64,000 bases of DNA from Thereva unica (taxonomy: Eukaryota > Arthropoda > Insecta > Diptera > Therevidae): assembly GCA_949987705.1 (NCBI GenBank), contig OX465282.1, forward strand, positions 66,461,922 to 66,525,921. Direction: 5' to 3'. Position numbers and translations under genes: made by a program. The notes below the pieces were generated by a model, which worked only from the letters and a program-made list of their open reading frames with translations, was not told where the DNA came from and searched no databases. The stretch's first letter is position 1. Every line of letters starts with the position of its first letter. This document shows positions 1-64,000 of the stretch, in pieces.

Positions 1-2
1 CC

Positions 3-1664
3 AAGGCCGATTTACTGGCATCTCTGTTCGCCTCAAATTCTTCGTTACCCTTAGCTGATACGTCACCACCGGTCCTCGATCGCAACGCCCATTCAATGGA
101 CGGAATTTTCTTCAGGACACGAGAGGTGTATAAATGTCTCAAAGATCTTGACGTCAATAAATCCACTGGCCCCGATAATATTCCCCCTATGGTTCTCAAA
201 AAGTGTGCCTCACCCTTGGCTAAACCTCTGCGCAAACTTTTCGCCATGTCATATTTCTCCGGAGTTTATCCCAACTCTTGGAAACTAGCTCATGTTCAGC
301 CCATTCCCAAAAAAGGTGAAGCCAGCGACCCTGCGGTAGTTTACCCAATAGCAATAACTTCTGTTCTCTCCAAAGTTATGGAGACAATAATTAATAGAAG
401 GTTAATGAAATATCTAGAATCTAACCAAATTATTCACGACAGGCAGTACGGCTTTAGACCAAAAAGGTCTACTGGCGACCTTCTTGTGTGCCTGACTGAA
501 CACATCAACCAAAGCATTCATGGCTTCGGTGAGTCTGGTCTGGTTGCTCTGGATATCTCCAAGGCCTTTGACAGAGTATGGCATCCCGCTCTGCTGTCGA
601 AACTCCAAGCTATTGGTATTGATTCAGTTCTAAGGAACTGGATTGAGAGCTTTCTTTCTGGCCGTTCAATCAAGGTAGTATTGGATGGCGTCGTATCCAA
701 CCCCCATTCCATTTCGGCCGGCGTTCCCCAAGGGGCGATTCTCTCGCCTACCCTCTTTCTTATATTTATTAATGATCTGCTCTCAATCCCCTCCAATCCA
801 CTTCATAGTTTTGCCGATGACGGTACTTTGCGTTACTCATACCCCTCCGACAACACAGGACAAGCAAATGCCAGACCTTGTCTCTTAGAACGCGAGCTCA
901 TGTCCAACTCTCTTAACGAGGATATCCAACTCATTCTTGATTGGGGCCGCAAGAATCGTGTCGCGTTCAACGAAACCAAAACCAAGTACTGTCTATTCTC
1001 CAACAAAACCTGCACCAACCTTCCCTCCATTTCAGTGGGCGAGGATATTATAACAGCTGATCCATATCTGAACATCCTCGGCGTGACTCTATCCAACGAT
1101 CTGCGATGGAATAATCACATACTGCAAATCACCAAGCAAGCGTATCAATGCCTCGGCTTCCTTAAGAGATGTAAGTTTCTCCTTCATCCAGCTGCCTTGG
1201 CTACAATATACAAGTCCTACATTCGGCCACGCCTTGAATACAACTCGTATATCTGGGCGGGCGCCCCTAAAACCACCTTGGCTTGGCTAGACAAGGTGCA
1301 AAACCGCGCCATCAAACTCATTGGCGATAACACCCTTTGCATCGATTCTTTAAGCCACCGCAGGAATGTAGCAGCGCTCAGCAAGTTTTACCGCTATTAT
1401 CATAGCGACTGCTCCACTGAAATCAAAAACCTCGTGCCTACACGGCAATTTTTTTCCCGCAACACAAGACTAGCCAACTCGGCTCACCCCTTCACCCTAC
1501 AACCCTCCCCTTCACGCACATTACGGTTTAGTAGTTCGTTTATAAATAGAACAACTCGATTGTGGAATTCTCTTCCGCAGTCGGTGTTTCCGAGCTCATA
1601 TAACATCTCAGAGTTCAAACGCAAGGTTCATCGACATCTACTCATGCACCCTCCAGACCCCTAA
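3..1664 (+). CDS. LINE-A reverse transcriptase (ORF2, C-terminal 553 residues)
   Basis: Copies the element RNA into DNA at a nicked chromosomal site. The frame is open from base 3, so the Met at 96 is internal and not a start. Going downstream one sees the palm motif LDISKAFDRVWHPALL (near residue 182), AGVPQGAILSPTLF (near 238) and the catalytic FADD (near 270), then thumb and C-terminal sequence ending in RLWNSLPQSVF, typical of this superfamily. The endonuclease domain is outside the window. One oddity: the usual NYRPI(A/S) motif appears as VVYPIAITS around 338-360, so a normally conserved Arg is missing, although no stop or frameshift is present over 554 codons. The frame is therefore probably young but may be catalytically impaired. 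Confidence 0.85.
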   Translation, partial: KADLLASLFASNSSLPLADTSPPVLDRNAHSMDGIFFRTREVYKCLKDLDVNKSTGPDNIPPMVLKKCASPLAKPLRKLFAMSYFSGVYPNSWKLAHVQPIPKKGEASDPAVVYPIAITSVLSKVMETIINRRLMKYLESNQIIHDRQYGFRPKRSTGDLLVCLTEHINQSIHGFGESGLVALDISKAFDRVWHPALLSKLQAIGIDSVLRNWIESFLSGRSIKVVLDGVVSNPHSISAGVPQGAILSPTLFLIFINDLLSIPSNPLHSFADDGTLRYSYPSDNTGQANARPCLLERELMSNSLNEDIQLILDWGRKNRVAFNETKTKYCLFSNKTCTNLPSISVGEDIITADPYLNILGVTLSNDLRWNNHILQITKQAYQCLGFLKRCKFLLHPAALATIYKSYIRPRLEYNSYIWAGAPKTTLAWLDKVQNRAIKLIGDNTLCIDSLSHRRNVAALSKFYRYYHSDCSTEIKNLVPTRQFFSRNTRLANSAHPFTLQPSPSRTLRFSSSFINRTTRLWNSLPQSVFPSSYNISEFKRKVHRHLLMHPPDP

Positions 1665-1798
1665 CCTATCCTATTATCTTTCCTTCAGATCAAGCTTACT
1701 ACTATACGCTGCACCATGACTTGTAAGACATGACGGACTAGTAGTACAAAGGGTGACTCCTAAGCTTCATCTTACCACAAAAAAAAAAAAAAAAAAAA
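1665..1798 (+). other. LINE-A 3' UTR and poly(A) tail
   Basis: Non-coding 3' end between the RT stop and Gypsy-1. The last part, about 1740-1779 (AGTACAAAGGGTGACTCCTA then AAGCTTC), resembles the 3' end of the SINE at 24.2 kb. The tail is 20 A at 1779-1798. In LINEs the 3' UTR is what the reverse transcriptase recognises. Confidence 0.7.
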
Positions 1799-1800
1799 TC

Positions 1801-2263
1801 TGTTCGTTAGAAGTTGAATCAACGACTGTGGGTAACTGTCTGAACTAACTAACTGAGCGATAATTGAAGACAACTTTAAGCTTCTCAAAAACTCGTCGAA
1901 AAGGAAAGAACATACCACTAGGGGCTAGAAAATGGACGAAGGTTCCAGAAGTTAGATAAAGGTGGAGCTTGGATATATAAAAGCGACTTGCACGCTCTGA
2001 GGGAGTCAGTTTTGATTTGAAAAGCGACGAAAGTGTTCTAAAGTGATAACAGTGAAAAGTGGTGATTTAAAAGTGAATCATAAAGCGTTAAAAAAGTTTT
2101 AATAGTGCGGGATATTAAATTGAAAGTGATTATAGTGAACTTTAAGAATTGTGTTTGTTATTAAATTGTGTTTTTGTTTGTAATGAATAAGTTTTGTGTG
2201 GATAATTAAAAAGTGTATTCCTTAATTAATCCTACGAATCCGTTAAGCCAAAAAAAGGTAACA
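1801..2263 (+). repeat. 5' LTR of Gypsy-1 copy A
   Basis: Starts TGTTCG and ends GTAACA. It matches the split 3' LTR (10970-11105 plus 17098-17438) and, in reverse, the copy B LTRs. It lacks about 20 bases present at the start of the 3' LTR. Confidence 0.8.
1974..2011 (+). promoter_or_regulatory. LTR core promoter: TATA box and initiator
   Basis: TATATAAAAG at 1974-1983 is followed by the arthropod initiator TCAGTT at 2006-2011, with the presumed +1 A at 2008. The spacing is slightly longer than the usual 30 bases. The same TATA box is kept in both copy B LTRs (2763-2772 and 6309-6318, - strand). Confidence 0.55.
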
Positions 2264-2265
2264 AT

Positions 2266-2283
2266 TGATGTCAGAAATGGGAT
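2266..2283 (+). other. Primer binding site of Gypsy-1 copy A (tRNA-Leu type, decayed)
   Basis: TGATGTCAGAAATGGGAT lies two bases inside the LTR. It differs at two positions from the copy B site, whose sequence is complementary to an arthropod-like tRNA-Leu 3' end including CCA. Confidence 0.65.
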
Positions 2284-2491
2284 TAATTAAGAGATAAGTG
2301 AAATAAGTGAACTTGAAAAATAATTGTGGCTGGAATTTAAATTTTGTTCGTGAGAAATAAGAACTTAATAAAGGTGGCGGTTCCTCTTTGGAAGCAAAGG
2401 AAGCACTGCTTCCCTTGACCAAATAGGCAACTTCATAAAAAATTAATTGAAATATATATCAAGATTAATCAGAAGAAAAATCTCAATATAT

Positions 2492-2974
2492 TGTTACGTT
2501 TTTACGGCTTAACGGATTCGTAGGATTAATTACGGAATACACTTTTTAATAATCCACACAATAATTTATTTATTACAAACCAAACACAATTTAAAAATAA
2601 ACACAATTCTTAGAGTTCACTATAATCACTAGCAAATTTAATAACTCGCACTATTCAATTCTAATTATCGCTTTTTATTTCACTATAAATCACCACTTTT
2701 CACTTTGGAACACTTGTATCGCCTTTATAATCAAAAACTCACCCGATAGCGGCTGTCAGGCGCTTTTATATAGGCAGCTCCACCTTTGTCTACTTTCTGG
2801 AACCTTCGTTTTCTGGTTCCTTGTGGTATGTTCTATTTTTCTTTTAGTTTCGACCAGCTTGAAGTTGTCTTCGCTTATCGCTCGTTAGTTTAGTACATAA
2901 ATTCTTAATTCAGACAACAACCGATAAATCGTTGATTTATCCTCTCGACAAACAGATGGCGCATAATCATCACA
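2492..2974 (-). repeat. 3' LTR of Gypsy-1 copy B
   Basis: 483 bp, bounded on the + strand by TGTTACG and ATCACA. Nearly identical to 6038-6520. It contains the TATA box (reverse of 2763-2772). Confidence 0.9.
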
Positions 2975-2989
2975 TTGCCCCCTTCTTAG
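2975..2989 (-). other. Polypurine tract of Gypsy-1 copy B
   Basis: Read on the - strand, AAGAAGGGGGCAA sits directly before the 3' LTR, where second-strand synthesis is primed. It overlaps the end of the coding region. Confidence 0.6.
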
Positions 2990-5275
2990 GACTGTTCGTC
3001 CCGAACAGTTGTCCATCCTGGATCCGGCTGATGATATGGGCACAGCCTGTCTATGTGCACAATCTTCTTCTTTGCTTTGGGTCCTTGTTGAATCCTGTAG
3101 ACCACATCGTTGATCCGTGTTAGGATTTTATAGGGCCCCTCCCACTGACGCTGAAGTTTCGGAGACTTGCCTTTCCGTCTTCGAAGGTTGAACAGCCAAA
3201 CGAGGTCACCTTCCTCGAATCCGCTACAGTTTGCTCGGAGGTCGTACCTTGGTTTCATCCTGTCACTGGCCGTCTTAGGATTTTCCCCTGAGATTTTGTC
3301 AACTGAGGCTCCAACGTGGTGTTGTCTTATTTCTCCTTTCGCTCTTACTCGAGGACCCTTGCTGCCGGCACAAACTGTGCATTTGCGACACCAATTCGTA
3401 ACATCCTCCCGCATGTGAAGCCAATAGAATCTCTCCTTTATTTTTGACAGAGTTTTGTTGACTCCCAAATGTTCTCCTGACGGGCTATTATGACACTCCT
3501 CAAGAATATCTGTTATTCCAGCACGAGGGACTAACACCTGCATTCGATGAGAGGTACCATCAGCTGTTTCCCATTTGCGCTTCAATACTCCTCCTTCGAT
3601 ATGCAATGAATCCCATTGGGCCCAATAGCTCTTCAGGATTTCACTTCTCTCTGCGATGTCTTTCCATTTAGGCTTCTCGTTGTGTTCTTTCCATGACAAA
3701 ATCGCAGAAATGTCCGGGTCGTCGCGTTGCGCATCTCGAATTCCTTGGTCCTCATATTTTATGCTTGGCTCCGCAGTCGTCTTTTGACACTTTTCCTCAA
3801 TACGCCAACGATACTTAAAACCTGGTTCGCATGGTCGCCGGGACAGTGCAGTATCCATTGGAATTCCCCGGTTGCGGTGTTTCATCATCAATTCTCCAAG
3901 GTCCAATAGTATTCCGTGTGTTGTCATAAAGTCCAAACCAAGAATACACTCGTCAACTATGTCAGCTACCAGGAACGCATGTGTAAACTTAATGTCGCCG
4001 AGTACCACGTCCATCATTGTTTCCCCATGTAATTTCACTGGTTCTCCTGTTACAGTTTTCAGAATGTACTGGTCCGCGTTTTTCAGCCACTTTCTACCGG
4101 CCAAATCAGTCCTGATGACAGATCTTGAAGCACCTGTATCCACGGTAATTGTGTATTGTTCATCGCCAACTTTCCCCTCGATGACAAGGCTGTTGTTGCC
4201 ACGCTGCAGTTGGGTGATGTTGACGATAACATCAGGGGTCTCAATTTTCCCCACCAACTCCCTCCGGTCGCTTTTCTGCCGTTGTCCACATTTTCCACAG
4301 CATGTTGAGCCACTCCTACTCCCTGGCGATTCCACTCTCCTTCGCTTTCGGCAGCTCCTTTGTAAATGGCCCGGCTCGCCACAGTTCCAGCATCGTAGAC
4401 GACGACGTACTTCCGAGGTGTTGACTCGATGGCAAATGTTCTCAGTCATATTGATTCCCCTGAGGTGGACCGTATTCCTTGTTGCTTGCTTCGCTGCCTC
4501 GTATGCCAGAGCATATGCCAGAACTTCTGCTGTAGTCTTCTTTCCGGCCAATCTGGCCGCCATTTGCAGATCCCGGTCGGCAAACGAGTTAAGAAGAGTC
4601 TCTCTTGTTATCTCGTTAATGTAGTCTTGACAGAAATTAGGATATGCCAAACGCGCTAGCCTCTCGATATCTGCCCAAAGTTGCTGCAACGTCTCTCCGG
4701 GCCTTTGAAATCTATTTCGTAATTGAGTTCGGTAGACTGGCTGCATGTGTTGTTCACCGTAACGCACTTCCAGTGCTTGTACCAAGGACTCGTAGCTGTT
4801 ACGATGTTCTGTAGGTATCGACAGTAGCAGTTCAGCTGCTGCACCCCTTAGTGACAACGTTAAGGCAATTGCTTTCTCTTCCGCTGTCCAGAAATTACCA
4901 GCTGCTGCTGCTTCCAATTGGATCTTGTAAATAGACCATGGGCTTTGCCCGTCGAAAGTTGGAGGCTGCAGTTTCCTAACTCCGATGACTTCGTGAGATG
5001 CCGTCGCTGGGTGGTGAATCTTTACCCTTTCTAGCTCTGCTCTGACCGATTCTAGCTCAACCTTCAACTTTTCATCATTTTCCCTCATGGAATTTTCGAG
5101 CTTTTCCAGATCATTCTCTACATTTGCTTTAATGGAAGATTCGAGATTTTCCAGCTTTTTGTCAACAGAGAATGACATTAGTTCGAATTTCTGCTCCATC
5201 TGGTTTCTCTGTTCTTCCATAGACTCTTTGAGTTCTGCTAACGAGCGTTCATGAGCTACTGCTAATAATTTCTGT
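2986..5275 (-). CDS. Gypsy-1 Gag (C-terminal part)-protease-integrase-end fusion protein
   Basis: Main reading frame of copy B; the Met at 5220 lies inside Gag, and the frame is open up to the MITE joint at 5275. Counting from that Met: coiled coil (about 1-70), retrotransposon Gag capsid-like domain (95-245), CCHC knuckle CWNCGEPGHLQRSC near 275, then CCGKCGQ, and an aspartic protease with DTGASRSVI near 360. The frame then passes in phase to a segment normally found just after RNase H (ALSRRPC), an integrase HHCC zinc site (HLGVNK...CRKCTVC, near 580-615) and the integrase C-terminal WEGPYKIL (near 690). RT, RNase H and the DDE core are absent, yet there is no stop. The same joints occur in copy A, so the deletion was inherited. 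It probably still makes particles and cleaves Gag; this is inference. Confidence 0.85.
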
Positions 5276-5564
5276 CAGGGCCGGATTTATATATTGCGGG
5301 GCCCCAAGCACAACCTCGTGATGGGGCCCCCAACAATGACTACCGTAGTTACGTTTAGTTTTACATTTATTGTTTTGGTCGCAAAACTATGACGGTTGTA
5401 TATTTGATTCGCAAAAGAATATTATGAAAACATTATGGCCAAACAATTTGTTTACTTCCCTTTTATCTAAAGACGAACCAAACAAAATATAAGAGGCGCG
5501 GGGCCCCCTGAGGGTAGGGGCCTCAAGCAATTGCTTGTTTTGCTTGTTGGTAAATCCGGCACTG
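5276..5564. mobile_element. hAT MITE inside Gypsy-1 gag
   Basis: 289 bp with terminal inverted repeats CAGGGCCGGATTTA and (read inward from the right) CAGTGCCGGATTTA, flanked by the exact 8-bp duplication ATTTCTGT (5268-5275 and 5565-5572). It has no coding potential and contains GC-rich blocks near both ends. It sits between the two halves of copy B gag. Removing it plus one TSD copy rejoins gag in frame, so the host element was intact when hit. Confidence 0.88.
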
Positions 5565-5925
5565 ATTTCTGTTCATCTTTTAACGCCAACACTTCCGCCT
5601 TGATCTCTGTTGTCGCTTCTTTCATCTCTGCTGATGCACGTTCTTGCGCTGCTGATGACCGTTCTTGCGCTGCTGATGACCGTTCTTGCGCTTCCTTCAT
5701 CACCATCAATGTTTTAAAAAGTTCTGCCATACTCACTGTCGTTTCTTCTGGCTCCGCTTCTACTTCGGCTTCAAAAATGTAGGTTTCAGGATCTTTTCCC
5801 TCGTTCACCATAGCTTCTCGAAGCAGCGCGGTTAAGGAACTTTTAGCACCCACCGTTGACAACGAGCGTTTACTTAGTTCTGTTTTCAACTCCACAGTAC
5901 GCAAATCAACTAATTTTCGACCCAT
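5467..5925 (-). CDS. Gypsy-1 Gag N-terminus with SAP-like domain (split by MITE)
   Basis: Starts at the Met at 5925, about 110 bp inside the PBS, and runs as Gag to about 5565. The last residues (5467-5564) are encoded by the MITE and are not native. Residues about 5-45 (VDLRTVELKTELSKRSLSTV, then GAKSSLTALLREA) look like a SAP motif, a short helix-extension-helix fold that binds nucleic acid. It is followed by an acidic stretch and a coiled coil with three near-identical QERSSAA repeats (about residues 80-100). A SAP motif at the start of a retrotransposon Gag may help packaging or chromatin targeting; this is inference. Gypsy-2 has a similar N-terminus. Confidence 0.75.
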   Translation of the reverse strand: MGRKLVDLRTVELKTELSKRSLSTVGAKSSLTALLREAMVNEGKDPETYIFEAEVEAEPEETTVSMAELFKTLMVMKEAQERSSAAQERSSAAQERASAEMKEATTEIKAEVLALKDEQKSVPDLPTSKTSNCLRPLPSGGPAPLIFCLVRL

Positions 5926-6017
5926 TTTATTATTATGTCTTTAGTTCGCACTCACAAAAATTAAATTCCAATCACAATTATTGTTCAAGTTCACTTATTT
6001 CACTTATCTCTTAATTA

Positions 6018-6035
6018 ATCCCACTTCTGACACCA
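6018..6035 (-). other. Primer binding site of Gypsy-1 copy B (tRNA-Leu)
   Basis: The + strand reads ATCCCACTTCTGACACCA, the expected 3' end of a tRNA-Leu including CCA, two bases inside the LTR. It primes minus-strand DNA synthesis. Confidence 0.75.
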
Positions 6036-6037
6036 AT

Positions 6038-6520
6038 TGTTACGTTTTTACGGCTTAACGGATTCGTAGGATTAATTAAGGAATACACTTTTTAATAATC
6101 CACACAATAATTTATTTATTACAAACCAAACACAATTTAAAAATAAACACAATTCTTAGAGTTCACTATAATCACTAGCAAATTTAATAACTCGCACTAT
6201 TCAATTCTAATTATCGCTTTTTATTTCACTATAAATCACCACTTTTCACTTTGGAACACTTGTATCGCCTTTATAATCAAAAACTCACCCGATAGCGGCT
6301 GTCAGGCGCTTTTATATAGGCAGCTCCACCTTTGTCTACTTTCTGGAACCTTCATTTTCTGGTTCCTTGTGGTATGTTCTATTTTTCTTTTAGTTTCGAC
6401 CAGCTTGAAGTTGTCTTCGCTTATCGCTCGTTAGTTTAGTACATAAATTCTTAATCCAGACAACAACCGATAAATCGTTGATTTATCCTCTCGACAAACA
6501 GATGGCGCATAATCATCACA
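6038..6520 (-). repeat. 5' LTR of Gypsy-1 copy B
   Basis: 483 bp, same ends as the other copy B LTR, three differences seen. TATA box at 6309-6318 (- strand). Followed by the ATAT duplication. Confidence 0.9.
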
Positions 6521-6524
6521 ATAT

Positions 6525-7704
6525 TTTCTCCACTGGAAACACTAAGTATGCAATGTACAGATTTTTATATACCAAATGTACAATTGAGATTTATCATACT
6601 ACTGTATACAAAGAGTAAAGTCTTGGCCACGATTTGAGCGGCGAATGGTGAGCGGCAGAGTGGCAAATACTAAAGTGCTTCTCGCCGCTCCTATCGTGGC
6701 CGAAGCCTTACACAACATGGGAAGCTGTGATATCGTCAGCTTCTTTGCCTCAGAAAATCAATGTGAAAACTCCAACACATTCAATTTCATTGAACTCGCA
6801 CTCACGCAAAGGTTTGCGTTGATACAGTACCCTCAGAAGCTGAGCTAAACGTAGCTTCTTTGGAGCCGAACAGTGGGTTATGAGAAGTCGAAGATACAGA
6901 AATTTTCTGTATCCACCGTATTCTCTTTATTTTCTTGATTTCGTTTTTGGTAATGTTCTGGTTTCGAGTAAGAACTAAATTTAAATTTACTTCGAAATTT
7001 GTTTTTGACTCTTACAATATGAATTTTCGTTTATTGTATATTGAGTGAAGAAAAAAGAGATCGAAGTTAGGAGAAGATTCTCTTTATCTTTTGGTTTTCT
7101 AGAGGGTGGCAGGCGGTGTTTATAAAAAATAAGCTGATAACTTTGTAGCTTCCATTATATTTTTTATGATTATCTATAAAGAAGATTTAAAGGAATAGAG
7201 AATATGTTTAGAATTGTATTTTTAAGTTCGGGTTGCCTAAAGTGTTCTTTTGCAAGAAGATTGTAATGATGGTGAGCGAAGGTTACAAAAGAAAATAAGG
7301 AGTGTGTGCGAGGTATGCAGGGTTTTATTATTACTATCTTTTTTAGCTTTAGAGCCAAAATTATGCATTTGCATGAAAAATTAAACGAGATCAAAGTAGT
7401 AGTTGCAGTTTTTCAATGGCTTTTCTTTAGACGCTTTAATTATCAACAGAATCTGAAAAAAGACGCAAAATGCCCTCTAGCAGCGGAACTATTTCGAAAA
7501 AATTGAAAATGCCAAAATTCACGTTTTGCGATTCGTATAGCATTCGATGTAACTAGAAACTGGAAACAATTTCTTATGTTTTGTTTATCTGATTCCACTA
7601 TATGTTATTTTTCAGTTTTTTTAGTTAAAGCCTTCGATACTTTTACTTCTATCGTTCGCTTTGCGTATTGCTTCCCTTATCCTGAACCTTACGAGCCGCC
7701 ACTG
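6525..7704. other. Internal sequence of the hAT-like element, no gene recognised
   Basis: Non-coding remainder of the 2372-7704 element. It contains a compact inverted repeat (6622-6643 with 6683-6705, stem GGCCACGAT...GAGCGGCGA) able to form an approximately 84-nt hairpin. Short ORFs here show no domain. Confidence 0.5.
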
Positions 7705-8079
7705 CTTAATAATAAAATGGGGCGAAAGTTTGCGCACTACGGAGTTGAAAAGAGAATTAAGTAAACGCTCGTTATCAACGGTGGGGGCTAAAAATTCTCT
7801 AACCGCCCTGCTTCGAGAAGCTATGGTTAACGAAGGTAAGGATCCTGAAACCTACATGTTTGAAGGCGAGGTAGAAGCAGAGCCAGAAGAAGCAGCATTG
7901 AGTATGGCAGAACTTTTGAAGGCATTGAAGCTATAGAAGAACAGAGGAGGCAGATGAAGCATAAAATAGATTTAATGCTTCTTTCTGTCGACAAAAAGTT
8001 GGATACCATGAGGGAAAATGCAAGAAATAATTTGGAAAAATTCAAAATTGATCTAGAAACCGTCCGTGCTGACCTAGAA
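7705..8079 (+). pseudogene. Gypsy-1 copy A gag, N-terminal remnant
   Basis: Homologous to the copy B Gag N-terminus: Met at 7717 (MGRK), then a frameshift; the main frame (to 7936) keeps the SAP-like stretch KRELSKRSLSTVGAKNSL and the acidic NEGKDPETY region, and a second frameshift near 7930 leads into the coiled coil (EEQRRQMKHKIDLM). It stops matching at 8079, where an LTR fragment replaces the capsid region. At least two frameshifts make it non-functional. Confidence 0.8.
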
Positions 8080-8160
8080 AGTGAACTTTAAGAATTGTGT
8101 TTGTTATTAAATTGTGTTTTTGTTTGTAATAAATAAGTTTTGTGTGGATAATTAAAAAGT
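8080..8160 (+). repeat. 81-bp LTR fragment embedded in copy A gag
   Basis: Matches 2134-2214 of the same element's 5' LTR at 80 of 81 positions by eye (taatA versus taatG). It joins the Gag coiled coil to the end of the zinc-knuckle region and so replaces the capsid domain. Template switching during reverse transcription is the simplest origin. Confidence 0.85.
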
Positions 8161-8613
8161 CGTCGAAAGTGAAGGAGGGAGTCTCCAGGGTGTAGGAGTG
8201 GCTCAACATGCTGCGGAAAATGTGGACAACAACAGAAAAGCGACGAGAGGGAGTTGGTGGAGCAAATTGAGACCCCTGATGTCATCGTCAACATCACCCA
8301 ACTGCAGCGTAGCAACAACAGCCTTGTCATCGAGGGGAATGTTGGTGATGAACAATACACAATTACAGTGGATACAGGTGCTTCAAGATCTGTCATTAGG
8401 GCTGATTTGGCCGGTAGAAAGTGGCTGGAAAATGCGGACCAATACATCCTGAAAACTGTAACAGGAGAGTCAGTGAAATTACACGGGGAAATAATGATAG
8501 ACGTGGTACTCGGCGACATTAAGTTTACACATTCGTTCCTGGTATCTGACATAGTAGACGAGTGTATTCTCGGTTTGGAATTTATGACAACACACGGAAT
8601 CCTATTGGACATT
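8161..8613 (+). pseudogene. Gypsy-1 copy A protease region
   Basis: The frame 8254-8613 matches the copy B protease, with the catalytic VDTGASRSVIRADL near residue 43 and the C-terminal ILGLEFMTTHGILLD. The stretch before it (8161-8250) is the degraded end of the second zinc-knuckle region. The frame runs into the foldback, whose first bases supply a stop at 8614. The protease core looks intact, but it has lost its upstream Gag and downstream pol. Confidence 0.8.
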
Positions 8614-10046
8614 TAGTGGAGTCAGATGAGCAAAACATAAGGAATTGTCTCGAGAGTAAAATTTTTTTTTGGAACATGTTAGTTACATCGAATACTATAC
8701 GAAATGGACATTTTCTACCTCTAGCAACCGCCGCTACGTAAGTTATCGGCCATTATGTCAAAAACTTACCATTTTGGTCGTTCTTTCTAAATATAGATGC
8801 GTATATCTCGGCATGTGCAGATCCGAAAAAATCGAAAAAAATAGAGGTTGTTCGTTATGATATTGGCTACCAGCGGTTACAATATGAAACTTTTATGTCC
8901 ACACATAACCCCAAAAAAATTCAAAAACTGAAGAAACTACTGAATTTTGGTTTTTTGGTGATAACTTCAGATATTTTTCGTGAAATTTGATGAAATTTTC
9001 AAAAGTTATACTTTATAATGTGAACAATAACTGGTTAAAATTTCAAGTCAAAATATCTAATACAAGGCTCAAAAATTGACTTCAAATTTGAAAATTGATT
9101 GGCCTATCAGTTTTGTGCGTCGCTTCGTATGAGGTTCTTTCTATTTTTTAAATGTAGGTTCTTTTATGCACTTTTGATGGTGAAAAAGAAAAATTTTTAA
9201 ACTTGAAGAAAAGTGAAAAAATCGAATCGACAATCGACAATTTTTGCATTTTTTCAGCAATTTTTTAGAAAAATTTGAACTTTTTTTGGCAAAGTTCAAT
9301 TTCTATTGTATTATTAGTTCATTTTTGACATATGATGATCGAAAAATTGACTTTTATCAAAAACTGTGTATTTTTTCTAAAAAAATTGACGAAAAAATGC
9401 AAAAATTTTCGATTGTCGATTCGATTTTTTTCACTTTTCTTCAAGTTTAAAAATTTTTCTTTTTCACCATCAAAAGTGCATAAAAGAACCTACATTTAAG
9501 AAAAAGAAAGAACCTCATACGAAGCGATGCACAAAACTGATAGGCCAATCAATTTTCAAATTTGAAGTCAATTTTTGAGCCTTGTATTAGATATTTTGAC
9601 TTGAAATTTTAACCAGTTATTGTTCACAATATAAAGTATAACTTTTGAAAATTTCATCAAATTTCACGAAAAATATCTGAAGTTATCACCAAAAAACCAA
9701 AATTCAGTAGTTTCTTCAGTTTTTGAATTTTTTTGGGGTTATGTGTGGACATAAAAGTTTCATATTGTAACCGCTGGTAGCCAATATCATAACGAACAAC
9801 CTCTATTTTTTTCGATTTTTTCGGATCTGCACATGCCGAGATATACGCATCTATATTTAGAAAGAACGACCAAAATGGTAAGTTTTTGACATAATGGCCG
9901 ATAACTTACGTAGCGGCGGTTGCTAAAGGTAGAAAATATCCATTTCGTATAGTATTCGATGTAACTAACATGTTCCAAAAAAAAAAAAATTTACTCTCGA
10001 GACAATTCCCTTTTCACTAAAATTTGATGCTCATCTGACTCCACTA
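8614..10046. mobile_element. 1.43-kb foldback element, long palindrome
   Basis: Arms of about 660 and 670 bp (8614-9275 and 9375-10046) are near-perfect reverse complements around a roughly 100-bp loop. The ends are TAGTGGAGTCAGATGAGC and its reverse complement. It lies between copy A bases GGAC and GGAG. Treating ATT (8611-8613, 10047-10049) as a 3-bp duplication restores the reading frame seen in copy B, whereas a TA duplication would not. No transposase; the 63-residue ORFs in both arms are mirror images of one sequence. The superfamily is unknown. Confidence 0.85.
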
Positions 10047-10966
10047 ATTGGAGAAGGAATGATGAAACATCGCAACAGGAGAATTCTAATAGATACTTCA
10101 CTGTCCCGGCGATCACGCGAACCAGGTTTTAAATATCGTTGGCGTATTGAGGAAAAGTGTCAAAAGATGACTGCTGAGCCAACTATAAGATATGAGAACC
10201 AGGGAATTCGAGATGCGCAAAGCGACGACCTGGACATTTCTCCGATTTTGTCATGGAAAGAACACGAGGAGAAGCCTAAATGGAAAACATCGTAGAGAGA
10301 ATTGAAATCCTGAAGAGCTTTTGGGCCCAATGGGATTCATTGCATCTCCAAGGAGGAGTATTAAAGCGCAAATGGGAAACAGCTGAAGGTACCTCTCATC
10401 GAATGCAGGTGCTAGTCCCTCGTACTGGAATAACAGATACTCTGGAGGAGTGTCATCATAGCCCGTCAGGAGGACATTTGGGAGTCAACAGAACTTTGAC
10501 AAAAATAAAGGAGAGATTCTATTGACTTCATATGCTGGAGGATGTTACGAACTGGTGTCGCAAATGCACAGTTTGTACCGGCAGTAAGGCTCCTCGAGTC
10601 AGAGCGAAAGAAGAAACGTGACAATAACGTTAGAGCCTCAGTTGAGAAAATCACAAGGAAGGATCCTAAGACGGCCATAGACGGTGATAGGATGAAACCA
10701 AGGTACCACCTCCAAGCGAACAGTAGTGGATACAAGGAAGGTGCCCTTATTTGGCTGTTCAACCCCCGGCGACGGAAAGGCAAGTCTCCGAAACTTCAGC
10801 GTCAGTGGGAGGGGCTCTATAAAATCCTAACACGGCTCAACGATGTTGCCTACAGGATTCAACAAGGACCCAAAGCAAAGAAGAAGATCGTGCACATAGA
10901 CAGGCTGTGCCCATATCATCAGCCGGATCCAGGGTGGACAATTGTTCGGGACGAACAGTCCTAAGA
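10047..10966 (+). pseudogene. Gypsy-1 copy A pol remnant (integrase ends, no RT)
   Basis: Same joint order as copy B: end of the protease linker (MMKHRNRRILIDTSLSRR), a post-RNase H linker, integrase zinc site (GGHLGVNRTLTKIKERF, CRKCTVC), then directly the integrase C-terminal region (WEGLYKILTRLNDVAYRI). Frames are 10059-10295, 10280-10525 and 10542-10964. There is a frameshift near 10285, a Trp-to-stop change at 10523-10525 and further shifts near 10620. Sharing both internal deletions with copy B shows this is a family trait. Confidence 0.85.
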
Positions 10967-10969
10967 AGG

Positions 10970-11105
10970 TGACAATTGAAGAACTTAGAAGTTAGAAGTT
11001 GATTCAACGATTGTGGGTAGCTGTCTGAACTAACTAACTGAGCGATAATTGAAGATAACTTCAAGCTTCTTAAAAACTCGTCGAAAAGGAAAGAACATAC
11101 CACTA
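10970..11105 (+). repeat. 3' LTR of Gypsy-1 copy A, first part
   Basis: Begins TGACAATTG after the purine tract CTAAGAAGG and matches the 5' LTR up to the bases ACCACTA, where LINE-B is inserted. Confidence 0.8.
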
Positions 11106-11181
11106 ATAATAATAATAATAATAATAATAATTATATTTCAAAGAAAGTACACAAGATTTACATCTTTTAGAGTACATAATA

Positions 11182-13461
11182 TCTATATCTATAAAAATCT
11201 CGTGTCACAGTGTTTGTTACCGTACTCCTCCGAAACGGGTTGACCAATTTGCATGAAATTTTTTGTGTATATTTGGTAGGTCTGAGAATAGGTCGTAGGC
11301 TATTTTTTATACCTTTAACCAAAAAAACAGCTGCAAAATTCAAACAAAAATGGTAATTTTAGGAATTTTCACTTCATTTTAGTTTCAATAGCTTCATGGC
11401 CTACCTATTGTTTGACACATGTAAAATTGTCATTAAATTGAATCATTAGATACATTTAATGAAAATTTCAAATTTACGCAGCTGTCAAACAATAGGTAGG
11501 CCATGACACTATTGAAACTAAAATGATCCATTGCGGCCGTCTCAAGAGGGCGGTGTACCACTTTCTTCACAACCACCTCGACATGGGTATCAAATGAACG
11601 GGTATGATAAGTAGAATACAATAAGCAATGTAGTATACAAAATATATCTTTAGATCCATGGCGGCCGTCTCAAGAGGCCGGATTACCACTTTCTTCACAA
11701 CCACCTCAACATGGGTATCAAATGAAAGGGTATGTTAAGTAGAATATAATAAGCAATGTAGTATACAAAATATATCTTTAGATCCATGGCGGCCGTCTCA
11801 AGAGGGCGGGGTACCACTTTCTTCACAACCACCTCGACATGGGTATCAAATGAAAGGGTATGATAAGTAGAATACAATAAGCAATGTAGTATACAAAATA
11901 TATCTTTAGATCCATGGCGGCCGTCTCAAGAGGCCGGATTACCACTTTCTTCACAACCACCTCAACATGGGTATCAAATGAAAGGGTATGTTAAGGAGAA
12001 TACAATAAGCAATGTAGTATACAAAATATATCTTTAGATCCATGGCGGCCGTCTCAAGAGGGCGGGGTACCACTTTCTTCACAACTACTTCGACATGGGT
12101 ATCAAATGAAAGGGTATGATAAGTAGAATACAATAAGCAATGTAGTATACAAAATATATCTTTAGGTCCATGGCGGCCGTCTCAAGAGGGCGGGGTACCA
12201 CTTTCTTCACAACCACCTCAACATGGGTATCAAATGAAAGGGTATGTTAAGTAGAATATAATAAGCAATGTAGTATACAAAATATATCTTTAGATCCATG
12301 GCGGCCGTCTCAAGAGGGCGGGGTACCACTTTCTTCACAACCACCTCGACATGGGTATCAAATGAAAGGGTATGATAAGTAGAATACAATAAGCAATGTG
12401 GTATACAAAATATATCTTTAGATCCATGGCGGCCGTCTCAAGAGGCCGGATTACCACTTTCTTCACAACCACCTCAACATGGGTATCCAATGAAAGGGTA
12501 TGTTAAGGAGAATACAATAAGCAATGTAGTATACAAAATATATCTTTAGATCCATGGCGGCCGTCTCAAGAGGGCGGGGTACCACTTTCTTCACAACCAC
12601 TTCGACATGGGTATCAAATGAAAGGGTATGATAAGTAGAATACAATAAGCAATGTAGTATACAAAATATATCTTTAGATCCATGGCGGCCGTCTCAAGAG
12701 GGCGGGGTACCACTTTCTTCACAACCACCTCGACATGGGTATCAAATGAAAGGGTATGATAAGTAGAATACAATAAGCAATGTAGTATACAAAATATATC
12801 TTTAGATCCATGGCGGCCGTCTCAAGAGGCCGCATTACCACTTTCTTCACAACCACCTCAACATGGGTATCAAATGAAAGGGTATGTTAAGGAGAATACA
12901 ATAAGCAATGTAGTATACAAAATATATCTTTAGATCCATGGCGGCCGTCTCAAGAGGGCGTGGTACCACTTTCTTCACAACCACTTCGACATGGGTATCA
13001 AATGAAAGGGTATGATAAGTAGAATACAATAAGCAATGCAGTATACAAAATATATCTTTAGATCCATGGCGGCCGTCTCAAGAGGCCGAATTACCACTTT
13101 CTTCACAACCGCCTCGACATGGGTATCAAATGAAAGGGTATGATAAGTAGAATACAATAAGCAATGTAGTATACAAAATATATCTTTAGATCCATGGCGG
13201 CCGTCTAAAGAGGCCGGATGACCACTTTCTTTGCAATCCCCTCAACATTGGTATCAAATGAAAGGGTATGATAAGTGGAATACAATAAGCAATGTAGTAG
13301 ACTCAATATACCGATTCATGGCGGCCGACGCAAGACCCATGTTCTTTGAGGCATTTCATCTGTGTAAAATTCATATCTCGAAAAATATTAAGTCAATGGA
13401 TGGTTTTTATTGTTTACTATTGACTTATGGGTGCAGCGTAGGCGCACCGGGTCCCAGCTAG
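11182..13461 (+). mobile_element. Helitron-like (HINE/Helentron type) non-autonomous element
   Basis: Starts TCTATATCTATAAAAATC, close to the common 5' end of insect Helitron-like elements, and ends CAGCTAG. A hairpin GTGC(7)GCGCAC lies about 10 bases before the CTAG end. It sits between A and T with no target-site duplication, as Helitrons do. The interior is mostly a 14-unit tandem array. No Rep/helicase is encoded. It is inserted in the LINE-B 3' UTR. Confidence 0.75.
11525..13316 (+). repeat. Tandem array of fourteen 128-bp units with 256-bp higher-order period
   Basis: The word GATCCAT recurs every 128 bases from 11525 to 13189. Units alternate between type A (AGGGCGGGGTACC, TCGACATGG, TATGATAAG) and type B (AGGCCGGATTACC, TCAACATGG, TATGTTAAGG), cleanly for units 1-5 and 7-9, with mixed or repeated units at 6, 10 and 13. 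Repeated short ORFs of 60 residues on the - strand are by-products. A core of about 50 bp is related to the array at 22.3-24.0 kb. Confidence 0.92.
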
Positions 13462-13623
13462 TAAGGATATAAAAGAAAGAAAAAAAAAACATAAAAAGCA
13501 AAAATAAGCTTAAAATTAAAAATTACAATTAAAATGGAAATTAAAATATGTACTAAAATAGAATTAAAGGATTAAAAATTAAAAATGAGATAGAAATGGG
13601 AAAGGAAACAGAGATAGAGAAAG

Positions 13624-13799
13624 CTAGTGAGAAAAGGAGGAAGAAGATAGAAAGAGCGATGCATGTTTTCTAAAAGTTGTGGCTGTGCTCATTCGCTGTA
13701 TATGATTTGGAAGACTATTCCAGATTCTCAGGGTATACACAAAGAAGGACCGGCTACCAATTAGGGAAATATGAGCAGGAATCAGAAATTTGATGGATC
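13624..13799 (-). pseudogene. LINE-B ORF2 C-terminal end, out of frame
   Basis: Contains GSRSFFVYTLRIWNSLPNHI, the usual C-terminal motif of CR1/Jockey-type ORF2. It should continue the main frame but is shifted at about 13800-13812, so the protein would lose its last 55 or so residues. Confidence 0.75.
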
Positions 13800-16475
13800 T
13801 CAGGGATTGCAAAGGAAAGAGGAAATCAGAAAGATAAAATCAGAAAGATAGCAGGGACTTTTGGTATAAAAAACTTTATGTAAGAGAAGCAAGGCCATGA
13901 GATCAAGGAACTGAAAAAGGTCACAACCCAGTAAAGAATTTTGGACACCCGACACATGTTCAGATCTTCTCATATGAAAAATAAACCTGAGGCAATCATT
14001 AAATGCTACTTTGAGACGACAACGGCAGGATGAATCGAAAGAAATATACACCAGCGAGCCGTAAAGGAAATGAGGAACAACAAGAGATTTTATAAGTTTG
14101 GCTCGAATATGTGAGGATAACAGATTGCCATGTAGCCACAGTTTACGAAGAGTACCATAGATCTTAGAGAGCATCAAGGAGACATGATTGCAGCAGGAGA
14201 GTTTGGAATTCACTACAATACCCAGGTTTTTGGCAGAGTCGACTATTGGAAGAGGAACATTATTAAGTAACAGAGGTGGGAAAACATGTGAGGGCATCGA
14301 ACGACGACTAAGGAAAAGTACTTGCGACTTAGATGGATTTAATTTTAGAAAATTTCTAGAACTCCATTCGTTTATTTGAGACAAGGTGCTATTGAGTTCA
14401 GAGACACAGAGTTCAATTTGGTCAGGAGGACAAGAGATATATAGCTGGAGATCATCAGCATATAGATGAAAGAAGCAGCGACGGATAACAGAGGGAAGAT
14501 CATTGATGTAGAGGGAAAAAAGCAAAGGACCGAGGACCGAACCCTGAGGCACACCTGCAGGCACACTTAGAAAAGAGGATGTAACATTATTATGACGAAC
14601 ACACTGAGCTCTATTTGCGAGAAGAGAGGAGAAAAGCCGAACAGAAGAAGATGAAAAGCGATATAGTTGACTAAGTTTATGGAGCAGTAGCGAGTGATCT
14701 ACCGAATCAAATGCTTTAGAGAAGTCAAGAAGAACTAGTATTCCAGTATCACCACGGTCAAGGGCGGAACGGAGATCAGTTGTTACTTTCAATATAGTAG
14801 TTTCGCAACTGTGGGATTTACGGAAGCCAGACTGGAATTTAGAAAGGAAGTTACAAGAATCAAGATACCGTGAGATTTGGGTAAATAAGATTTTCTCAAG
14901 GACTTTGGCCAGGAAAGGAAGAATACTTATAGGGCGAAAGTCTGATAAATCGGCAGGGGAGGACTTTTTAGGAATGGGAGTCACAATGGCTTTTTTCCAG
15001 AGTGAAGGAACTTGGGAGGTTGTCAAGCAATAGTTAAGAATATGTGTGATGGTTTCAATGATTAGAGGGGAGAGAATCTTAAGAAAGCGAGGAGAGATTC
15101 CATCATATCCAACGCTATTGGACGAAATGGAAAGCAATATTCGAAGAACTTCAAGTGCATCCACACAATGGAAATTAAAACCATCAGAGTAAGTGAAATT
15201 GGGAGAAGAAGGATCGGAAGGGAAAGACAGCGAGGAATACTGAGGAGATTGAATGAAAGATGCATTGAGTGAGTTAACATCAACATCAAATGAATTAATC
15301 TCAGAGGTATGGATGCCTAAAGATCGAAGGTTAGACCAAAGTTGCTTAGTGGACAAAGAAGGATCAAGTTTGCGGGAGTAAAATGCACGTTTAGCGGATT
15401 TGACTTTGCTGTTGATTAAGTTACGAATATTTTTGTACTCACTGAGGTAGCTCAGGATCCTTGTTCTGCGATAGCGTCTGTACAAGTACTCACGCTCAAC
15501 AATCAATTTGCGGATTTCATTAGAAAACCAGGGGCAAGTTGGAGATTTACAACGTCTTCTTGTAGTTAGAGGGACACATTGATTATATAGTGATTGTATG
15601 AAAGAATTAAAGAGATCAACCTTAGTATCAACGCAGGTTGTATTATGGATATCAGCCCAAGGTATAGTGGAAGTAATTTCAAAAAGGCGAGCAGAATTGA
15701 TATTGTTGAAGTCCCGGTACGAATAAAAATTAGGCAGAGGGGGGAAGAGAAAATTAAAACGAAGGGAGAGGAAGAGAAGATCATGGTCAAGATAGCTGGG
15801 AGGAGAAATTTGGCTATGTTTAAACACTAAATTTGTGGAAGTAGCAGTGAGAACATCAAGGAGCGATGGATTATGGCAATTTAAAAATGTTGGCAGTTGA
15901 TTTAGTATATGCAAATCCAATGACTCCAGAAAGTATTTGAGAGTGTTCGCACGTTCATTGGCCTTCAGCAGGTCAACATTAAAATCGCCAGCAGCAATTA
16001 TGCTATCGTAATGACGGGAGAGACTCGATACAAGATCAAAGAAGTTACTAGCAACATCAGGAGTAAACACATTAGGAGGACAATAGACACTAACAACAAC
16101 ACACTTGTCATATGGCGACTTTATTTCTACAGCAATAAATTCAAATAGTGAGCCAATGGAGTGGCCTACTACCTTTGAGCAGAGAGAGGAGGTGACATAT
16201 ATTGCAACACCACCCCCAGTACGACCCATACGATCATTCCGGTGCATGCGAAAGGTAGGTAAGGCAGCATAGGAAGATGGGATTTCAGGTTTCAGCCACG
16301 TCTCATTTACTACAATAACATGCAATTTAGTGTTATCGAACAAGTATCTCAATTCATCAATTTTATTTCTTAGGCTTCTTGCGTTCATTATACATACATT
16401 CAGCCCTGAGGAGGAGGAGCAGAGGATATTCAGTAGCCTTCCTTCATTGTGTACTCTATCAGAGGAATACATCAA
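13800..16475 (-). CDS. LINE-B ORF2: endonuclease and reverse transcriptase
   Basis: 891 residues, open from the Met at 16475. The N-terminal apurinic-type endonuclease (about 25-250) shows NARSLRNK, NETWLKP, AAGDFNVDLL and a terminal LDH where SDH is usual. The RT (about 440-720) shows FRPISILPF, LDFSKAFDSVDHSLL, AGVPQGSVLGPLLF and catalytic YADD in HLYADDLQLY (near 678). It nicks target DNA and primes cDNA synthesis from the nick. The frame ends early because of a frameshift near 13800; otherwise it is intact, so insertion is fairly recent. Family assignment within CR1/Jockey is by eye. Confidence 0.88.
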   Translation of the reverse strand: MMYSSDRVHNEGRLLNILCSSSSGLNVCIMNARSLRNKIDELRYLFDNTKLHVIVVNETWLKPEIPSSYAALPTFRMHRNDRMGRTGGGVAIYVTSSLCSKVVGHSIGSLFEFIAVEIKSPYDKCVVVSVYCPPNVFTPDVASNFFDLVSSLSRHYDSIIAAGDFNVDLLKANERANTLKYFLESLDLHILNQLPTFLNCHNPSLLDVLTATSTNLVFKHSQISPPSYLDHDLLFLSLRFNFLFPPLPNFYSYRDFNNINSARLFEITSTIPWADIHNTTCVDTKVDLFNSFIQSLYNQCVPLTTRRRCKSPTCPWFSNEIRKLIVEREYLYRRYRRTRILSYLSEYKNIRNLINSKVKSAKRAFYSRKLDPSLSTKQLWSNLRSLGIHTSEINSFDVDVNSLNASFIQSPQYSSLSFPSDPSSPNFTYSDGFNFHCVDALEVLRILLSISSNSVGYDGISPRFLKILSPLIIETITHILNYCLTTSQVPSLWKKAIVTPIPKKSSPADLSDFRPISILPFLAKVLEKILFTQISRYLDSCNFLSKFQSGFRKSHSCETTILKVTTDLRSALDRGDTGILVLLDFSKAFDSVDHSLLLHKLSQLYRFSSSSVRLFSSLLANRAQCVRHNNVTSSFLSVPAGVPQGSVLGPLLFSLYINDLPSVIRRCFFHLYADDLQLYISCPPDQIELCVSELNSTLSQINEWSSRNFLKLNPSKSQVLFLSRRSMPSHVFPPLLLNNVPLPIVDSAKNLGIVVNSKLSCCNHVSLMLSKIYGTLRKLWLHGNLLSSHIRAKLIKSLVVPHFLYGSLVYISFDSSCRCRLKVAFNDCLRFIFHMRRSEHVSGVQNSLLGCDLFQFLDLMALLLLHKVFYTKSPCYLSDFIFLISSFLCNP

Positions 16476-16611
16476 TATTTAATGAGCAACAAAGCCACAT
16501 CACTAGAAGCAACATGCAGAAAGAGAATAGAGACAGTGAAGGAAAAGGTGAAGCAATTTGAAGAAAGAAGAATAGAAGAAGAAGATTTGAGGAAATTCTT
16601 AATTCTAACAT

Positions 16612-16735
16612 AACAAACAAAATTATTTATATAAAATAAAAAAAATAAAATAAAAATCAATTTCACTCTAATAACAAACAAAATTATTTATAAAAATAAA
16701 AAAAATAAAAATAAAAGCAATTTACTCTACGCTAC
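16612..16735 (-). repeat. AT-rich tandem duplication between LINE-B ORF1 and ORF2
   Basis: A unit of about 65 bp beginning ACAAACAAAATTATTTAT is present twice. The whole stretch 16476-16783 is a non-coding spacer. Confidence 0.6.
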
Positions 16736-16783
16736 ACTCAGCTCCACGAAGAAAGCGGGAAGTTCCATAATGAGAATTTGAGC

Positions 16784-17092
16784 TCAAAGGGAAGAGCCGG
16801 CAACATCATCCAAGTCAAGGGCAGAGGTGATTCTGCGTGGCTTCTGGTTACAGTCTAGCTGAACATAAACATGTCCCCGCCTGGTAAAAACAGCTGTCAC
16901 GAGCTTCCTCAATAAAAGTTTTCGTGCCGTTTGAAATATATCATTATTTTTGGACGTCAAACTTTCAGTCACTCGAATAATGCTGTCGGAGGCGAACCCT
17001 AAGTTGAGCCTCTTCAGTGTTAAAGTTCCATGCTGACGGCTTTTCTTCAAAAACTCCAGCTGCTCATTGACAGACGGAAATTTAACGATCAG
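16784..17092 (-). pseudogene. LINE-B ORF1 C-terminal fragment
   Basis: Open on the - strand to the LTR joint. The order VKFPSVNEQLEFLKKSR, then LTSKNNDIFQTARKL, then AVFTRRGHVYVQLDCNQKP matches the C-terminal domain of CR1-type ORF1 proteins (related to the baculovirus FP25K-like family), which bind element RNA. The N-terminal part is missing because the insertion is 5' truncated. Confidence 0.65.
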
Positions 17093-17097
17093 TAGTA

Positions 17098-17438
17098 GGG
17101 GCTAGAAAATGGACGAAGGTTCAAGAAGTTAGATAAAGGTGGAGCTTGGATATATAAAAGCGACTTACACGCGCTGAGGGAGCCAGTCTTGATTTGAAAA
17201 GCGACGAAAGTGTTCTAAAGTGATAACAGTGAAAAGTGGTGATTTAAAAGTGAATTATAAAGCGATAAATAGAATTTAATAGTGCCAGATATTAAATTGA
17301 AAGTGATTATAGTGAATTTTAAGAATTGTGTTTGTTATTAAATTGTGGTTTTGTTTGTAATAAATAAGTTTTGTGTGGATAATTAAAAAGTGTATTCCTA
17401 ATAATCCTACGAATCCGTTAAGCCTTAAAAATGTAACA
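17098..17438 (+). repeat. 3' LTR of Gypsy-1 copy A, second part
   Basis: Resumes at GGGGCTAG after LINE-B and matches 1922-2263 to the terminal GTAACA. It includes the TATATAAAAG promoter box. Confidence 0.85.
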
Positions 17439-18060
17439 GTATGTATATTTCTGAAAAACTTTTTTTGTGGTCTTTGACCCTCCATAACATGAGTAGCCGG
17501 CCAGTTGGATCTATGGACTTTTGGGAAATTATTTGTGACACCAAATGTATAAAGTGACTGGTCTATTATCCATAACACATAAATATAACTTAGGCTATAT
17601 TGTTAGTACCGGATGTTAGTAAAGGACTGTTTCGAAGTGGATGGGAAAAACAGGAGCTGTGAGTATTGAAGATCACACAACATCTGTTAGCAATGTCCTT
17701 AACGTTATTACTAAGGGGCCCAGCAGCAGAAAAAATTCAGTCCATACCTGCAGAACATCGAAACAATTAGAGGTTATTGGTTCAAGCATGGAAATGCGCT
17801 ACGGTGCAGTACATGCAAGAGGTTTATCGACTTCAACTTTAAAGTAAACTTCAAAGGCCAGGAGAAGCTTAACAACAACTATGCGCTGATATCGGAAGGT
17901 TAGTGCAACGACGTAACAAGAGAGGCTTTCCTTAACTCTTTTACCTACCGGGATCTACAACAAACAGCAAGATTAGCCGGAAAGAAGAATACGGCAGAAG
18001 TTTTGGAATATGAGGTAGCAAAGCAAGCATCAAGTAGTGCAGTCCTCCTCAGGGAAAAAA
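17439..18060 (+). pseudogene. Degraded Gypsy-1-related gag fragment
   Basis: The first 200 bases show nothing. From about 17640 the + strand carries capsid and nucleocapsid-side Gag homologous to copy B, in several frames: EMRYGAVH, QRPGEA, then REAFLNSFTYRDLQQTARLA and GKKNTAEVLEYEVAKQA. Multiple stops and shifts. It ends where an RTE-1 LINE begins at about 18075. It is a separate, older copy because its Gag capsid region is absent from copy A. Confidence 0.6.
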
Positions 18061-18074
18061 CTCGAAGGAGGAAA

Positions 18075-19500
18075 TTCAAATCAAGCCTTGGGCTCCTCTA
18101 TTGCATTTCTCCAAGTTTTACAGTCCCTTGCAGCATGTCTCCAGCTCCGGATGTTGAGCACTCCCTCTGCGTCAGCCGTGAGAGAGTCTATCCATCTCCT
18201 TCTGGGTCTACGTACTGGCCTACTTCCCGAAATTTCTGAGGCTATAAGCCATTTTGGAATTAATTGTCCTCCATCCTGATTACGTGGCCGGCTAGTCTCA
18301 CTCTGTTAATTTTTATTAAATTTGAGAGTTGTGGGTCGTCGAAAATTTCATACAACTCGTTGTTGTATCTTCTTCGCCATATTCCATCCTCTCTGGTTGG
18401 GCCTATTATGCATCTGAGAATTTTTCTCTCAAACCTGTTGACTCGTTCCTCTATGTCCTGGGTCATAGTCCAAGTCTCGCCACCATAACACAATACTGGT
18501 CGTATTACTGTTTTGTAGAGAGAGAGTCTCGTTTTCCTGTGCACAAATCTTGAGTGCAGGATTTGTTTCTGGGCATAAAAGGCTCTATTAGCCAGTAGTA
18601 TTCGTCTGGTTATTTCTTCTTTTTCTTCGTTTTTTTGCGATTGTAGACCCAAGGTAGACTGTTTTATCGACTACTTCTAGGTTATGTTAATCGATGCTTA
18701 TATTTCTTCACATTCTTAATCTTCCTGCTCTGAATTGTTGCATCACATTCGTTTTTTCTTCGTTTCTCTTCAGGCCTTTAATTCGACATAAAGTTCTTTT
18801 GCTGCCAAAAAGGGCCTTCCCACGATGTTCACGTCATCCGCATACCCAAGTAATTGTACCGACCGTGTAGTTATTGGCACTTCTCTGGACTGACGTTTTC
18901 CTTATTACCCATTCTAGGGCCAGGTTGAAAAGCATGGGGGCCAGTCCATCTCCTTGTCTACGTCCTTGACGTACTTCGAGCTTCTCTGTTATAACTTTTT
19001 GGAACCAGTGTTGGTGGTTCTATTGGAATACTATCTCGAGTGGTTACCATTGCCTCCGCATGTGAGTCTTCGTTTATTCCTTGGGCTGGATTCAATAAGT
19101 TTTGAAAATATTGTCTCCATATTTTCTTTATCATATCCGGGTCTGCTAATAAGTTCCCATCTATGTCTCTGCAGGTATCCGTTCTTGGCTGAAACTTATT
19201 GCTGATCTGGCGTGTTCCTTTGTAGGCTTGCCTAATTCCTGTATGTGTAGGATCCTCCTTTTCTATCTGCACCGTTTGTTTGCAGTTCTTCTTTTAAGCT
19301 TAAAGACTTCCATCCTTGCTCTTGTGGGCCTTGCGACGTACTCCCGGTGGCTCTGGTTTCGTTCTTCTATTGCATCTCTACAATTCTGATCGAACCAGTC
19401 AATTCTAGACTGCCTTTGGGCCTAGCCTAGGGCCTCTTCTGCTGTCTCCTTTACGCTATATTTCAGTTTTTCCCAGTTGCGGAAAAATCTGAAAATTTCG
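18075..19500 (-). pseudogene. RTE-1 LINE remnant (connector and RT C-terminal part)
   Basis: Antisense relative of the RTE-1 pieces at 26.4 and 33.7 kb. The left end holds the ORF2 C-terminus (SGSRPVRRPRRRWIDSL, then IEEPKA). The frame 18260-18652 carries EEITRRILLANRAFYAQKQ and QDIEERVNRFERKILRC. Further right are the RQGDGLAPMLFNLALEWVI palm motif and, after a gap, the connector between endonuclease and RT (TRQISNKFQPRT, IKKIWRQYFQNLL) and RIDWFDQNCRDAIEER. The early RT motifs are deleted near 18985-19010 and several frames are shifted. Confidence 0.8.
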
Positions 19501-19599
19501 TAAATCTGACTGTAAGTAATTTGATTCACTTTTTAATCGCCGAACTAAAAGTGACAGCTAATTACATACCGTGTAAAAGACATGGCCTAAGGCAAAGTG

Positions 19600-19718
19600 C
19601 ATCAGTTTAATTATTTGATGCACTCGTGTAAACTCGCTCATAAATTGTTAATTCAAACTTCAACCAAATAACAGTTTATTCAACTTCCAACAGATGGGGC
19701 ATAAATCATTACAATGTG
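19600..19718 (-). repeat. Gypsy-1-related LTR fragment
   Basis: About 120 bp similar to the U3 end of the copy B LTR on the same strand: CGCTCATAAATTGTTAATTC, then AACAGATGGGGCATAAATCA against AACAGATGGCGCATAATCA. Diverged; the rest of the LTR is not found. Confidence 0.5.
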
Positions 19719-19777
19719 GCAGTCTTTCCCAGCCTCTATCGGAAAAACTTAGAAATATCCCCAACTTGACCGGGTTA

Positions 19778-20196
19778 AGCCTGAACTACATTGAAAAGCA
19801 GTGCAGTGCAGCACTACGAAGGGAAATTTAGAATTCATGAAACTGAACGTGGCAACTCACATTAACTTCACTGCCTTGCACTGCACTGCACTCCGCTGCC
19901 TTGTCATAGGCTAATTTCTAAAAAACTGCTTCGCACTGCATGCCAATTTCTAAAAAACTTCATATGAAGTTGTCATTGCAATTGTTGTCAAAATGGATGA
20001 CTAAAAATTGATAGAAATAAGGACTTTCTAGACAACAAAAGTCACAAGGGCTACAAAAATATTACAAAAGGCTATATAGGAGTAGTCAATGTCAAAATAC
20101 TGCTTATTCAATATGTCTTAACACGCGTTCTCTAATAAACTACTGCAACATACTGCGCAGTGCTGCACTGCACTGCTTTTCAATGTAGTTCAGGCT
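19778..20196. mobile_element. PIF/Harbinger-type MITE, TTA target duplication
   Basis: 419 bp with inverted ends AGCCTGAACTACATTGAAAA continuing as GCAGTGCAGTGCAGCACT, about 38 bp near-perfect, flanked by TTA (19775-19777 and 20197-20199). The TTA duplication is the Harbinger TWA signature. It has CACTGCA-rich subterminal repeats and no coding capacity. Confidence 0.8.
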
Positions 20197-20484
20197 TTAG
20201 TAGCAGAAACGAATACTTGCTGCTACGGCGTTTTTACTCATTTTTACTTCTTGTCAGTTCAATCGATCAATACGATTGAGAAATAAATGATTTGACTTTT
20301 CAAAATAAAAATACAAATCGAAAAATAAAAGATTAACTTCAATATAATTTATTGACTTTTATTTTAATCCGCTCGCTTATGGTTGTAACGCGACGAAGTC
20401 ACAACCAGCCAATGACAACAATATGCACATATTAAAAGAAAAATTGTTTTTGATTTTTATAGTTTAATATTTTTTTATTAGAGA

Positions 20485-20690
20485 TATATGTATATACTAA
20501 GTGAATTAAACGCAATGTCATCCATTCTAAAAAAGTTGTTAAACGTAGGTAGGTCCTCTAGCCCATTTAATTCTTTTGTGATAAAAGAAAAGCACCTTTT
20601 ATCCCTCCTTGCTTTGCGTAAATGTTTTATCCATGTTTTTTTTTCTTGGAACAAATTCCTATTAAAATACTATCTGCTGCTGCTTGAGTA
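20485..20690 (-). pseudogene. PIF/Harbinger transposase N-terminal fragment
   Basis: Read on the - strand, an open stretch gives KKTWIKHLRKARRDKRCF, then TKELNGLEDLPTFNNFFRM and DDIAFNSL. This follows the W-x(n)-R...L..EL...F.NF.RM...F pattern upstream of the DDE domain in HARBI1-like nucleases. The catalytic domain is absent. It could be the remains of the enzyme that moved the neighbouring TTA, CTG and CAG elements; recognition is by pattern only. Confidence 0.45.
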
Positions 20691-20714
20691 TTTCGGCATC
20701 GCTGGTTCTCACAT

Positions 20715-21190
20715 CCTATACTTGGCCCAACAATCGTCCTTTAACACTTTTCCTTGTTACGTCAATGATACTTAAAACCTAGTTGAATTTCCATGTTGCG
20801 ATATTACATCATTTCTTCTCCAATGTCCAATAGAATTCAGTGTGTTGGCATACAGTCCAAACCGAGAATACACTCGTCTGTTATGTCAATGTCGCCGAGC
20901 ACCACATCCATTGTGATTTCCTGTTACAGTTTTTCAGCCACTTTCTACCGACCAAGTTAGCCCGGATGACAGACCTTGACACACCATTATCAACGGTAAT
21001 TATACATTTTTAATCTCAACTTTCCCCTTGATGACAAAGCTGTTGTTGACTCGGCACGCCGCAGTTCCGCAGTCGGGTACCTACTTCCGAAATGTTTATT
21101 CGGTTACAAAAAATGTCCTCTGTCATATTGTTTTCACTGAAGCGGACTGTATTCCCTGTAACTTCTGTGGTAGTCTTCTTTCCAGCCATT
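20715..21190 (-). pseudogene. Gypsy-1-related fragment: protease and Gag zinc-knuckle region
   Basis: Aligns to copy B about 3780-4560 in the same orientation: protease side (ACACTCGTCTGTTATGTC matches the copy B ACACTCGTCAACTATGTC), the DTG region and the Gag segment at the knuckle. Many substitutions and deletions. It continues at 24849 after the insertion of the 21194-24845 element. Confidence 0.65.
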
Positions 21191-21361
21191 CTGGGGCCAG
21201 TTCACACAATTCGACGTCGACTGAAAACGACGCGTTAAATGTCGTTTTGGGTTCACGCAAGTCGACGTTTTATGTTTGTCGTTTTAAAAGTGTCGTTAAT
21301 CTTCTCGACGCCAGATTTGGCGTCGAATTCATTTATTGTTGTATTAAAAACGATTTGTGGT

Positions 21362-21778
21362 GCCAATTACAGCAGAGCAGATATAATTTTACACAAAACT
21401 TTTTACAGTTCTGAACGAGCAAAATGCAATAGAAAAAATAAAAACTATTAGTTGAAAAATAACAATTATAACTACACCAAGAAGAGTTAGATGTACAAAA
21501 ATAAATTCAGAGTTGAGATTTTCCAATATTATTATGAATTTGTTTAATTAATTAATTTAATTACTCACATTATTGAAGTTTTAGTATTATTTGCAGCTTG
21601 TCCCCCTTGTGGATAATGTGAAAAGTGCAGCGGTTTCATTGGATTTTGCATACCTTTAGGAGAAATTATTTTGGGAAAACCACATTCGACACGTCGACTT
21701 ATACAATTACAGCAGAGCAGATATAATTTTACACAAAACTTTTTACAGTTCTGAACGAGCAAAATGCAATAGAATAAA
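21362..21778 (+). repeat. Direct repeats inside the Harbinger-like element
   Basis: A block starting ATTACAGCAGAGCAGATATA (about 21365-21430) recurs at about 21708-21776. The segment 21434-21705 recurs at 24036-24175 plus 24610-24750, the second copy being split by the SINE. This implies unequal crossing-over or replication slippage before the SINE arrived. Confidence 0.75.
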
Positions 21779-22174
21779 ATAAATGGTTAAAAAAAATTTT
21801 TAAAAAAAATTCTTTTCATTAACTAAAAAATGTACTGAAAAGTAAAAAATAAAAAATATTTTAAAGAAAGCGTGAAATTTCAATTTTAATGAAAAAGTTA
21901 ATTAAAAGAATGGCGCATTTTTCATCAAAAATTGAAAATATAACTGTAAATCGCGTGAGATTTACAATAACCCTCAATTTTTTGCTTTGTTAATTTCAAA
22001 TTCTAACAAAATTTTTTGATGAAAAATGCGCCATTCTTTTAATTAACTTTTTCATTAAAATTGAAATTTCACGCTTTCTTTAAAATATTTTTTATTTTTT
22101 ACTTTTCAGTACATTTTTTAGTTAATGAAAAGAATTTTTTTAAAAAATTTTTTTTAACCATTTATTTTATTTTC
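21772..22174. repeat. 403-bp palindrome, arms about 162 bp
   Basis: Arms 21772-21933 and 22012-22174 are nearly exact reverse complements (for example GAATGGCGCATTTTTCATCA in the left arm) with a 78-bp loop. It is AT-rich, with no ORF. It sits exactly where the second direct-repeat copy ends, so it may be a small foldback insertion. Confidence 0.75.
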
Positions 22175-22254
22175 TACTTTTTAGTTTATTATATGTATTC
22201 CGCCATTTTATGATGGCAATTCTATCAGATTTAAAATTACGCCACACAGTTTAC

Positions 22255-24015
22255 TGTATTCATTTGATACCCATGTCGTGGGCTCGGTGGAACATAATTG
22301 CAAAAACGGCCGCCATCTCGGAACCGTCTTCTTGATTTTTTTACAAAAAGGTCAGATTGCATTTAGTATGTACTTATACATGATGAGTTGAACTCAAGTT
22401 GAACCCAAGTCTAACTACATGTAAACGGGAGTCGAGTTGGGTTAAGGTTGACTGAACTCGACTCAGCTCTGCTACCTGGGTTTAGTTGAAATTATGCATA
22501 CGGACATGAGTTCAGTATTTGAGTAGTTGAATTTAGTTGACAGCAGCATCTCTGTGTTTGTTTGTGATTTTTTTGTAACGTGTATTGCTTCTTTATTATC
22601 AACTCACCCTTAACTCAACCAATAATCTCATTAACCACCCGAACTACGAGTGTGTGCAAAATTGGAAGTTGATCGGTTATATTTCTTTTTAGTCTATTAT
22701 AAGCTTTCCGCAATTTAGTGTTGGCCGCCATTTTGAATTTGGAATGACGCCACATAGCTTATTGTGTTCTACCTGTCATATCCTTTCATTTGATACCCAT
22801 GTCAGAGGGCCGCGGAGCACAATTTCAAAAATCGGGCGCCATTTTGGAACCGCTATCTTGATATTTTTACAAAATGGCCAGATTGCATTGTCATCCAAAC
22901 TAAACGTGTATGCAAAATTTCAGCTCTATCCGAAACCGGGAAGTGGGTCAAATTTAACTTGCAAGATTTGACGACAAACAGTGTAAGTGTTGGCCGCCAT
23001 TTTGAATTTGGAATGACGCCACATAGCTTATTGTGTTCTACCAGTCATATGCTTTCATTTGATACCCATGTCAGAGGGCCGCGAAGCACAATTTCAAAAA
23101 TCGGGCGCCATTTTAGAACCGCCATCTAGATATTTTTACAAAATGGCCAGATTGCATTGTCATCCAAACTAAACGTGTATGCAAAATTTCAGCTGTATCC
23201 GAAACCGGGAAGTGGGTCAAATTTAACTTCCAAGATTTGACGACAAACAGTAGTAAGTTAAATAAATCGGGCGCCATTTTGGAACCGCTGTCTTGATGTT
23301 TTAAAAAAATGGCCAGATTGCATTGTCATCCAAACTAAACGTGTATGCAAAATTTCAGCTGTATCCGAAACCGGGAAGTGGGTCAAATTTAACTTCCAAG
23401 ATTTGACGACAAACAGTGTAAGTGTTGGCCGCCATTTTGAATTTGGAATGACGCCACATAGCTTATTGTGTTCTACCAGTCATATGCTTTCATTTGATAC
23501 CCATGTCAGAGGGCCGCGAAGCACAATTTCAAAAATCGGGCGCCATTTTAGAACCGCCATCTAGATATTTTTACAAAATGGCCAGATTGCATTGTCATCC
23601 AAACTAAACGTGTATGCAAAATTTCAGCTGTATCCGAAACCGGGAAGTGGGTCAAATTTAACTTCCAAGATTTGACGACAAACAGTAGTAAGTTAAATAA
23701 ATCGGGCGCCATTTTGGAACCGCTGTCTTGATGTTTTTACAAAATGGCCAGATTGCATTGTCATCCAAACTAAACGTGTATGCAAAATTTCAGCTCTATC
23801 CGAAACCGGGAAGTGGGTCAAATTTAACTTCCAAGATTTGACGACAAACAGTAGTAAGTTAAATAAATCGGGCGCCATTTTGGAACCGCTGTCTTGATGT
23901 TTTTAAAAAATGGCCAGATTGCATTGTCATCCAAACTAAACGTGTATGCAAAATTTCAGCTCTATCCGAAACCGGGAAGTGGGTCAAATTTAACTTCCAA
24001 GATTTGACGACAAAC
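22255..24015 (+). repeat. Tandem array of long (about 270 bp) and short (about 160 bp) related units
   Basis: Long units start TTGGCCGCCATTTTGAATTT and occur at about 22720, 22988 and 23425, with a diverged one at about 22255. Short units start AATCGGGCGCCATTTTGGAA and occur at about 23264, 23700 and 23868. All end CGAAACCGGGAAGTGGGTCA then AAGATTTGACGACAAACAG. The long-short block 22988-23410 is repeated as 23423-23860, so part of the array is a higher-order duplication. Shares TTTCATTTGATACCCATGTC with the 128-bp array. Confidence 0.85.
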
Positions 24016-24167
24016 AGTGTAAGTTAAATAAAAGAATTTAAAAATAAAAACTATTAGTTGAAAAATAACAATTATAACTACACCAAGAAGAGTTAGATGT
24101 ACAAAAATAAATTCAGAGTTGAGATTTTCCAATATTATTATGAATTTGTTTAATTAATTAATTTAAT

Positions 24168-24616
24168 TTTTTTTTTATGTGACAGACTAGAGGCTTAGGG
24201 AAAGTCCCTTTGTACTGTCGACAATCTATTTTTTCGTATCGAGTGAATGTCGGACAGCAGCTCTAGCCGGAAGATAGAGAGAAGAGAAGGAAGTAACTGT
24301 CACAACCTAGCCGCGATATTTTATTCCACCAACTCACAACCATTTCGCGACTCTGACATCGGGGCGTCGAGAACAACTCGCTGGAGTGTTATGCCTCCTG
24401 AAACGAGTTGAATCTCATCAACCAACCGATGGCATGCGCTTGGTGGAGCGGGGAAGGAGTAGAGAAGGCTATGACAGGGGAATCAGGAATGTAAAGAGGG
24501 AAGAAGAAAGAAGGAAAGTTAGGTGGGAAAGGCGAAGGACCGTGGCACCGCCGGGATTCGAACCCGGGACCTCTGGGGATAGCAGTCAGGCGCCTTACCT
24601 CTAGACTACCGAGGCC
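24168..24616 (-). mobile_element. tRNA-derived SINE
   Basis: The right end is tRNA-like on the - strand: GGCCTCGGTAGTCTAGAGGT (box A) and GGTTCGAATCCC (box B) about 40 bases on. A body of about 370 bp follows, ending in AGTACAAAGGGACTTTCCCT, then AAGCCTCTAGTCTGTCACAT and an A-tail (T-run at 24168-24177). The acceptor ends do not pair and no CCA-ready 3' end exists, so it is not a tRNA gene. It interrupts the second copy of the 21434-21705 duplication. The box A/B pair should act as an internal Pol III promoter. Confidence 0.78.
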
Positions 24617-24848
24617 CCTCACATTATTGAAGTTTTAGTATTATTTGCAGCTTGTCCCCGTTGTGGATAATGTGAAAAGTGCAGCGGTTTCATTGGATTT
24701 TGCATACCTTTAGGAGAAATTATTTTGGGAAAACGACATTCGACACGTCGACTTACGTGAACTCAAATTCAACGTCGTAGAAATTAATGTCGTTTTCATA
24801 AAGCGTCGATGTCGACGTCGAGTGTCGAATTGCGTGAACTGGCCCCTG

Positions 24849-25180
24849 GTTGCCTGCTGCATTTCCTGGGCGATAAATCAGGTAGCCTCTCTTGCTACCT
24901 TGTTAATGTAGTTTTGCCCGAAATAAGGATATGCCAAGCGCGCTAGCTTCTCGATATCTGCACACCGGAACTCCTGGCCTTTGAAATCTATTTCGTAATT
25001 GAATGCGATACACTGGGCAGATCGCCGTAACGCATTTCTAGTGCTTGTACCAAAGACTCGTAACTGTTGCGATGTTCTGCAGGTATTGACAGTAATACTT
25101 CAGCTACATCTCTTAGTGACAGAGAAAAGGCTATTTCTTTCTCTTCCTCGGTCCAGTAATTACTCGCTGCAGCTGCTTTG
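24849..25180 (-). pseudogene. Gypsy-1-related gag fragment (capsid side)
   Basis: Continues the fragment 20715-21190 beyond the Harbinger-like insertion and aligns with copy B about 4560-4920: GTTAATGTAGT, GGATATGCCAAGCGCGCTAG and TTGAAATCTATTTCGTAATT match with few changes. No open frame. Confidence 0.7.
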
Positions 25181-25829
25181 AATTTAATTCATTTTACGGT
25201 AATAAATATGCTTTAAATCGAAAATAAAACCTTTTAATGATTAATTTTTCAGCACACAGCACAGTTTTTATTTACTCAAAAATTATTTTTATAAATGGAA
25301 CTTTGAATAGAGAAGATAAGGAACCGAAAATAGCGTACATGTACACGGATTTGAGGGAAGCACTGGGGATCAAGAAATTTTCTCTCTAATTCTCTCCCTC
25401 CACTTTAACCACAACAACAAAATACATTCACTCTAGGCCACAACAACAAAATACATTGTCAATCCCGGACATAGGCGTAGTGAAATTTGTTCAGGTTTTG
25501 CGAAGGGTCTGCTTCAAACATTTAGCCAAGTGAAGGGTTCTCACCGAGATGGTTGCTGAGAAACGATATCCCTCCCGGTTTTTGAATGAATATAACACAG
25601 CCACTGACCGGGATTGACACAAATACGTAAAGAATGCTATGCATTAGTGTTGCCAAAATGCTTCCCCGTGTTTAATAAATTGCACTTCCTCGTCTTCTCT
25701 ATTCAGAGAAATGGAACAATAAAGTGTTTTTATTTTCCGCTTCTACTCAATGGCGATGTTAGCAGTTAAAAGGTTACTATCCCAGGTTTGTGTAAAAGGA
25801 AACTAAGAAAAATGGGCTTACATTGATAC
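25181..25829. other. Unannotated AT-rich stretch
   Basis: No gene or element recognised. A short direct repeat CCACAACAACAAAATACATT occurs twice (about 25407 and 25438). Confidence 0.4.
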
Positions 25830-25832
25830 CAG

Positions 25833-26301
25833 GAGCGTGTTCAAAAACCTTACTATAGTAAACCACATAATGGTTATGCTACATAACTTCACTTAACCGC
25901 GAAAGTTTATGTTTAACCATGGAGGTTTTTGAATGCACCGTGGTTAACTACGTGGTAAAGAAAATTTAAATTTTTTTTCCAAATAGTGTCGGCTATTTGC
26001 CTCAATTATTTCCAATAATTATATATTTAAAATAATTTCACAAATCCCACTTTGATTTGTTCATTATTAACATTAAAACAAATGTAAAAAAAATTGTTTT
26101 TATTCTTCTTCTTCTTAACTATCGCTAACCATGCTCCCGAGCATGGTTAAAATTTAACTACACCATGGCTAACCACGGGAGTTTTTGAACGCCAAAAAGT
26201 TATGCTCGTGGTTATGTTTTAGTTAACCACGGAGTTTTTGAACGACAAAAGTTTACCATAGTTAACCATGGTTAACCATAGTAAGGTTTTTGAACGCGCT
26301 C
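25833..26301. mobile_element. MITE with GAGCGTGTTCAAAAACC ends, CAG duplication
   Basis: 469 bp. The left end GAGCGTGTTCAAAAACCTTA matches GAGCGCGTTCAAAAACCTTA read inward from the right. CAG flanks both sides (25830-25832, 26302-26304). The interior is dense in GTTAACCATGG-type repeats. A 3-bp CWG duplication resembles the 21194-24845 element, so a PIF/Harbinger origin is likely but not shown. Confidence 0.72.
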
Positions 26302-26766
26302 CAGATCGAATCATAGCATAAGTTTTTGAAATCGTATTGACCTGGTATTAGGTGACACACATCTAGTATACTATACGTGATATTCCAATATCATGTTATC
26401 AATACTTCTTGTCAAATGGTAGCAATGGCCTCAGGGACCTTTGATGGTGCCGGTACATCAAAGAGATAAATCCTGGGTAACGCCACCTGCGATCTAAGAT
26501 CTTCACGATCTAAGATTTTCCGATATGCTACCGAATCCTACCTCAACCTCCACGAAGATGGGTGTCCCCTGGATCATCGGGTGTCCCCTGGATGCTCTTG
26601 TCTACACAAGAGTAACAGACTGAGGAGGGTGAAAGGCGAGTGCTTCGCGCCTCAAAACGAAGCAAATACCGGACTGGTCCTCCAGGTTGGGGGTTGGGCG
26701 GCAGGCTGACAACCTTCCGCCGTAAAAACAGGACGGACTCAACGGCAACGACTCAGGCAACGGAAT

Positions 26767-27456
26767 ATGGAATTCGATTTTGGAACATGGAACGTCAGGA
26801 CGCTCAACAGAACGGGCGCTCTGCGTTCGCTTTTATTACTTCTCAAAAAATATAACATAAAGATCACAGCCCTTCAAGAAACAAAATGGACCCACAGTGA
26901 TATAATGGATCTAAAAACCCACACGGTACTCTCCAGCGGATCATCAAATGGAAGAAGAAAGTTCGGAGTAGCATTCATCATAGAGAAGGAAATGAGATCA
27001 CTGGTTCTGGGCTTCAAACCAGTCAGCAATAGAATATGCACACTTCGCATTAAAACAAGGCTACATAACATCAGTCTTATAAACGTCCACGCGCCCACAG
27101 AAGAGAAAACGGATGAGGAGAAAGAGGGATTCTACCAAGAGCTAACAAACACCATTAGGTTAATACCGTCAAACGATATTAAAATGGTGCTTGGAGATAT
27201 GAATGCCAAAGTAGGAAAAGAAGAGGAGTTCCTAGGAGCCATAGGAAAGCATAGCCTACACAACGTTACCAATGACAATGGTAGTCGATTGATCGATTTC
27301 GCAAGCTCAAACGCAATGGTAGTAAGTTCAACAGTGTTCCCGCATAAAGATATACATAAGATGACGTGGCAATCACCAGACGGAGTAACTAATAATCAAA
27401 CTGACCACGTCCTAGACCACGTGAAAGAAGAGGGGCCACGAGTATACTGGACGTAA
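26767..27456 (+). pseudogene. RTE-1 endonuclease (often annotated craniofacial development protein 2-like)
   Basis: APE-type endonuclease that nicks target DNA. Motifs: TWNVRTLNRTG at the start, ALQETKW (catalytic Glu), SLINVHAPTEEK, VLGDMNAKVG, SRLIDFASSN. The frame shifts near 27415; the rest lies in 27462-27764. There the terminal SDH motif reads SGH (CGSGHYLV), so the catalytic Asp is replaced by Gly. Because of the frameshift and this change the enzyme should be dead. Confidence 0.82.
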
Positions 27457-27461
27457 GAACA

Positions 27462-27764
27462 ATGAGAGGATCGTGCTGTGGCTCGGGCCACTATCTAGTC
27501 AAAGTGAAATTGAGAACCCGGATAGCAACTAAAACGCATAGAGTGCAAACTCAACCAAAATACGATATAGATAAGCTAAAACGGGAAGAAATAAGAGATG
27601 CCTACCAACATGGGGTCGTACAAAACTTGAGAGAGGTAGATGAGCAGCCCAACATCAACGACAAATGGGAACAGGTCCAAAGCAGCATAAAGGGGGCAGC
27701 AGAAGAGGCACTAGGCTGGGCCCCCAGACAGACTAGAATTGATTGGTTTGACCATGGAGCCTAG
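27462..27764 (+). pseudogene. RTE-1 endonuclease end and connector
   Basis: Second frame of the same protein: MRGSCCGSGHYLVKVKLRTR, then the lysine-rich connector and EEALGWAPRQTRIDWFD, where similarity to the antisense copy at 19.4 kb stops. The stop at 27762-27764 belongs to unrelated sequence. Confidence 0.75.
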
Positions 27765-28003
27765 ACAAGGAGTTAAAACTCCGTGTTGTCAAATTTTGTT
27801 TGATTGAGTGAGGGCGCCACAGTCACATGTACCCCAAAAAACATGGCCGATTGTATTCATCCGGTTTATAACGATTGTCAAATTCGTTTCGTTGAAAAGT
27901 TCGTTCATTTACAAAAATAATATTTTAATAAAAAATTCCATTTGTTTTAAAAATAATATTTTCAGCATATAATACATAATTCCTGTCAAACTGTGGAGTC
28001 ATT
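27765..28003. other. Unassigned sequence between RTE-1 and LINE-C
   Basis: AT-rich, no gene seen. Two similar words TTGTCAAATTTTGTTTG and TTGTCAAATTCGTTTCG occur 90 bp apart. Confidence 0.35.
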
Positions 28004-28559
28004 CAGTGTTGTGGATATTTGGTTTCCGTGTTTTGAGTGTTTTTATACTAATTATTTAACTCTTCTTTTCGAATTTTAATCCACTTATCTTTTTTATTGT
28101 GAAATTGTGTTTTTGTGGCAGTGCATTCTATTTTTTTCTTTGTTTTCGAATTGTGGTGCTCCGTGTTGTGTTGCGTCTGTGCGCCTGAAACAAGGTGGGT
28201 GATCGTGTCTATTACCCGTCTATATTTTTAATTTTTCTTAATAATTAATTTTTTATTGTTTAGTTTTGTGTCGAAGCCTTTTTTCTTTATTTTTATTTAT
28301 TTTTAATCTCTTTTTTTTGTAGGTTAGAATTAGCCTTGTATGCATTTTTGTGGTGTCACCTAAATGTATGCAACGTTTTGCAATTACTTTTTTTTGTTGT
28401 TTTTCAATATTGGTTCTCAAACTTTTTTTTCCTTTTTCTTTTTTAATTTTCTTTTTTCTTTTTTTTATTTTTCAAGTTCTGTCATTTTCTTCACAATTAA
28501 TTTTTATTTATTTATTTATTTATTATATATATTTTTTATATTAATTTATATATATAATT

Positions 28560-29885
28560 ATGGCAGACAATCAACTGTGCAAAAGGTGCTTCTCGGAAAT
28601 CGCTCGTGATGGGATTTCCTGTGACGGGGTTTGTGGAGGCGCTTTCCACCCTTCCTGCCTTAATAGCAAGGTCAGTAGCAAATCGTCGGCTCCTAGAGGG
28701 CGTACTTGCGGCGAATGCTCTGACATTAAACCCTGTCATGTGCTGAGATTGGTGAAGGACATCTCTGACGTTTTTCTCGTTGGTCACGAAAAGGTCATGG
28801 ATCGTCTTAACTCTTTCTCCAGTAACATCTTGCACTTTCAAATGTTAGCCGATGACGTCCAGTCTATCAATGTTCGGCTTGACACGTTGTCTGACACTCT
28901 GGGCTCTGCTGTGGCCAATACGGGTTCCTTGATTGAGAAATTTGAGAAAATTTCTTCCCGAGTTGCAACAGCTCTAGAGTCGTTAGACGACATACATTCG
29001 GCGTTACTTAATCCGGTCGCCACTTCTTCCTCCTGCACTTCTAGCTCCTCGGCTTCTGTCCATCCCATATTGGACGATATTAAAAGGAATACAAAACGTG
29101 TAAGGGTTGATATTGAATCGCTGTCATCAGCAGTGATTCAAAATCACAATGCCCTGAGCTCTCTGTCCTCAAGATTGGAGAGCGTCGTTGCTTCCAATAA
29201 GACCTCCTCAGCGACGGTAGAATCTGATGACGCCCTGCAGGTTGAGGAGCAGCCTTTGCCTTTACCCTGCCCCGTGGCTACTTCTCGTTCGGAGAATGTC
29301 TTCTTGCCTCAGGAGGCCGTCAATCCAACTGTACCTAGTACAAAGGCGCGTCGTAAAAGTCGCAGGCAAAATCGAGATCGCCAAGCCGTCATTGGTGACG
29401 GTGTCACCTTGAGTTCCTTGCCCCACGCTCCAGAGACTAAGTCGACCTCTAGGCCGGTCTCGGTATCCACCTCTTTGCCTCTAATAGTGGCCAACCACTC
29501 GGTCACTGAAGCTACAGCTCCCCAAGAACCGTGCACCCCCCTAGTTACGATACCGAGACCTTTAGATATCTTTATATCACGGTTCTCTCCTCAAACTACG
29601 ACGGAGTCTGTTTGTGAATATTTAAGGAAAAAATCTATAGACCCTGGAACTGTTTCATGCAGAAAAGTCAACAAGGCTTCCAAGCCTGTTGCTTCTTTCG
29701 TTTTGTCTGCACCGCCCGTTATTGCCGAGACTCTTTTAGATCCTGGTTTCTGGCCTGCTGGTGCTCTTACCAAGCTCTTTGTTCCGCGTACCCGTACTCG
29801 AGCACATCACTCAAACGTTTCCATTCCGAGAACACAAAGGATGTCAAAAAACTTGAGACCCTCTCCCTCTACTACCAAAACGTAA
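28560..29885 (+). CDS. LINE-C ORF1 protein with PHD-like zinc finger
   Basis: 441 residues, intact. The N-terminus shows a C4HC3 pattern (CKRC at 7-10, C21, C25, H30, C33, CGEC at 50-53), as in PHD fingers found in some CR1/Jockey-group ORF1 proteins. The middle is a Ser-rich coiled coil (about 60-230) with LDTLSDTLGSAV-type heptads, then basic KARRKSRRQNRDRQ (near 263). The C-terminal domain (about 330-410) DIFISRFSPQTTTESVCEYL to LDPGFWPAGALTKLFVPR looks RRM-like. It is expected to coat element RNA. The last codons overlap the ORF2 start. Confidence 0.82.
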   Translation: MADNQLCKRCFSEIARDGISCDGVCGGAFHPSCLNSKVSSKSSAPRGRTCGECSDIKPCHVLRLVKDISDVFLVGHEKVMDRLNSFSSNILHFQMLADDVQSINVRLDTLSDTLGSAVANTGSLIEKFEKISSRVATALESLDDIHSALLNPVATSSSCTSSSSASVHPILDDIKRNTKRVRVDIESLSSAVIQNHNALSSLSSRLESVVASNKTSSATVESDDALQVEEQPLPLPCPVATSRSENVFLPQEAVNPTVPSTKARRKSRRQNRDRQAVIGDGVTLSSLPHAPETKSTSRPVSVSTSLPLIVANHSVTEATAPQEPCTPLVTIPRPLDIFISRFSPQTTTESVCEYLRKKSIDPGTVSCRKVNKASKPVASFVLSAPPVIAETLLDPGFWPAGALTKLFVPRTRTRAHHSNVSIPRTQRMSKNLRPSPSTTKT

Positions 29886-32733
29886 GGGGGACAAGGTCAA
29901 AAACTAACGACATCCTTCAGGCATCGATGGCTAGCGGGTTCGATGTCATAGCGTTCACGGAAACCTGGCTTCACGAAGGCATTCTTAATGCTGAGCTCTT
30001 CGATTCCTCCTACCAAGTCTTTCGGAGGGACCGTCACACTGACTCGGAAGCTCGCGGGGGTGGCGTACTTCTTGCTTGCCGCAGCCACCTTAATTGTAAC
30101 CCAATTTCGCTTCCTAGTTTCTCCAACCATTTGGACATTGAGCTTGTCGCTCTCACGATTTCTTTTTCAAAATCAAAACTCTTCCTGTTGTGCTGCTATA
30201 TCCCACCAGATATGATAAGCACACTTGACGATGGGGGTATAAGCCTCTATGATATTCTCATCTCCTGTATTGATCATATCCTGAATATGATGAGCACTGG
30301 TGGTGAATTACTTCTTCTTGGCGACTTCAATTTACCCAATATTCAGTGGGTATTTGACGAAGCTGACGATAACTACCTCCCCGAAGGCAATTTTAATTCT
30401 AAGGAATCCTGTTTTCTCAATTCCTTATTCTCACTTGGCCTTAATCAAATGAGTGGTGTGACTAATATGTTAGGGAGACAGTTGGATCTTGTATTCTTTA
30501 CTGACTCAGGAAACATGATTGTTGAACCCAGTCCAATAGTCATGACGTCCGTTGACAATTACCACCCTCCTCTCTCGCTCAATTACTGCTTGAACTCAAA
30601 GAACAATCCTTGTCCGTAGGCGGTAACCCATTCCTTCAACTTTAAGAAAGCTAACTTTAATGAACTCTCATCTAAGCTTGCCTTGATTGATTTCAACAGC
30701 TTACTTTCCGCAAATGAGCTGGATGTCGATGTGGCACGGTTTTATACCGTACTATATGAAGCTATTGCTTCATGTGTACCTTTTGAGCCCCAAAAATTGC
30801 GCAGTTCTACTCCACCGTGGTACAATAATGAGCTGAAGCATTTAAGGAATCAGAAAAATAGACTCTGGAAGACCTATTTAAAAAGGAAGGATTCTCCGAG
30901 TCTTATTACATTTACTGATTGCTATAACAGATTTCGTTTACTCTCTTCTGCTCTGTATGGCGAATATCTCAGCAGCATGAGGGACCAGGTTTATACTGAT
31001 CCTAGAAACTTCTTTAAATTTGTAAACTCCAAGAAAAAAGTTGATAACTACCCAAATACTATGCAGCACACTAACTGGTCAAGTAGTGATTCTTCCTCTA
31101 TTTCCAACATGTTTGCTTCATTCTTTCATCAATCTTTCACCCCTTCTAACTTTCAGCCTAATGACAATAATTTTCGTCATATAACTCCACACCGAGAGGC
31201 TACTAGTTTATCTCTCTCAATTTCCACTGACGATATCATGAAACATATTGATGAACTCCCATACGATTTCACTTCCGGCCCTGACGGTATACCTCCTGCT
31301 CTCCTTAAATCCTGTGTGGATGTTCTCCAGTCTCCACTTAAAACCCTTTTTAAAAAATCCTTAGATAAAGGGTATTTCCCTACTCTTTGGAAGAATTCGT
31401 TCATAATTCCTATTCACAAAAGTGGTAGCAAGAACGAAATATCGAATTACAGACCAATTGCCAAGCTGTCTGTCATACCAAAACTTTTTGAGTCAATCAT
31501 TTATTCTGCAATCGTGCCCATCTGCAAAAAGCTTATTTCTACAAACCAACATGGTTTTCTTCCAGCTCGTTCCACTACCACCAATCTCCTTGAATTCACT
31601 TCCCATGCTGTTGAAGGCTTCGTTTCCGGTTGCCAAACTGATTGTGTTTACACTGATTTCAGTAAGGCATTTGACAAGCTTTCCCACTCCATTATACTTT
31701 TCAAACTAAAAAAGTTAGGTTTCCCTGTAGCCCTTCTATTATGGTTCCAGTCCTACTTAGCTGACAGGACCTACCAAGTCCTTTTCCGTGGATCCAAATC
31801 CGCGACCATTGAGGCGTCATCCGGTGTCCCTCAAGGCAGTCACCTTGGCCCTATCCTCTTTATTCTTTCTATTGATGATATTGTTACCTTGCTAAGACAC
31901 TGCAGAATCCTGATTTATGCTGATGACATCAAATTGTACCGTCACGTAAAGAGTATGGAGGACTGCAAACTTTTGCAAGTCGACCTCGACACCTTTTACT
32001 CTTGGTGCGCTAACAACAACCTGGTTTTTAATATTAGTAAATGCGAAGTCATGACTTTTTGTAGGCGACGTGATCCTATAATTTATAACTACTCATTCTC
32101 TGGTGAGGGTCAAAGTCAAATTTAGTCAAAGATCTCGGGATAAGATTTGACACCAAGCTAGACTTCTCTACTCATATCAACTATATTTCTTCCAAGAGCA
32201 GCTTAGTCTTGGGTTTTATAAAAAGGTGGTCCAAAGAATTTAACAGCACCCTGATCACTAAACACCTATACATTTCCCTTGTCAGACCTTTACTTGAATA
32301 TGCGTCCCAGGTTTGGTCTCCTCACTATTCTTCGCATGTTGGAAAAATTGAGTCGGTTCAACGTAGGTTCGTTCGATTCGCATTGAATCACCTTCCTTGG
32401 GAAGACCCTTTAATTCTTCCACCATATGAATACCGACTTAAGTTACTCAACTTAAACACTCTCCACAAGCGTCGTGAGGTGGCCGATGTTGTTTTCGTTC
32501 ACCAGCTTCTTAATGGACGTGTCGACTCAGGTTTTCTAAGGCGCCGTGCATCGTTTAGAGAGAGCTGATACAATCTGAGAGGACCACCGCTCTTACACAT
32601 CAACTCCTCTAACACCAATTATGCCCGATTTGAGCCTGTTAATCGCATGTTCATTAATGTAAATAAAAATATTAATGTTTTTAGCGTAAGCACTAACAAA
32701 GACCTGCTTAAAAGGAGTCTATTTGTTGTCTCA
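29850..32733 (+). pseudogene. LINE-C ORF2: endonuclease and reverse transcriptase
   Basis: The endonuclease starts LSLYYQNVRGTRSKTNDI (about 29860) within the ORF1 overlap and has TETWLHEGI, RGGGVLLACRS, LLGDFNLPNIQW and SVDNYHPPL. An in-frame TAG at 30617-30619 separates it from the RT (30683-32125), which shows NYRPIAKLSVIPKLFE, TDFSKAFDKLSHSII, SGVPQGSHLGPILF and YADD in LIYADDIKLYRH. A frameshift near 32100 moves the thumb region to 32209-32568 (SLVRPLLEYASQVWSPHY), and a TGA at 32566-32568 precedes the last 55 residues. Without these three lesions it would be full length. Confidence 0.85.
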
Positions 32734-32739
32734 TGACTG

Positions 32740-33020
32740 TTTATGTGTTTCGCATGCAATTTTTATTGGTACTCAATCTTTTATGTTTGCATGTCTCAGC
32801 TGAGCCACGGCAGTGGTAAATATTTCTCAGCCCTGCTGGGAAGTGCGCCTTCTGCGTTAGAAGGGAAACTCTGTATATGTATATATATACATATATATTT
32901 ACATATATTTATATATATATATGTATGTATGTATGTGTATGTATATATAGATTTTCATGCTTAGCTGAAAAGTGCGCCTTCTGTGCTAGAAGGGTTAACT
33001 CTTGAGGTAAAATAATATGA
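32740..33020 (+). other. LINE-C 3' UTR with AT microsatellite
   Basis: Contains two copies of AAGTGCGCCTTCTG (about 32844 and 32968), separated by a (TA/TATG)n stretch at about 32874-32950. The antisense LINE-C copy has one such word, so the duplication may have arisen with the microsatellite. Confidence 0.55.
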
Positions 33021-33670
33021 AACAGTGATCTATTAAAAAAATCTTATTAGTTATTATTAAAGAAATACATACTGCATATAATATGGAAAAATAATATAGA
33101 CGTTGGGTTGTGTGTTGTGCTATATGACGATTATAATTGCTGTTGGCGAAAAGATAAAGAGATGTTATTAAGTGATAATAATCCTCTTACTCTAGAGAGT
33201 GCGAAATGCGTGTTTAGTACAGTAGTTGCAAAATTCTATTAAATAGAACTCTTTCAATTGTGGCCGAAGAACCTTTGCCTTTGATTAGGAAAAGATATTT
33301 GGATAAAGGATAAATGTTGGAAATGTTTAGAAACAAATAAACAGAATCATTTAATCTATTTTTTTTACAATAAAATGTAATAAATTTCATACATGATGTA
33401 TAACCTCAATAAACCAGCTGTTTCATATTTGATGGATCTATTCTGCAGAGGAATCCGATTGTATAAAAACCACCGGAAATATTACAATATCTATTTATTA
33501 TTATAAAAAGGTACATTTAATCTTAATAGTACATTTATCTCGACTATTTTATTAATAAAATCACAAATTACTTATTTCAGAATGAGAATACCAACCGCAG
33601 TACTCCTTGGGGCACGCACCCCGCAAAAAGACACCGCTGTCCCATTTCAGGAGATACTTCCCCTAAGACA
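33021..33670. other. Unannotated AT-rich stretch
   Basis: No gene, repeat boundary or motif recognised. A GC-richer stretch at 33590-33660 leads into the RTE-1 fragment. Confidence 0.4.
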
Positions 33671-33679
33671 AGAATACTG

Positions 33680-35090
33680 TTAGTGGAAAATAAGATTCTG
33701 CAACTGAAGTGGCTTCCAGAGGACTGGAAGAAAGCGATTATATGTCCAATATACAAGAAAGGAGATAAATTAAACTGGAAAAACAACAGAGGCATCTCAC
33801 TCCTCAGCACCAGCTACAAAATCTTCACAATCCTTGTGAAACAAAAACTGGAACCTATAGCGGAAAGCCTTATAGGAGAATATCAAGCTTGTTTTAGGAC
33901 AAACAGGTCAACATCGGACCAACTGCTGACCTTAAGGCAAATTCTGGAGAAAACCTGGGAAAGGAATGTAGATGTATACCAGATATTTGTCGACTTCCAA
34001 CAGGCATATGACTCAATAAACAGAGAGAGGCTATACGAGATCTTATCGGAAATAGGAGTCCCCGCAAAGTTGGTACAACTAATCAAATGCGCCACAAACA
34101 GCTCACTGGCGAAAGTAAGGATCCAAAATGTTGTAACAGAGGAGTTCGAAGTACGTCAAGGGCTTAGACAAGGAGATGGGCTGGCCCCCATGTTTTTCAA
34201 CCTGGCCCTAGAATGGGTGATAAGGAAAACGTCAGTCCAGCGAAGTGCATCAATAGCTACCCAGTCGGTACAATTACTTGGATATGCGGATGACGTAAAC
34301 ACCGTGGGAAGGTCCTTTTTGGCAGCAAAAGAAGTCTATGTTGAATTAAAAGAGGCGGCAAAGGACATAGGACTGAAGATTAACGAAGAAAAAACGAAGG
34401 AGATGCAACAATCCAGAGCAGGACGATTTAGAATGAGAAGAAATATAACCATCGACGAACATAACCTAGAAGTAGTCGATAAAACAGTCTACCTTGGGTC
34501 TACTATCACAAAAAGAAACGAAGAAGAAGAAGAAATAACCAGACGAATACTACTGGCTAATAGGGCCTTTTATGCTCAAAAACAAATCCTGCACTCAAGA
34601 TTTGTGCACAGGAAAACGAAACTCTCACTCTACAAAACAGTAATACGACCAGTACTGTGTTATGGTAGCGAGACTTGGACTATGACCCAGGACATAGAGC
34701 AACGAGTCAACAGGTTCGAGAGGAAAATTCTCAGATGCATAATAGGTCCAATCAGAGAGGATGGAATATGGCGAAGAAAATACAACAACGAGTTGTATGA
34801 AATTTTTGACGACCCACAACTCTCAACTTTAATAAAAATCAACAGATTGAGACTAGCCACGTGATCAGGATGGAGGACAATCGCATCCCAAAACGACTTA
34901 TGGCATCAGAAATTTCGGGAAGTAGGCCAGTAGGTAGACCCAGGAGGAGATGGATAGACTCTGTGACGGCTGACGCAGAGTCAATGCTCAACATCCGGAA
35001 CTGGAGACATGCTGCAAGGGACCGTCAAACTTGGAGAAATGCCCTAGAGGAGGCCAAGGCTCGATTTGGGCTGTAGCGCCATTGGATGGA
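33680..35090 (+). pseudogene. RTE-1 LINE, 3' half: reverse transcriptase
   Basis: The frame 33683-34864 covers the RT from the fingers on: LPEDWKKAIICPIYKKGDK, FRTNRSTSDQLL, VDFQQAYDSINRERL, RQGLRQGDGLAPMFFN (RTE-specific) and catalytic GYADDVN (about 34280). It continues through the C-terminal ILLANRAFYAQKQILHSRF to INRLRLA, where four bases (near 34856-34860) are missing relative to the copy at 18.28 kb. The next frame, 34861-35076, holds VIRMEDNRIPKRLM to EEAKARFGL, the true C-terminus. The RT core itself is open. 5' truncated. Confidence 0.87.
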
Positions 35091-35116
35091 ATACTTCTTG
35101 TGTCCACAGCATTAAG

Positions 35117-35263
35117 CACAGAACCAATCCGCTTGTTTTTGCTCTGTTTTTAGTTGACGTTCCGCCCGCTTCAATGTGGCTACCGCTCCATTCGTCTCAT
35201 GGACGATGGAAATGTCAAATTTCCAACTTTTAAAAACGAACGAATCGGATTGGTTCTTTTTGA
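35117..35263. repeat. Short inverted repeat, possible MITE
   Basis: GAACCAATCCG at 35117 and its reverse complement at the right, inside a 147-bp stretch just after RTE-1. Each arm is followed by TTTTT-rich sequence. No duplication is evident. Confidence 0.4.
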
Positions 35264-38246
35264 GGCTTTACTCAAATTTTTATTAATTGTGTTAATTTTT
35301 GCCCTTAGCTTTTTTCCAACAAAGCTTCCGTTGCTCAATTTATAACTCCCAGAAATCCCCAAGACAAGAGTTGGGTGCCCTTATTTTTAAACGTTTTTAA
35401 CTTCCAGCTACTCTGTTTATTGAATTTTGGTCTTTATGTAAAAACTTTCTTATAAAGCATATCTCGCTATAATTTTCAATTCGAAACAAGCCGTTTTACA
35501 TAATAACCTTAGTGAAGCACACGGCAGCGCACACTTGTGAGTGCGAGGCTATATCGGGACCATTCAGCATCCTGAGGTGGATTTGGCTTGTAGCCTGGGC
35601 GTTGTGTCCTTTTTTCGTGTTGGCTTCGAAAGGTGGATACTCGGTTTTAGATGCACTGATAAGTACTAAATTCTTAAAAATGACCTTTCGACAAGAAATA
35701 TTCTTTAATAAGCCGCTAGGTCGACGGAAAACGATAACCTATAGTAGCCCCACAGGCCCCCACGTGACGTCAGCACCAAAATACCGTATACGGTATACAG
35801 TCTTTTACATTACCTTGTTTCTGTATACCGTGTAATAGCCCTATATTTATTTAATTTAAATTAAATAAAATTTTCCAATTCACTTCCAACGGTTAAAGAT
35901 TTCTTTAAGCAATAATTCTTTGAAATATTTTCATCCTCAGACAATTGTTTTATGTTTTAGTTAAACACTAATATTTGGGTTAAACAGTTAATTTCATAAA
36001 TTTAAAGATGGAAAATCTGTGAATTTTGATTACCGTGTTCCGCTTTCCAGTCAGATTTAAATTAATTCACAATGAGTTTGCTGTTAACGCCAGATAAGAT
36101 CTAGAATGAAATTCAGCTTGTGTAATTGGGAATTGTTGTCGATGTGTGCGAGCATTTGATACACACTTGCAAGCTTTCCCATTCAAATCCACTTTTATAT
36201 TTTACGGCATGCCATGCTGCTGCCACCAAGTAGGAAATTCAGTTGTGGTCTGGCAATCGGTCGTGCTGGGTTGTGTTCGTTTGAGTTTTTCAATAGATAA
36301 CGTCTGCGATAATCTCAAGAGCTAGTGAAGTGGGTTAGGATAAAAAAGGAGAAAATATTTGACAAAAGAAAATTATTTAGTAGTATTGCATTATATTTAG
36401 CCATTTTAAATTTGTGACGTGAGTGTACTTAATTGGAGCTTGAAATTGAGAATTTTACTCAAAACATTTTATGGTGAGAATCAACAAGTTGCCGTGGAGC
36501 TGGTCTCCCGCGCCGAAGAAAGTCGCCGCGTAGAGTAGTGCTACACACCTATAATATCAGAAGATAGTCTCTCTTTTGTTTAAAGGAGCTTATAGTTAAA
36601 ACGCAAAACGGTGGTGATCTTGAGGTTAAAATTTGTGTAGTAAGTGGCTTGAAATTTCATCAAAAAGTGAGTTATCTGCGCAGGGTGTCGTTATCAGTTT
36701 TTTACTGCAGATTTGGAGTTCAGATCTTTGTGAAATATATGGAGTGGTATGAGTGATGTTAACTGTGTTCAAATATCCCATTGATCTGGATAGGCACGAA
36801 ATAGACCTTGGGAAATTTACGTGATATCTGCTAGTGTGGAATGTTGTAAGTAAATGTCACTGCCAGGAAGGAATTCTTTTCCAATTTTGCTTAATTGTTA
36901 TATAAAAATTTGAAAATATTTAAATGGCCTAGGTAATCTTTTAATTCCAGTTGTCGTGCTTATTTTGATTTCTAAAAAAAATATTTGTTCAAGGAAGGTT
37001 GTTAATATTTCATATTCCGCTTTCAATATAAATTCAAAAAAAAAAACATATAAGTCATAATATTTCCTATAATGTTTACTTATGTAAAATTTTGTACTTA
37101 AATTTGCCAGCATAAGATTCCACAGGTTGAGAATTCATCTAAAAAAAACTTAACATTTGCTGTACTTATAATCCTGGTTTGTTTCTTAATATTCGATAAT
37201 TTTTCTTTCTTTCATTATTGAAAAGCCGAGATTATTTTCCAGTAGTTTATGTAACTTCCCTTAAAATAATATGAAATAAATCCCCACACAAATCGATCTA
37301 GTATAAAGTTTAATTGCTAATAATTTTCTCATAATCAACTGGAACCCTGTTTGGCTAACTGCGTGCCATAATCCAGTAGTAGCTTCCGTTTATTTTGCAG
37401 TTGAGGTGATATGAATGTTAATATACAGTAGGAGAGTTTAAAAAAGCCAAAATTTTCGTGTTTTTATTCCAATTATCAAAATTTGAAACTATTAGAGTAC
37501 TGATATTTTGATCGAGACAATAAAAACCGATCGATTGATGACATTTTTCAAAAATGTCATACACAGGTTAAGTGTCTCGAAGAACGGCTATTTTTCTGTA
37601 TTTTGGATTTCATATCCGTCGCGCAATGCTGGCGAATAAATAAAAAACATTTGTACCGAATCATTCACGTGAAATTAAATCTCTTTATAGTGCTAACGGA
37701 TAACGCTTGTTCTACGTCCATTAAAGCTCCCATCCCCTATAGACCATGCATGACATTCACTGACTGACATGCATGCGTGATAGTGAGGTGAAGGATCATG
37801 CATGCACGTTCAAGTTTTTGAAATCTTGTGGGCGTAGCTAAATGAATGATAGTATGAAGGCCAGTGGATGCTGTTTCTTTCAATCATTTCGTCATTCTGA
37901 CTATGAATTTCAGAGTGAATCACAGCAACTTTGTAGAATAAAAAATGGTGAGTTACTACAAAACACCAAATTTTCACTACCGCTTCTTCCTTTAAGTGAG
38001 GATTGACTGCATGCATGATAAAGGATGGAAAATATTCTTCTTCCATATCACGCAAAGCTGATAGTGGGTGGGGCCCTTTACTGTGTCAATTGATTTGTAG
38101 TTGACAGATGTTCCAAGCAGTTTCATTTGATTTTGCTCATTAAGTTTGTTGACATCGGCATTCTCAGATTTCACGTTCGCATAGTCAATCTGGATTTGTA
38201 TAGTTCGTTTTAAAATCCACAACGGTTTAAGTATTGGGCAGCAGTT
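35264..38246. other. About 3 kb without recognisable elements
   Basis: The longest stretch lacking TE similarity by eye. Short ORFs show no domains. Features noted: arthropod-like initiator TTCAGTTGTGG near 36239 with downstream CGGTCGTG, a run of G-rich leader-like sequence to 36560, and five TGCATG words between 37744 and 38020. It could hold host regulatory sequence or an untranslated exon, but nothing here proves it. Confidence 0.35.
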
Positions 38247-38461
38247 CTGCCGTGCAAAGGGGATATGGAAAAACCTCGATTCGAGAAAAACGCGATCAAA
38301 ATTTTCAAAATACATGAAACCCAAGCAAATAAAGTGAGCATTTACTTTGATCACTTTTAATTAAAAAGGACAATCCCTGTTAAGGATAAATATGAATATT
38401 TCATATCAGCATACCATTTTGACCAATAATGCATATATGTTATTTGTCCTTTGCACGGCAG
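38247..38461. mobile_element. Small MITE-like element with CTGCCGTGCAAAGG ends
   Basis: 215 bp, 14-bp perfect inverted ends (CTGCCGTGCAAAGG and its complement). Flanks share only TT; no convincing duplication. AT-rich interior. Confidence 0.55.
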
Positions 38462-38783
38462 ATTTGGCAAGTCTTTTGTTTTTCAATTTCCAATTTCCAA
38501 TAGCAATTGGACACGTAAATTCTGCAGCCGTTGATCAGGGTATAACAGGCAAAGTTTAGCCTACTTTAGCCTGCGAATTAGAGTGAGAAAAAGTGGGAAC
38601 AATTTTTTTTACAAAAAAGCCCCTTTATTTCTGTTTTTTCCATCATACACTACTTATTGCAGATAACTAACATCATCTCATGATTTCGAATGGAACTTGC
38701 ATTTCTTAAAAAATCCCAGGCCTGTTTGGCGTTTTGGAATATGTTATGCTATAGATAGCAGATCTTCCTTTTAAGTTATGCTG
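38462..38783. other. Unannotated stretch
   Basis: Nothing recognised between the MITE and the LINE fragment. Confidence 0.35.
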
Positions 38784-38945
38784 TTAGAAATAAGGTCTGT
38801 GCATTGTGCAGATTTTGTCAGAGATGAGATAGATATTAGTTTTGGAGGTGGTGAATTCGACACGATTTTTGCGGCTCCAATTAAGAATTAATGCAAAGTC
38901 CATGTTGATAAAGTTGAACATAACTTCATGATCCACAAGACCATT
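38784..38945 (-). pseudogene. LINE-A-related RT fragment
   Basis: The - strand frame reads FALILNWSRKNRVEFTTSKT then LISDKICT, matching the segment after the catalytic motif of LINE-A (LILDWGRKNRVAFNETKTKY, LFSNKTCT). About 50 residues only. Confidence 0.6.
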
Positions 38946-39107
38946 ACTACGTTTATAAGCGGAGTTTCTCATCGGGTGCAAGCTTCGATCCGGAGTGAAA
39001 CACCGCTTATAAACCGAGAGTGAAATCCAGAATTTGGGTTTTCGCTCTCGAACAAAAAGCTGGAGCGAAACTTCGATCCCGATGGTTTATGTTGTGCTTA
39101 TAAACGT

Positions 39108-39425
39108 TTACTCATCATTCATCATCATCATTGTGCTCCTTTAATCCCTCATGGGACATAGGGCGGAAACAGTTGCCCTCCAGCGGACTCTGTTTTGCGC
39201 GACAGCTCTCAGCTCCGACCAGGATCTCCCAGTTGTTGCGGCTTCTGCTAGCAGGGTTCTCCTCCATGTTGTCCTAGGTCTTCCGACTCGACGGGATCCT
39301 TTCGGATTCCAGTCGAGGGCCTGTTTGGCTAGATTTTCGTTTTCGCGTCGCAAGGTGTGGCCAGCCCAATTCCATTTCCTTCGTTTGATTTGGTCGTCTA
39401 TCCTTTCGTTTACTTTTACCGGTAG
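39108..39425 (-). pseudogene. LINE-D C-terminal fragment
   Basis: The - strand frame reads KVNERIDDQIKRRKWNWAGH, TLRRENENLAKQALDWNPKG, RRVGRPRTTWRRTLLAEA and LRAVAQNRVRWRATVSALCP, a common LINE ORF2 C-terminus, followed by a short 3' UTR and an ATG/ATC-type tail (about 39108-39130). Gypsy-2 is inserted at its 5' side; codons 39426-39488 of the open frame belong to the Gypsy-2 LTR. Confidence 0.65.
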
Positions 39426-39608
39426 TGTGGTGTTTTCCGGGTTTACACTCAAAGACAAAGGACGGACGAGCAACGAAAGTAAACACAAGTTGATATCACG
39501 AACGTTTATTACAGACTGACTTTAGAATACTTCGAGCCTTATACAATTCTAGATTTGACCGTTAGTACGGTTACTTTATTTTTGCAATCGGTTCGTAAAA
39601 CTACTACA
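39426..39608 (-). repeat. Gypsy-2 3' LTR
   Basis: 183 bp; on the + strand it begins TGTGGTGTTTTCC and ends ACTACTACA. No difference from the other LTR was seen. Confidence 0.92.
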
Positions 39609-39679
39609 GATTCGGCCAACCTGAAATATAATCGACTCGATTATACGAAAGCGTTATTAATTCCTATGACAGTTCTCAT

Positions 39680-39856
39680 ATTAACATCTAGAATTTAACA
39701 TAGGCTAAAAAACAAAATTACAATTTTTCGAATACTCTTATAAGTATATAAAGATCGCTTACAATTCTCATATTAACATCTAGAATTTAACACAGGCTAA
39801 AAACAAAATTACAATTTTTCGAATACTCTTTTATAAGTATATAAAGGTCGCTTATT
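39680..39856 (-). repeat. Tandem duplication in the Gypsy-2 3' non-coding region
   Basis: A unit of about 87 bp starting ATTAACATCTAGAATTTAAC is present twice (about 39680 and 39771), differing by a few bases. The region 39609-40146 between integrase and LTR is otherwise non-coding. Confidence 0.75.
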
Positions 39857-40146
39857 TTTCTTCTAAATTAGTTACTAGTTAGTTAGATATTAATATCGAA
39901 ATATTCGACAACATCAGTATGTTCATCATTACAGCAAGATTTTAAGAAATATACTTGATATTTGAAAGGTAGTGACATTTCAAACATTTTACATGTGGAA
40001 TTTGATTAGTTCATTATTTCATTAAAGTTTTTCGAATTTGACATTTAAGAAAACAATTAACGTTAGTATTAATAAAATATAAAAGTTGGTTTTCCTCTTT
40101 CCTTAAAATAACATATAACAAATTAAAACACAAAAAGTCTGCTTAA

Positions 40147-41523
40147 CTACTCTATTAAAGCTATACATCCGTGCTCAAACTTAGTTTTTTTTTTCAAATT
40201 TATATATGGCTTCATGTTAGCGGGAGAACATGCTCCTTTGTATGGAATTCGACTCAACTGCATATTATCAAGGTCTTTAATAAGGTACCTATCGTTTGCT
40301 AAAACTTCAAATACTTCATAAGGACCGCGGTATTTAGGTAACAACTTCTTATTAACTCCGGGAGTCGTTATGACGTTTTTAATCATCACCAAATCTCCTT
40401 TTTTATACTTATGCGGTGGTTTGTGTTTTGAATCATAATATTTTTTATTATAATCTTGATTCTTAATAATTGTGTCCGAAGCGGCATTCCTAATTTGATC
40501 TAAATCTCTTGTATCATCTTTTTGAATTATATCCTCGACATACTCAACTATTTTGTCACAAAGCTCTCCTTTTTGTTTTACGCCAAACAATAAAATGCTA
40601 GGAGACGTACCTATACTTCTACAAATTGTATTATTTAAAGCATACTCGACTTTTGGTAGATTTTTATACCAACTGCCAGTACTGCTTGCGTCTGATTCTA
40701 CTTTCGACAACATTGGTGTTATTATCCGATTTACCCTTTCGACCTGACCATTTGACTGTGGAGAACAAGTTGCAACTTTGATATGCTTTATATTGTACTC
40801 TACCAAAAAATCTATGAAGTCTTTAGAAGTAAAACACGACCCGCGATCCGAAATTATTTTATTAAGTCTACTATAGTTTGAAAAATAAGTTTCTAAACAG
40901 GAAATTACTTCGCTCGATTTTGTTGATCCTACTGGATACAGTTTCGTAAATTTCGTAAAAGCGTCAACCACAAGAAGAATATATTTCTTTTTAAAGCGCG
41001 TAGGCGGTAAAGGCCCAAAATGGTCGATATGTAATACATCGAAGGGTTTATTTCCTTTGGGAATATTGTGCAAAGTTCCTTCCACTTTACCAGAGGTAGG
41101 AGAAAAATAGATACACTTAAGGCAATTACTAATATAATTTTTGATTTTTTGTTTCATATCGGGGAACCAATAAGATTTTCGAAGATGATCAAAACATTTT
41201 TCTACCCCTAAGTGACACAGCGATTCGTGGTGCGTTTGAATGACTAGGTTTTCCATTTGTTGTGGAACATAAAACATGACGTTATTTTTTATTTTGCGGT
41301 ACACTAAACCGTTTATTAATGCGAATGTTTGACTTTCTTTTTTCTCTAATTGTGATATTAAATCTATAATGATTGGGTCGCGATGTTGTGCTGCGGCTAA
41401 AGCAAACTCAATAGTTCCCTCTTCTATTACGAGAATTTCGGTGCAGCGGCTGAGTGCATCAACATGTTGCATTCTGCTTGCAGATCGATGTTCGATAGTG
41501 TAATCAAAATTTTGGATTTCCAA
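40147..41523 (-). CDS. Gypsy-2 RNase H end and integrase
   Basis: 458 residues. It starts within the RNase H/linker (EIQNFDYTIEHRSASRMQHV, DALSRC), then the integrase HHCC site (THHESLCHLGV...CLKC, residues about 95-135) and the DDE core with Asp in LHIDHFGPLP (near 167), Asp in IISDRGSCF (near 225) and Glu in SPQSNGQVERVN (near 262). A C-terminal KYRGPYEVFEVLANDRYLI module follows. It inserts the cDNA into chromosomes with a 4-bp stagger. The frame is intact, but the Met at 41523 is internal to pol; upstream frames are shifted. Confidence 0.88.
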   Translation of the reverse strand: MEIQNFDYTIEHRSASRMQHVDALSRCTEILVIEEGTIEFALAAAQHRDPIIIDLISQLEKKESQTFALINGLVYRKIKNNVMFYVPQQMENLVIQTHHESLCHLGVEKCFDHLRKSYWFPDMKQKIKNYISNCLKCIYFSPTSGKVEGTLHNIPKGNKPFDVLHIDHFGPLPPTRFKKKYILLVVDAFTKFTKLYPVGSTKSSEVISCLETYFSNYSRLNKIISDRGSCFTSKDFIDFLVEYNIKHIKVATCSPQSNGQVERVNRIITPMLSKVESDASSTGSWYKNLPKVEYALNNTICRSIGTSPSILLFGVKQKGELCDKIVEYVEDIIQKDDTRDLDQIRNAASDTIIKNQDYNKKYYDSKHKPPHKYKKGDLVMIKNVITTPGVNKKLLPKYRGPYEVFEVLANDRYLIKDLDNMQLSRIPYKGACSPANMKPYINLKKKTKFEHGCIALIE

Positions 41524-41594
41524 TGCCCATCTTGATATACGCGGGTTTAGAAGTTTTTTCTGAAGGGTAAGTGTTAACGCTTGACAATCAGTAA

Positions 41595-41921
41595 CTATAT
41601 TTTGAAATATATGCCTGTTAAATAAATTCTAAACCTTCTCAAAGCATATATAATTGATAAAGTTTCGAGCTCATAGCTGTGATATTTGGATTCCAGATCT
41701 GTTGCCCTTTTTGAAAAATAAAATATAGGGTGAAATTTTCCATCGCTTTGGCGTTGCATGAGAATTGCTCCGAAACCAATACTGCTTGCGTCGCAATGTA
41801 GCTCGGTCTCGTTATGGGGGCTATATATTGCTAAGATAGGCGATTCTACAAGCTTCGATTTTAAATTTTCAAAAGTTTCTAATTCTTTTTTACCGAAATT
41901 AAAGGGAACATCTTTACGCAA
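41595..41921 (-). pseudogene. Gypsy-2 RNase H segment
   Basis: Continuation of pol: RKDVPFNFGKKELETFENLK (RT-RNase H connection), then LHCDASSIGFGAILMQRQ and FYFSKRATDLESKYHSYELE, the RNase H start with its catalytic Asp and Glu. It ends at a frameshift near 41605, where an extra TA (...AAATATAG...) breaks the phase into the next frame. Confidence 0.8.
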
Positions 41922-41937
41922 AAGGTCATAAAGAGGT

Positions 41938-42174
41938 TTAGCGACAATAGCAAAATTTTTGGATGAATTTTCGGAAATATGAACATAATCCTAAAAAACT
42001 ATGCACACCTTTAAGGCATTTTGGCACTGGAAATTCTTTAATCGCTTCTAGGTTTTGTAAACTAGGACGTATCCCGTTAGCATTTATTATGTACCCTAAA
42101 TATACAATTTCCTCGTATAGGAATTTGCACTTGTCGTATCTTAGCTCTAAAGAATTCTCCTTTACTAATTCCAT
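41938..42174 (-). pseudogene. Gypsy-2 RT thumb segment
   Basis: MELVKENSLELRYDKCKFLY, YLGYIINANGIRPS and SFLGLCSYFRKFIQ are the standard sequence after the YMDD motif in gypsy RTs. Phase is lost on both sides: near 42178 (a run of five A on the - strand) and near 41950 (another A run). Confidence 0.8.
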
Positions 42175-42542
42175 GACTTTTTAAGAATATCTAAGTGTTC
42201 CTCAACTGTTACACTCGCAACTAACAGATCATCCATATAAACAAATAATTTCTCAGAATCAATAAGTTGTTTGAAAATCGTATTGATGTACCTTTGGAAG
42301 ACTGATGGCGCATTCTTTAAACCAAACGGCATTTTTAAATATTCATATTGCCCCAACGGGGTTACGAATGCTGTATATTTTATAGAGTCTTCTGCTACAG
42401 GGACATGGTGGAATCCACTACGCAAATCTATTATTGAAAAGTATTTTTTCTCACGAAGCCGGTCTAATAGGTCATCAATTAAGGGTACGGGATAGTTGTC
42501 TCGTAAAGTATATTTATTTAGCTCGCGGAAGTCTATACACAT
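42165..42542 (-). pseudogene. Gypsy-2 RT palm
   Basis: CIDFRELNKYTLRDNYPVP, IDLRSGFHHVPVAED, MPFGLKNAPSVFQRY and catalytic VYMDDLLVAS. It follows the gag-protease frame in phase; only the TGA at 42543-42545 separates them. It ends at a frameshift near 42178. Confidence 0.85.
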
Positions 42543-44417
42543 TCAAGTTTCTTTATTCTTTTTCTGCACTAATACTATCGGACTGGCATAGGGAGAGTTA
42601 CTTTCCCGTATAACTTTCATTTTTAAGAGATCTTCTAATATTTTTTTGAGTTCTATTTTTTGAGTATAAGGCAATCGTCGTGGCGTACAATAAAAAGGTA
42701 TGTCCCGAGTCAATTTAATATTTAATTTAAAAGGATTACTAATTTGAGCTTTATTAAAATTTGGCTGTTCCGCTTTTGTTACTATGGCGAGAACCGATTT
42801 CTTTATATCGAAAGGCATTTCATCATTAATATTTAAATGTAGACTGACCTTATCGTCAAATATGTTTATGTTTAGAATTTGTTGAGCAAAATCATCATCT
42901 GTTTGAGCACGATTGTTTAACTTTTCCTGGGGTAATATTTTTTTGGCGACATCTAATTCTAAATCGTTTAATTTCAAGAAGTCTCGACCTAAAATTACAG
43001 GATACTTCATACTATGGTTTTTAACAATGAATAATTTTAAATGATTTAATTTATCCTTAAAGAAAATTTTACAAAATACAGTACCTACTATTTGGAGTTT
43101 GCTATTATTAATACCAAAGAAGTTGTGTTTCGATGAGTAAGAGTTTGACGTAGTTAAAGCTGGCACGAAGCGCTCCTGTATAAAACTAATTCCACTTCCA
43201 GTGTCCAAAAGAGTCCATTGCTTTATATCGCACTCATAAGATTTGTCTTCCTTGAACTCATACCTAATGAAAAATTCAAAATTATTAAACGGAACCGATT
43301 TATACTTATTTATTCCAGAAGGATTGTCTGCATTTGGTGTTTCAGAATCTTGAACGTTCATCACCTGGCTGGGACTTGTACACTCATTAGATCTGTGTCC
43401 AAGACGACCACAACGGAAACAGGAACCTTTGGTTCGTCTGGGTTTTTGACACTTACTGCTCACGTGACCACGTTCGTTGCAATTAAAACATTTTACCTGA
43501 CTTTGTGGATGCCTCTTTGATTCGCTAAAGTGACTTTTTTCATGAATAAATTGATTTGTTTTTATTTTTTCGTATTTTCTTAAAACATTTTTCAGTTCGC
43601 TTAAGGAATTGGCACTATACAGTATCATTTTATTCACACTTGTGTCTGTGATACCGTTAATAATATATTGTATAATGTCTGCTTCTTCCACGCCGCCTAA
43701 TGATGCAGTTTCTTGCATCGAGAAAACATATGTTTTAAAAGATTCTTCTCGCTTCTTTTTACGGCTTCGTAGTTGGTTATGAATATCTGCATTAGTGACC
43801 TTTTTTGAAAATTCCTTTAGCAATGCCTCTTTTAGGTCATACCACGATGTTAAGCACGTGGTTCTTAGAAACAATTTTGCAGTGCCAGTCATTAGCCGCC
43901 TCGCGTATACAAAACGGGTTTTTAAATCCCAACCAAAAACTTCTGCAGTCTCTTCAAAATTTGCTATCCATTTTGTAATGCAGTAATTGTCTTCTCCGTT
44001 AAATTGATTTAGAGATTCTTCCACATCCTTGAAATTAAAGCATGATTTTGTGCTAACTGTATCATCTTCTGCCGTTAATTCAGAAATTTGTCGTCGGAGT
44101 CTCGATATTTCTTGCTTTTTTAACAATCTTTCCCGTAATATTCGTAGTTCTACGTTTAAATCAGCATCATCTTCGGGATTTCCTATAATTTCTTGGTGTG
44201 CCTCGTGTTCGGCTGATTGCACGTTTTCTTCTATTTCCAATAAATTGGCTGGGAATAGATTCTCAATTTCTTCTGATGATAAATTTCTTACCGAATCTTC
44301 CAGACGCAGTCTAAGCACATTTTTAGCACCAACCGTATTTTGCCCTAATTGAGCTAACTTTTCTTTAAAATCATTGACCGTGGCCTTTTCTAGGAACCGC
44401 AAAACACGTGTCGCCAT
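42543..44417 (-). CDS. Gypsy-2 Gag-protease-RT start (ends at premature stop)
   Basis: 624 residues from the Met at 44417. In order: SAP-like N-terminus (about 12-48, VNDFKEKLAQLGQNTVGAKN), acidic and coiled-coil segments (50-120), capsid-like Gag domain (130-285), two CCHC knuckles CFNCNERGHVSSKC and CFRCGRLGHRSNEC (about 307-345), aspartic protease LLDTGSGISFI (near 404), then a linker and RT start (LPYTQKIELKKILEDLLKMK, SPIVLVQKKNKET). The stop is TGA where related elements have an Arg codon, so a CGA-to-TGA transition is likely and the next frame continues in phase. Gag and protease should be intact. Confidence 0.88.
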   Translation of the reverse strand: MATRVLRFLEKATVNDFKEKLAQLGQNTVGAKNVLRLRLEDSVRNLSSEEIENLFPANLLEIEENVQSAEHEAHQEIIGNPEDDADLNVELRILRERLLKKQEISRLRRQISELTAEDDTVSTKSCFNFKDVEESLNQFNGEDNYCITKWIANFEETAEVFGWDLKTRFVYARRLMTGTAKLFLRTTCLTSWYDLKEALLKEFSKKVTNADIHNQLRSRKKKREESFKTYVFSMQETASLGGVEEADIIQYIINGITDTSVNKMILYSANSLSELKNVLRKYEKIKTNQFIHEKSHFSESKRHPQSQVKCFNCNERGHVSSKCQKPRRTKGSCFRCGRLGHRSNECTSPSQVMNVQDSETPNADNPSGINKYKSVPFNNFEFFIRYEFKEDKSYECDIKQWTLLDTGSGISFIQERFVPALTTSNSYSSKHNFFGINNSKLQIVGTVFCKIFFKDKLNHLKLFIVKNHSMKYPVILGRDFLKLNDLELDVAKKILPQEKLNNRAQTDDDFAQQILNINIFDDKVSLHLNINDEMPFDIKKSVLAIVTKAEQPNFNKAQISNPFKLNIKLTRDIPFYCTPRRLPYTQKIELKKILEDLLKMKVIRESNSPYASPIVLVQKKNKET

Positions 44418-44732
44418 TACTATTAATATTTTTCTTATTATTTTTCGTCTATCAACTCACGAATTTACAAAATGTACGGATACACCACTAAAATTAAGGG
44501 AAAAACACGTGTGTACTGCGCACCTATGCGCACGAACGTATAACTTTTATTCACGTTTATAAAAACAATTATTTTATAATTATAGTTCGGAAAAACTCAA
44601 AATTTTTTATACATTTACACTTTTATGATTACTTATAATCATTTTTTATTAACTTCCACGTATAGATTTAAACGATTACATATAATCCGGCCGATTTTAA
44701 TTTTTTATATTTTTGATTTTGCTTAGAGTTAT

Positions 44733-44745
44733 ATCCCACTTCTGA
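44733..44745 (-). other. Candidate Gypsy-2 primer binding site, incomplete
   Basis: The + strand ATCCCACTTCTGA equals the first 13 bases of the tRNA-Leu 3' end seen in Gypsy-1, but the CACCA part reads AAATA, and seven bases (AAATAAC) separate the match from the LTR. This may be an atypical priming site. Confidence 0.4.
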
Positions 44746-44752
44746 AAATAAC

Positions 44753-44935
44753 TGTGGTGTTTTCCGGGTTTACACTCAAAGACAAAGGACGGACGAGCAA
44801 CGAAAGTAAACACAAGTTGATATCACGAACGTTTATTACAGACTGACTTTAGAATACTTCGAGCCTTATACAATTCTAGATTTGACCGTTAGTACGGTTA
44901 CTTTATTTTTGCAATCGGTTCGTAAAACTACTACA
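44753..44935 (-). repeat. Gypsy-2 5' LTR
   Basis: 183 bp, looks identical to 39426-39608, and is followed by the GTAG duplication. Confidence 0.92.
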
Positions 44936-45244
44936 GTAGTAAGATTTTTTCCCGAAAAGGGAAAACTTAGTAAAGAAGAAGCTGGGTGCTACAATCGTTT
45001 TTTTCCTTTATTTTTTGATTTTTTCAAATACATAATACATATTAAACATTGGGTTTACATTTGTCTTTGCTACGATTTTGAATTTGAACTGGAGCTTTCA
45101 TCTCAAACCAGAAGGTATTTTCGGGAGTTTCGGGAGTTTTACTTTGGATTGAAGATCCGGGAGTGAAACTCCGCTTATAAACGTGGTACATGTTTTCCCA
45201 TGTTTGCGTAATAAAATAATGAAGGCGTAAGAGCAACAGATTAG

Positions 45245-45561
45245 AGAAGCTGTGAAGAAGGGGATTTATAGTAAATCATTTATAAAAATTAGGAAAAGAG
45301 CGGGTGACTAAGCAAGAAGCATCGCCAGATATGACGTAGGGCTTAAATTAAGTATATACATATCATGAGCTTGGAGTTCGGTTTCCAGTTGTAAATAAAA
45401 GATTGGGTTGTGGATGAACTGGGATCAACTTGATGGAATTTGCCAAGAATTAGGAATTTTTACTGTCATCGGTCAGGTCAGGGTCAGCGGTCAATGATTA
45501 TTTAACTTTCCTGATAAAATTATAGGATTTCTTTTCGAGACCCATTCGGAGAAGTCTATAT
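45245..45561. other. Unannotated stretch
   Basis: No gene or element boundary seen. Confidence 0.35.
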
Positions 45562-45697
45562 TAGTCCAGTAAATAGGTCGAAAAACATTTCCGACATTTA
45601 AAGCGCTATAACTCGTGAAATATTAGCCCTATCTAAAAATGATAATCGTGTGTTCTATAAGTCTTAGAAAGCACTTTTTTATGGCGGGCTAACCGTT

Positions 45698-47767
45698 AGA
45701 CCTATAAAGGTAGCACCGCCAATACAGCACAATCAAAAAATGAAATGGTAATAATTAGCACAACAATAAATGCTAATTTATTACCACAATTAAAAATTTA
45801 ATAACATTTATTTTTTAAAAAAAACTAAGTTTGTGCTAGCTTGTATGCAAGCTAGCACACATCGGTAATAAATTATAAAAAAGTGGTATTTATTCGCACA
45901 ACATTTAGTGCTTATTTATTACTGCACTAACTGTTTGATTTATTTGTAATTATTTATAAATAATAATCAATAAAAAAAATTTTATGACAAGTCAGCACCG
46001 GCAACAAGATCTCATCAGTAAGAAATCATCATATAAATTAAATGACCGAAAACTTTGTAAACACGAAATAAAGATTAAAAACGACCATTTTTAGCATAAA
46101 AATAAAACAACGTTCAAAGGTATTTCAAATATTTATACGTTTATGAAGTTTTCGAAACATTATCACTATAATAATAATAATTCTTTTTTATAATTCGATT
46201 CTTTGTTTTTTAGCGACATATTCTTGAACATGACAAAATATTTGGAACAAAATATTATAATTATGATTGATATCTAGGAGACAATGATTGGATATTTCCA
46301 TTTAAAATCGTGTTTAAACTAAGGCTAAAAATTGTTTGAATATTATAGAGGGTAAAAACAAGAACAAACTAAAACAATTTCAAATTAATACTAAATGTTT
46401 CATTAAAACATTTGTTATAGAAAAACGATTGAAATGAATACGAAAAAATGTCTGCTTCTTTTAAATTGGAAAAATAGATTAATAGAATAAAAAGGGTTAA
46501 GAAATTCTAATAAATCGTCGTTGAAATATATCAGAAGGTGAGGAACAATTTTGGAAGTAGTTCTCATTGTAGAACACGTACAATTCCAATCGCAATACTC
46601 GTACCATCGATGACCCCTTTTCACAACAGCTGTGTAGTGTCCTACAAAGAGTCCCATTTCTTCTTCTGTCACAATTTGAGTTCGTGATCGTCTCGAATTT
46701 CGGAAAGCAATAACGCCAATCAGTCTCATTTTTGTCTCAGGTTTGATAGGGTTCAGCATTTCGGAAGGAAGGTCTTGCAGTTTTTTCTCTTCGACGTCAA
46801 ATACCGTTGACGTATCTACGAAAACAAATGGCCCTGAAATGGAACAACACATATAGTATGGTACGAGTATTGCGATTGGAATTGTACGTGTTCTACAATG
46901 AGAACTACTTCCAAAATTGTTCCTCACCTTCTGATATATTTCAACGACGATTTATTAGAATTTCTTAACCCTTTTTATTCTATTAATCTATTTTTCCAAT
47001 TTAAAAGAAGCAGACATTTTTTCGTATTCATTTCAATCGTTTTTCTATAACAAATGTTTTAATGAAACATTTAGTATTAATTTGAAATTGTTTTAGTTTG
47101 TTCTTGTTTTTACCCTCTATAATATTCAAACAATTTTTAGCCTTAGTTTAAACACGATTTTAAATGGAAATATCCAATCATTGTCTCCTAGATATCAATC
47201 ATAATTATAATATTTTGTTCCAAATATTTTGTCATGTTCAAGAATATGTCGCTAAAAAACAAAGAATCGAATTATAAAAAAGAATTATTATTATTATAGT
47301 GATAATGTTTCGAAAACTTCATAAACGTATAAATATTTGAAATACCTTTGAACGTTGTTTTATTTTTATGCTAAAAATGGTCGTTTTTAATCTTTATTTC
47401 GTGTTTACAAAGTTTTCGGTCATTTAATTTATATGATGATTTCTTACTGATGAGATCTTGTTGGCTGTGCTGACTTGTCATAAAATTTTTTTTATTGATT
47501 ATTATTTATAAATAATTACAAATAAATCAAACAGTTAGTGCAGTAATAAATAAGCACTAAATGTTGTGCGAATAAATACCACTTTTTTATAATTTATTAC
47601 CGATGTGTGCTAGCTTGCATACAAGCTAGCACAAACTTAGTTTTTTTTAAAAAATAAATGTTATTAAATTTTTAATTGTGGTAATAAATTAGCATTTATT
47701 GTTGTGCTAATTATTACCATTTCATTTTTTGATTGTGCTGTATTGGCGGTGCTACCTTTATAGGTCT
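45698..47767. mobile_element. MULE-like foldback element with 910-bp arms
   Basis: Arms 45698-46607 and 46858-47767 are equal in length and differ at only about two bases seen by eye, around a 250-bp loop. The ends are AGACCTATAAAGGTAGCACC and its complement. A perfect 9-bp duplication CTAACCGTT (45689-45697 and 47768-47776) is typical of Mutator-like elements. No transposase. The loop carries a coding-like segment. Arms this similar mean a young insertion or continuing arm conversion. Confidence 0.88.
46415..46927 (-). pseudogene. Captured ORF in foldback loop, ubiquitin-protease-like fragment
   Basis: 170-residue frame on the - strand. The part from the unique loop reads FVFVDTSTVFDVEEKKLQDL, then KMRLIGVIAFRNSRR and EEEMGLFVGHYTAVVKRGHR followed by WYEY. 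The order strand-GVIAF...GHYTA...WYEY resembles the C-terminal part of ubiquitin-specific peptidases (the His box GHYTA and the following WY/D box). The Met at 46925 and both ends of the frame are arm sequence, so this is not a normal gene. Only about 85 residues are unique. The family call is tentative; it could be another cysteine protease or chance. Confidence 0.4.
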
Positions 47768-48096
47768 CTAACCGTTAACGAAATATAGTGCAAAGAAAGT
47801 AATGTATAAAGTTTGAAGCACTATAATTCCGAAAATATTGACTTTACAAAAAAAAATTCTGAACAAAAAAGTTAAATCACATATTTATCTACAAAAAAGA
47901 TTTTATACATTTTTGTCGTAAAACGCATAGTTTCTGAGATATAGAATTAAACGCGTTTCCCTTCATTGTAAGTGAAGCATAAGCGTGGGGATGACGGCAT
48001 TTTGAATTTAAGCTCATAAAAATGTGTAAAAACATTTGGTAAAAAAAATCGCGTGCGGTATTTTTTGCAAAGAAAAAATACCTATTTACTGGACTA

Positions 48097-50870
48097 TATG
48101 GTCTCTTGGCTACTTCGCTTTAATTACACTTACACTTATTTGAGATAACTGATAATTTGGACTCCTTTCCTCTCCTCTATTCCACTCGCTTTAACGTTTG
48201 TAGTGGACACACAATTACCAAAACGTGAGCACTCACTCAACAAGAATTGCATTCGCTTAAATGTGCCTTTCTGTAGTTCTATATTCTAAGGGCCTTTTCG
48301 CGGGTCAGTGTTACGTGACTCGTACGCTGCAGCATTCGCCGAGTCATGCGTTTCGCTGGCCGGTGGCGGCTAAACAATCGGGGGGCTACTATGCTACTTT
48401 TTGGAGTTCGCAAAATCGGGTAAACATTTTGGGGTAGGATTTAACCAGAGGCCGCCTTTTTACACAGGTCGCCGGCAGGCCATGGCCTGAGAGTTTTTTC
48501 CCTAAGGCCAAGTATTACCACACCAACAATTGTATGGGGCCTGCAGTCCAATATAGTTAACTGACAATAATCTTTGTGATTGGGAATTTATCGTCAGTTC
48601 ATGCCTGAAGATCTGAGCTTCTATTCATTCTCAAGCCATTTCGACAAGAATTCACGCCGTATCCATTGAAACGGAAAGAATGGCGCGAAAAGCATCACCT
48701 CTCACGTTCGCGCTTGTTCAGGGTTGTTCATGGCGTGAGTCCGGAGACGCCTTGAGGTTTTTCTTGAGGCCATGAATATTTTTACACTTGAATTGACAAC
48801 CTGCTATGCCAAGCTCCGTCATTTTCGCCAGTGTGTCATGAACTCACCTACATTCCTCGGCCTGTCAGGCGGTTAACTGAAGCATCATTCCTCAGTCAGA
48901 CTGAGTAATATGTGCCCTTCGTCGGGCCTTTTCAAAATGTCCTAGCAGTTAAACCAACCCCTATCCATACGATTCTTTGTTCGTGGTCAATATAATATGG
49001 TAGCACACTGTGGGCGGGAGTTTAAAAATCAAAAATAGCATCGAAAGCAGAAGTGAAAGTTTCATTTACTAATAGTTGTGTTTTTCAATGAACTATATAG
49101 CTGTTCTTCATACAAATCTGAAGACTGAGGTTTTATCGAGTCTATCGAGGTTTTGAAAAATTTTAAAATTTCCCTTTCTTTCCAGAATTTAGCAATTTTC
49201 ACGCTAGTCGGCGAAACGTAATTTGGAAATTAAGAACAATGATGACGGAAAGAAAGTGGGTTTCTTAAAATCTGTGTTTAAAAATGTCTGTTATTGTGAT
49301 AAACGTTTAAGGAAAAATAACTTAACATCTTTACTCAATTTCTCTTTATAAAAATCTCTTAATAGTTAAGAAAACATTTTCAGCATACAAATATTGCTAT
49401 TATAAAATTTTAGTATTGGACATCAGCGACAGGTGACTTATAAATGTCCTTATAGATTCATTTGGCGCTTGATAATATTTCTCTTGGCGTTTTCCTAATG
49501 AAATCGGTTTCCATTAAAAAAACTAGCGGAAATAAGTTGGAGCAGATAGCACATACTGTATAAAAAACTCGCAAGAAGCCCAGAAAAATAAGTACATCCA
49601 AATATATCGGGGCTTCACTTGCAGGTTGATGTTGATATTAAGCAGCAGCTGCATCGTAAAAAAATCAAAACGGAAGTCTAAAATTGGGGGTATGGGGGGC
49701 GGAGCACCCCAAAATCGAAAGGGGAATTCTGAATTCTGAAAACGGGGGGAAAAAGCCAAAAAAGCGTACTTGGCCTTTCAATTGCACCTTTTGTTTTACA
49801 ACATATATGTACGATTTTTTGCAATTTCGCGTTCGAAACCAGTGCTAGTTTCACGATTTTGCTGATTCCTTGCGCATGTATACCAATGCTAAGATTCGCC
49901 TGGGGAGTTCTTAATTTTAGAAAAACAAACAGCATATTTTAAATTACGGCTGGCTTTACTATTTATTTCACTATTTCCTTGAAAGAAACCACAAAAAAAA
50001 TCAGTAAAATTTCAAGAAAATCGGAGGTGGGAGCCACATTTCTTTTTCCAATCGAAGTGGTTAGATATAAATTGTTAAATAACTCAAGAATAAAAAGCTG
50101 GGTTTAGATAAAACAACATCAAAATGTATCCTCTTAAAAACTTCCCTTTTAACGAAACCCCTAATATTGGTGTTAACTCGGCTTCACATTATTCCTTTTA
50201 CCACATTAATTACTGTTCTCGGTCGGAATTAATTATCAAGCCATTAAGTCAATTGTTATTAATTTGTTTTATTTGACATAAGAAATAATGCTAAATTCCA
50301 CAGTATTAATTTTGGGATCGATGGAATTATTCAAAGAAGCTTCTTAATATTATTGAAAAGTAATATTTCTGTTTTATCATTCTTAATCAAGTAGTGAAAA
50401 TATTACTACTCATTTTTTTCTTTGGATTTGGCAACTTGAGCTTAGACTGTTTACACTTTTTAACAGCGACCTGGGTTAGGCCCATAATTAAGAAAGTGGT
50501 CAAGTCATGCATTTCTTGTTTCTTTAAAGGACTTTAAAGAATTACATTTGAATATGTTAAAAAATATTTTTATATTGTGCAATATTTTAATTTAGAATTT
50601 TATTAGTTGTGATAAATGAAAATTTATTATGAATGTGTGAATCTCATACAAAAATATAGTTTTTAAAGTTTGAATTGAATTTCAAAATAACGACTGAAAA
50701 CATTAAAAATGTACGAGATTTATTATAAACAGTAATTTTAATGAATTATTTTTTTAGAGTTCTGAGACTTATAATATTCCTGAAAAATTGGAAAGATCTA
50801 GGGTAGTAGATACATACTCGAATCATCTGTATGTTTTTTCGATAGTGGTCTAGTAGCAATAGTGTATGTA
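48097..50870. other. About 2.8 kb without recognised elements
   Basis: Mixed sequence, GC-richer at 48290-48560 (CTGGCCGGTGGCGGC, GTCGCCGGCAGGCCATGGCC) and AT-rich after 49000. ORFs at 49523-49935 (- strand) have no known domain. No element ends found. Confidence 0.4.
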
Positions 50871-51732
50871 GGGTTGAAAAAAAAACACGATTTTTTAAAA
50901 AAAATCGAATAAATCGATTTTTTTGATTTAAATCAGATTTAAATCAAAAAATGTTATATTGCGATATTGTTATAAGAAATCCAAAAATAACAATTTACCA
51001 AACCATAATTTAACAAACAAAGTCAAATGAAAACGCAAGCAACTGCCCAAAAATGTTACATAATTGAAATAAATGAAAGAAAGTTCAGTGTATTCATATT
51101 CACTGACACATTGTAGGCCTTCAACTTTTATGACTTTTGGAGGATTTGATTCAAAGACTTTTATGACATCTATTTTTTCCATAATCCTTGAAGGCCTTTT
51201 CAAAAACCGATTTCAATGGTCCAAAACTCATAATTTTAGTCTTTTTAAGCTCTATTATGTAGTATTTTTTGTTTTCCAAAACAACATTTTTTTCGTACCC
51301 AAAACGTGGAAAAACCTGTTTTCGCTACTATGTATTATTAACCACCTGTTGCCCTGGACCAATTTTATCCAAAACACATTCATTGAACTCCTACGATTTT
51401 TCTCTTAATTATAGCGTCAAGAAATCGCAGGGTAGATTTATTTCAACTTTTAAATACATTTTCGCTATCTCTCCTGGACTATATTTTCTATTGATGTAAA
51501 CTGAACCGAATAAACACGTACTTAGACTGGCAAACATATTTTTTGAATTGAGTTGGTAGTTTTTTGAATGTATATTTTGTAACATTTTTGGCAGTTGTAA
51601 TTGTTTTGTGAAATTTGCTACACTTGAGTAGATTTTAAAAAATTTGATTTAAATCATCGAAATTTGAAAAATTTGATTAAAATCGCGATTTAATCGTTGA
51701 TTTGAATCACTTGATTTAAATCATCGCAACCC
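50871..51732. mobile_element. DNA-transposon-derived repeat with GGGTTG/CAACCC ends and GATTTAAATC motifs
   Basis: 862 bp flanked by TATGTA (50865-50870 and 51733-51738). Both ends carry clusters of ATTTAAATC/GATTTAAA words oriented as inverted repeats (50910-50950 and 51630-51725). The interior ORFs (50970-51203 -, 51073-51408 +) have no clear domain. The 6-bp duplication may be a worn 8-bp one, which would fit hAT. Confidence 0.6.
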
Positions 51733-51829
51733 TATGTATATGGAAGTAATTTAATTTTCCCTTATGTTTTTAGATGAAAGATCCAAATCGTGGAATTCAG
51801 AATCATCTGAAGAAAGTTTTACATCAGCA

Positions 51830-52790
51830 AAATCAAGGAAGGCTTCCTCGCTAAGTTAACTGCTCTACTCAGTCAAACATCTGGGAGTAAAGCTAGACAA
51901 GATACTGAACTGGAACGCTCAACTGGACCACAAAAGTTGTACTATATGTACAGTACGATCTTTAAATCTGTGGTTACTTTCGCTCTTTCTGTACTTACTT
52001 TCGATCTTTAAATCTGTGATTACAGTCTGGTGGCCCAAGACTAATGCTGTAAACATGCTAAGGGCGACCGTCGAATCGCTTTGCTCAGCGAACACACCGC
52101 TTTTGTATGAAGCTGGACAATCTGCAAACCACTGCGATAACTACGCCCGCTACGCCCCGAGCTCGGCGACCGAATCAATCCAAGTTCTATTTCGTAGCCG
52201 TCGCCAGTCAAAGTTGCATATGCGCAGTGGCATGGGTTTGTTTTGCTATTCTCTTGTGCTCCTGTGTGCCTGTGCAGCATACTCGGCTGTGCTATATGGC
52301 TATTCTGGTGTGTGTTTTTTGGAGGCAATCATTAGATCCACTATATGTGCCTTGAGACTTTCTACCCCATCGAACTGGCCCTGTACAGTCAAATGACACA
52401 TGGGTATTTTTAATAATATCCCAAATATTTCCATTTGCTGCGTATTCAACCATAAGGTTGGTGAACTGCGGTTCCAAAGGGAATTGAGAGCTATTTTTCT
52501 GGTTAGTTCTGAGGGGGAGGAATTTATCCTTCCTGGGGATTCAAAAAATCTCCACTGCCTTACCTACGGGTCAAATATGGTATAGGGGCTGGTGTCACAG
52601 GACTCAACTTCAAGGTCTTAATTGCAAAGGATAAGTTCCTCTCGATTTTCCGGACACTGGGGTATCGAGGGCAATGAGCTGCAGACAGCCTCGCAAGAGA
52701 GGAGTCTGACACGTTGGTCCAGGATCCAGAACCCTTCCACATCCATCCTTCATCCTAGTCCCTGATAGTGGGGTGGATGTACCCGGACAT
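51830..52790 (+). pseudogene. LINE-E remnant with RNase H (I/LOA/Outcast-like)
   Basis: Two decayed parts of one ORF2. At 51877-52045: VKHLGVKLDKILNWNAQLDH and, further on, VITVWWPKTNA, the RT C-terminal pattern of I- and R1-type LINEs. At 52570-52740: GIGAGVTG, then GHWGIEGNEL and, after a frameshift, ADSLAREESDTL, the RNase H GH.GI.GNE.AD.LAR motif. The 52060-52400 stretch between them is not recognised and may be an insertion. The element ends in a CAACAACAA tail near 52810. Confidence 0.65.
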
Positions 52791-54111
52791 ATAAAAATTA
52801 TATATCAACAACAACAATCAATAAATAATTAACTACTGTGTTGAAAAATTGGTTTAGTATTAAAAATTAATAAAAATTAGAGGCGAATTCCTGTCGAACC
52901 AAAACAAAATCAATTCTCTCTAATTCTGAACCAATTTTTGGTTAAAGTCAATGACAAAAAAACATTAATAACATGCACTATTACACACAAAAATATTAAC
53001 TGTCACTGTAAACTATTAGGAAAATTGACTTCTAAATGAATATGTTAATCAGTCTAACAAATTGAACTAAAACTAGGGTGTAATCTTGTCACAGCAGAAA
53101 ATATATAACGAATTCACTTAACTTTAATGCCTGTTCTCATCCACTTTGACAACCAAATTTCTGAAGGTTTCTTCTTAGTATCGAGAGTAATTATAAATTA
53201 AAATTGACTGGATTTAGCACCAAGAGTTTAAGTATCGGCTACCGGAACCAGCGCCGTCCTTGGGATTTCAAAACAACAGGTTGCCCCCGCGCACGTTTAA
53301 ACCATATGCAGTAAGACCGACTCTTCACAAAAACCAGGATTGTCTTCCACAAAGCTCCTTCTATGAGCCTTTCCAACCAAACTATTCTTCACAGAAAAAA
53401 CTGCCTCGACTTTTCTTGTTAAAATGTTCTAGCAAGCTTTTGTTTTGTTTTTTTCAAAACTTCTTCAACTTACAGGATTTGTCTTCAACCAAAATCACAC
53501 AAAAAAAAATGTATTTTTAAAAAATCATTATCTTTTCTCTCCAAACTGGTTTTAATCTTTTCGCAAAACTTTTCTTTTTTTATAAATTTTTTCCCATCTT
53601 CACTCCTTTATTTTCATCCAAGAGTCACCGTTTTCCATTTTCTTGATCTGATTTTTTTCAGCTAACATCGTGATTGTACAGTGGCTATTTTTCTAATTTT
53701 ATTCCATATTTGGTTATTTTTGCCTAATCTGCTGTAGTTTGCGTTAAATTTATCCCAAAGAGATGGGTATCCTTCCACAAACTCCAACAGCATTTCCTGC
53801 ATAAATTCGGCAAAATTTTAAATCTTAAAAGTGTTTATAAATTTTTTAAATGCCATTTTGACCGTTTTCTGTTGTCATATCTTTTGGCGCGATATTGTAA
53901 TTACGGTTAACCTCATTTATTGGAGATTAGGCATTAGGCACTTTTCGGAAATGTCAATGACTGTTTTTTTTATTTGAAGTTTTCTAACAAAATTTTGACA
54001 ATTGGGTGAAGTGTTCGAAAAGACTTTGATAAATCAACACAATTTCATTATAATCTGTGCAATCTTTTCATCGTCGCAGGACTTCTAAATTTTTGATGTA
54101 ATTGTAAACTG
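52791..54111. other. Unannotated AT-rich stretch
   Basis: No gene recognised; low-complexity T-rich runs at 53440-53620. The left 30 bases hold the LINE-E tail. Confidence 0.4.
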
Positions 54112-54348
54112 TTGACACTTTCTAAAAGTGCATTATTGTGCCAATACTGCCATGCTTTAAAATTTCAAAAGGTAGCACTTGAAATGTGCTATTCCAATGG
54201 CCAAGTTAATTTGCCACAACTGAATGATGCATCTGAGTCATTTGACGCTTACGTTGATGGAACATCTTCTTTCTTCAAACATACATATATTAACACTCAT
54301 TTTATTTTGCTCCCAAGGGTGCCGCTAGGCGCACTATATGCCAGCTAG
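54112..54348 (+). pseudogene. Helitron Rep/helicase fragment fused to a Helitron 3' end
   Basis: The frame begins in CQYCHALKFQKVALEMCYSN, then GQVNLPQLND and DAYVDGTSSFFKH, the Cys-rich stretch just inside the N-terminus of Helitron proteins (C..C.A.KF...GMCC..GKV.LP.L). It jumps directly to a Helitron 3' terminus: hairpin GTGC(6)GCGCAC and CCAGCTAG ending at 54348. So the element lost its Rep, helicase and most of its length. The same hairpin and end occur in the Helitron-like element at 13.46 kb. The 5' end was not found. Confidence 0.68.
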
Positions 54349-55585
54349 TAAAAAAAAATAAAACGGTATTATTTCGATCGTGGCCGTTGAACGATTAAAA
54401 AGTAATTATTTACGATTGACCTGGTCAGTTTCACCAAACCTTATTTAAATACAAAATTTCGCCATGCAACAAAAGAAAAGTTTTGCTTTTGAAAAATATT
54501 GTTTCGAACTACTCAAATTCTGTCATAACGCAAAATGTTCATCTACAAGTTTAAACTAAACCTCAAATGTGACCGAAATTTATCTTCAACGTTAAACTGT
54601 GAAATTTGGTTTCACGAGTTTTTCAACAAGTAAATTTGATAATTAAACTTTTTTATATATTACTGGAGATCAGTTCAATTGCGGTTCCTAAATGGCAGCC
54701 TACAGAGATTAGGGCCTTTTAGAAAAACCAATTCTCCAACGCAAAATGAAAATTATTGTAATGCGGCTTTACAGTTTTAAAGCACAGTAAACATTTTAAC
54801 TAGGTACTAAACTTAAACTAAAGCGAGGGTGAAGTCATTGATTAAATACATTGTAAACAAGTTCTTTATCTTTATATTAAGAAAGGAAAGAAAAAAGTCG
54901 TATGCTAATTTTTTTGATGCGCTTTTTTTCTTTTCTATAAAATATGAACGAATTTATAGATCTTCAAAAGTACGGAAGATCTTCGAAGCTATTTTTAGAA
55001 ACTCTAGAGGCAAAGACGTGTATAATTCTGAAATAAAATTTAATGTAAACCGGTTATTAGACGAGCACGAAACGAACGCTGTTGATGGGCTTTTGGTTTT
55101 GTTTCTTCTGTAAAATCTAAAACATTTTGTAGTTTTCTTCGATGTTTTTTGTCATTGTCAAGAAAAAAAAAGTTTTGCGATTCCAACTGTGACTATATAC
55201 TCGTTTATATATATAAGGCATAAAATTCTGCTGGCATTATGTATATAACATAACAAAATATCGTACGTATTTTTCTTTATGTTGGCTAACCGATTTTTTA
55301 AAAAAGGTTAAATTTGAATGGCAAGTGGCACACTTTTCGTTATTCGTTTTTTGGTCAATGTGGGTTTTCCATATTTGGTATTCTGATTAGATTAACGATC
55401 TCTGAGTCATATTTATTTTGCAAATAGATTGAAATTTCCGTTTTGAATAGCAATTTGTTTAATTATTTCAACGCTTATTTTTTTTCTATAAATTTTTACT
55501 TAAAAAAATTAAATTTGTGAAGCAGGGTGGTTGTTAATATGCTTCTTTTATGTATCGACTTCACATAATTAACAATAGCAGTTGA
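54349..55585. other. Unannotated AT-rich stretch
   Basis: ORF 54829-55113 has no recognised domain. No repeat boundaries seen. Confidence 0.4.
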
Positions 55586-55596
55586 TCACTGAAAGT

Positions 55597-56215
55597 ACTT
55601 CTTCTTCTTCTTCGATGACTCTACAGCCCAATTCGAGCCTTGGCCTCCATCAGCTTTTCCTCCAGAGGTATCTCTGCTCCGCAGCTTGTCTTCCCACCTT
55701 GACCGTGGTTGCCATCGGGTCTTTTGCCACCTGGTAGTAGGTACAAGGCTTTTTTTGTATCCTTGATGCATCCGTTCTTTGGACATGACCGGCCCAACGT
55801 AAACGACGTAGCTTGGCATGGGCCGAAAGTTTACACTCTTTGTATAAGTCGTACAATTCGTGATTGTAGCGTATTCTTCATGAGGGCCGTATATCCTTCG
55901 GAGAACCTTCCTCTCAAATATATCCTCTATCTTATCGGCGGATTTCTGGGAGATACTCCTTGCTTCACATCCATACGTAGCTACTGTACGTATGATGGTT
56001 TTGTATATTCTTATTTTTGTTTTTCTGTGGATGTCTCTGGCTTTCATTACTGGCAGTAGTGAGAAGTATTGTCTGTTGGCGGCGTTTATTCTTCGTTGTC
56101 CGTCTATCGTTTCATCGTTGTCTTCGATGACTGTGGACCCCAGGTAGTTAAATTGGTTAAACCGTTCGAAGTTATATTCACCCCAGGTGGTGCTGTTATT
56201 TCTTCTTCTTTCCAC
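55597..56215 (-). pseudogene. RTE-2 ORF2 C-terminal part
   Basis: The frame begins ERRRNNSTTWGEYNFERFNQ and has FNYLGSTVIEDNDETIDGQR, then SLLPVMKARDIHRKTKIRIY and IFERKVLRRIYGP. The true C-terminus (LRRLRWAGHVQRTDASRI) lies in another frame at 55650-55856, so a frameshift occurs near 55860. 3' of the MITE within the same element. Confidence 0.78.
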
Positions 56216-56301
56216 CCTTGACTGAATTAGAAACTTACTCTTGTTGGCATTTATCTGCAGCCCTATATCTTTGGCCTCCTTCTTCTAAGGCTAACAACAT
56301 A

Positions 56302-56483
56302 GTGAGGCAGAGAGCAAAGCAGCGATAAAAGCGCAGAGCAAAACGGCGAAACCAAACAAGTGAATTCCTGTTAACACGCGCATAGTGCTGCAGTATGCTC
56401 CGATATGCGCGTTTAACAGGAATTCACTTGCTTGATTTCGCCGTTTGGCTCTGCGCTTTCATCGCTGCTTTGGTCTCTGCTTC
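56302..56483. mobile_element. Palindromic MITE in RTE-2
   Basis: 182 bp; inverted arms start GGCAGAGAGCAAAGCAGCGA on the left and GAAGCAGAGACCAAAGCAGC read inward from the right, arms about 75 bp, short loop. It splits the RTE-2 RT frame between FTELGYIV and the ORF2 C-terminal part. It is GC-richer than its surroundings. ATAGTG flanks each end as part of the inverted repeat, so the duplication is unclear. Confidence 0.7.
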
Positions 56484-56918
56484 CACTATATAACCTAATT
56501 CTGTGAATATTTCTATAAGGTATGACAATGATCTGGCAAGGCAGTTTATATCATCGGCATATTCTGCCAATTGTTTTGATTTGCGAAGCAGGGTTGCGTT
56601 CGCATCAATGTTAACCTTACGTATTACTCCTTCTAGGCAGAGATTAAATATCATGGGTGCCAGCCCATCGCCCTGCTTTAATCCTTGCTTGACTGGGAAG
56701 GATTCCGTCAATTCTCCTTGTATTCTGACTGTACACCTTGTATTTTCCATTGTCATTTTCGCTATCTTTAGGGGTATGTTTAGGTCCAGCATTGTTGCGT
56801 ACATCTTTTTCCTGTCAATGCTGTCGTATGCTTGATTGAAGTCGATGAAAAGTTGAAACAGGTCGATGTTGTATTCCCAGCATTTTCGAAGGATTTGCTT
56901 TTGAAAAAGTTGATCCAT
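56424..56918 (-). pseudogene. RTE-2 reverse transcriptase palm
   Basis: FIDFNQAYDSIDRKKMYATM, VKQGLKQGDGLAPMIFNLCL and catalytic EYADDINCLARS; the order and RQGD-type motif mark an RTE-clade RT. The frame runs into the MITE at 56483, so the last 20 residues are foreign. Upstream sequence to 57169 holds RT fingers in shifted frames. Confidence 0.85.
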
Positions 56919-57180
56919 TGTTGACCTATTTCTTCTGAATCCTGCTTGGCATTCACTTATTGCGGCTTCTGCGTAAGGTTCCAGTCTGGCCTTAAGTATA
57001 TTTTATATATACTGTGCTTAAAAGAGATATGCCTCTGTAGTTTACGCAGTTTAATCTATCCCTTTTTCTTGTGTATTGGGTATATAACGCGTTGCCCCCA
57101 ATCTTCAGGCATTTTTTCGTCCCTCCATATGCAGCATAGTATTTCTGTGGTGTCATCGTTATGTTGTAGTCACTGAAAGT

Positions 57181-57721
57181 GTTGGCCCTGGAAAAATAAT
57201 TTGATAAATAAACAAAAAAAAACCGACTGTTTCGTCACTGTTTCTAGCACAGAAGGCGTACTTCTCAGCTGGGCCAAGAAAAATTTACCTATTCAGCACA
57301 ACCAAGCGCTGATATGAGGCTCACAACTAAGCATGCAGGCATAAAATAATAAAGTTAAAAGCATCCAAATTAACATGTAACCCACGCAAGCAAACGAGAA
57401 CATAACTAAGCGGTCACATGAGATTAAAAAGACTCCTTTTAAGGACATCTAATACTCACGCTAAACAGTTGTTCACGTTAATGAACATGCGATTGACAGG
57501 TTCAAATCTCCGGTAATTCGTGTTAGAAGAGTGGATTTGTAAAAGAGGTGGTCTTCTCAAATTATAACGATTCTCAAGAAAACCTGAGTCAACCTTTCCA
57601 TTAAGGAGCTGATGAACAAATACAACATCGGCCACCTCACGACGCTTGTGAAGAGAGCTTCAGTTAAGTAACTTAAGCCGAGAGTCTTGTGACGGAAGAA
57701 CTAATGGGTTTCCCAAGAAAG
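57181..57721 (-). pseudogene. LINE-C antisense copy: ORF2 C-terminus and 3' UTR
   Basis: Complement of the LINE-C + copy about 32390-33000: the words CGTCGTGAGGTGGCCGATGT and TTCATTAACGTGAACAA can be read on the - strand. Frames are broken. Confidence 0.7.
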
Positions 57722-57763
57722 ATGATGTAGGGACATCGTCCTACTACTTCCGGGCTTACTTAG

Positions 57764-58221
57764 AATGCCAACATCTTGGCAAATATAAAGTATTGTTAAT
57801 GAAGTACGCTTCATTAACACAACCACCAAATTTTAACCTACCGGTTAAACACAATGTGCAACACCACATTGTTCCTAATGGGCAATTACCTTTCGTTACC
57901 GCTCGTAGACTTCATCCTGAGAAGCTCAAGGTGGCGAAATTGGAGTTTGAACATATGGTTCAACTAGGGATTTGTCGACCATCGTCGTCTCCCGCAGCAT
58001 CCCCACTTCATCTGGTCCCTAAACGGGATACAAATGATTGGAGGCCATGCGGCGACTACCGTCGCCTTAATGCAGTCACAGTGCCGTATAGATATCCAAT
58101 CCCGCACATTCACAATTTTTCTGTGAACCTTCACGGATGCACGATTTTTTCGAAGGTGGATTTGGTACGTGCGTATCATAACATCCCCTTGCACAAGAAG
58201 ACGTGCATAAGACTGCCATAA
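57764..58221 (+). pseudogene. Gypsy-3 RT N-terminal part
   Basis: [60 protein letters not shown] and [16 protein letters not shown], the start of a gypsy RT up to the first catalytic Asp (VDL). A one-base frameshift at about 58195-58203 shifts the following [10 protein letters not shown] into the next frame. Confidence 0.85.
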
Positions 58222-59486
58222 TAACACCTTTTGGTCTGTTTGAGTTTACCCGCATGCCATTTGGGTTAAGAAATGCAGCCCAGTCATTTCAAAGATTTAT
58301 GAACGAAGTCACAAGAGACTTAGACTTCGTTTATGTCTATCTAGACGATATACTTATCGCTAGTAAATCCGAGGATGAGCATCTCACTCACCTCGAATTA
58401 CTGTTTAAACGCCTTGATAATTTTGGTTTAACAATAAAATTATCAAAATGCGTTTTTGGGGTCAGTGAAATCAACTTTTTGGGACATAGTATCGGCAAGG
58501 ATGGAATCCTTCCATCACCCGAACGAGTCCAAGCAATTAGTGACCTCACAACTCCAACAACAGTCAAACAAATACAAAAATTTATAGGATTGGTGAACTT
58601 TTATCACCGATTTATTCTTAAACTAGCACAACTGCTAGTACCGATCAATGAACACTTGAGGGAACTCCTCAATTGTTCATCAACAACAAAAAATAAGGAA
58701 AAACTTCCTTGGCCCGCAGAATGCCAACAAGCATTCCTCGACGTGAAAGCCGCAATGGCTGCAGCAGTAATGCTGATACATCCACTAGAGGATGCTAAAT
58801 ATAGCGTCACAACTGACGCTTCCGATTTTGCTATCGGAGCTGTGCTGGAACAATTTAACGGTCACAGATGGCAACCATTAGCGTTCTTTTCTAAGAAGCT
58901 ATCATCTGCTGAACGAAATTATTCTGCATTTGATCGCGAACTACTCGCAATCTTTGCAGCAATAAAACATTTTCGGTACTTTGTTGAAGGAAGAAATTTC
59001 GTGGTCTACACTGACCACAAACCTTTAATACATGCCCTTCACACAAAAACCGAAAGATCTCCCCCCCAAACAAGACACCTGAGCCTAATTTCCCAGTTCA
59101 CAACAGACATCAGACATGTCTCTGGGAAACAAAACGTTGTCGCAGATTATTTATCTCGCTCTTTAGCGGCCGACAACGTTGACACAATCACCTTCGATTT
59201 GCCACATCTGGCGAAGGCACAAGAAGGTGACAAGGAGTTACAACGACTCCAAGAGCATCCCAGTAGTAGCTCGAAGGTAAAACTAATACTCACACCAATC
59301 CCTTTCACAACTCATGAAGTTTGGTGTGAGATTAGCACGGGTACATTACGCCCATATATACCTTCATTATTAAGAAAATTAACATTCAATGCTGAACATA
59401 GCTTGTCGCAAGGCAAGCTATCACTAAGAAATATTTTTGGCCAGCGATCAATAAAGACTGTAACAACTGGTCTAGATCGTGCATAG
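58203..59486 (+). CDS. Gypsy-3 RT (palm, thumb) and RNase H
   Basis: 427 residues. [16 protein letters not shown] and catalytic [10 protein letters not shown] (near 41), thumb [20 protein letters not shown], tether, then RNase [16 protein letters not shown] (near 205), [20 protein letters not shown] and [11 protein letters not shown], and the linker [20 protein letters not shown]. The frame shifts near 59410-59440, just where the integrase zinc site should begin. The Met at 58203 is internal to pol. Confidence 0.87.
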
Positions 59487-59572
59487 GTTGCCAAAAATCT
59501 AAAGTTTCGAGACACACTAAATCTCCACATGAAACTTTTAACACACCAAACAATAGATTTGAACATATCCAC

Positions 59573-60388
59573 ATGGATATTGTTGGACCACTGCCCCCAT
59601 CTCGAGGATATTCATATATCCTAACAATCGTAGACCGATTTACGAGATGGCCGGAGGCATATCCAATGCGAGACATTTCAGCTTCTACGGTGGCCAAACA
59701 TTTTGTCACCGAATATGTCTCAAGATTTGGCGCACCACTTGAAATTACAACAGATCAAGGGTCGCAATTTGAATCAAAATTATTCAATGAAGTCACAAGA
59801 CTTCTAGGTACGCATAGAATACGTACAACCGCCTACCATCCGCAAGCAAATGGGATGGTTGAGCGGTTTCATAGACAACTGAAAGCGGCCTTAATGGCAA
59901 GGGACAACACTACTCATTGGAGTGAGGATTTGCCCTTTGTCTTATTAGGTATTCGCTCGGCAATTAAAACCGATTTACAATGCTCACCAGCAGAGCTTGT
60001 CTATGGCCAAAATCTGAGGCTCCCCAATTCAATTTCCATCCCAACGGATGAGAACCCGATAGAGCACTCAGAATTTCTAACACGTCTTCGCACACACATG
60101 AAAGGTCTGTCGGCAACACAGCCCCGACAGTCAGTTCAGAATGACGTGTACGTACCGAACGCCTTAGAGAACGCGGAGTACGTTTTCATACGTACCGACC
60201 GTGTTCGACGGCCTTTTGAAACACCATATGAAGGGCCATTCAAGGTAATCAAAAGATTACGTAAACAGTTTGTCGTCAACCTAAATGGCACAAATAAGTC
60301 GATAGCTATTGATCGACTGAAATCGACTGCTTTTGAGTGTGGCCGAGACGTTGAAGCAGCATCAATTCGCTCAGTACACTTCATGTAA
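59573..60388 (+). CDS. Gypsy-3 integrase
   Basis: Integrates cDNA. The frame is open from about 59440, where [18 protein letters not shown] is the Cys pair of the zinc site; the His pair is lost in the frameshift. The core DDE is complete: Asp in HMDIVGPLPPSRGYSY, Asp in ITTDQGSQFES, Glu in PQANGMVERFHRQ. A C-terminal FETPYEGPFKVIKRLRKQF module follows. The stop at 60386-60388 is 21 bp before the 3' LTR. Confidence 0.88.
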   Translation: MDIVGPLPPSRGYSYILTIVDRFTRWPEAYPMRDISASTVAKHFVTEYVSRFGAPLEITTDQGSQFESKLFNEVTRLLGTHRIRTTAYHPQANGMVERFHRQLKAALMARDNTTHWSEDLPFVLLGIRSAIKTDLQCSPAELVYGQNLRLPNSISIPTDENPIEHSEFLTRLRTHMKGLSATQPRQSVQNDVYVPNALENAEYVFIRTDRVRRPFETPYEGPFKVIKRLRKQFVVNLNGTNKSIAIDRLKSTAFECGRDVEAASIRSVHFM

Positions 60389-60409
60389 CGCTACGCTGGG
60401 AGGGGAGTA

Positions 60410-60732
60410 TGTAGGGACATCGTCCTACTACTTCCGGGCTTACTTAGCTAAGGAGATATGTTTCGAAAAAACATAATCGACTGAGGCTAAGTAATTTAAA
60501 AAAATAATAAAATCTAACTAGTTGTCAATTGGATTCCAAAAAAGAAAAATAGATCATAATTTTGTGAATCAGTTTTAATTAAAAAAATAACCAACGTGTC
60601 GCAAAATACTTAAAATAAATGTAAATGTTAAAATAATTAAAAATAAAAGTAAAGTGCAAAGAGTACGTTTTTGTAATAAAATAAACTCTAAAGCAATAAC
60701 AGAAGGACAAATTAATAACCTGACCTCCGAAA
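60410..60732 (+). repeat. Gypsy-3 3' LTR
   Basis: Starts TGTAGGGACATCGTCCTACT, which contains a small palindrome. The end is set by the ATGA duplication; it reads CCGAAA rather than the usual CA, so it may be off by a few bases. Confidence 0.75.
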
Positions 60733-60736
60733 ATGA

Positions 60737-61318
60737 TTCAGTGCGAATCGAACAAATCTTCGTTGAACTGATTAGAACATGCGAATTGTAGTGAGGAGAC
60801 CAAACCTGGGACGCATATTTGAGTAATGGTCTGACAAGAGAAATGTAAAGGTGTTAAGTGATCAAGGGGTTATTAAATTCTTTGGACAACCTTCTTATAA
60901 AACCCAGGACTAAACTGCCTCTGGAAGAGATATAGTTGATGTGAGTGGAAAACTCCAGCTTACTATCAAATCTAATCCCGAAATCTCTCCTACTAAGAGT
61001 CATGACTTCACATTTACTAATATTAAAAACCAAGCAGTTGTTAGCAGACCAAGAGTTACAGGTGTCAAGGTTAGCTTGCAAAAGTTTGCAATCCTCAGTA
61101 CTCTTTATGTGACGGTACAATTTGATGTCATAAGCGTATATCAATATTCGACGTGTCTTAGCAAGGGAAAAATGTCATCAATTGATAAGATAAAGAGAAG
61201 AGGGCCAAGATGACTTCCTTGAGGGACACCGGATGTTGCTTGAATGGTTACTGATTTGGAATAACGAAAAAGAACTTGGTAGGTCTTGTCAGCTAAGTAA
61301 GACTGGAACCAAACATTG
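60737..61318 (-). pseudogene. LINE-C antisense copy: RT and thumb fragment
   Basis: Frames 61141-61416 and 60854-61144 (- strand): FQSYLADKTYQVLFRYSKSV, SGVPQGSHLGPLLFILSIDD, then YAYDIKLYRHIKSTEDCKLL, where the catalytic YADD reads YAYD, and LNFSTHINYIS-like thumb sequence. One frameshift at about 61141, others after. 5' truncated at about 61318. Confidence 0.8.
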
Positions 61319-61692
61319 TAAAACATTAGGAATATGTAAAAAAAAGTACCCCACAGTGTATGCTCTTTTACTACGTTTAACTCACACCATCGAAAAAAAT
61401 GCTTTAAAAATGACAAAATGCTTAGCTATGCAGTCATTTTCAAGTGCGAATGAATACATTTTTATAGATTTGATGACTGTTCCATTACTTGTTTGTATTT
61501 AATTTAGATTAAAATTGTTTTTAACAATAAAAATTTTTATAAAGTCACATAGAACTTTATTTCGAAGATCTCACTCTCCAATGAAATAAATAATTCGATT
61601 GATATTGAGAAACCGTCTTCCATCTTGAAAAGATTTAACTAGCAATAATTAACATTCGACTCACAAGTTCGAAGTACAGACTACGCCACTTG
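61319..61692. other. Unannotated AT-rich stretch
   Basis: Between the truncated LINE-C and the hAT end. Nothing recognised. Confidence 0.4.
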
Positions 61693-61867
61693 CAGTAGCG
61701 TATTGACACAGTTGGGGGCCTGGGGCGGCACCAGATGAGGGGGCCTATATATTTTATACATATCTATGTATTATATAAGTTTATGATATTTTATTGTAAA
61801 ATTATATTTATTCCAATGTTGTAAACAGACACGCAAACTTTATAAAAGAGTAAAAACTAGAAACATA

Positions 61868-63625
61868 TTAAAATGTTTTTTTGCGAGCCTTGACTTCTGA
61901 AAATTGTTGGATTAAATCATCAAAATTCACACGGTTTGCAACCTCATTTTCAATTGATAATATAGCCAAGCTTGTCAAACGAGACTGGCTCATCGTAGAA
62001 CGGAGATAGTTTTTTATTAATTTTAGTTTGGAAAAACTCCTCTCACAAGAAGCCACAGGCACACACATAGTGAGAAATAGTTTAAGTCCCTCATATATAT
62101 TTGGTAACGATTCACAAAAGTCCATTTCAAAAATAAAGTTGAGCATTTGCAATGATGTCCATGAGGCTGCATCTTCAATTTTTGTCCCAGAAGCATTCAG
62201 ATGTCTTCTTAGCCTCTTCACTTCCGGCAAAATTTCTTCTTGCTCTATATCATTGAAAGAATTTGTGAACTGATGTACATATATAAATTCCTATCTTTTC
62301 ATCACTCGCATTCACAAGATTTTCTGAGTGTACAACAGCAAATTGTTCCTACACATTATCCATTGATGTTAGTCTCTTTTCTAGCTCTACATGAAAGTTG
62401 TCAATGCACTCTAACATAATACGCTTCACTTCTTGTTGTGGAGTCAAACCTGCATCTTTAGCTTTTTCTACTGGCATCATCTTTTTGACTCGTGTGCGAT
62501 TTCTGCTTTCCATATCAATGTCCAATTTAGCACAAGTTGTGGTTGCAATTCTAAGGCTTTTTGGACTAGTTCTTCCCGGCTTTCTTGTAAAAAGATTTTC
62601 AAGCTTCTTAACTTCAACACACATTTTTCCAAACTAATACCCTCGATTTGGAGGTATTTTTGTGCATGGTTCACTTCAGATAAAATGTGCTACCATAAAT
62701 GCAAGAAACAAGGCAAATTGAAATTACAAATGTTTGTCATCAACACCTCGGCTGCCACTCTTGTATCTAGATTTTCAGAAGCATCACGCAACTTGTATAC
62801 AGCATCAATCAATTTTTCGAATTTGTTAAAGATTGGTTTAACTGCATCATGATGAGCACTCCACCTAGTATCACTAAGTCTCTTCACAGTCACCCCTACG
62901 ATTTCTTTTAGAACATCCAATCTATAAGTTGAACTCGAAAAGAACTTGTACACACTTTCCAAAGTTCCAAAAAATGTTGTACAAACAGAAACATTTCCAA
63001 AAGAGTGTACCCCACACAAATTTAGAGAGTGGTTGGCACATTGGACAAAAACCGCTTTTGGATTTAGTTCTTTAATTCTCTTTTGCACTCCCGTGTGAAC
63101 GCCTGCCATGGTTGTAGCATTGTCATAACCTTAGCTACGACAAAGTCTTAAATCCAAATCGTCCTTTTTAAGCGATTGAAGTATCTCTTTTGTAATATCG
63201 TTTGCTTTTTTCCCACTAAGAAGGATGAAATCCAGAAATGATTCTTTTACCTCTACTTTCCTGTTGTCAATTTTAACATATCTCACAACTTGACTCATCT
63301 GTTCGATGTGAGATATGTCAGGTGTGCTGTCGAACAATATTCCATAGTACTTTGATTTCTTGATTTCAGTGATTATTTCTTTTTTTACAGCGTTGCCCAA
63401 GAGAGAAATAAATTCATTGTGAACTGTTGGCGATAAGTAGGTGACTGGAATCATTCCTGCTTGCAAAGATTGTTGAAGCCGAATACTGTGCTCTTTTAAA
63501 ATAGGGTCATAACGTGAAAGAAGGCTCACTAATTCTAAGAAATTGCCACGATTTCCAGAGTCAATGTCTTCTCTGTGGCCTCTAAAAGGCAAATTCTGCA
63601 GGTACTTGAAGAACTGAACGTTCAA
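61868..63625 (-). pseudogene. hAT transposase (ZMYM1/DUF4371-like)
   Basis: Cut-and-paste DNA transposase remnant read right to left. 63131-63625: FRGHREDIDSGNRGNFLELV, then LLGNAVKKEIITEIKKSKYY and GILFDSTPDISHIEQMSQVV (RNase H-like core with catalytic Asp in FDST). After an in-frame stop near 63131 (GYDNATTMAG follows; GQGYDNA is usual, so Gln-to-stop is likely) the frame 62690-63109 has VFVQCANHSLNLCGV and LSDTRWSAHHDAV. Another stop at 62690 and a frameshift near 62620 precede 62349-62624. The C-terminal 61868-62230 carries the hAT dimerisation domain: LFLTMCVPVASCERSFSKLK, LIKNYLRSTMSQSRL. N-terminal zinc fingers were not seen. Confidence 0.85.
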
Positions 63626-63639
63626 ATGAACGAAATCTA

Positions 63640-64000
63640 AAAAAAATTTTTAACTGCGGGAGAGTTAATTCACCCCGCTGATAATGTCATCTTTTACTAA
63701 TTCGGGGATGGCGAATTCAATAAAAATAAAATCAACCCCCTAACTTTATCGTAAACTACCCCTAGGACAACCCTTATTACTAAAATTGAGTGTTCCGCAT
63801 TTGCTTATGAAATCACCCCGCCAATTTTTTGTGCATTATAATCCCTTAGTGTAAGCTATTTTTTGAGCCCAACATGAGCCGAATCGGACCTGCGGAACCC
63901 ACCCCCTCAGCAACCCCTAAAATAAAAAAAAAATTTTAAGACCAAAATAAGGCTCCACCGCGCCAATTTTTAATGAAGATGCAAATACTATTCACAAGAC
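63640..64000. other. Unassigned end of window
   Basis: Non-coding; several near-repeats of TCACCCCGC-type words (63671, 63812, 63959 region). Possibly the hAT 5' region or another repeat. Confidence 0.35.

What the first reader, a model, noticed from the sequence alone, without database searches (positions are those of the whole stretch)
2492..10966. Gypsy-1: an LTR family that seems to spread without RT or an integrase core
Copy B (- strand) and copy A (+ strand) share two precise internal joints: the protease linker runs straight into the post-RNase H ALSRRPC/TSLSRR segment, and the integrase zinc site runs straight into the integrase C-terminus. In copy B the reading frame stays open across both joints and the LTRs differ at only about three of 483 positions, so the deleted form itself moved recently. 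Keeping Gag, protease and both integrase ends while losing all catalytic polymerase and integrase parts suggests selection for packaging in cis with enzymes supplied in trans.
Basis: partly seen in the sequence, partly recalled or inferred. Interest (0 to 1): 0.78.

Follow-up and report, generated by a model that had tools for sequence, protein, structure and literature searches.

The report
Jumping gene keeps a coreless integrase
A virus-like jumping gene in this animal genome has lost its copying and DNA-inserting enzymes, yet it has spread to hundreds of places, apparently by borrowing them from a full-length relative, while natural selection still preserves the protein it makes, including leftover pieces of the inserting enzyme.

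Summary
Copy B has LTRs of 483 nt with 3 mismatches, a 4-bp TSD, PBS and PPT. Its 744-aa frame runs Gag-protease-integrase zinc domain-integrase C-terminus; RT, RNase H and integrase core are missing. Copy A shares both joints in one uninterrupted stretch. In the source genome (910 Mb, unnamed) joint 1 matches 447 places and joint 2 375 (reversed-pattern controls 0). Of 30 joint-1 loci read, 27 are continuous over joint 2 and 30 over a third joint that fuses gag to protease. Full-length relatives exist; LTRs of the two forms are 97.5-99.6% identical, whereas the NC-to-zinc-domain block differs by 16-23% (medians). One locus is a direct chimera of both forms. In 34 loci, variants shared by several copies are mostly synonymous and stop-free, private ones are not; this holds for the integrase remnant too and vanishes in wrong frames. 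So the deleted form is apparently amplified in trans by helpers while its own product is selected, probably acting in cis. A multi-copy spider family shows the same layout with other breakpoints; pseudoscorpion and psyllid proteins are leads. It works like mouse IAP I-Delta-1 and wheat Sabrina/WHAM; the retained, selected coreless integrase is the new part.

The parts
2492..2974 (-). copy B 3' LTR
   Evidence: 483 nt, 3 mismatches to the other LTR
6038..6520 (-). copy B 5' LTR
2488..2491 (.). TSD ATAT (left)
6521..6524 (.). TSD ATAT (right)
6016..6037 (-). primer binding site region, identical in 10 of the 11 other loci read (1 difference in L013); tRNA-Leu-like by recall
2975..2992 (-). polypurine tract region, identical in 10 of the 11 other loci read (1 difference in L009)
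2986..5220 (-). copy B frame, 744 aa: Gag part, CCHC, protease, post-RNase H segment, integrase H2C2, integrase C-terminal domain; no RT, RNase H or integrase core
4250..4272 (-). third joint: gag/protease fusion (77-85 nt missing relative to full-length L009)
3925..4182 (-). aspartyl protease (residues 347-432)
3850..3870 (-). joint 1: protease linker to post-RNase H segment (1748 nt missing)
3358..3531 (-). integrase H2C2 zinc domain (residues 564-621)
3270..3305 (-). joint 2: integrase zinc domain to integrase C-terminus (561 nt missing)
2989..3210 (-). integrase C-terminal SH3-like domain (residues 671-744)
5276..5564 (.). hAT-like MITE inserted in copy B's gag N-terminal part, TSD ATTTCTGT at 5268-5275 and 5565-5572
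1806..2263 (+). copy A 5' LTR (truncated), followed by PBS-like sequence
2372..7704 (.). foreign hAT-like insert in copy A (TSD CTTAATAA at 2364-2371 and 7705-7712), itself holding copy B
7707..8160 (+). copy A gag N-terminal part, then an 81-nt LTR fragment (8080-8160) in place of the gag middle
8164..8613 (+). copy A NC tail and protease
10048..10975 (+). copy A protease linker to C-terminus, holding joint 1 (about 10080-10100) and joint 2 (about 10640-10675)
10991..11105 (+). copy A 3' LTR fragment
20684..25188 (-). copy C, decayed third relative in pieces (24845-25188 gag; 20684-21194 NC, protease, joint-1 area)
17096..18057 (+). copy D, LTR fragment (94% identical to copy A's LTR) and gag piece

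Best explanation
This is a semi-autonomous Ty3/Gypsy family. Three deletions (gag/protease frame fusion, RT-RNase H, integrase core) turned a full-length element into a single-frame Gag-protease-coreless-integrase element. Shown: hundreds of dispersed matches to the joints; recent insertions with LTRs and TSDs; full-length relatives with near-identical LTRs, PBS and PPT in the same genome; mosaics and one chimera with those relatives; a pattern of purifying selection on the deleted element's own product. Inferred: its RNA is packaged with helper RNA, reverse transcribed and integrated by helper enzymes; template switching keeps replacing its LTRs, gag start and 3' end with the helper's; and, because its own frame is selected, its product acts preferentially on its own RNA (in cis).
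For: Joint counts 447 and 375, reversed-pattern controls 0. Of 30 joint-1 loci, 27 continuous over joint 2 and 30 over the gag/protease joint. LTR pair differences: five separate deleted insertions 0, 1, 2, 3 and 5 of 479-483; four separate full-length insertions 0, 0, 2 and 3 of 481-482. LTRs do not sort by form: full-length L013 and deleted L015 are 99.6% identical. Median nt identity of deleted copies to the best of 4 helpers: gag N-term .978, CA .943, NC .770, protease .787, post-RNase H .827, H2C2 .837, CTD .983 (n 31-35). dS between B and L009: 0.46-0.80 in CA, protease, post-RNase H and H2C2, about 0 in CTD. L032: deleted-form cassette up to H2C2, then helper with integrase core at 97-100%. 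Selection (codons seen in 4 helpers excluded): CA+NC+protease private N/S 161/74 (4 stops), shared 56/64 (0 stops), P 5.7e-5; post-RNase H+H2C2 81.5/20.5 (6 stops) versus 16.5/18.5 (0), P 3.1e-4. Wrong frames give P 0.83-1. No RT match in the 30 joint-1 loci, an integrase-core match in 1 of them (L032), neither in B and L014-L019; both in L009-L013.
Against: No expression, particle or transposition data. Within the window alone the A-B comparison is weak for the integrase remnant (omega 0.55, P 0.10). NC plus linker taken alone shows no significant difference (P 0.28) and gag N-term only P 0.06. The helper copy number could not be counted because the pattern searches did not complete. Shared variants are older than private ones and part of them may have come by recombination; excluding helper codons answers this only for the four helpers read, and searches did not exclude them. 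The CTD result is weaker (P 0.04; transversions only P 0.29) and confounded by exchange with helpers. In the spider the RT-less rows sit on longer branches than the full-length ones, which could mean weaker constraint there.
Confidence: 0.87

Rival explanations
1. Passive parasite: only LTRs, PBS, PPT and a packaging signal matter, and the frame (above all the integrase remnant) is a passenger.
For: Non-coding non-autonomous LTR elements spread in mosquitoes and plants (PMC3286476, passages). A versus B alone gives omega 0.69 post-RNase H and 0.54 H2C2, neither significant. A spider subfamily has lost protease too.
Against: Shared variants are strongly synonymous and stop-free in the remnant, in the right frame only. 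Zinc ligands kept in 29 of 31, 31 of 31, 31 of 31 and 31 of 32 loci readable at each site. B versus L009 and L013 omega 0.21-0.25 in post-RNase H and H2C2, near the 0.16-0.23 of CA and protease.
Confidence: 0.08
2. Local duplication of one dead copy made A and B look like a family.
For: Segmental duplication does occur: L017, L018 and L019 share flanks, as do L009 and L010.
Against: A and B differ by 9% inside and 19% in the LTR, and B has its own TSD inside an insert in A; 447 joint-1 matches in the genome and five separately inserted deleted copies.
Confidence: 0.01
3. The joints come from splicing of the genomic RNA rather than from template switching or repair.
For: Exact, shared, frame-keeping joints; many predicted insect proteins skip RT as if by introns.
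Against: In the alignments, read by eye, the breakpoints show short direct repeats (about 5-6 nt at the gag/protease joint and joint 1, about 4 at joint 2) and no GT-AG at the edges as aligned; only L009 was compared with B in that call.
Confidence: 0.04
4. Gag and protease are selected, and the integrase parts are kept mainly as homology for template switching back to the helper's 3' end.
For: CTD is nearly identical to helpers and so are the 3' LTRs; spider RT-less proteins differ from full-length ones least in the CTD: p-distance .06-.09 versus .20-.25 in Gag; L032 switches at the H2C2 region.
Against: Does not explain protein-level selection on the post-RNase H and H2C2 part, which is not homogenised with helpers (medians 83-84% identity; the highest copy reaches 93% in H2C2).
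Confidence: 0.2

Closest known systems
Wheat RLG_Sabrina_SA and RLG_WHAM (semi-autonomous GAG-Pro Gypsy elements, helper RLG_Wilma)
   Same: High-copy Gypsy families with Gag and protease, no RT or integrase, sharing LTR ends and PBS with a full-length partner; host switch by LTR transfer is proposed, there for RLC_Angela (PMC9744471, passages).
   Different: Plants; no integrase remnant mentioned in the passages read; little homology left to the helper. Here the integrase ends are kept and selected and much of the element exchanges with the helper.
Mouse IAP I-Delta-1
   Same: Internal deletion making an in-frame Gag-Pol fusion; non-autonomous, needs proteins in trans; its fusion protein acts in cis; source of most new IAP insertions (PMC6466679, passages).
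   Different: An endogenous retrovirus with one 1.9-kb deletion; here three deletions remove RT-RNase H and the integrase core separately and keep the zinc domain between them.
RLG_Quinta/RLG_Cereba and Zeon/Cinful pairs
   Same: Gag supplied by the short partner, polymerase by the long one (PMC11302176 passages; PMC8547701 passages).
   Different: Gag only (Quinta with a domain of unknown function); plants.
RT-less Gag-integrase-end proteins of Araneus ventricosus, Diaphorina citri, Cordylochernes scorpioides, Cacopsylla melanoneura and an unnamed metagenome (found here)
   Same: Gag with integrase C-terminus (and the zinc domain in all but Diaphorina), no RT, no integrase core; shared joints among the Araneus, Diaphorina and Cordylochernes proteins looked at.
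   Different: Other breakpoints; separate origin supported by the tree for Araneus and Cordylochernes, not resolved for Cacopsylla, not testable there for Diaphorina; protease lost in some; known here only as proteins, and only for Araneus does contig length rule out an RT intron.

Membership tests
Ty3/Gypsy LTR retrotransposon | LTRs with TG..CA ends, 4-6 bp TSD, PBS, PPT | tested here: met
   (full-length L012 has an imperfect TSD)
Ty3/Gypsy LTR retrotransposon | RT-RNase H followed by integrase | tested here: not met
   absent in the deleted form; present in that order in L009-L013 (motifs in L009), relatives of the ancestor of the deleted form
Semi-autonomous GAG-Pro Gypsy (Sabrina/WHAM type) | Gag and protease kept; RT and integrase catalytic parts absent in many copies | tested here: met
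Semi-autonomous GAG-Pro Gypsy (Sabrina/WHAM type) | Full-length partner with the same LTR ends and PBS | tested here: met
Semi-autonomous GAG-Pro Gypsy (Sabrina/WHAM type) | No integrase sequence at all | tested here: not met
   zinc and C-terminal domains kept
IAP I-Delta-1-like | In-frame fusion by deletion | tested here: met
IAP I-Delta-1-like | Needs helper proteins in trans | not testable with these tools
   inferred from missing enzymes and helper mosaics
IAP I-Delta-1-like | Own product acts in cis | tested here: inconclusive
   selection on own frame implies it; no assay
TRIM/LARD | No coding capacity | tested here: not met
   744-aa frame, purifying selection
Host-domesticated Gag gene | Single locus without LTRs or TSDs | tested here: not met

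The most novel reading that the evidence does not exclude
A coreless integrase (zinc domain joined to the C-terminal domain) fused behind Gag-protease is a working protein with a non-catalytic job done in cis, for instance anchoring its own RNA inside the particle or lending C-terminal domains to the helper's integration complex, and arthropod Gypsy elements have evolved this several times.
Probability: 0.35. Interest if true: 0.85.

Novelty: new variant of a known kind. Interest (0 to 1): 0.73.

Why it matters
It gives a countable natural experiment on what integrase does besides cutting and joining DNA: selection has kept an integrase remnant after the catalytic core was removed. In HIV-1 an isolated integrase C-terminal domain enters the integration complex and stimulates integration in vitro (PMC11281638, abstract and section 3.1), and integrase anchors the RNA to the capsid mainly through C-terminal domains (PMC13102720, abstract). 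It also shows, in one animal genome, a deleted element exchanging LTRs and ends with its helper, a step proposed for host switching in plants (PMC9744471, passages).

Tried and rejected
Rejected: local duplication (dispersed copies, own TSDs); splicing as the origin of the joints (breakpoints as aligned lack GT-AG and have short repeats); using the beetle predictions (Aromia, Molorchus, Exocentrus) as further RT-less families, because breakpoints of the Aromia ones read vary and look like predicted introns, so the beetles are left out of the convergence claim although they are in the domain counts. Copy C as a third witness for joint 1 was dropped as unclear. Viral, prokaryote and phage collections gave no relatives at the sensitivity of those tools. 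The A-LTR search found, besides copy A itself and copy D (94%), LTRs at 88-91% (40 of 2646 candidates scored), but their interiors were not worked out; L050-L057 around the first eight hits held no RT or integrase-core match within the flanks fetched.
Full report
WHAT IS IN THE WINDOW. Copy B lies on the minus strand at 2492-6520 with LTRs of 483 nt (3 differences), TSD ATAT, PBS and PPT. Its frame (5220-2989, 744 aa) has a CCHC knuckle, an aspartyl protease, an integrase H2C2 zinc domain and an integrase C-terminal domain, and no RT or integrase core by Pfam or by tblastn with RT and core pieces of P0002. A 289-bp hAT-like MITE interrupts its gag start. Copy A, older and broken (its 5' and 3' LTR fragments differ at 8 of 117 aligned nt; 95% identical over 115), holds both joints in one uninterrupted stretch. 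B sits inside an insert that sits inside A, each with its own TSD, so B is a separate later insertion.

THE SOURCE GENOME. The window is G000:C2:66461922-66525921 of a 910-Mb assembly. The LTR search scored 40 of 2590 candidates and gave 45 matches; the LTR pairs that I could see among them were spaced about 3.2-3.5 kb or about 5.6-5.7 kb. I fetched eleven of these loci. Five separate deleted insertions (B, L014, L015, L016, L017; L018 and L019 are segmental copies of L017 with the same flanks) share joints 1 and 2; L014 belongs to the long-spaced class only because a 2.4-kb insert lies in its protease part. Four separate full-length insertions (L009 with its duplicate L010, L011, L012, L013) carry RT-RNase H and integrase core, with gag (465-498 aa, stop to stop) and pol (1207-1234 aa) in overlapping different frames. 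Relative to L009, B, L015, L016 and L017 lack the same 77, 1748 and 561 nt, and L014 the 77 and 561 (the first deletion aligns as 85 nt). The first joins gag and protease in one frame.

COPY NUMBER. Joint 1 (44 nt, up to 3 mismatches) matches 226 + 221 places and joint 2 (39 nt) 187 + 188; the reversed controls match 0. Only the first places are listed by the tool; they lie on C1 and C2 (and one on C4 for joint 2). The 30 joint-1 loci read are the first 30 of the 447, all exact matches on contig C1, 3044 nt each. Of them 30 are continuous over the gag/protease joint and 27 over joint 2; L021 and L045 are broken there by other changes, and L032 has the integrase core.

MOSAICS AND THE HELPER. 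In the copies read whole, deleted elements are 96-100% identical to full-length ones in the LTRs and from the C-terminal domain to the 3' end. In the UTR and gag N-terminal part some match a full-length copy at 99-100% and others at 84-94%, and the border varies from copy to copy. From the CA end to H2C2 they are mostly 74-88% identical (one 160-nt window that spans the gag/protease deletion reads 53-54%, an alignment effect), while deleted copies are there mostly 96-99% identical to each other, down to 89-93% in the last part (medians over up to 35 copies). Synonymous divergence between B and L009 is 0.46-0.80 in CA, protease, post-RNase H and H2C2, and about 0 in the C-terminal domain. LTR similarity does not follow form: full-length L013 and deleted L015 are 99.6% identical, L013 and full-length L009 98.1%. 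L032 is a chimera: deleted-form cassette (95-99% to L017) up to the H2C2 region, then full-length sequence with integrase core (97-100% to L009). The simplest reading is repeated template switching between deleted and helper RNAs in shared particles; gene conversion is not excluded. Copy A, with a cassette 91% like B but an LTR only 81% like B's, fits an older association with another LTR.

SELECTION. In 34 loci (the 30 joint-1 loci, L032 included, and L014-L017), differences from B were split into those seen in one copy (private, mostly post-insertion) and those seen in several (shared, passed through replication). Variants present in 90% or more of the copies and codons readable in fewer than 10 copies were left out. 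Excluding codons found in the four full-length copies: CA+NC+protease private N/S 161/74 with 4 stops, shared 56/64 with none (P 5.7e-5); post-RNase H+H2C2 private 81.5/20.5 with 6 stops, shared 16.5/18.5 with none (P 3.1e-4; post-RNase H alone 0.039, H2C2 alone 0.005); CTD 27/17 with 2 stops versus 6/12 with none (P 0.04); gag N-term P 0.06; NC+linker alone P 0.28. Without that exclusion, single-nucleotide codon variants only: P 3.5e-8, 2.0e-5 and 0.02 for CA-NC-protease, post-RNase H-H2C2 and CTD; no pair of copies was over 99.5% identical in the cassette. Site by site, again without that exclusion: the two wrong frames give P 0.83-1; without CpG sites P is 1.4e-4, 0.003 and 0.017; with transversions only 0.010, 0.012 and 0.29. 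The window pair A-B alone gave omega 0.30 for NC tail and protease (P 0.005), 0.69 post-RNase H (P 0.43), 0.54 H2C2 (P 0.22), 0.34 CTD (P 0.085). So the product appears selected, the integrase remnant included. If the product served all RNAs equally, a copy with a broken frame would spread as well as one with an open frame; selection therefore points to cis action (inference). Of the 34 loci, 24 are at least 98% covered over residues 91-744 and 18 of these have no in-frame stop (indels not judged).

STRUCTURE. The natural residues 441-744 fold as two domains: the post-RNase H and zinc part with blocks of pLDDT 72-94, the C-terminal part with blocks of 82-89 and one of 53; the stretches around both joints are below 50, and the overall pLDDT is 68. 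The best Foldseek matches are foamy virus integrases (E from 1e-4) and then Ty3 integrase in intasomes (E 1e-3 to 6e-3), with low overall TM (about 0.2) as expected for two separated domains.

OTHER ARTHROPODS. Three protein searches (104 hits; 346 hits, 120 listed; 90 hits; each scored only about 8000 candidates and limits lengths, 409-1302 aa) gave, with the window protein, 287 proteins that classed by domain. From, 120 proteins (Araneus, Trichonephila and one unnamed) were measured: the distance from protease end to post-RNase H segment is 32-33 residues in 27 of 46 measurable and at least 332 in the other 19; the distance from H2C2 to CTD is 83-94 in 28 of 68, with one of 50 and the rest 128-246; of 31 with both, 18 are short at both, 1 (P0133) short only at the first, 0 short only at the second. 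Cluster P0107 stands for 42 sequences and P0127 (protease also lost) for 48; their 865 and 781 codons fill most of the contigs listed for them (2820 and 2668 bases), which leaves no room for an RT intron. Diaphorina has 8 clusters (25 member sequences) running from the protease linker to the CTD, on long contigs, so splicing by the gene predictor is not excluded. Cordylochernes (long contigs too), Cacopsylla and metagenome protein P0244 show Gag-H2C2-CTD without protease. In a tree of the post-RNase H-H2C2 part the Araneus and Cordylochernes RT-less rows group with full-length rows of their own species (100/97 each); the window copy lies elsewhere, in a weakly supported group (80/81) with Diaphorina, unnamed full-length rows and the long-branched Cacopsylla row. 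So separate origin is supported for Araneus and Cordylochernes, not for the psyllids. Caution: the queries contained the integrase ends, so derivatives without them would be under-counted.

LITERATURE. Searches found plant Gag or GAG-Pro partners, the mouse IAP case and non-coding or truncated mosquito elements (PMC3286476, passages), and no arthropod case of a Gag-protease-coreless-integrase family in the listings and passages seen; the library holds open-licence papers only. LTR swapping between partners in soybean is recalled; that paper is not held.

VERDICT. The element is a helper-dependent, cis-selected Gypsy family; trans supply of enzymes and cis action are inferred. The part that is new against the closest known systems is a coreless integrase that is kept and selected.

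Noticed in passing
window 11525-13310: Tandem array of a 128-bp unit, 14 copies, 94% alike, next to copy A.
   Followed up: no
window 22717-24032: Nested tandem repeats with periods of 166, 269 and 435 bp between the pieces of copy C.
   Followed up: no
window 8615-10046: Foldback MITE with 560-nt arms (99% complementary) and TA target duplication inside copy A.
   Followed up: partly
window 8080-8160: An 81-nt LTR fragment replaces the middle of gag in copy A, 98.8% identical to A's own LTR; looks like template switching or filler repair.
   Followed up: no
window 40150-44417 and 57793-60388: Two other Gypsy elements with gag, RT or integrase parts, of other families.
   Followed up: no
window 45690-47777: Two inverted 920-nt stretches 99.5% alike.
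   Followed up: no
window 24542-24616: tRNA-like sequence (ARAGORN calls it tRNA-Pyl, Rfam tRNA at 31.9 bits); probably a tRNA-derived repeat.
   Followed up: no
L032: Chimera: deleted-form cassette joined to full-length 3' part with integrase core.
   Followed up: yes
P0133 (Araneus): Spider form with RT deleted and integrase core kept: a single-deletion intermediate or a recombinant like L032.
   Followed up: partly
P0008, P0222, P0217-P0220 (Diaphorina): Psyllid elements appear as separate gag-only and protease-RT-integrase proteins while the RT-less form is one Gag-protease-CTD protein, as in the window family.
   Followed up: partly
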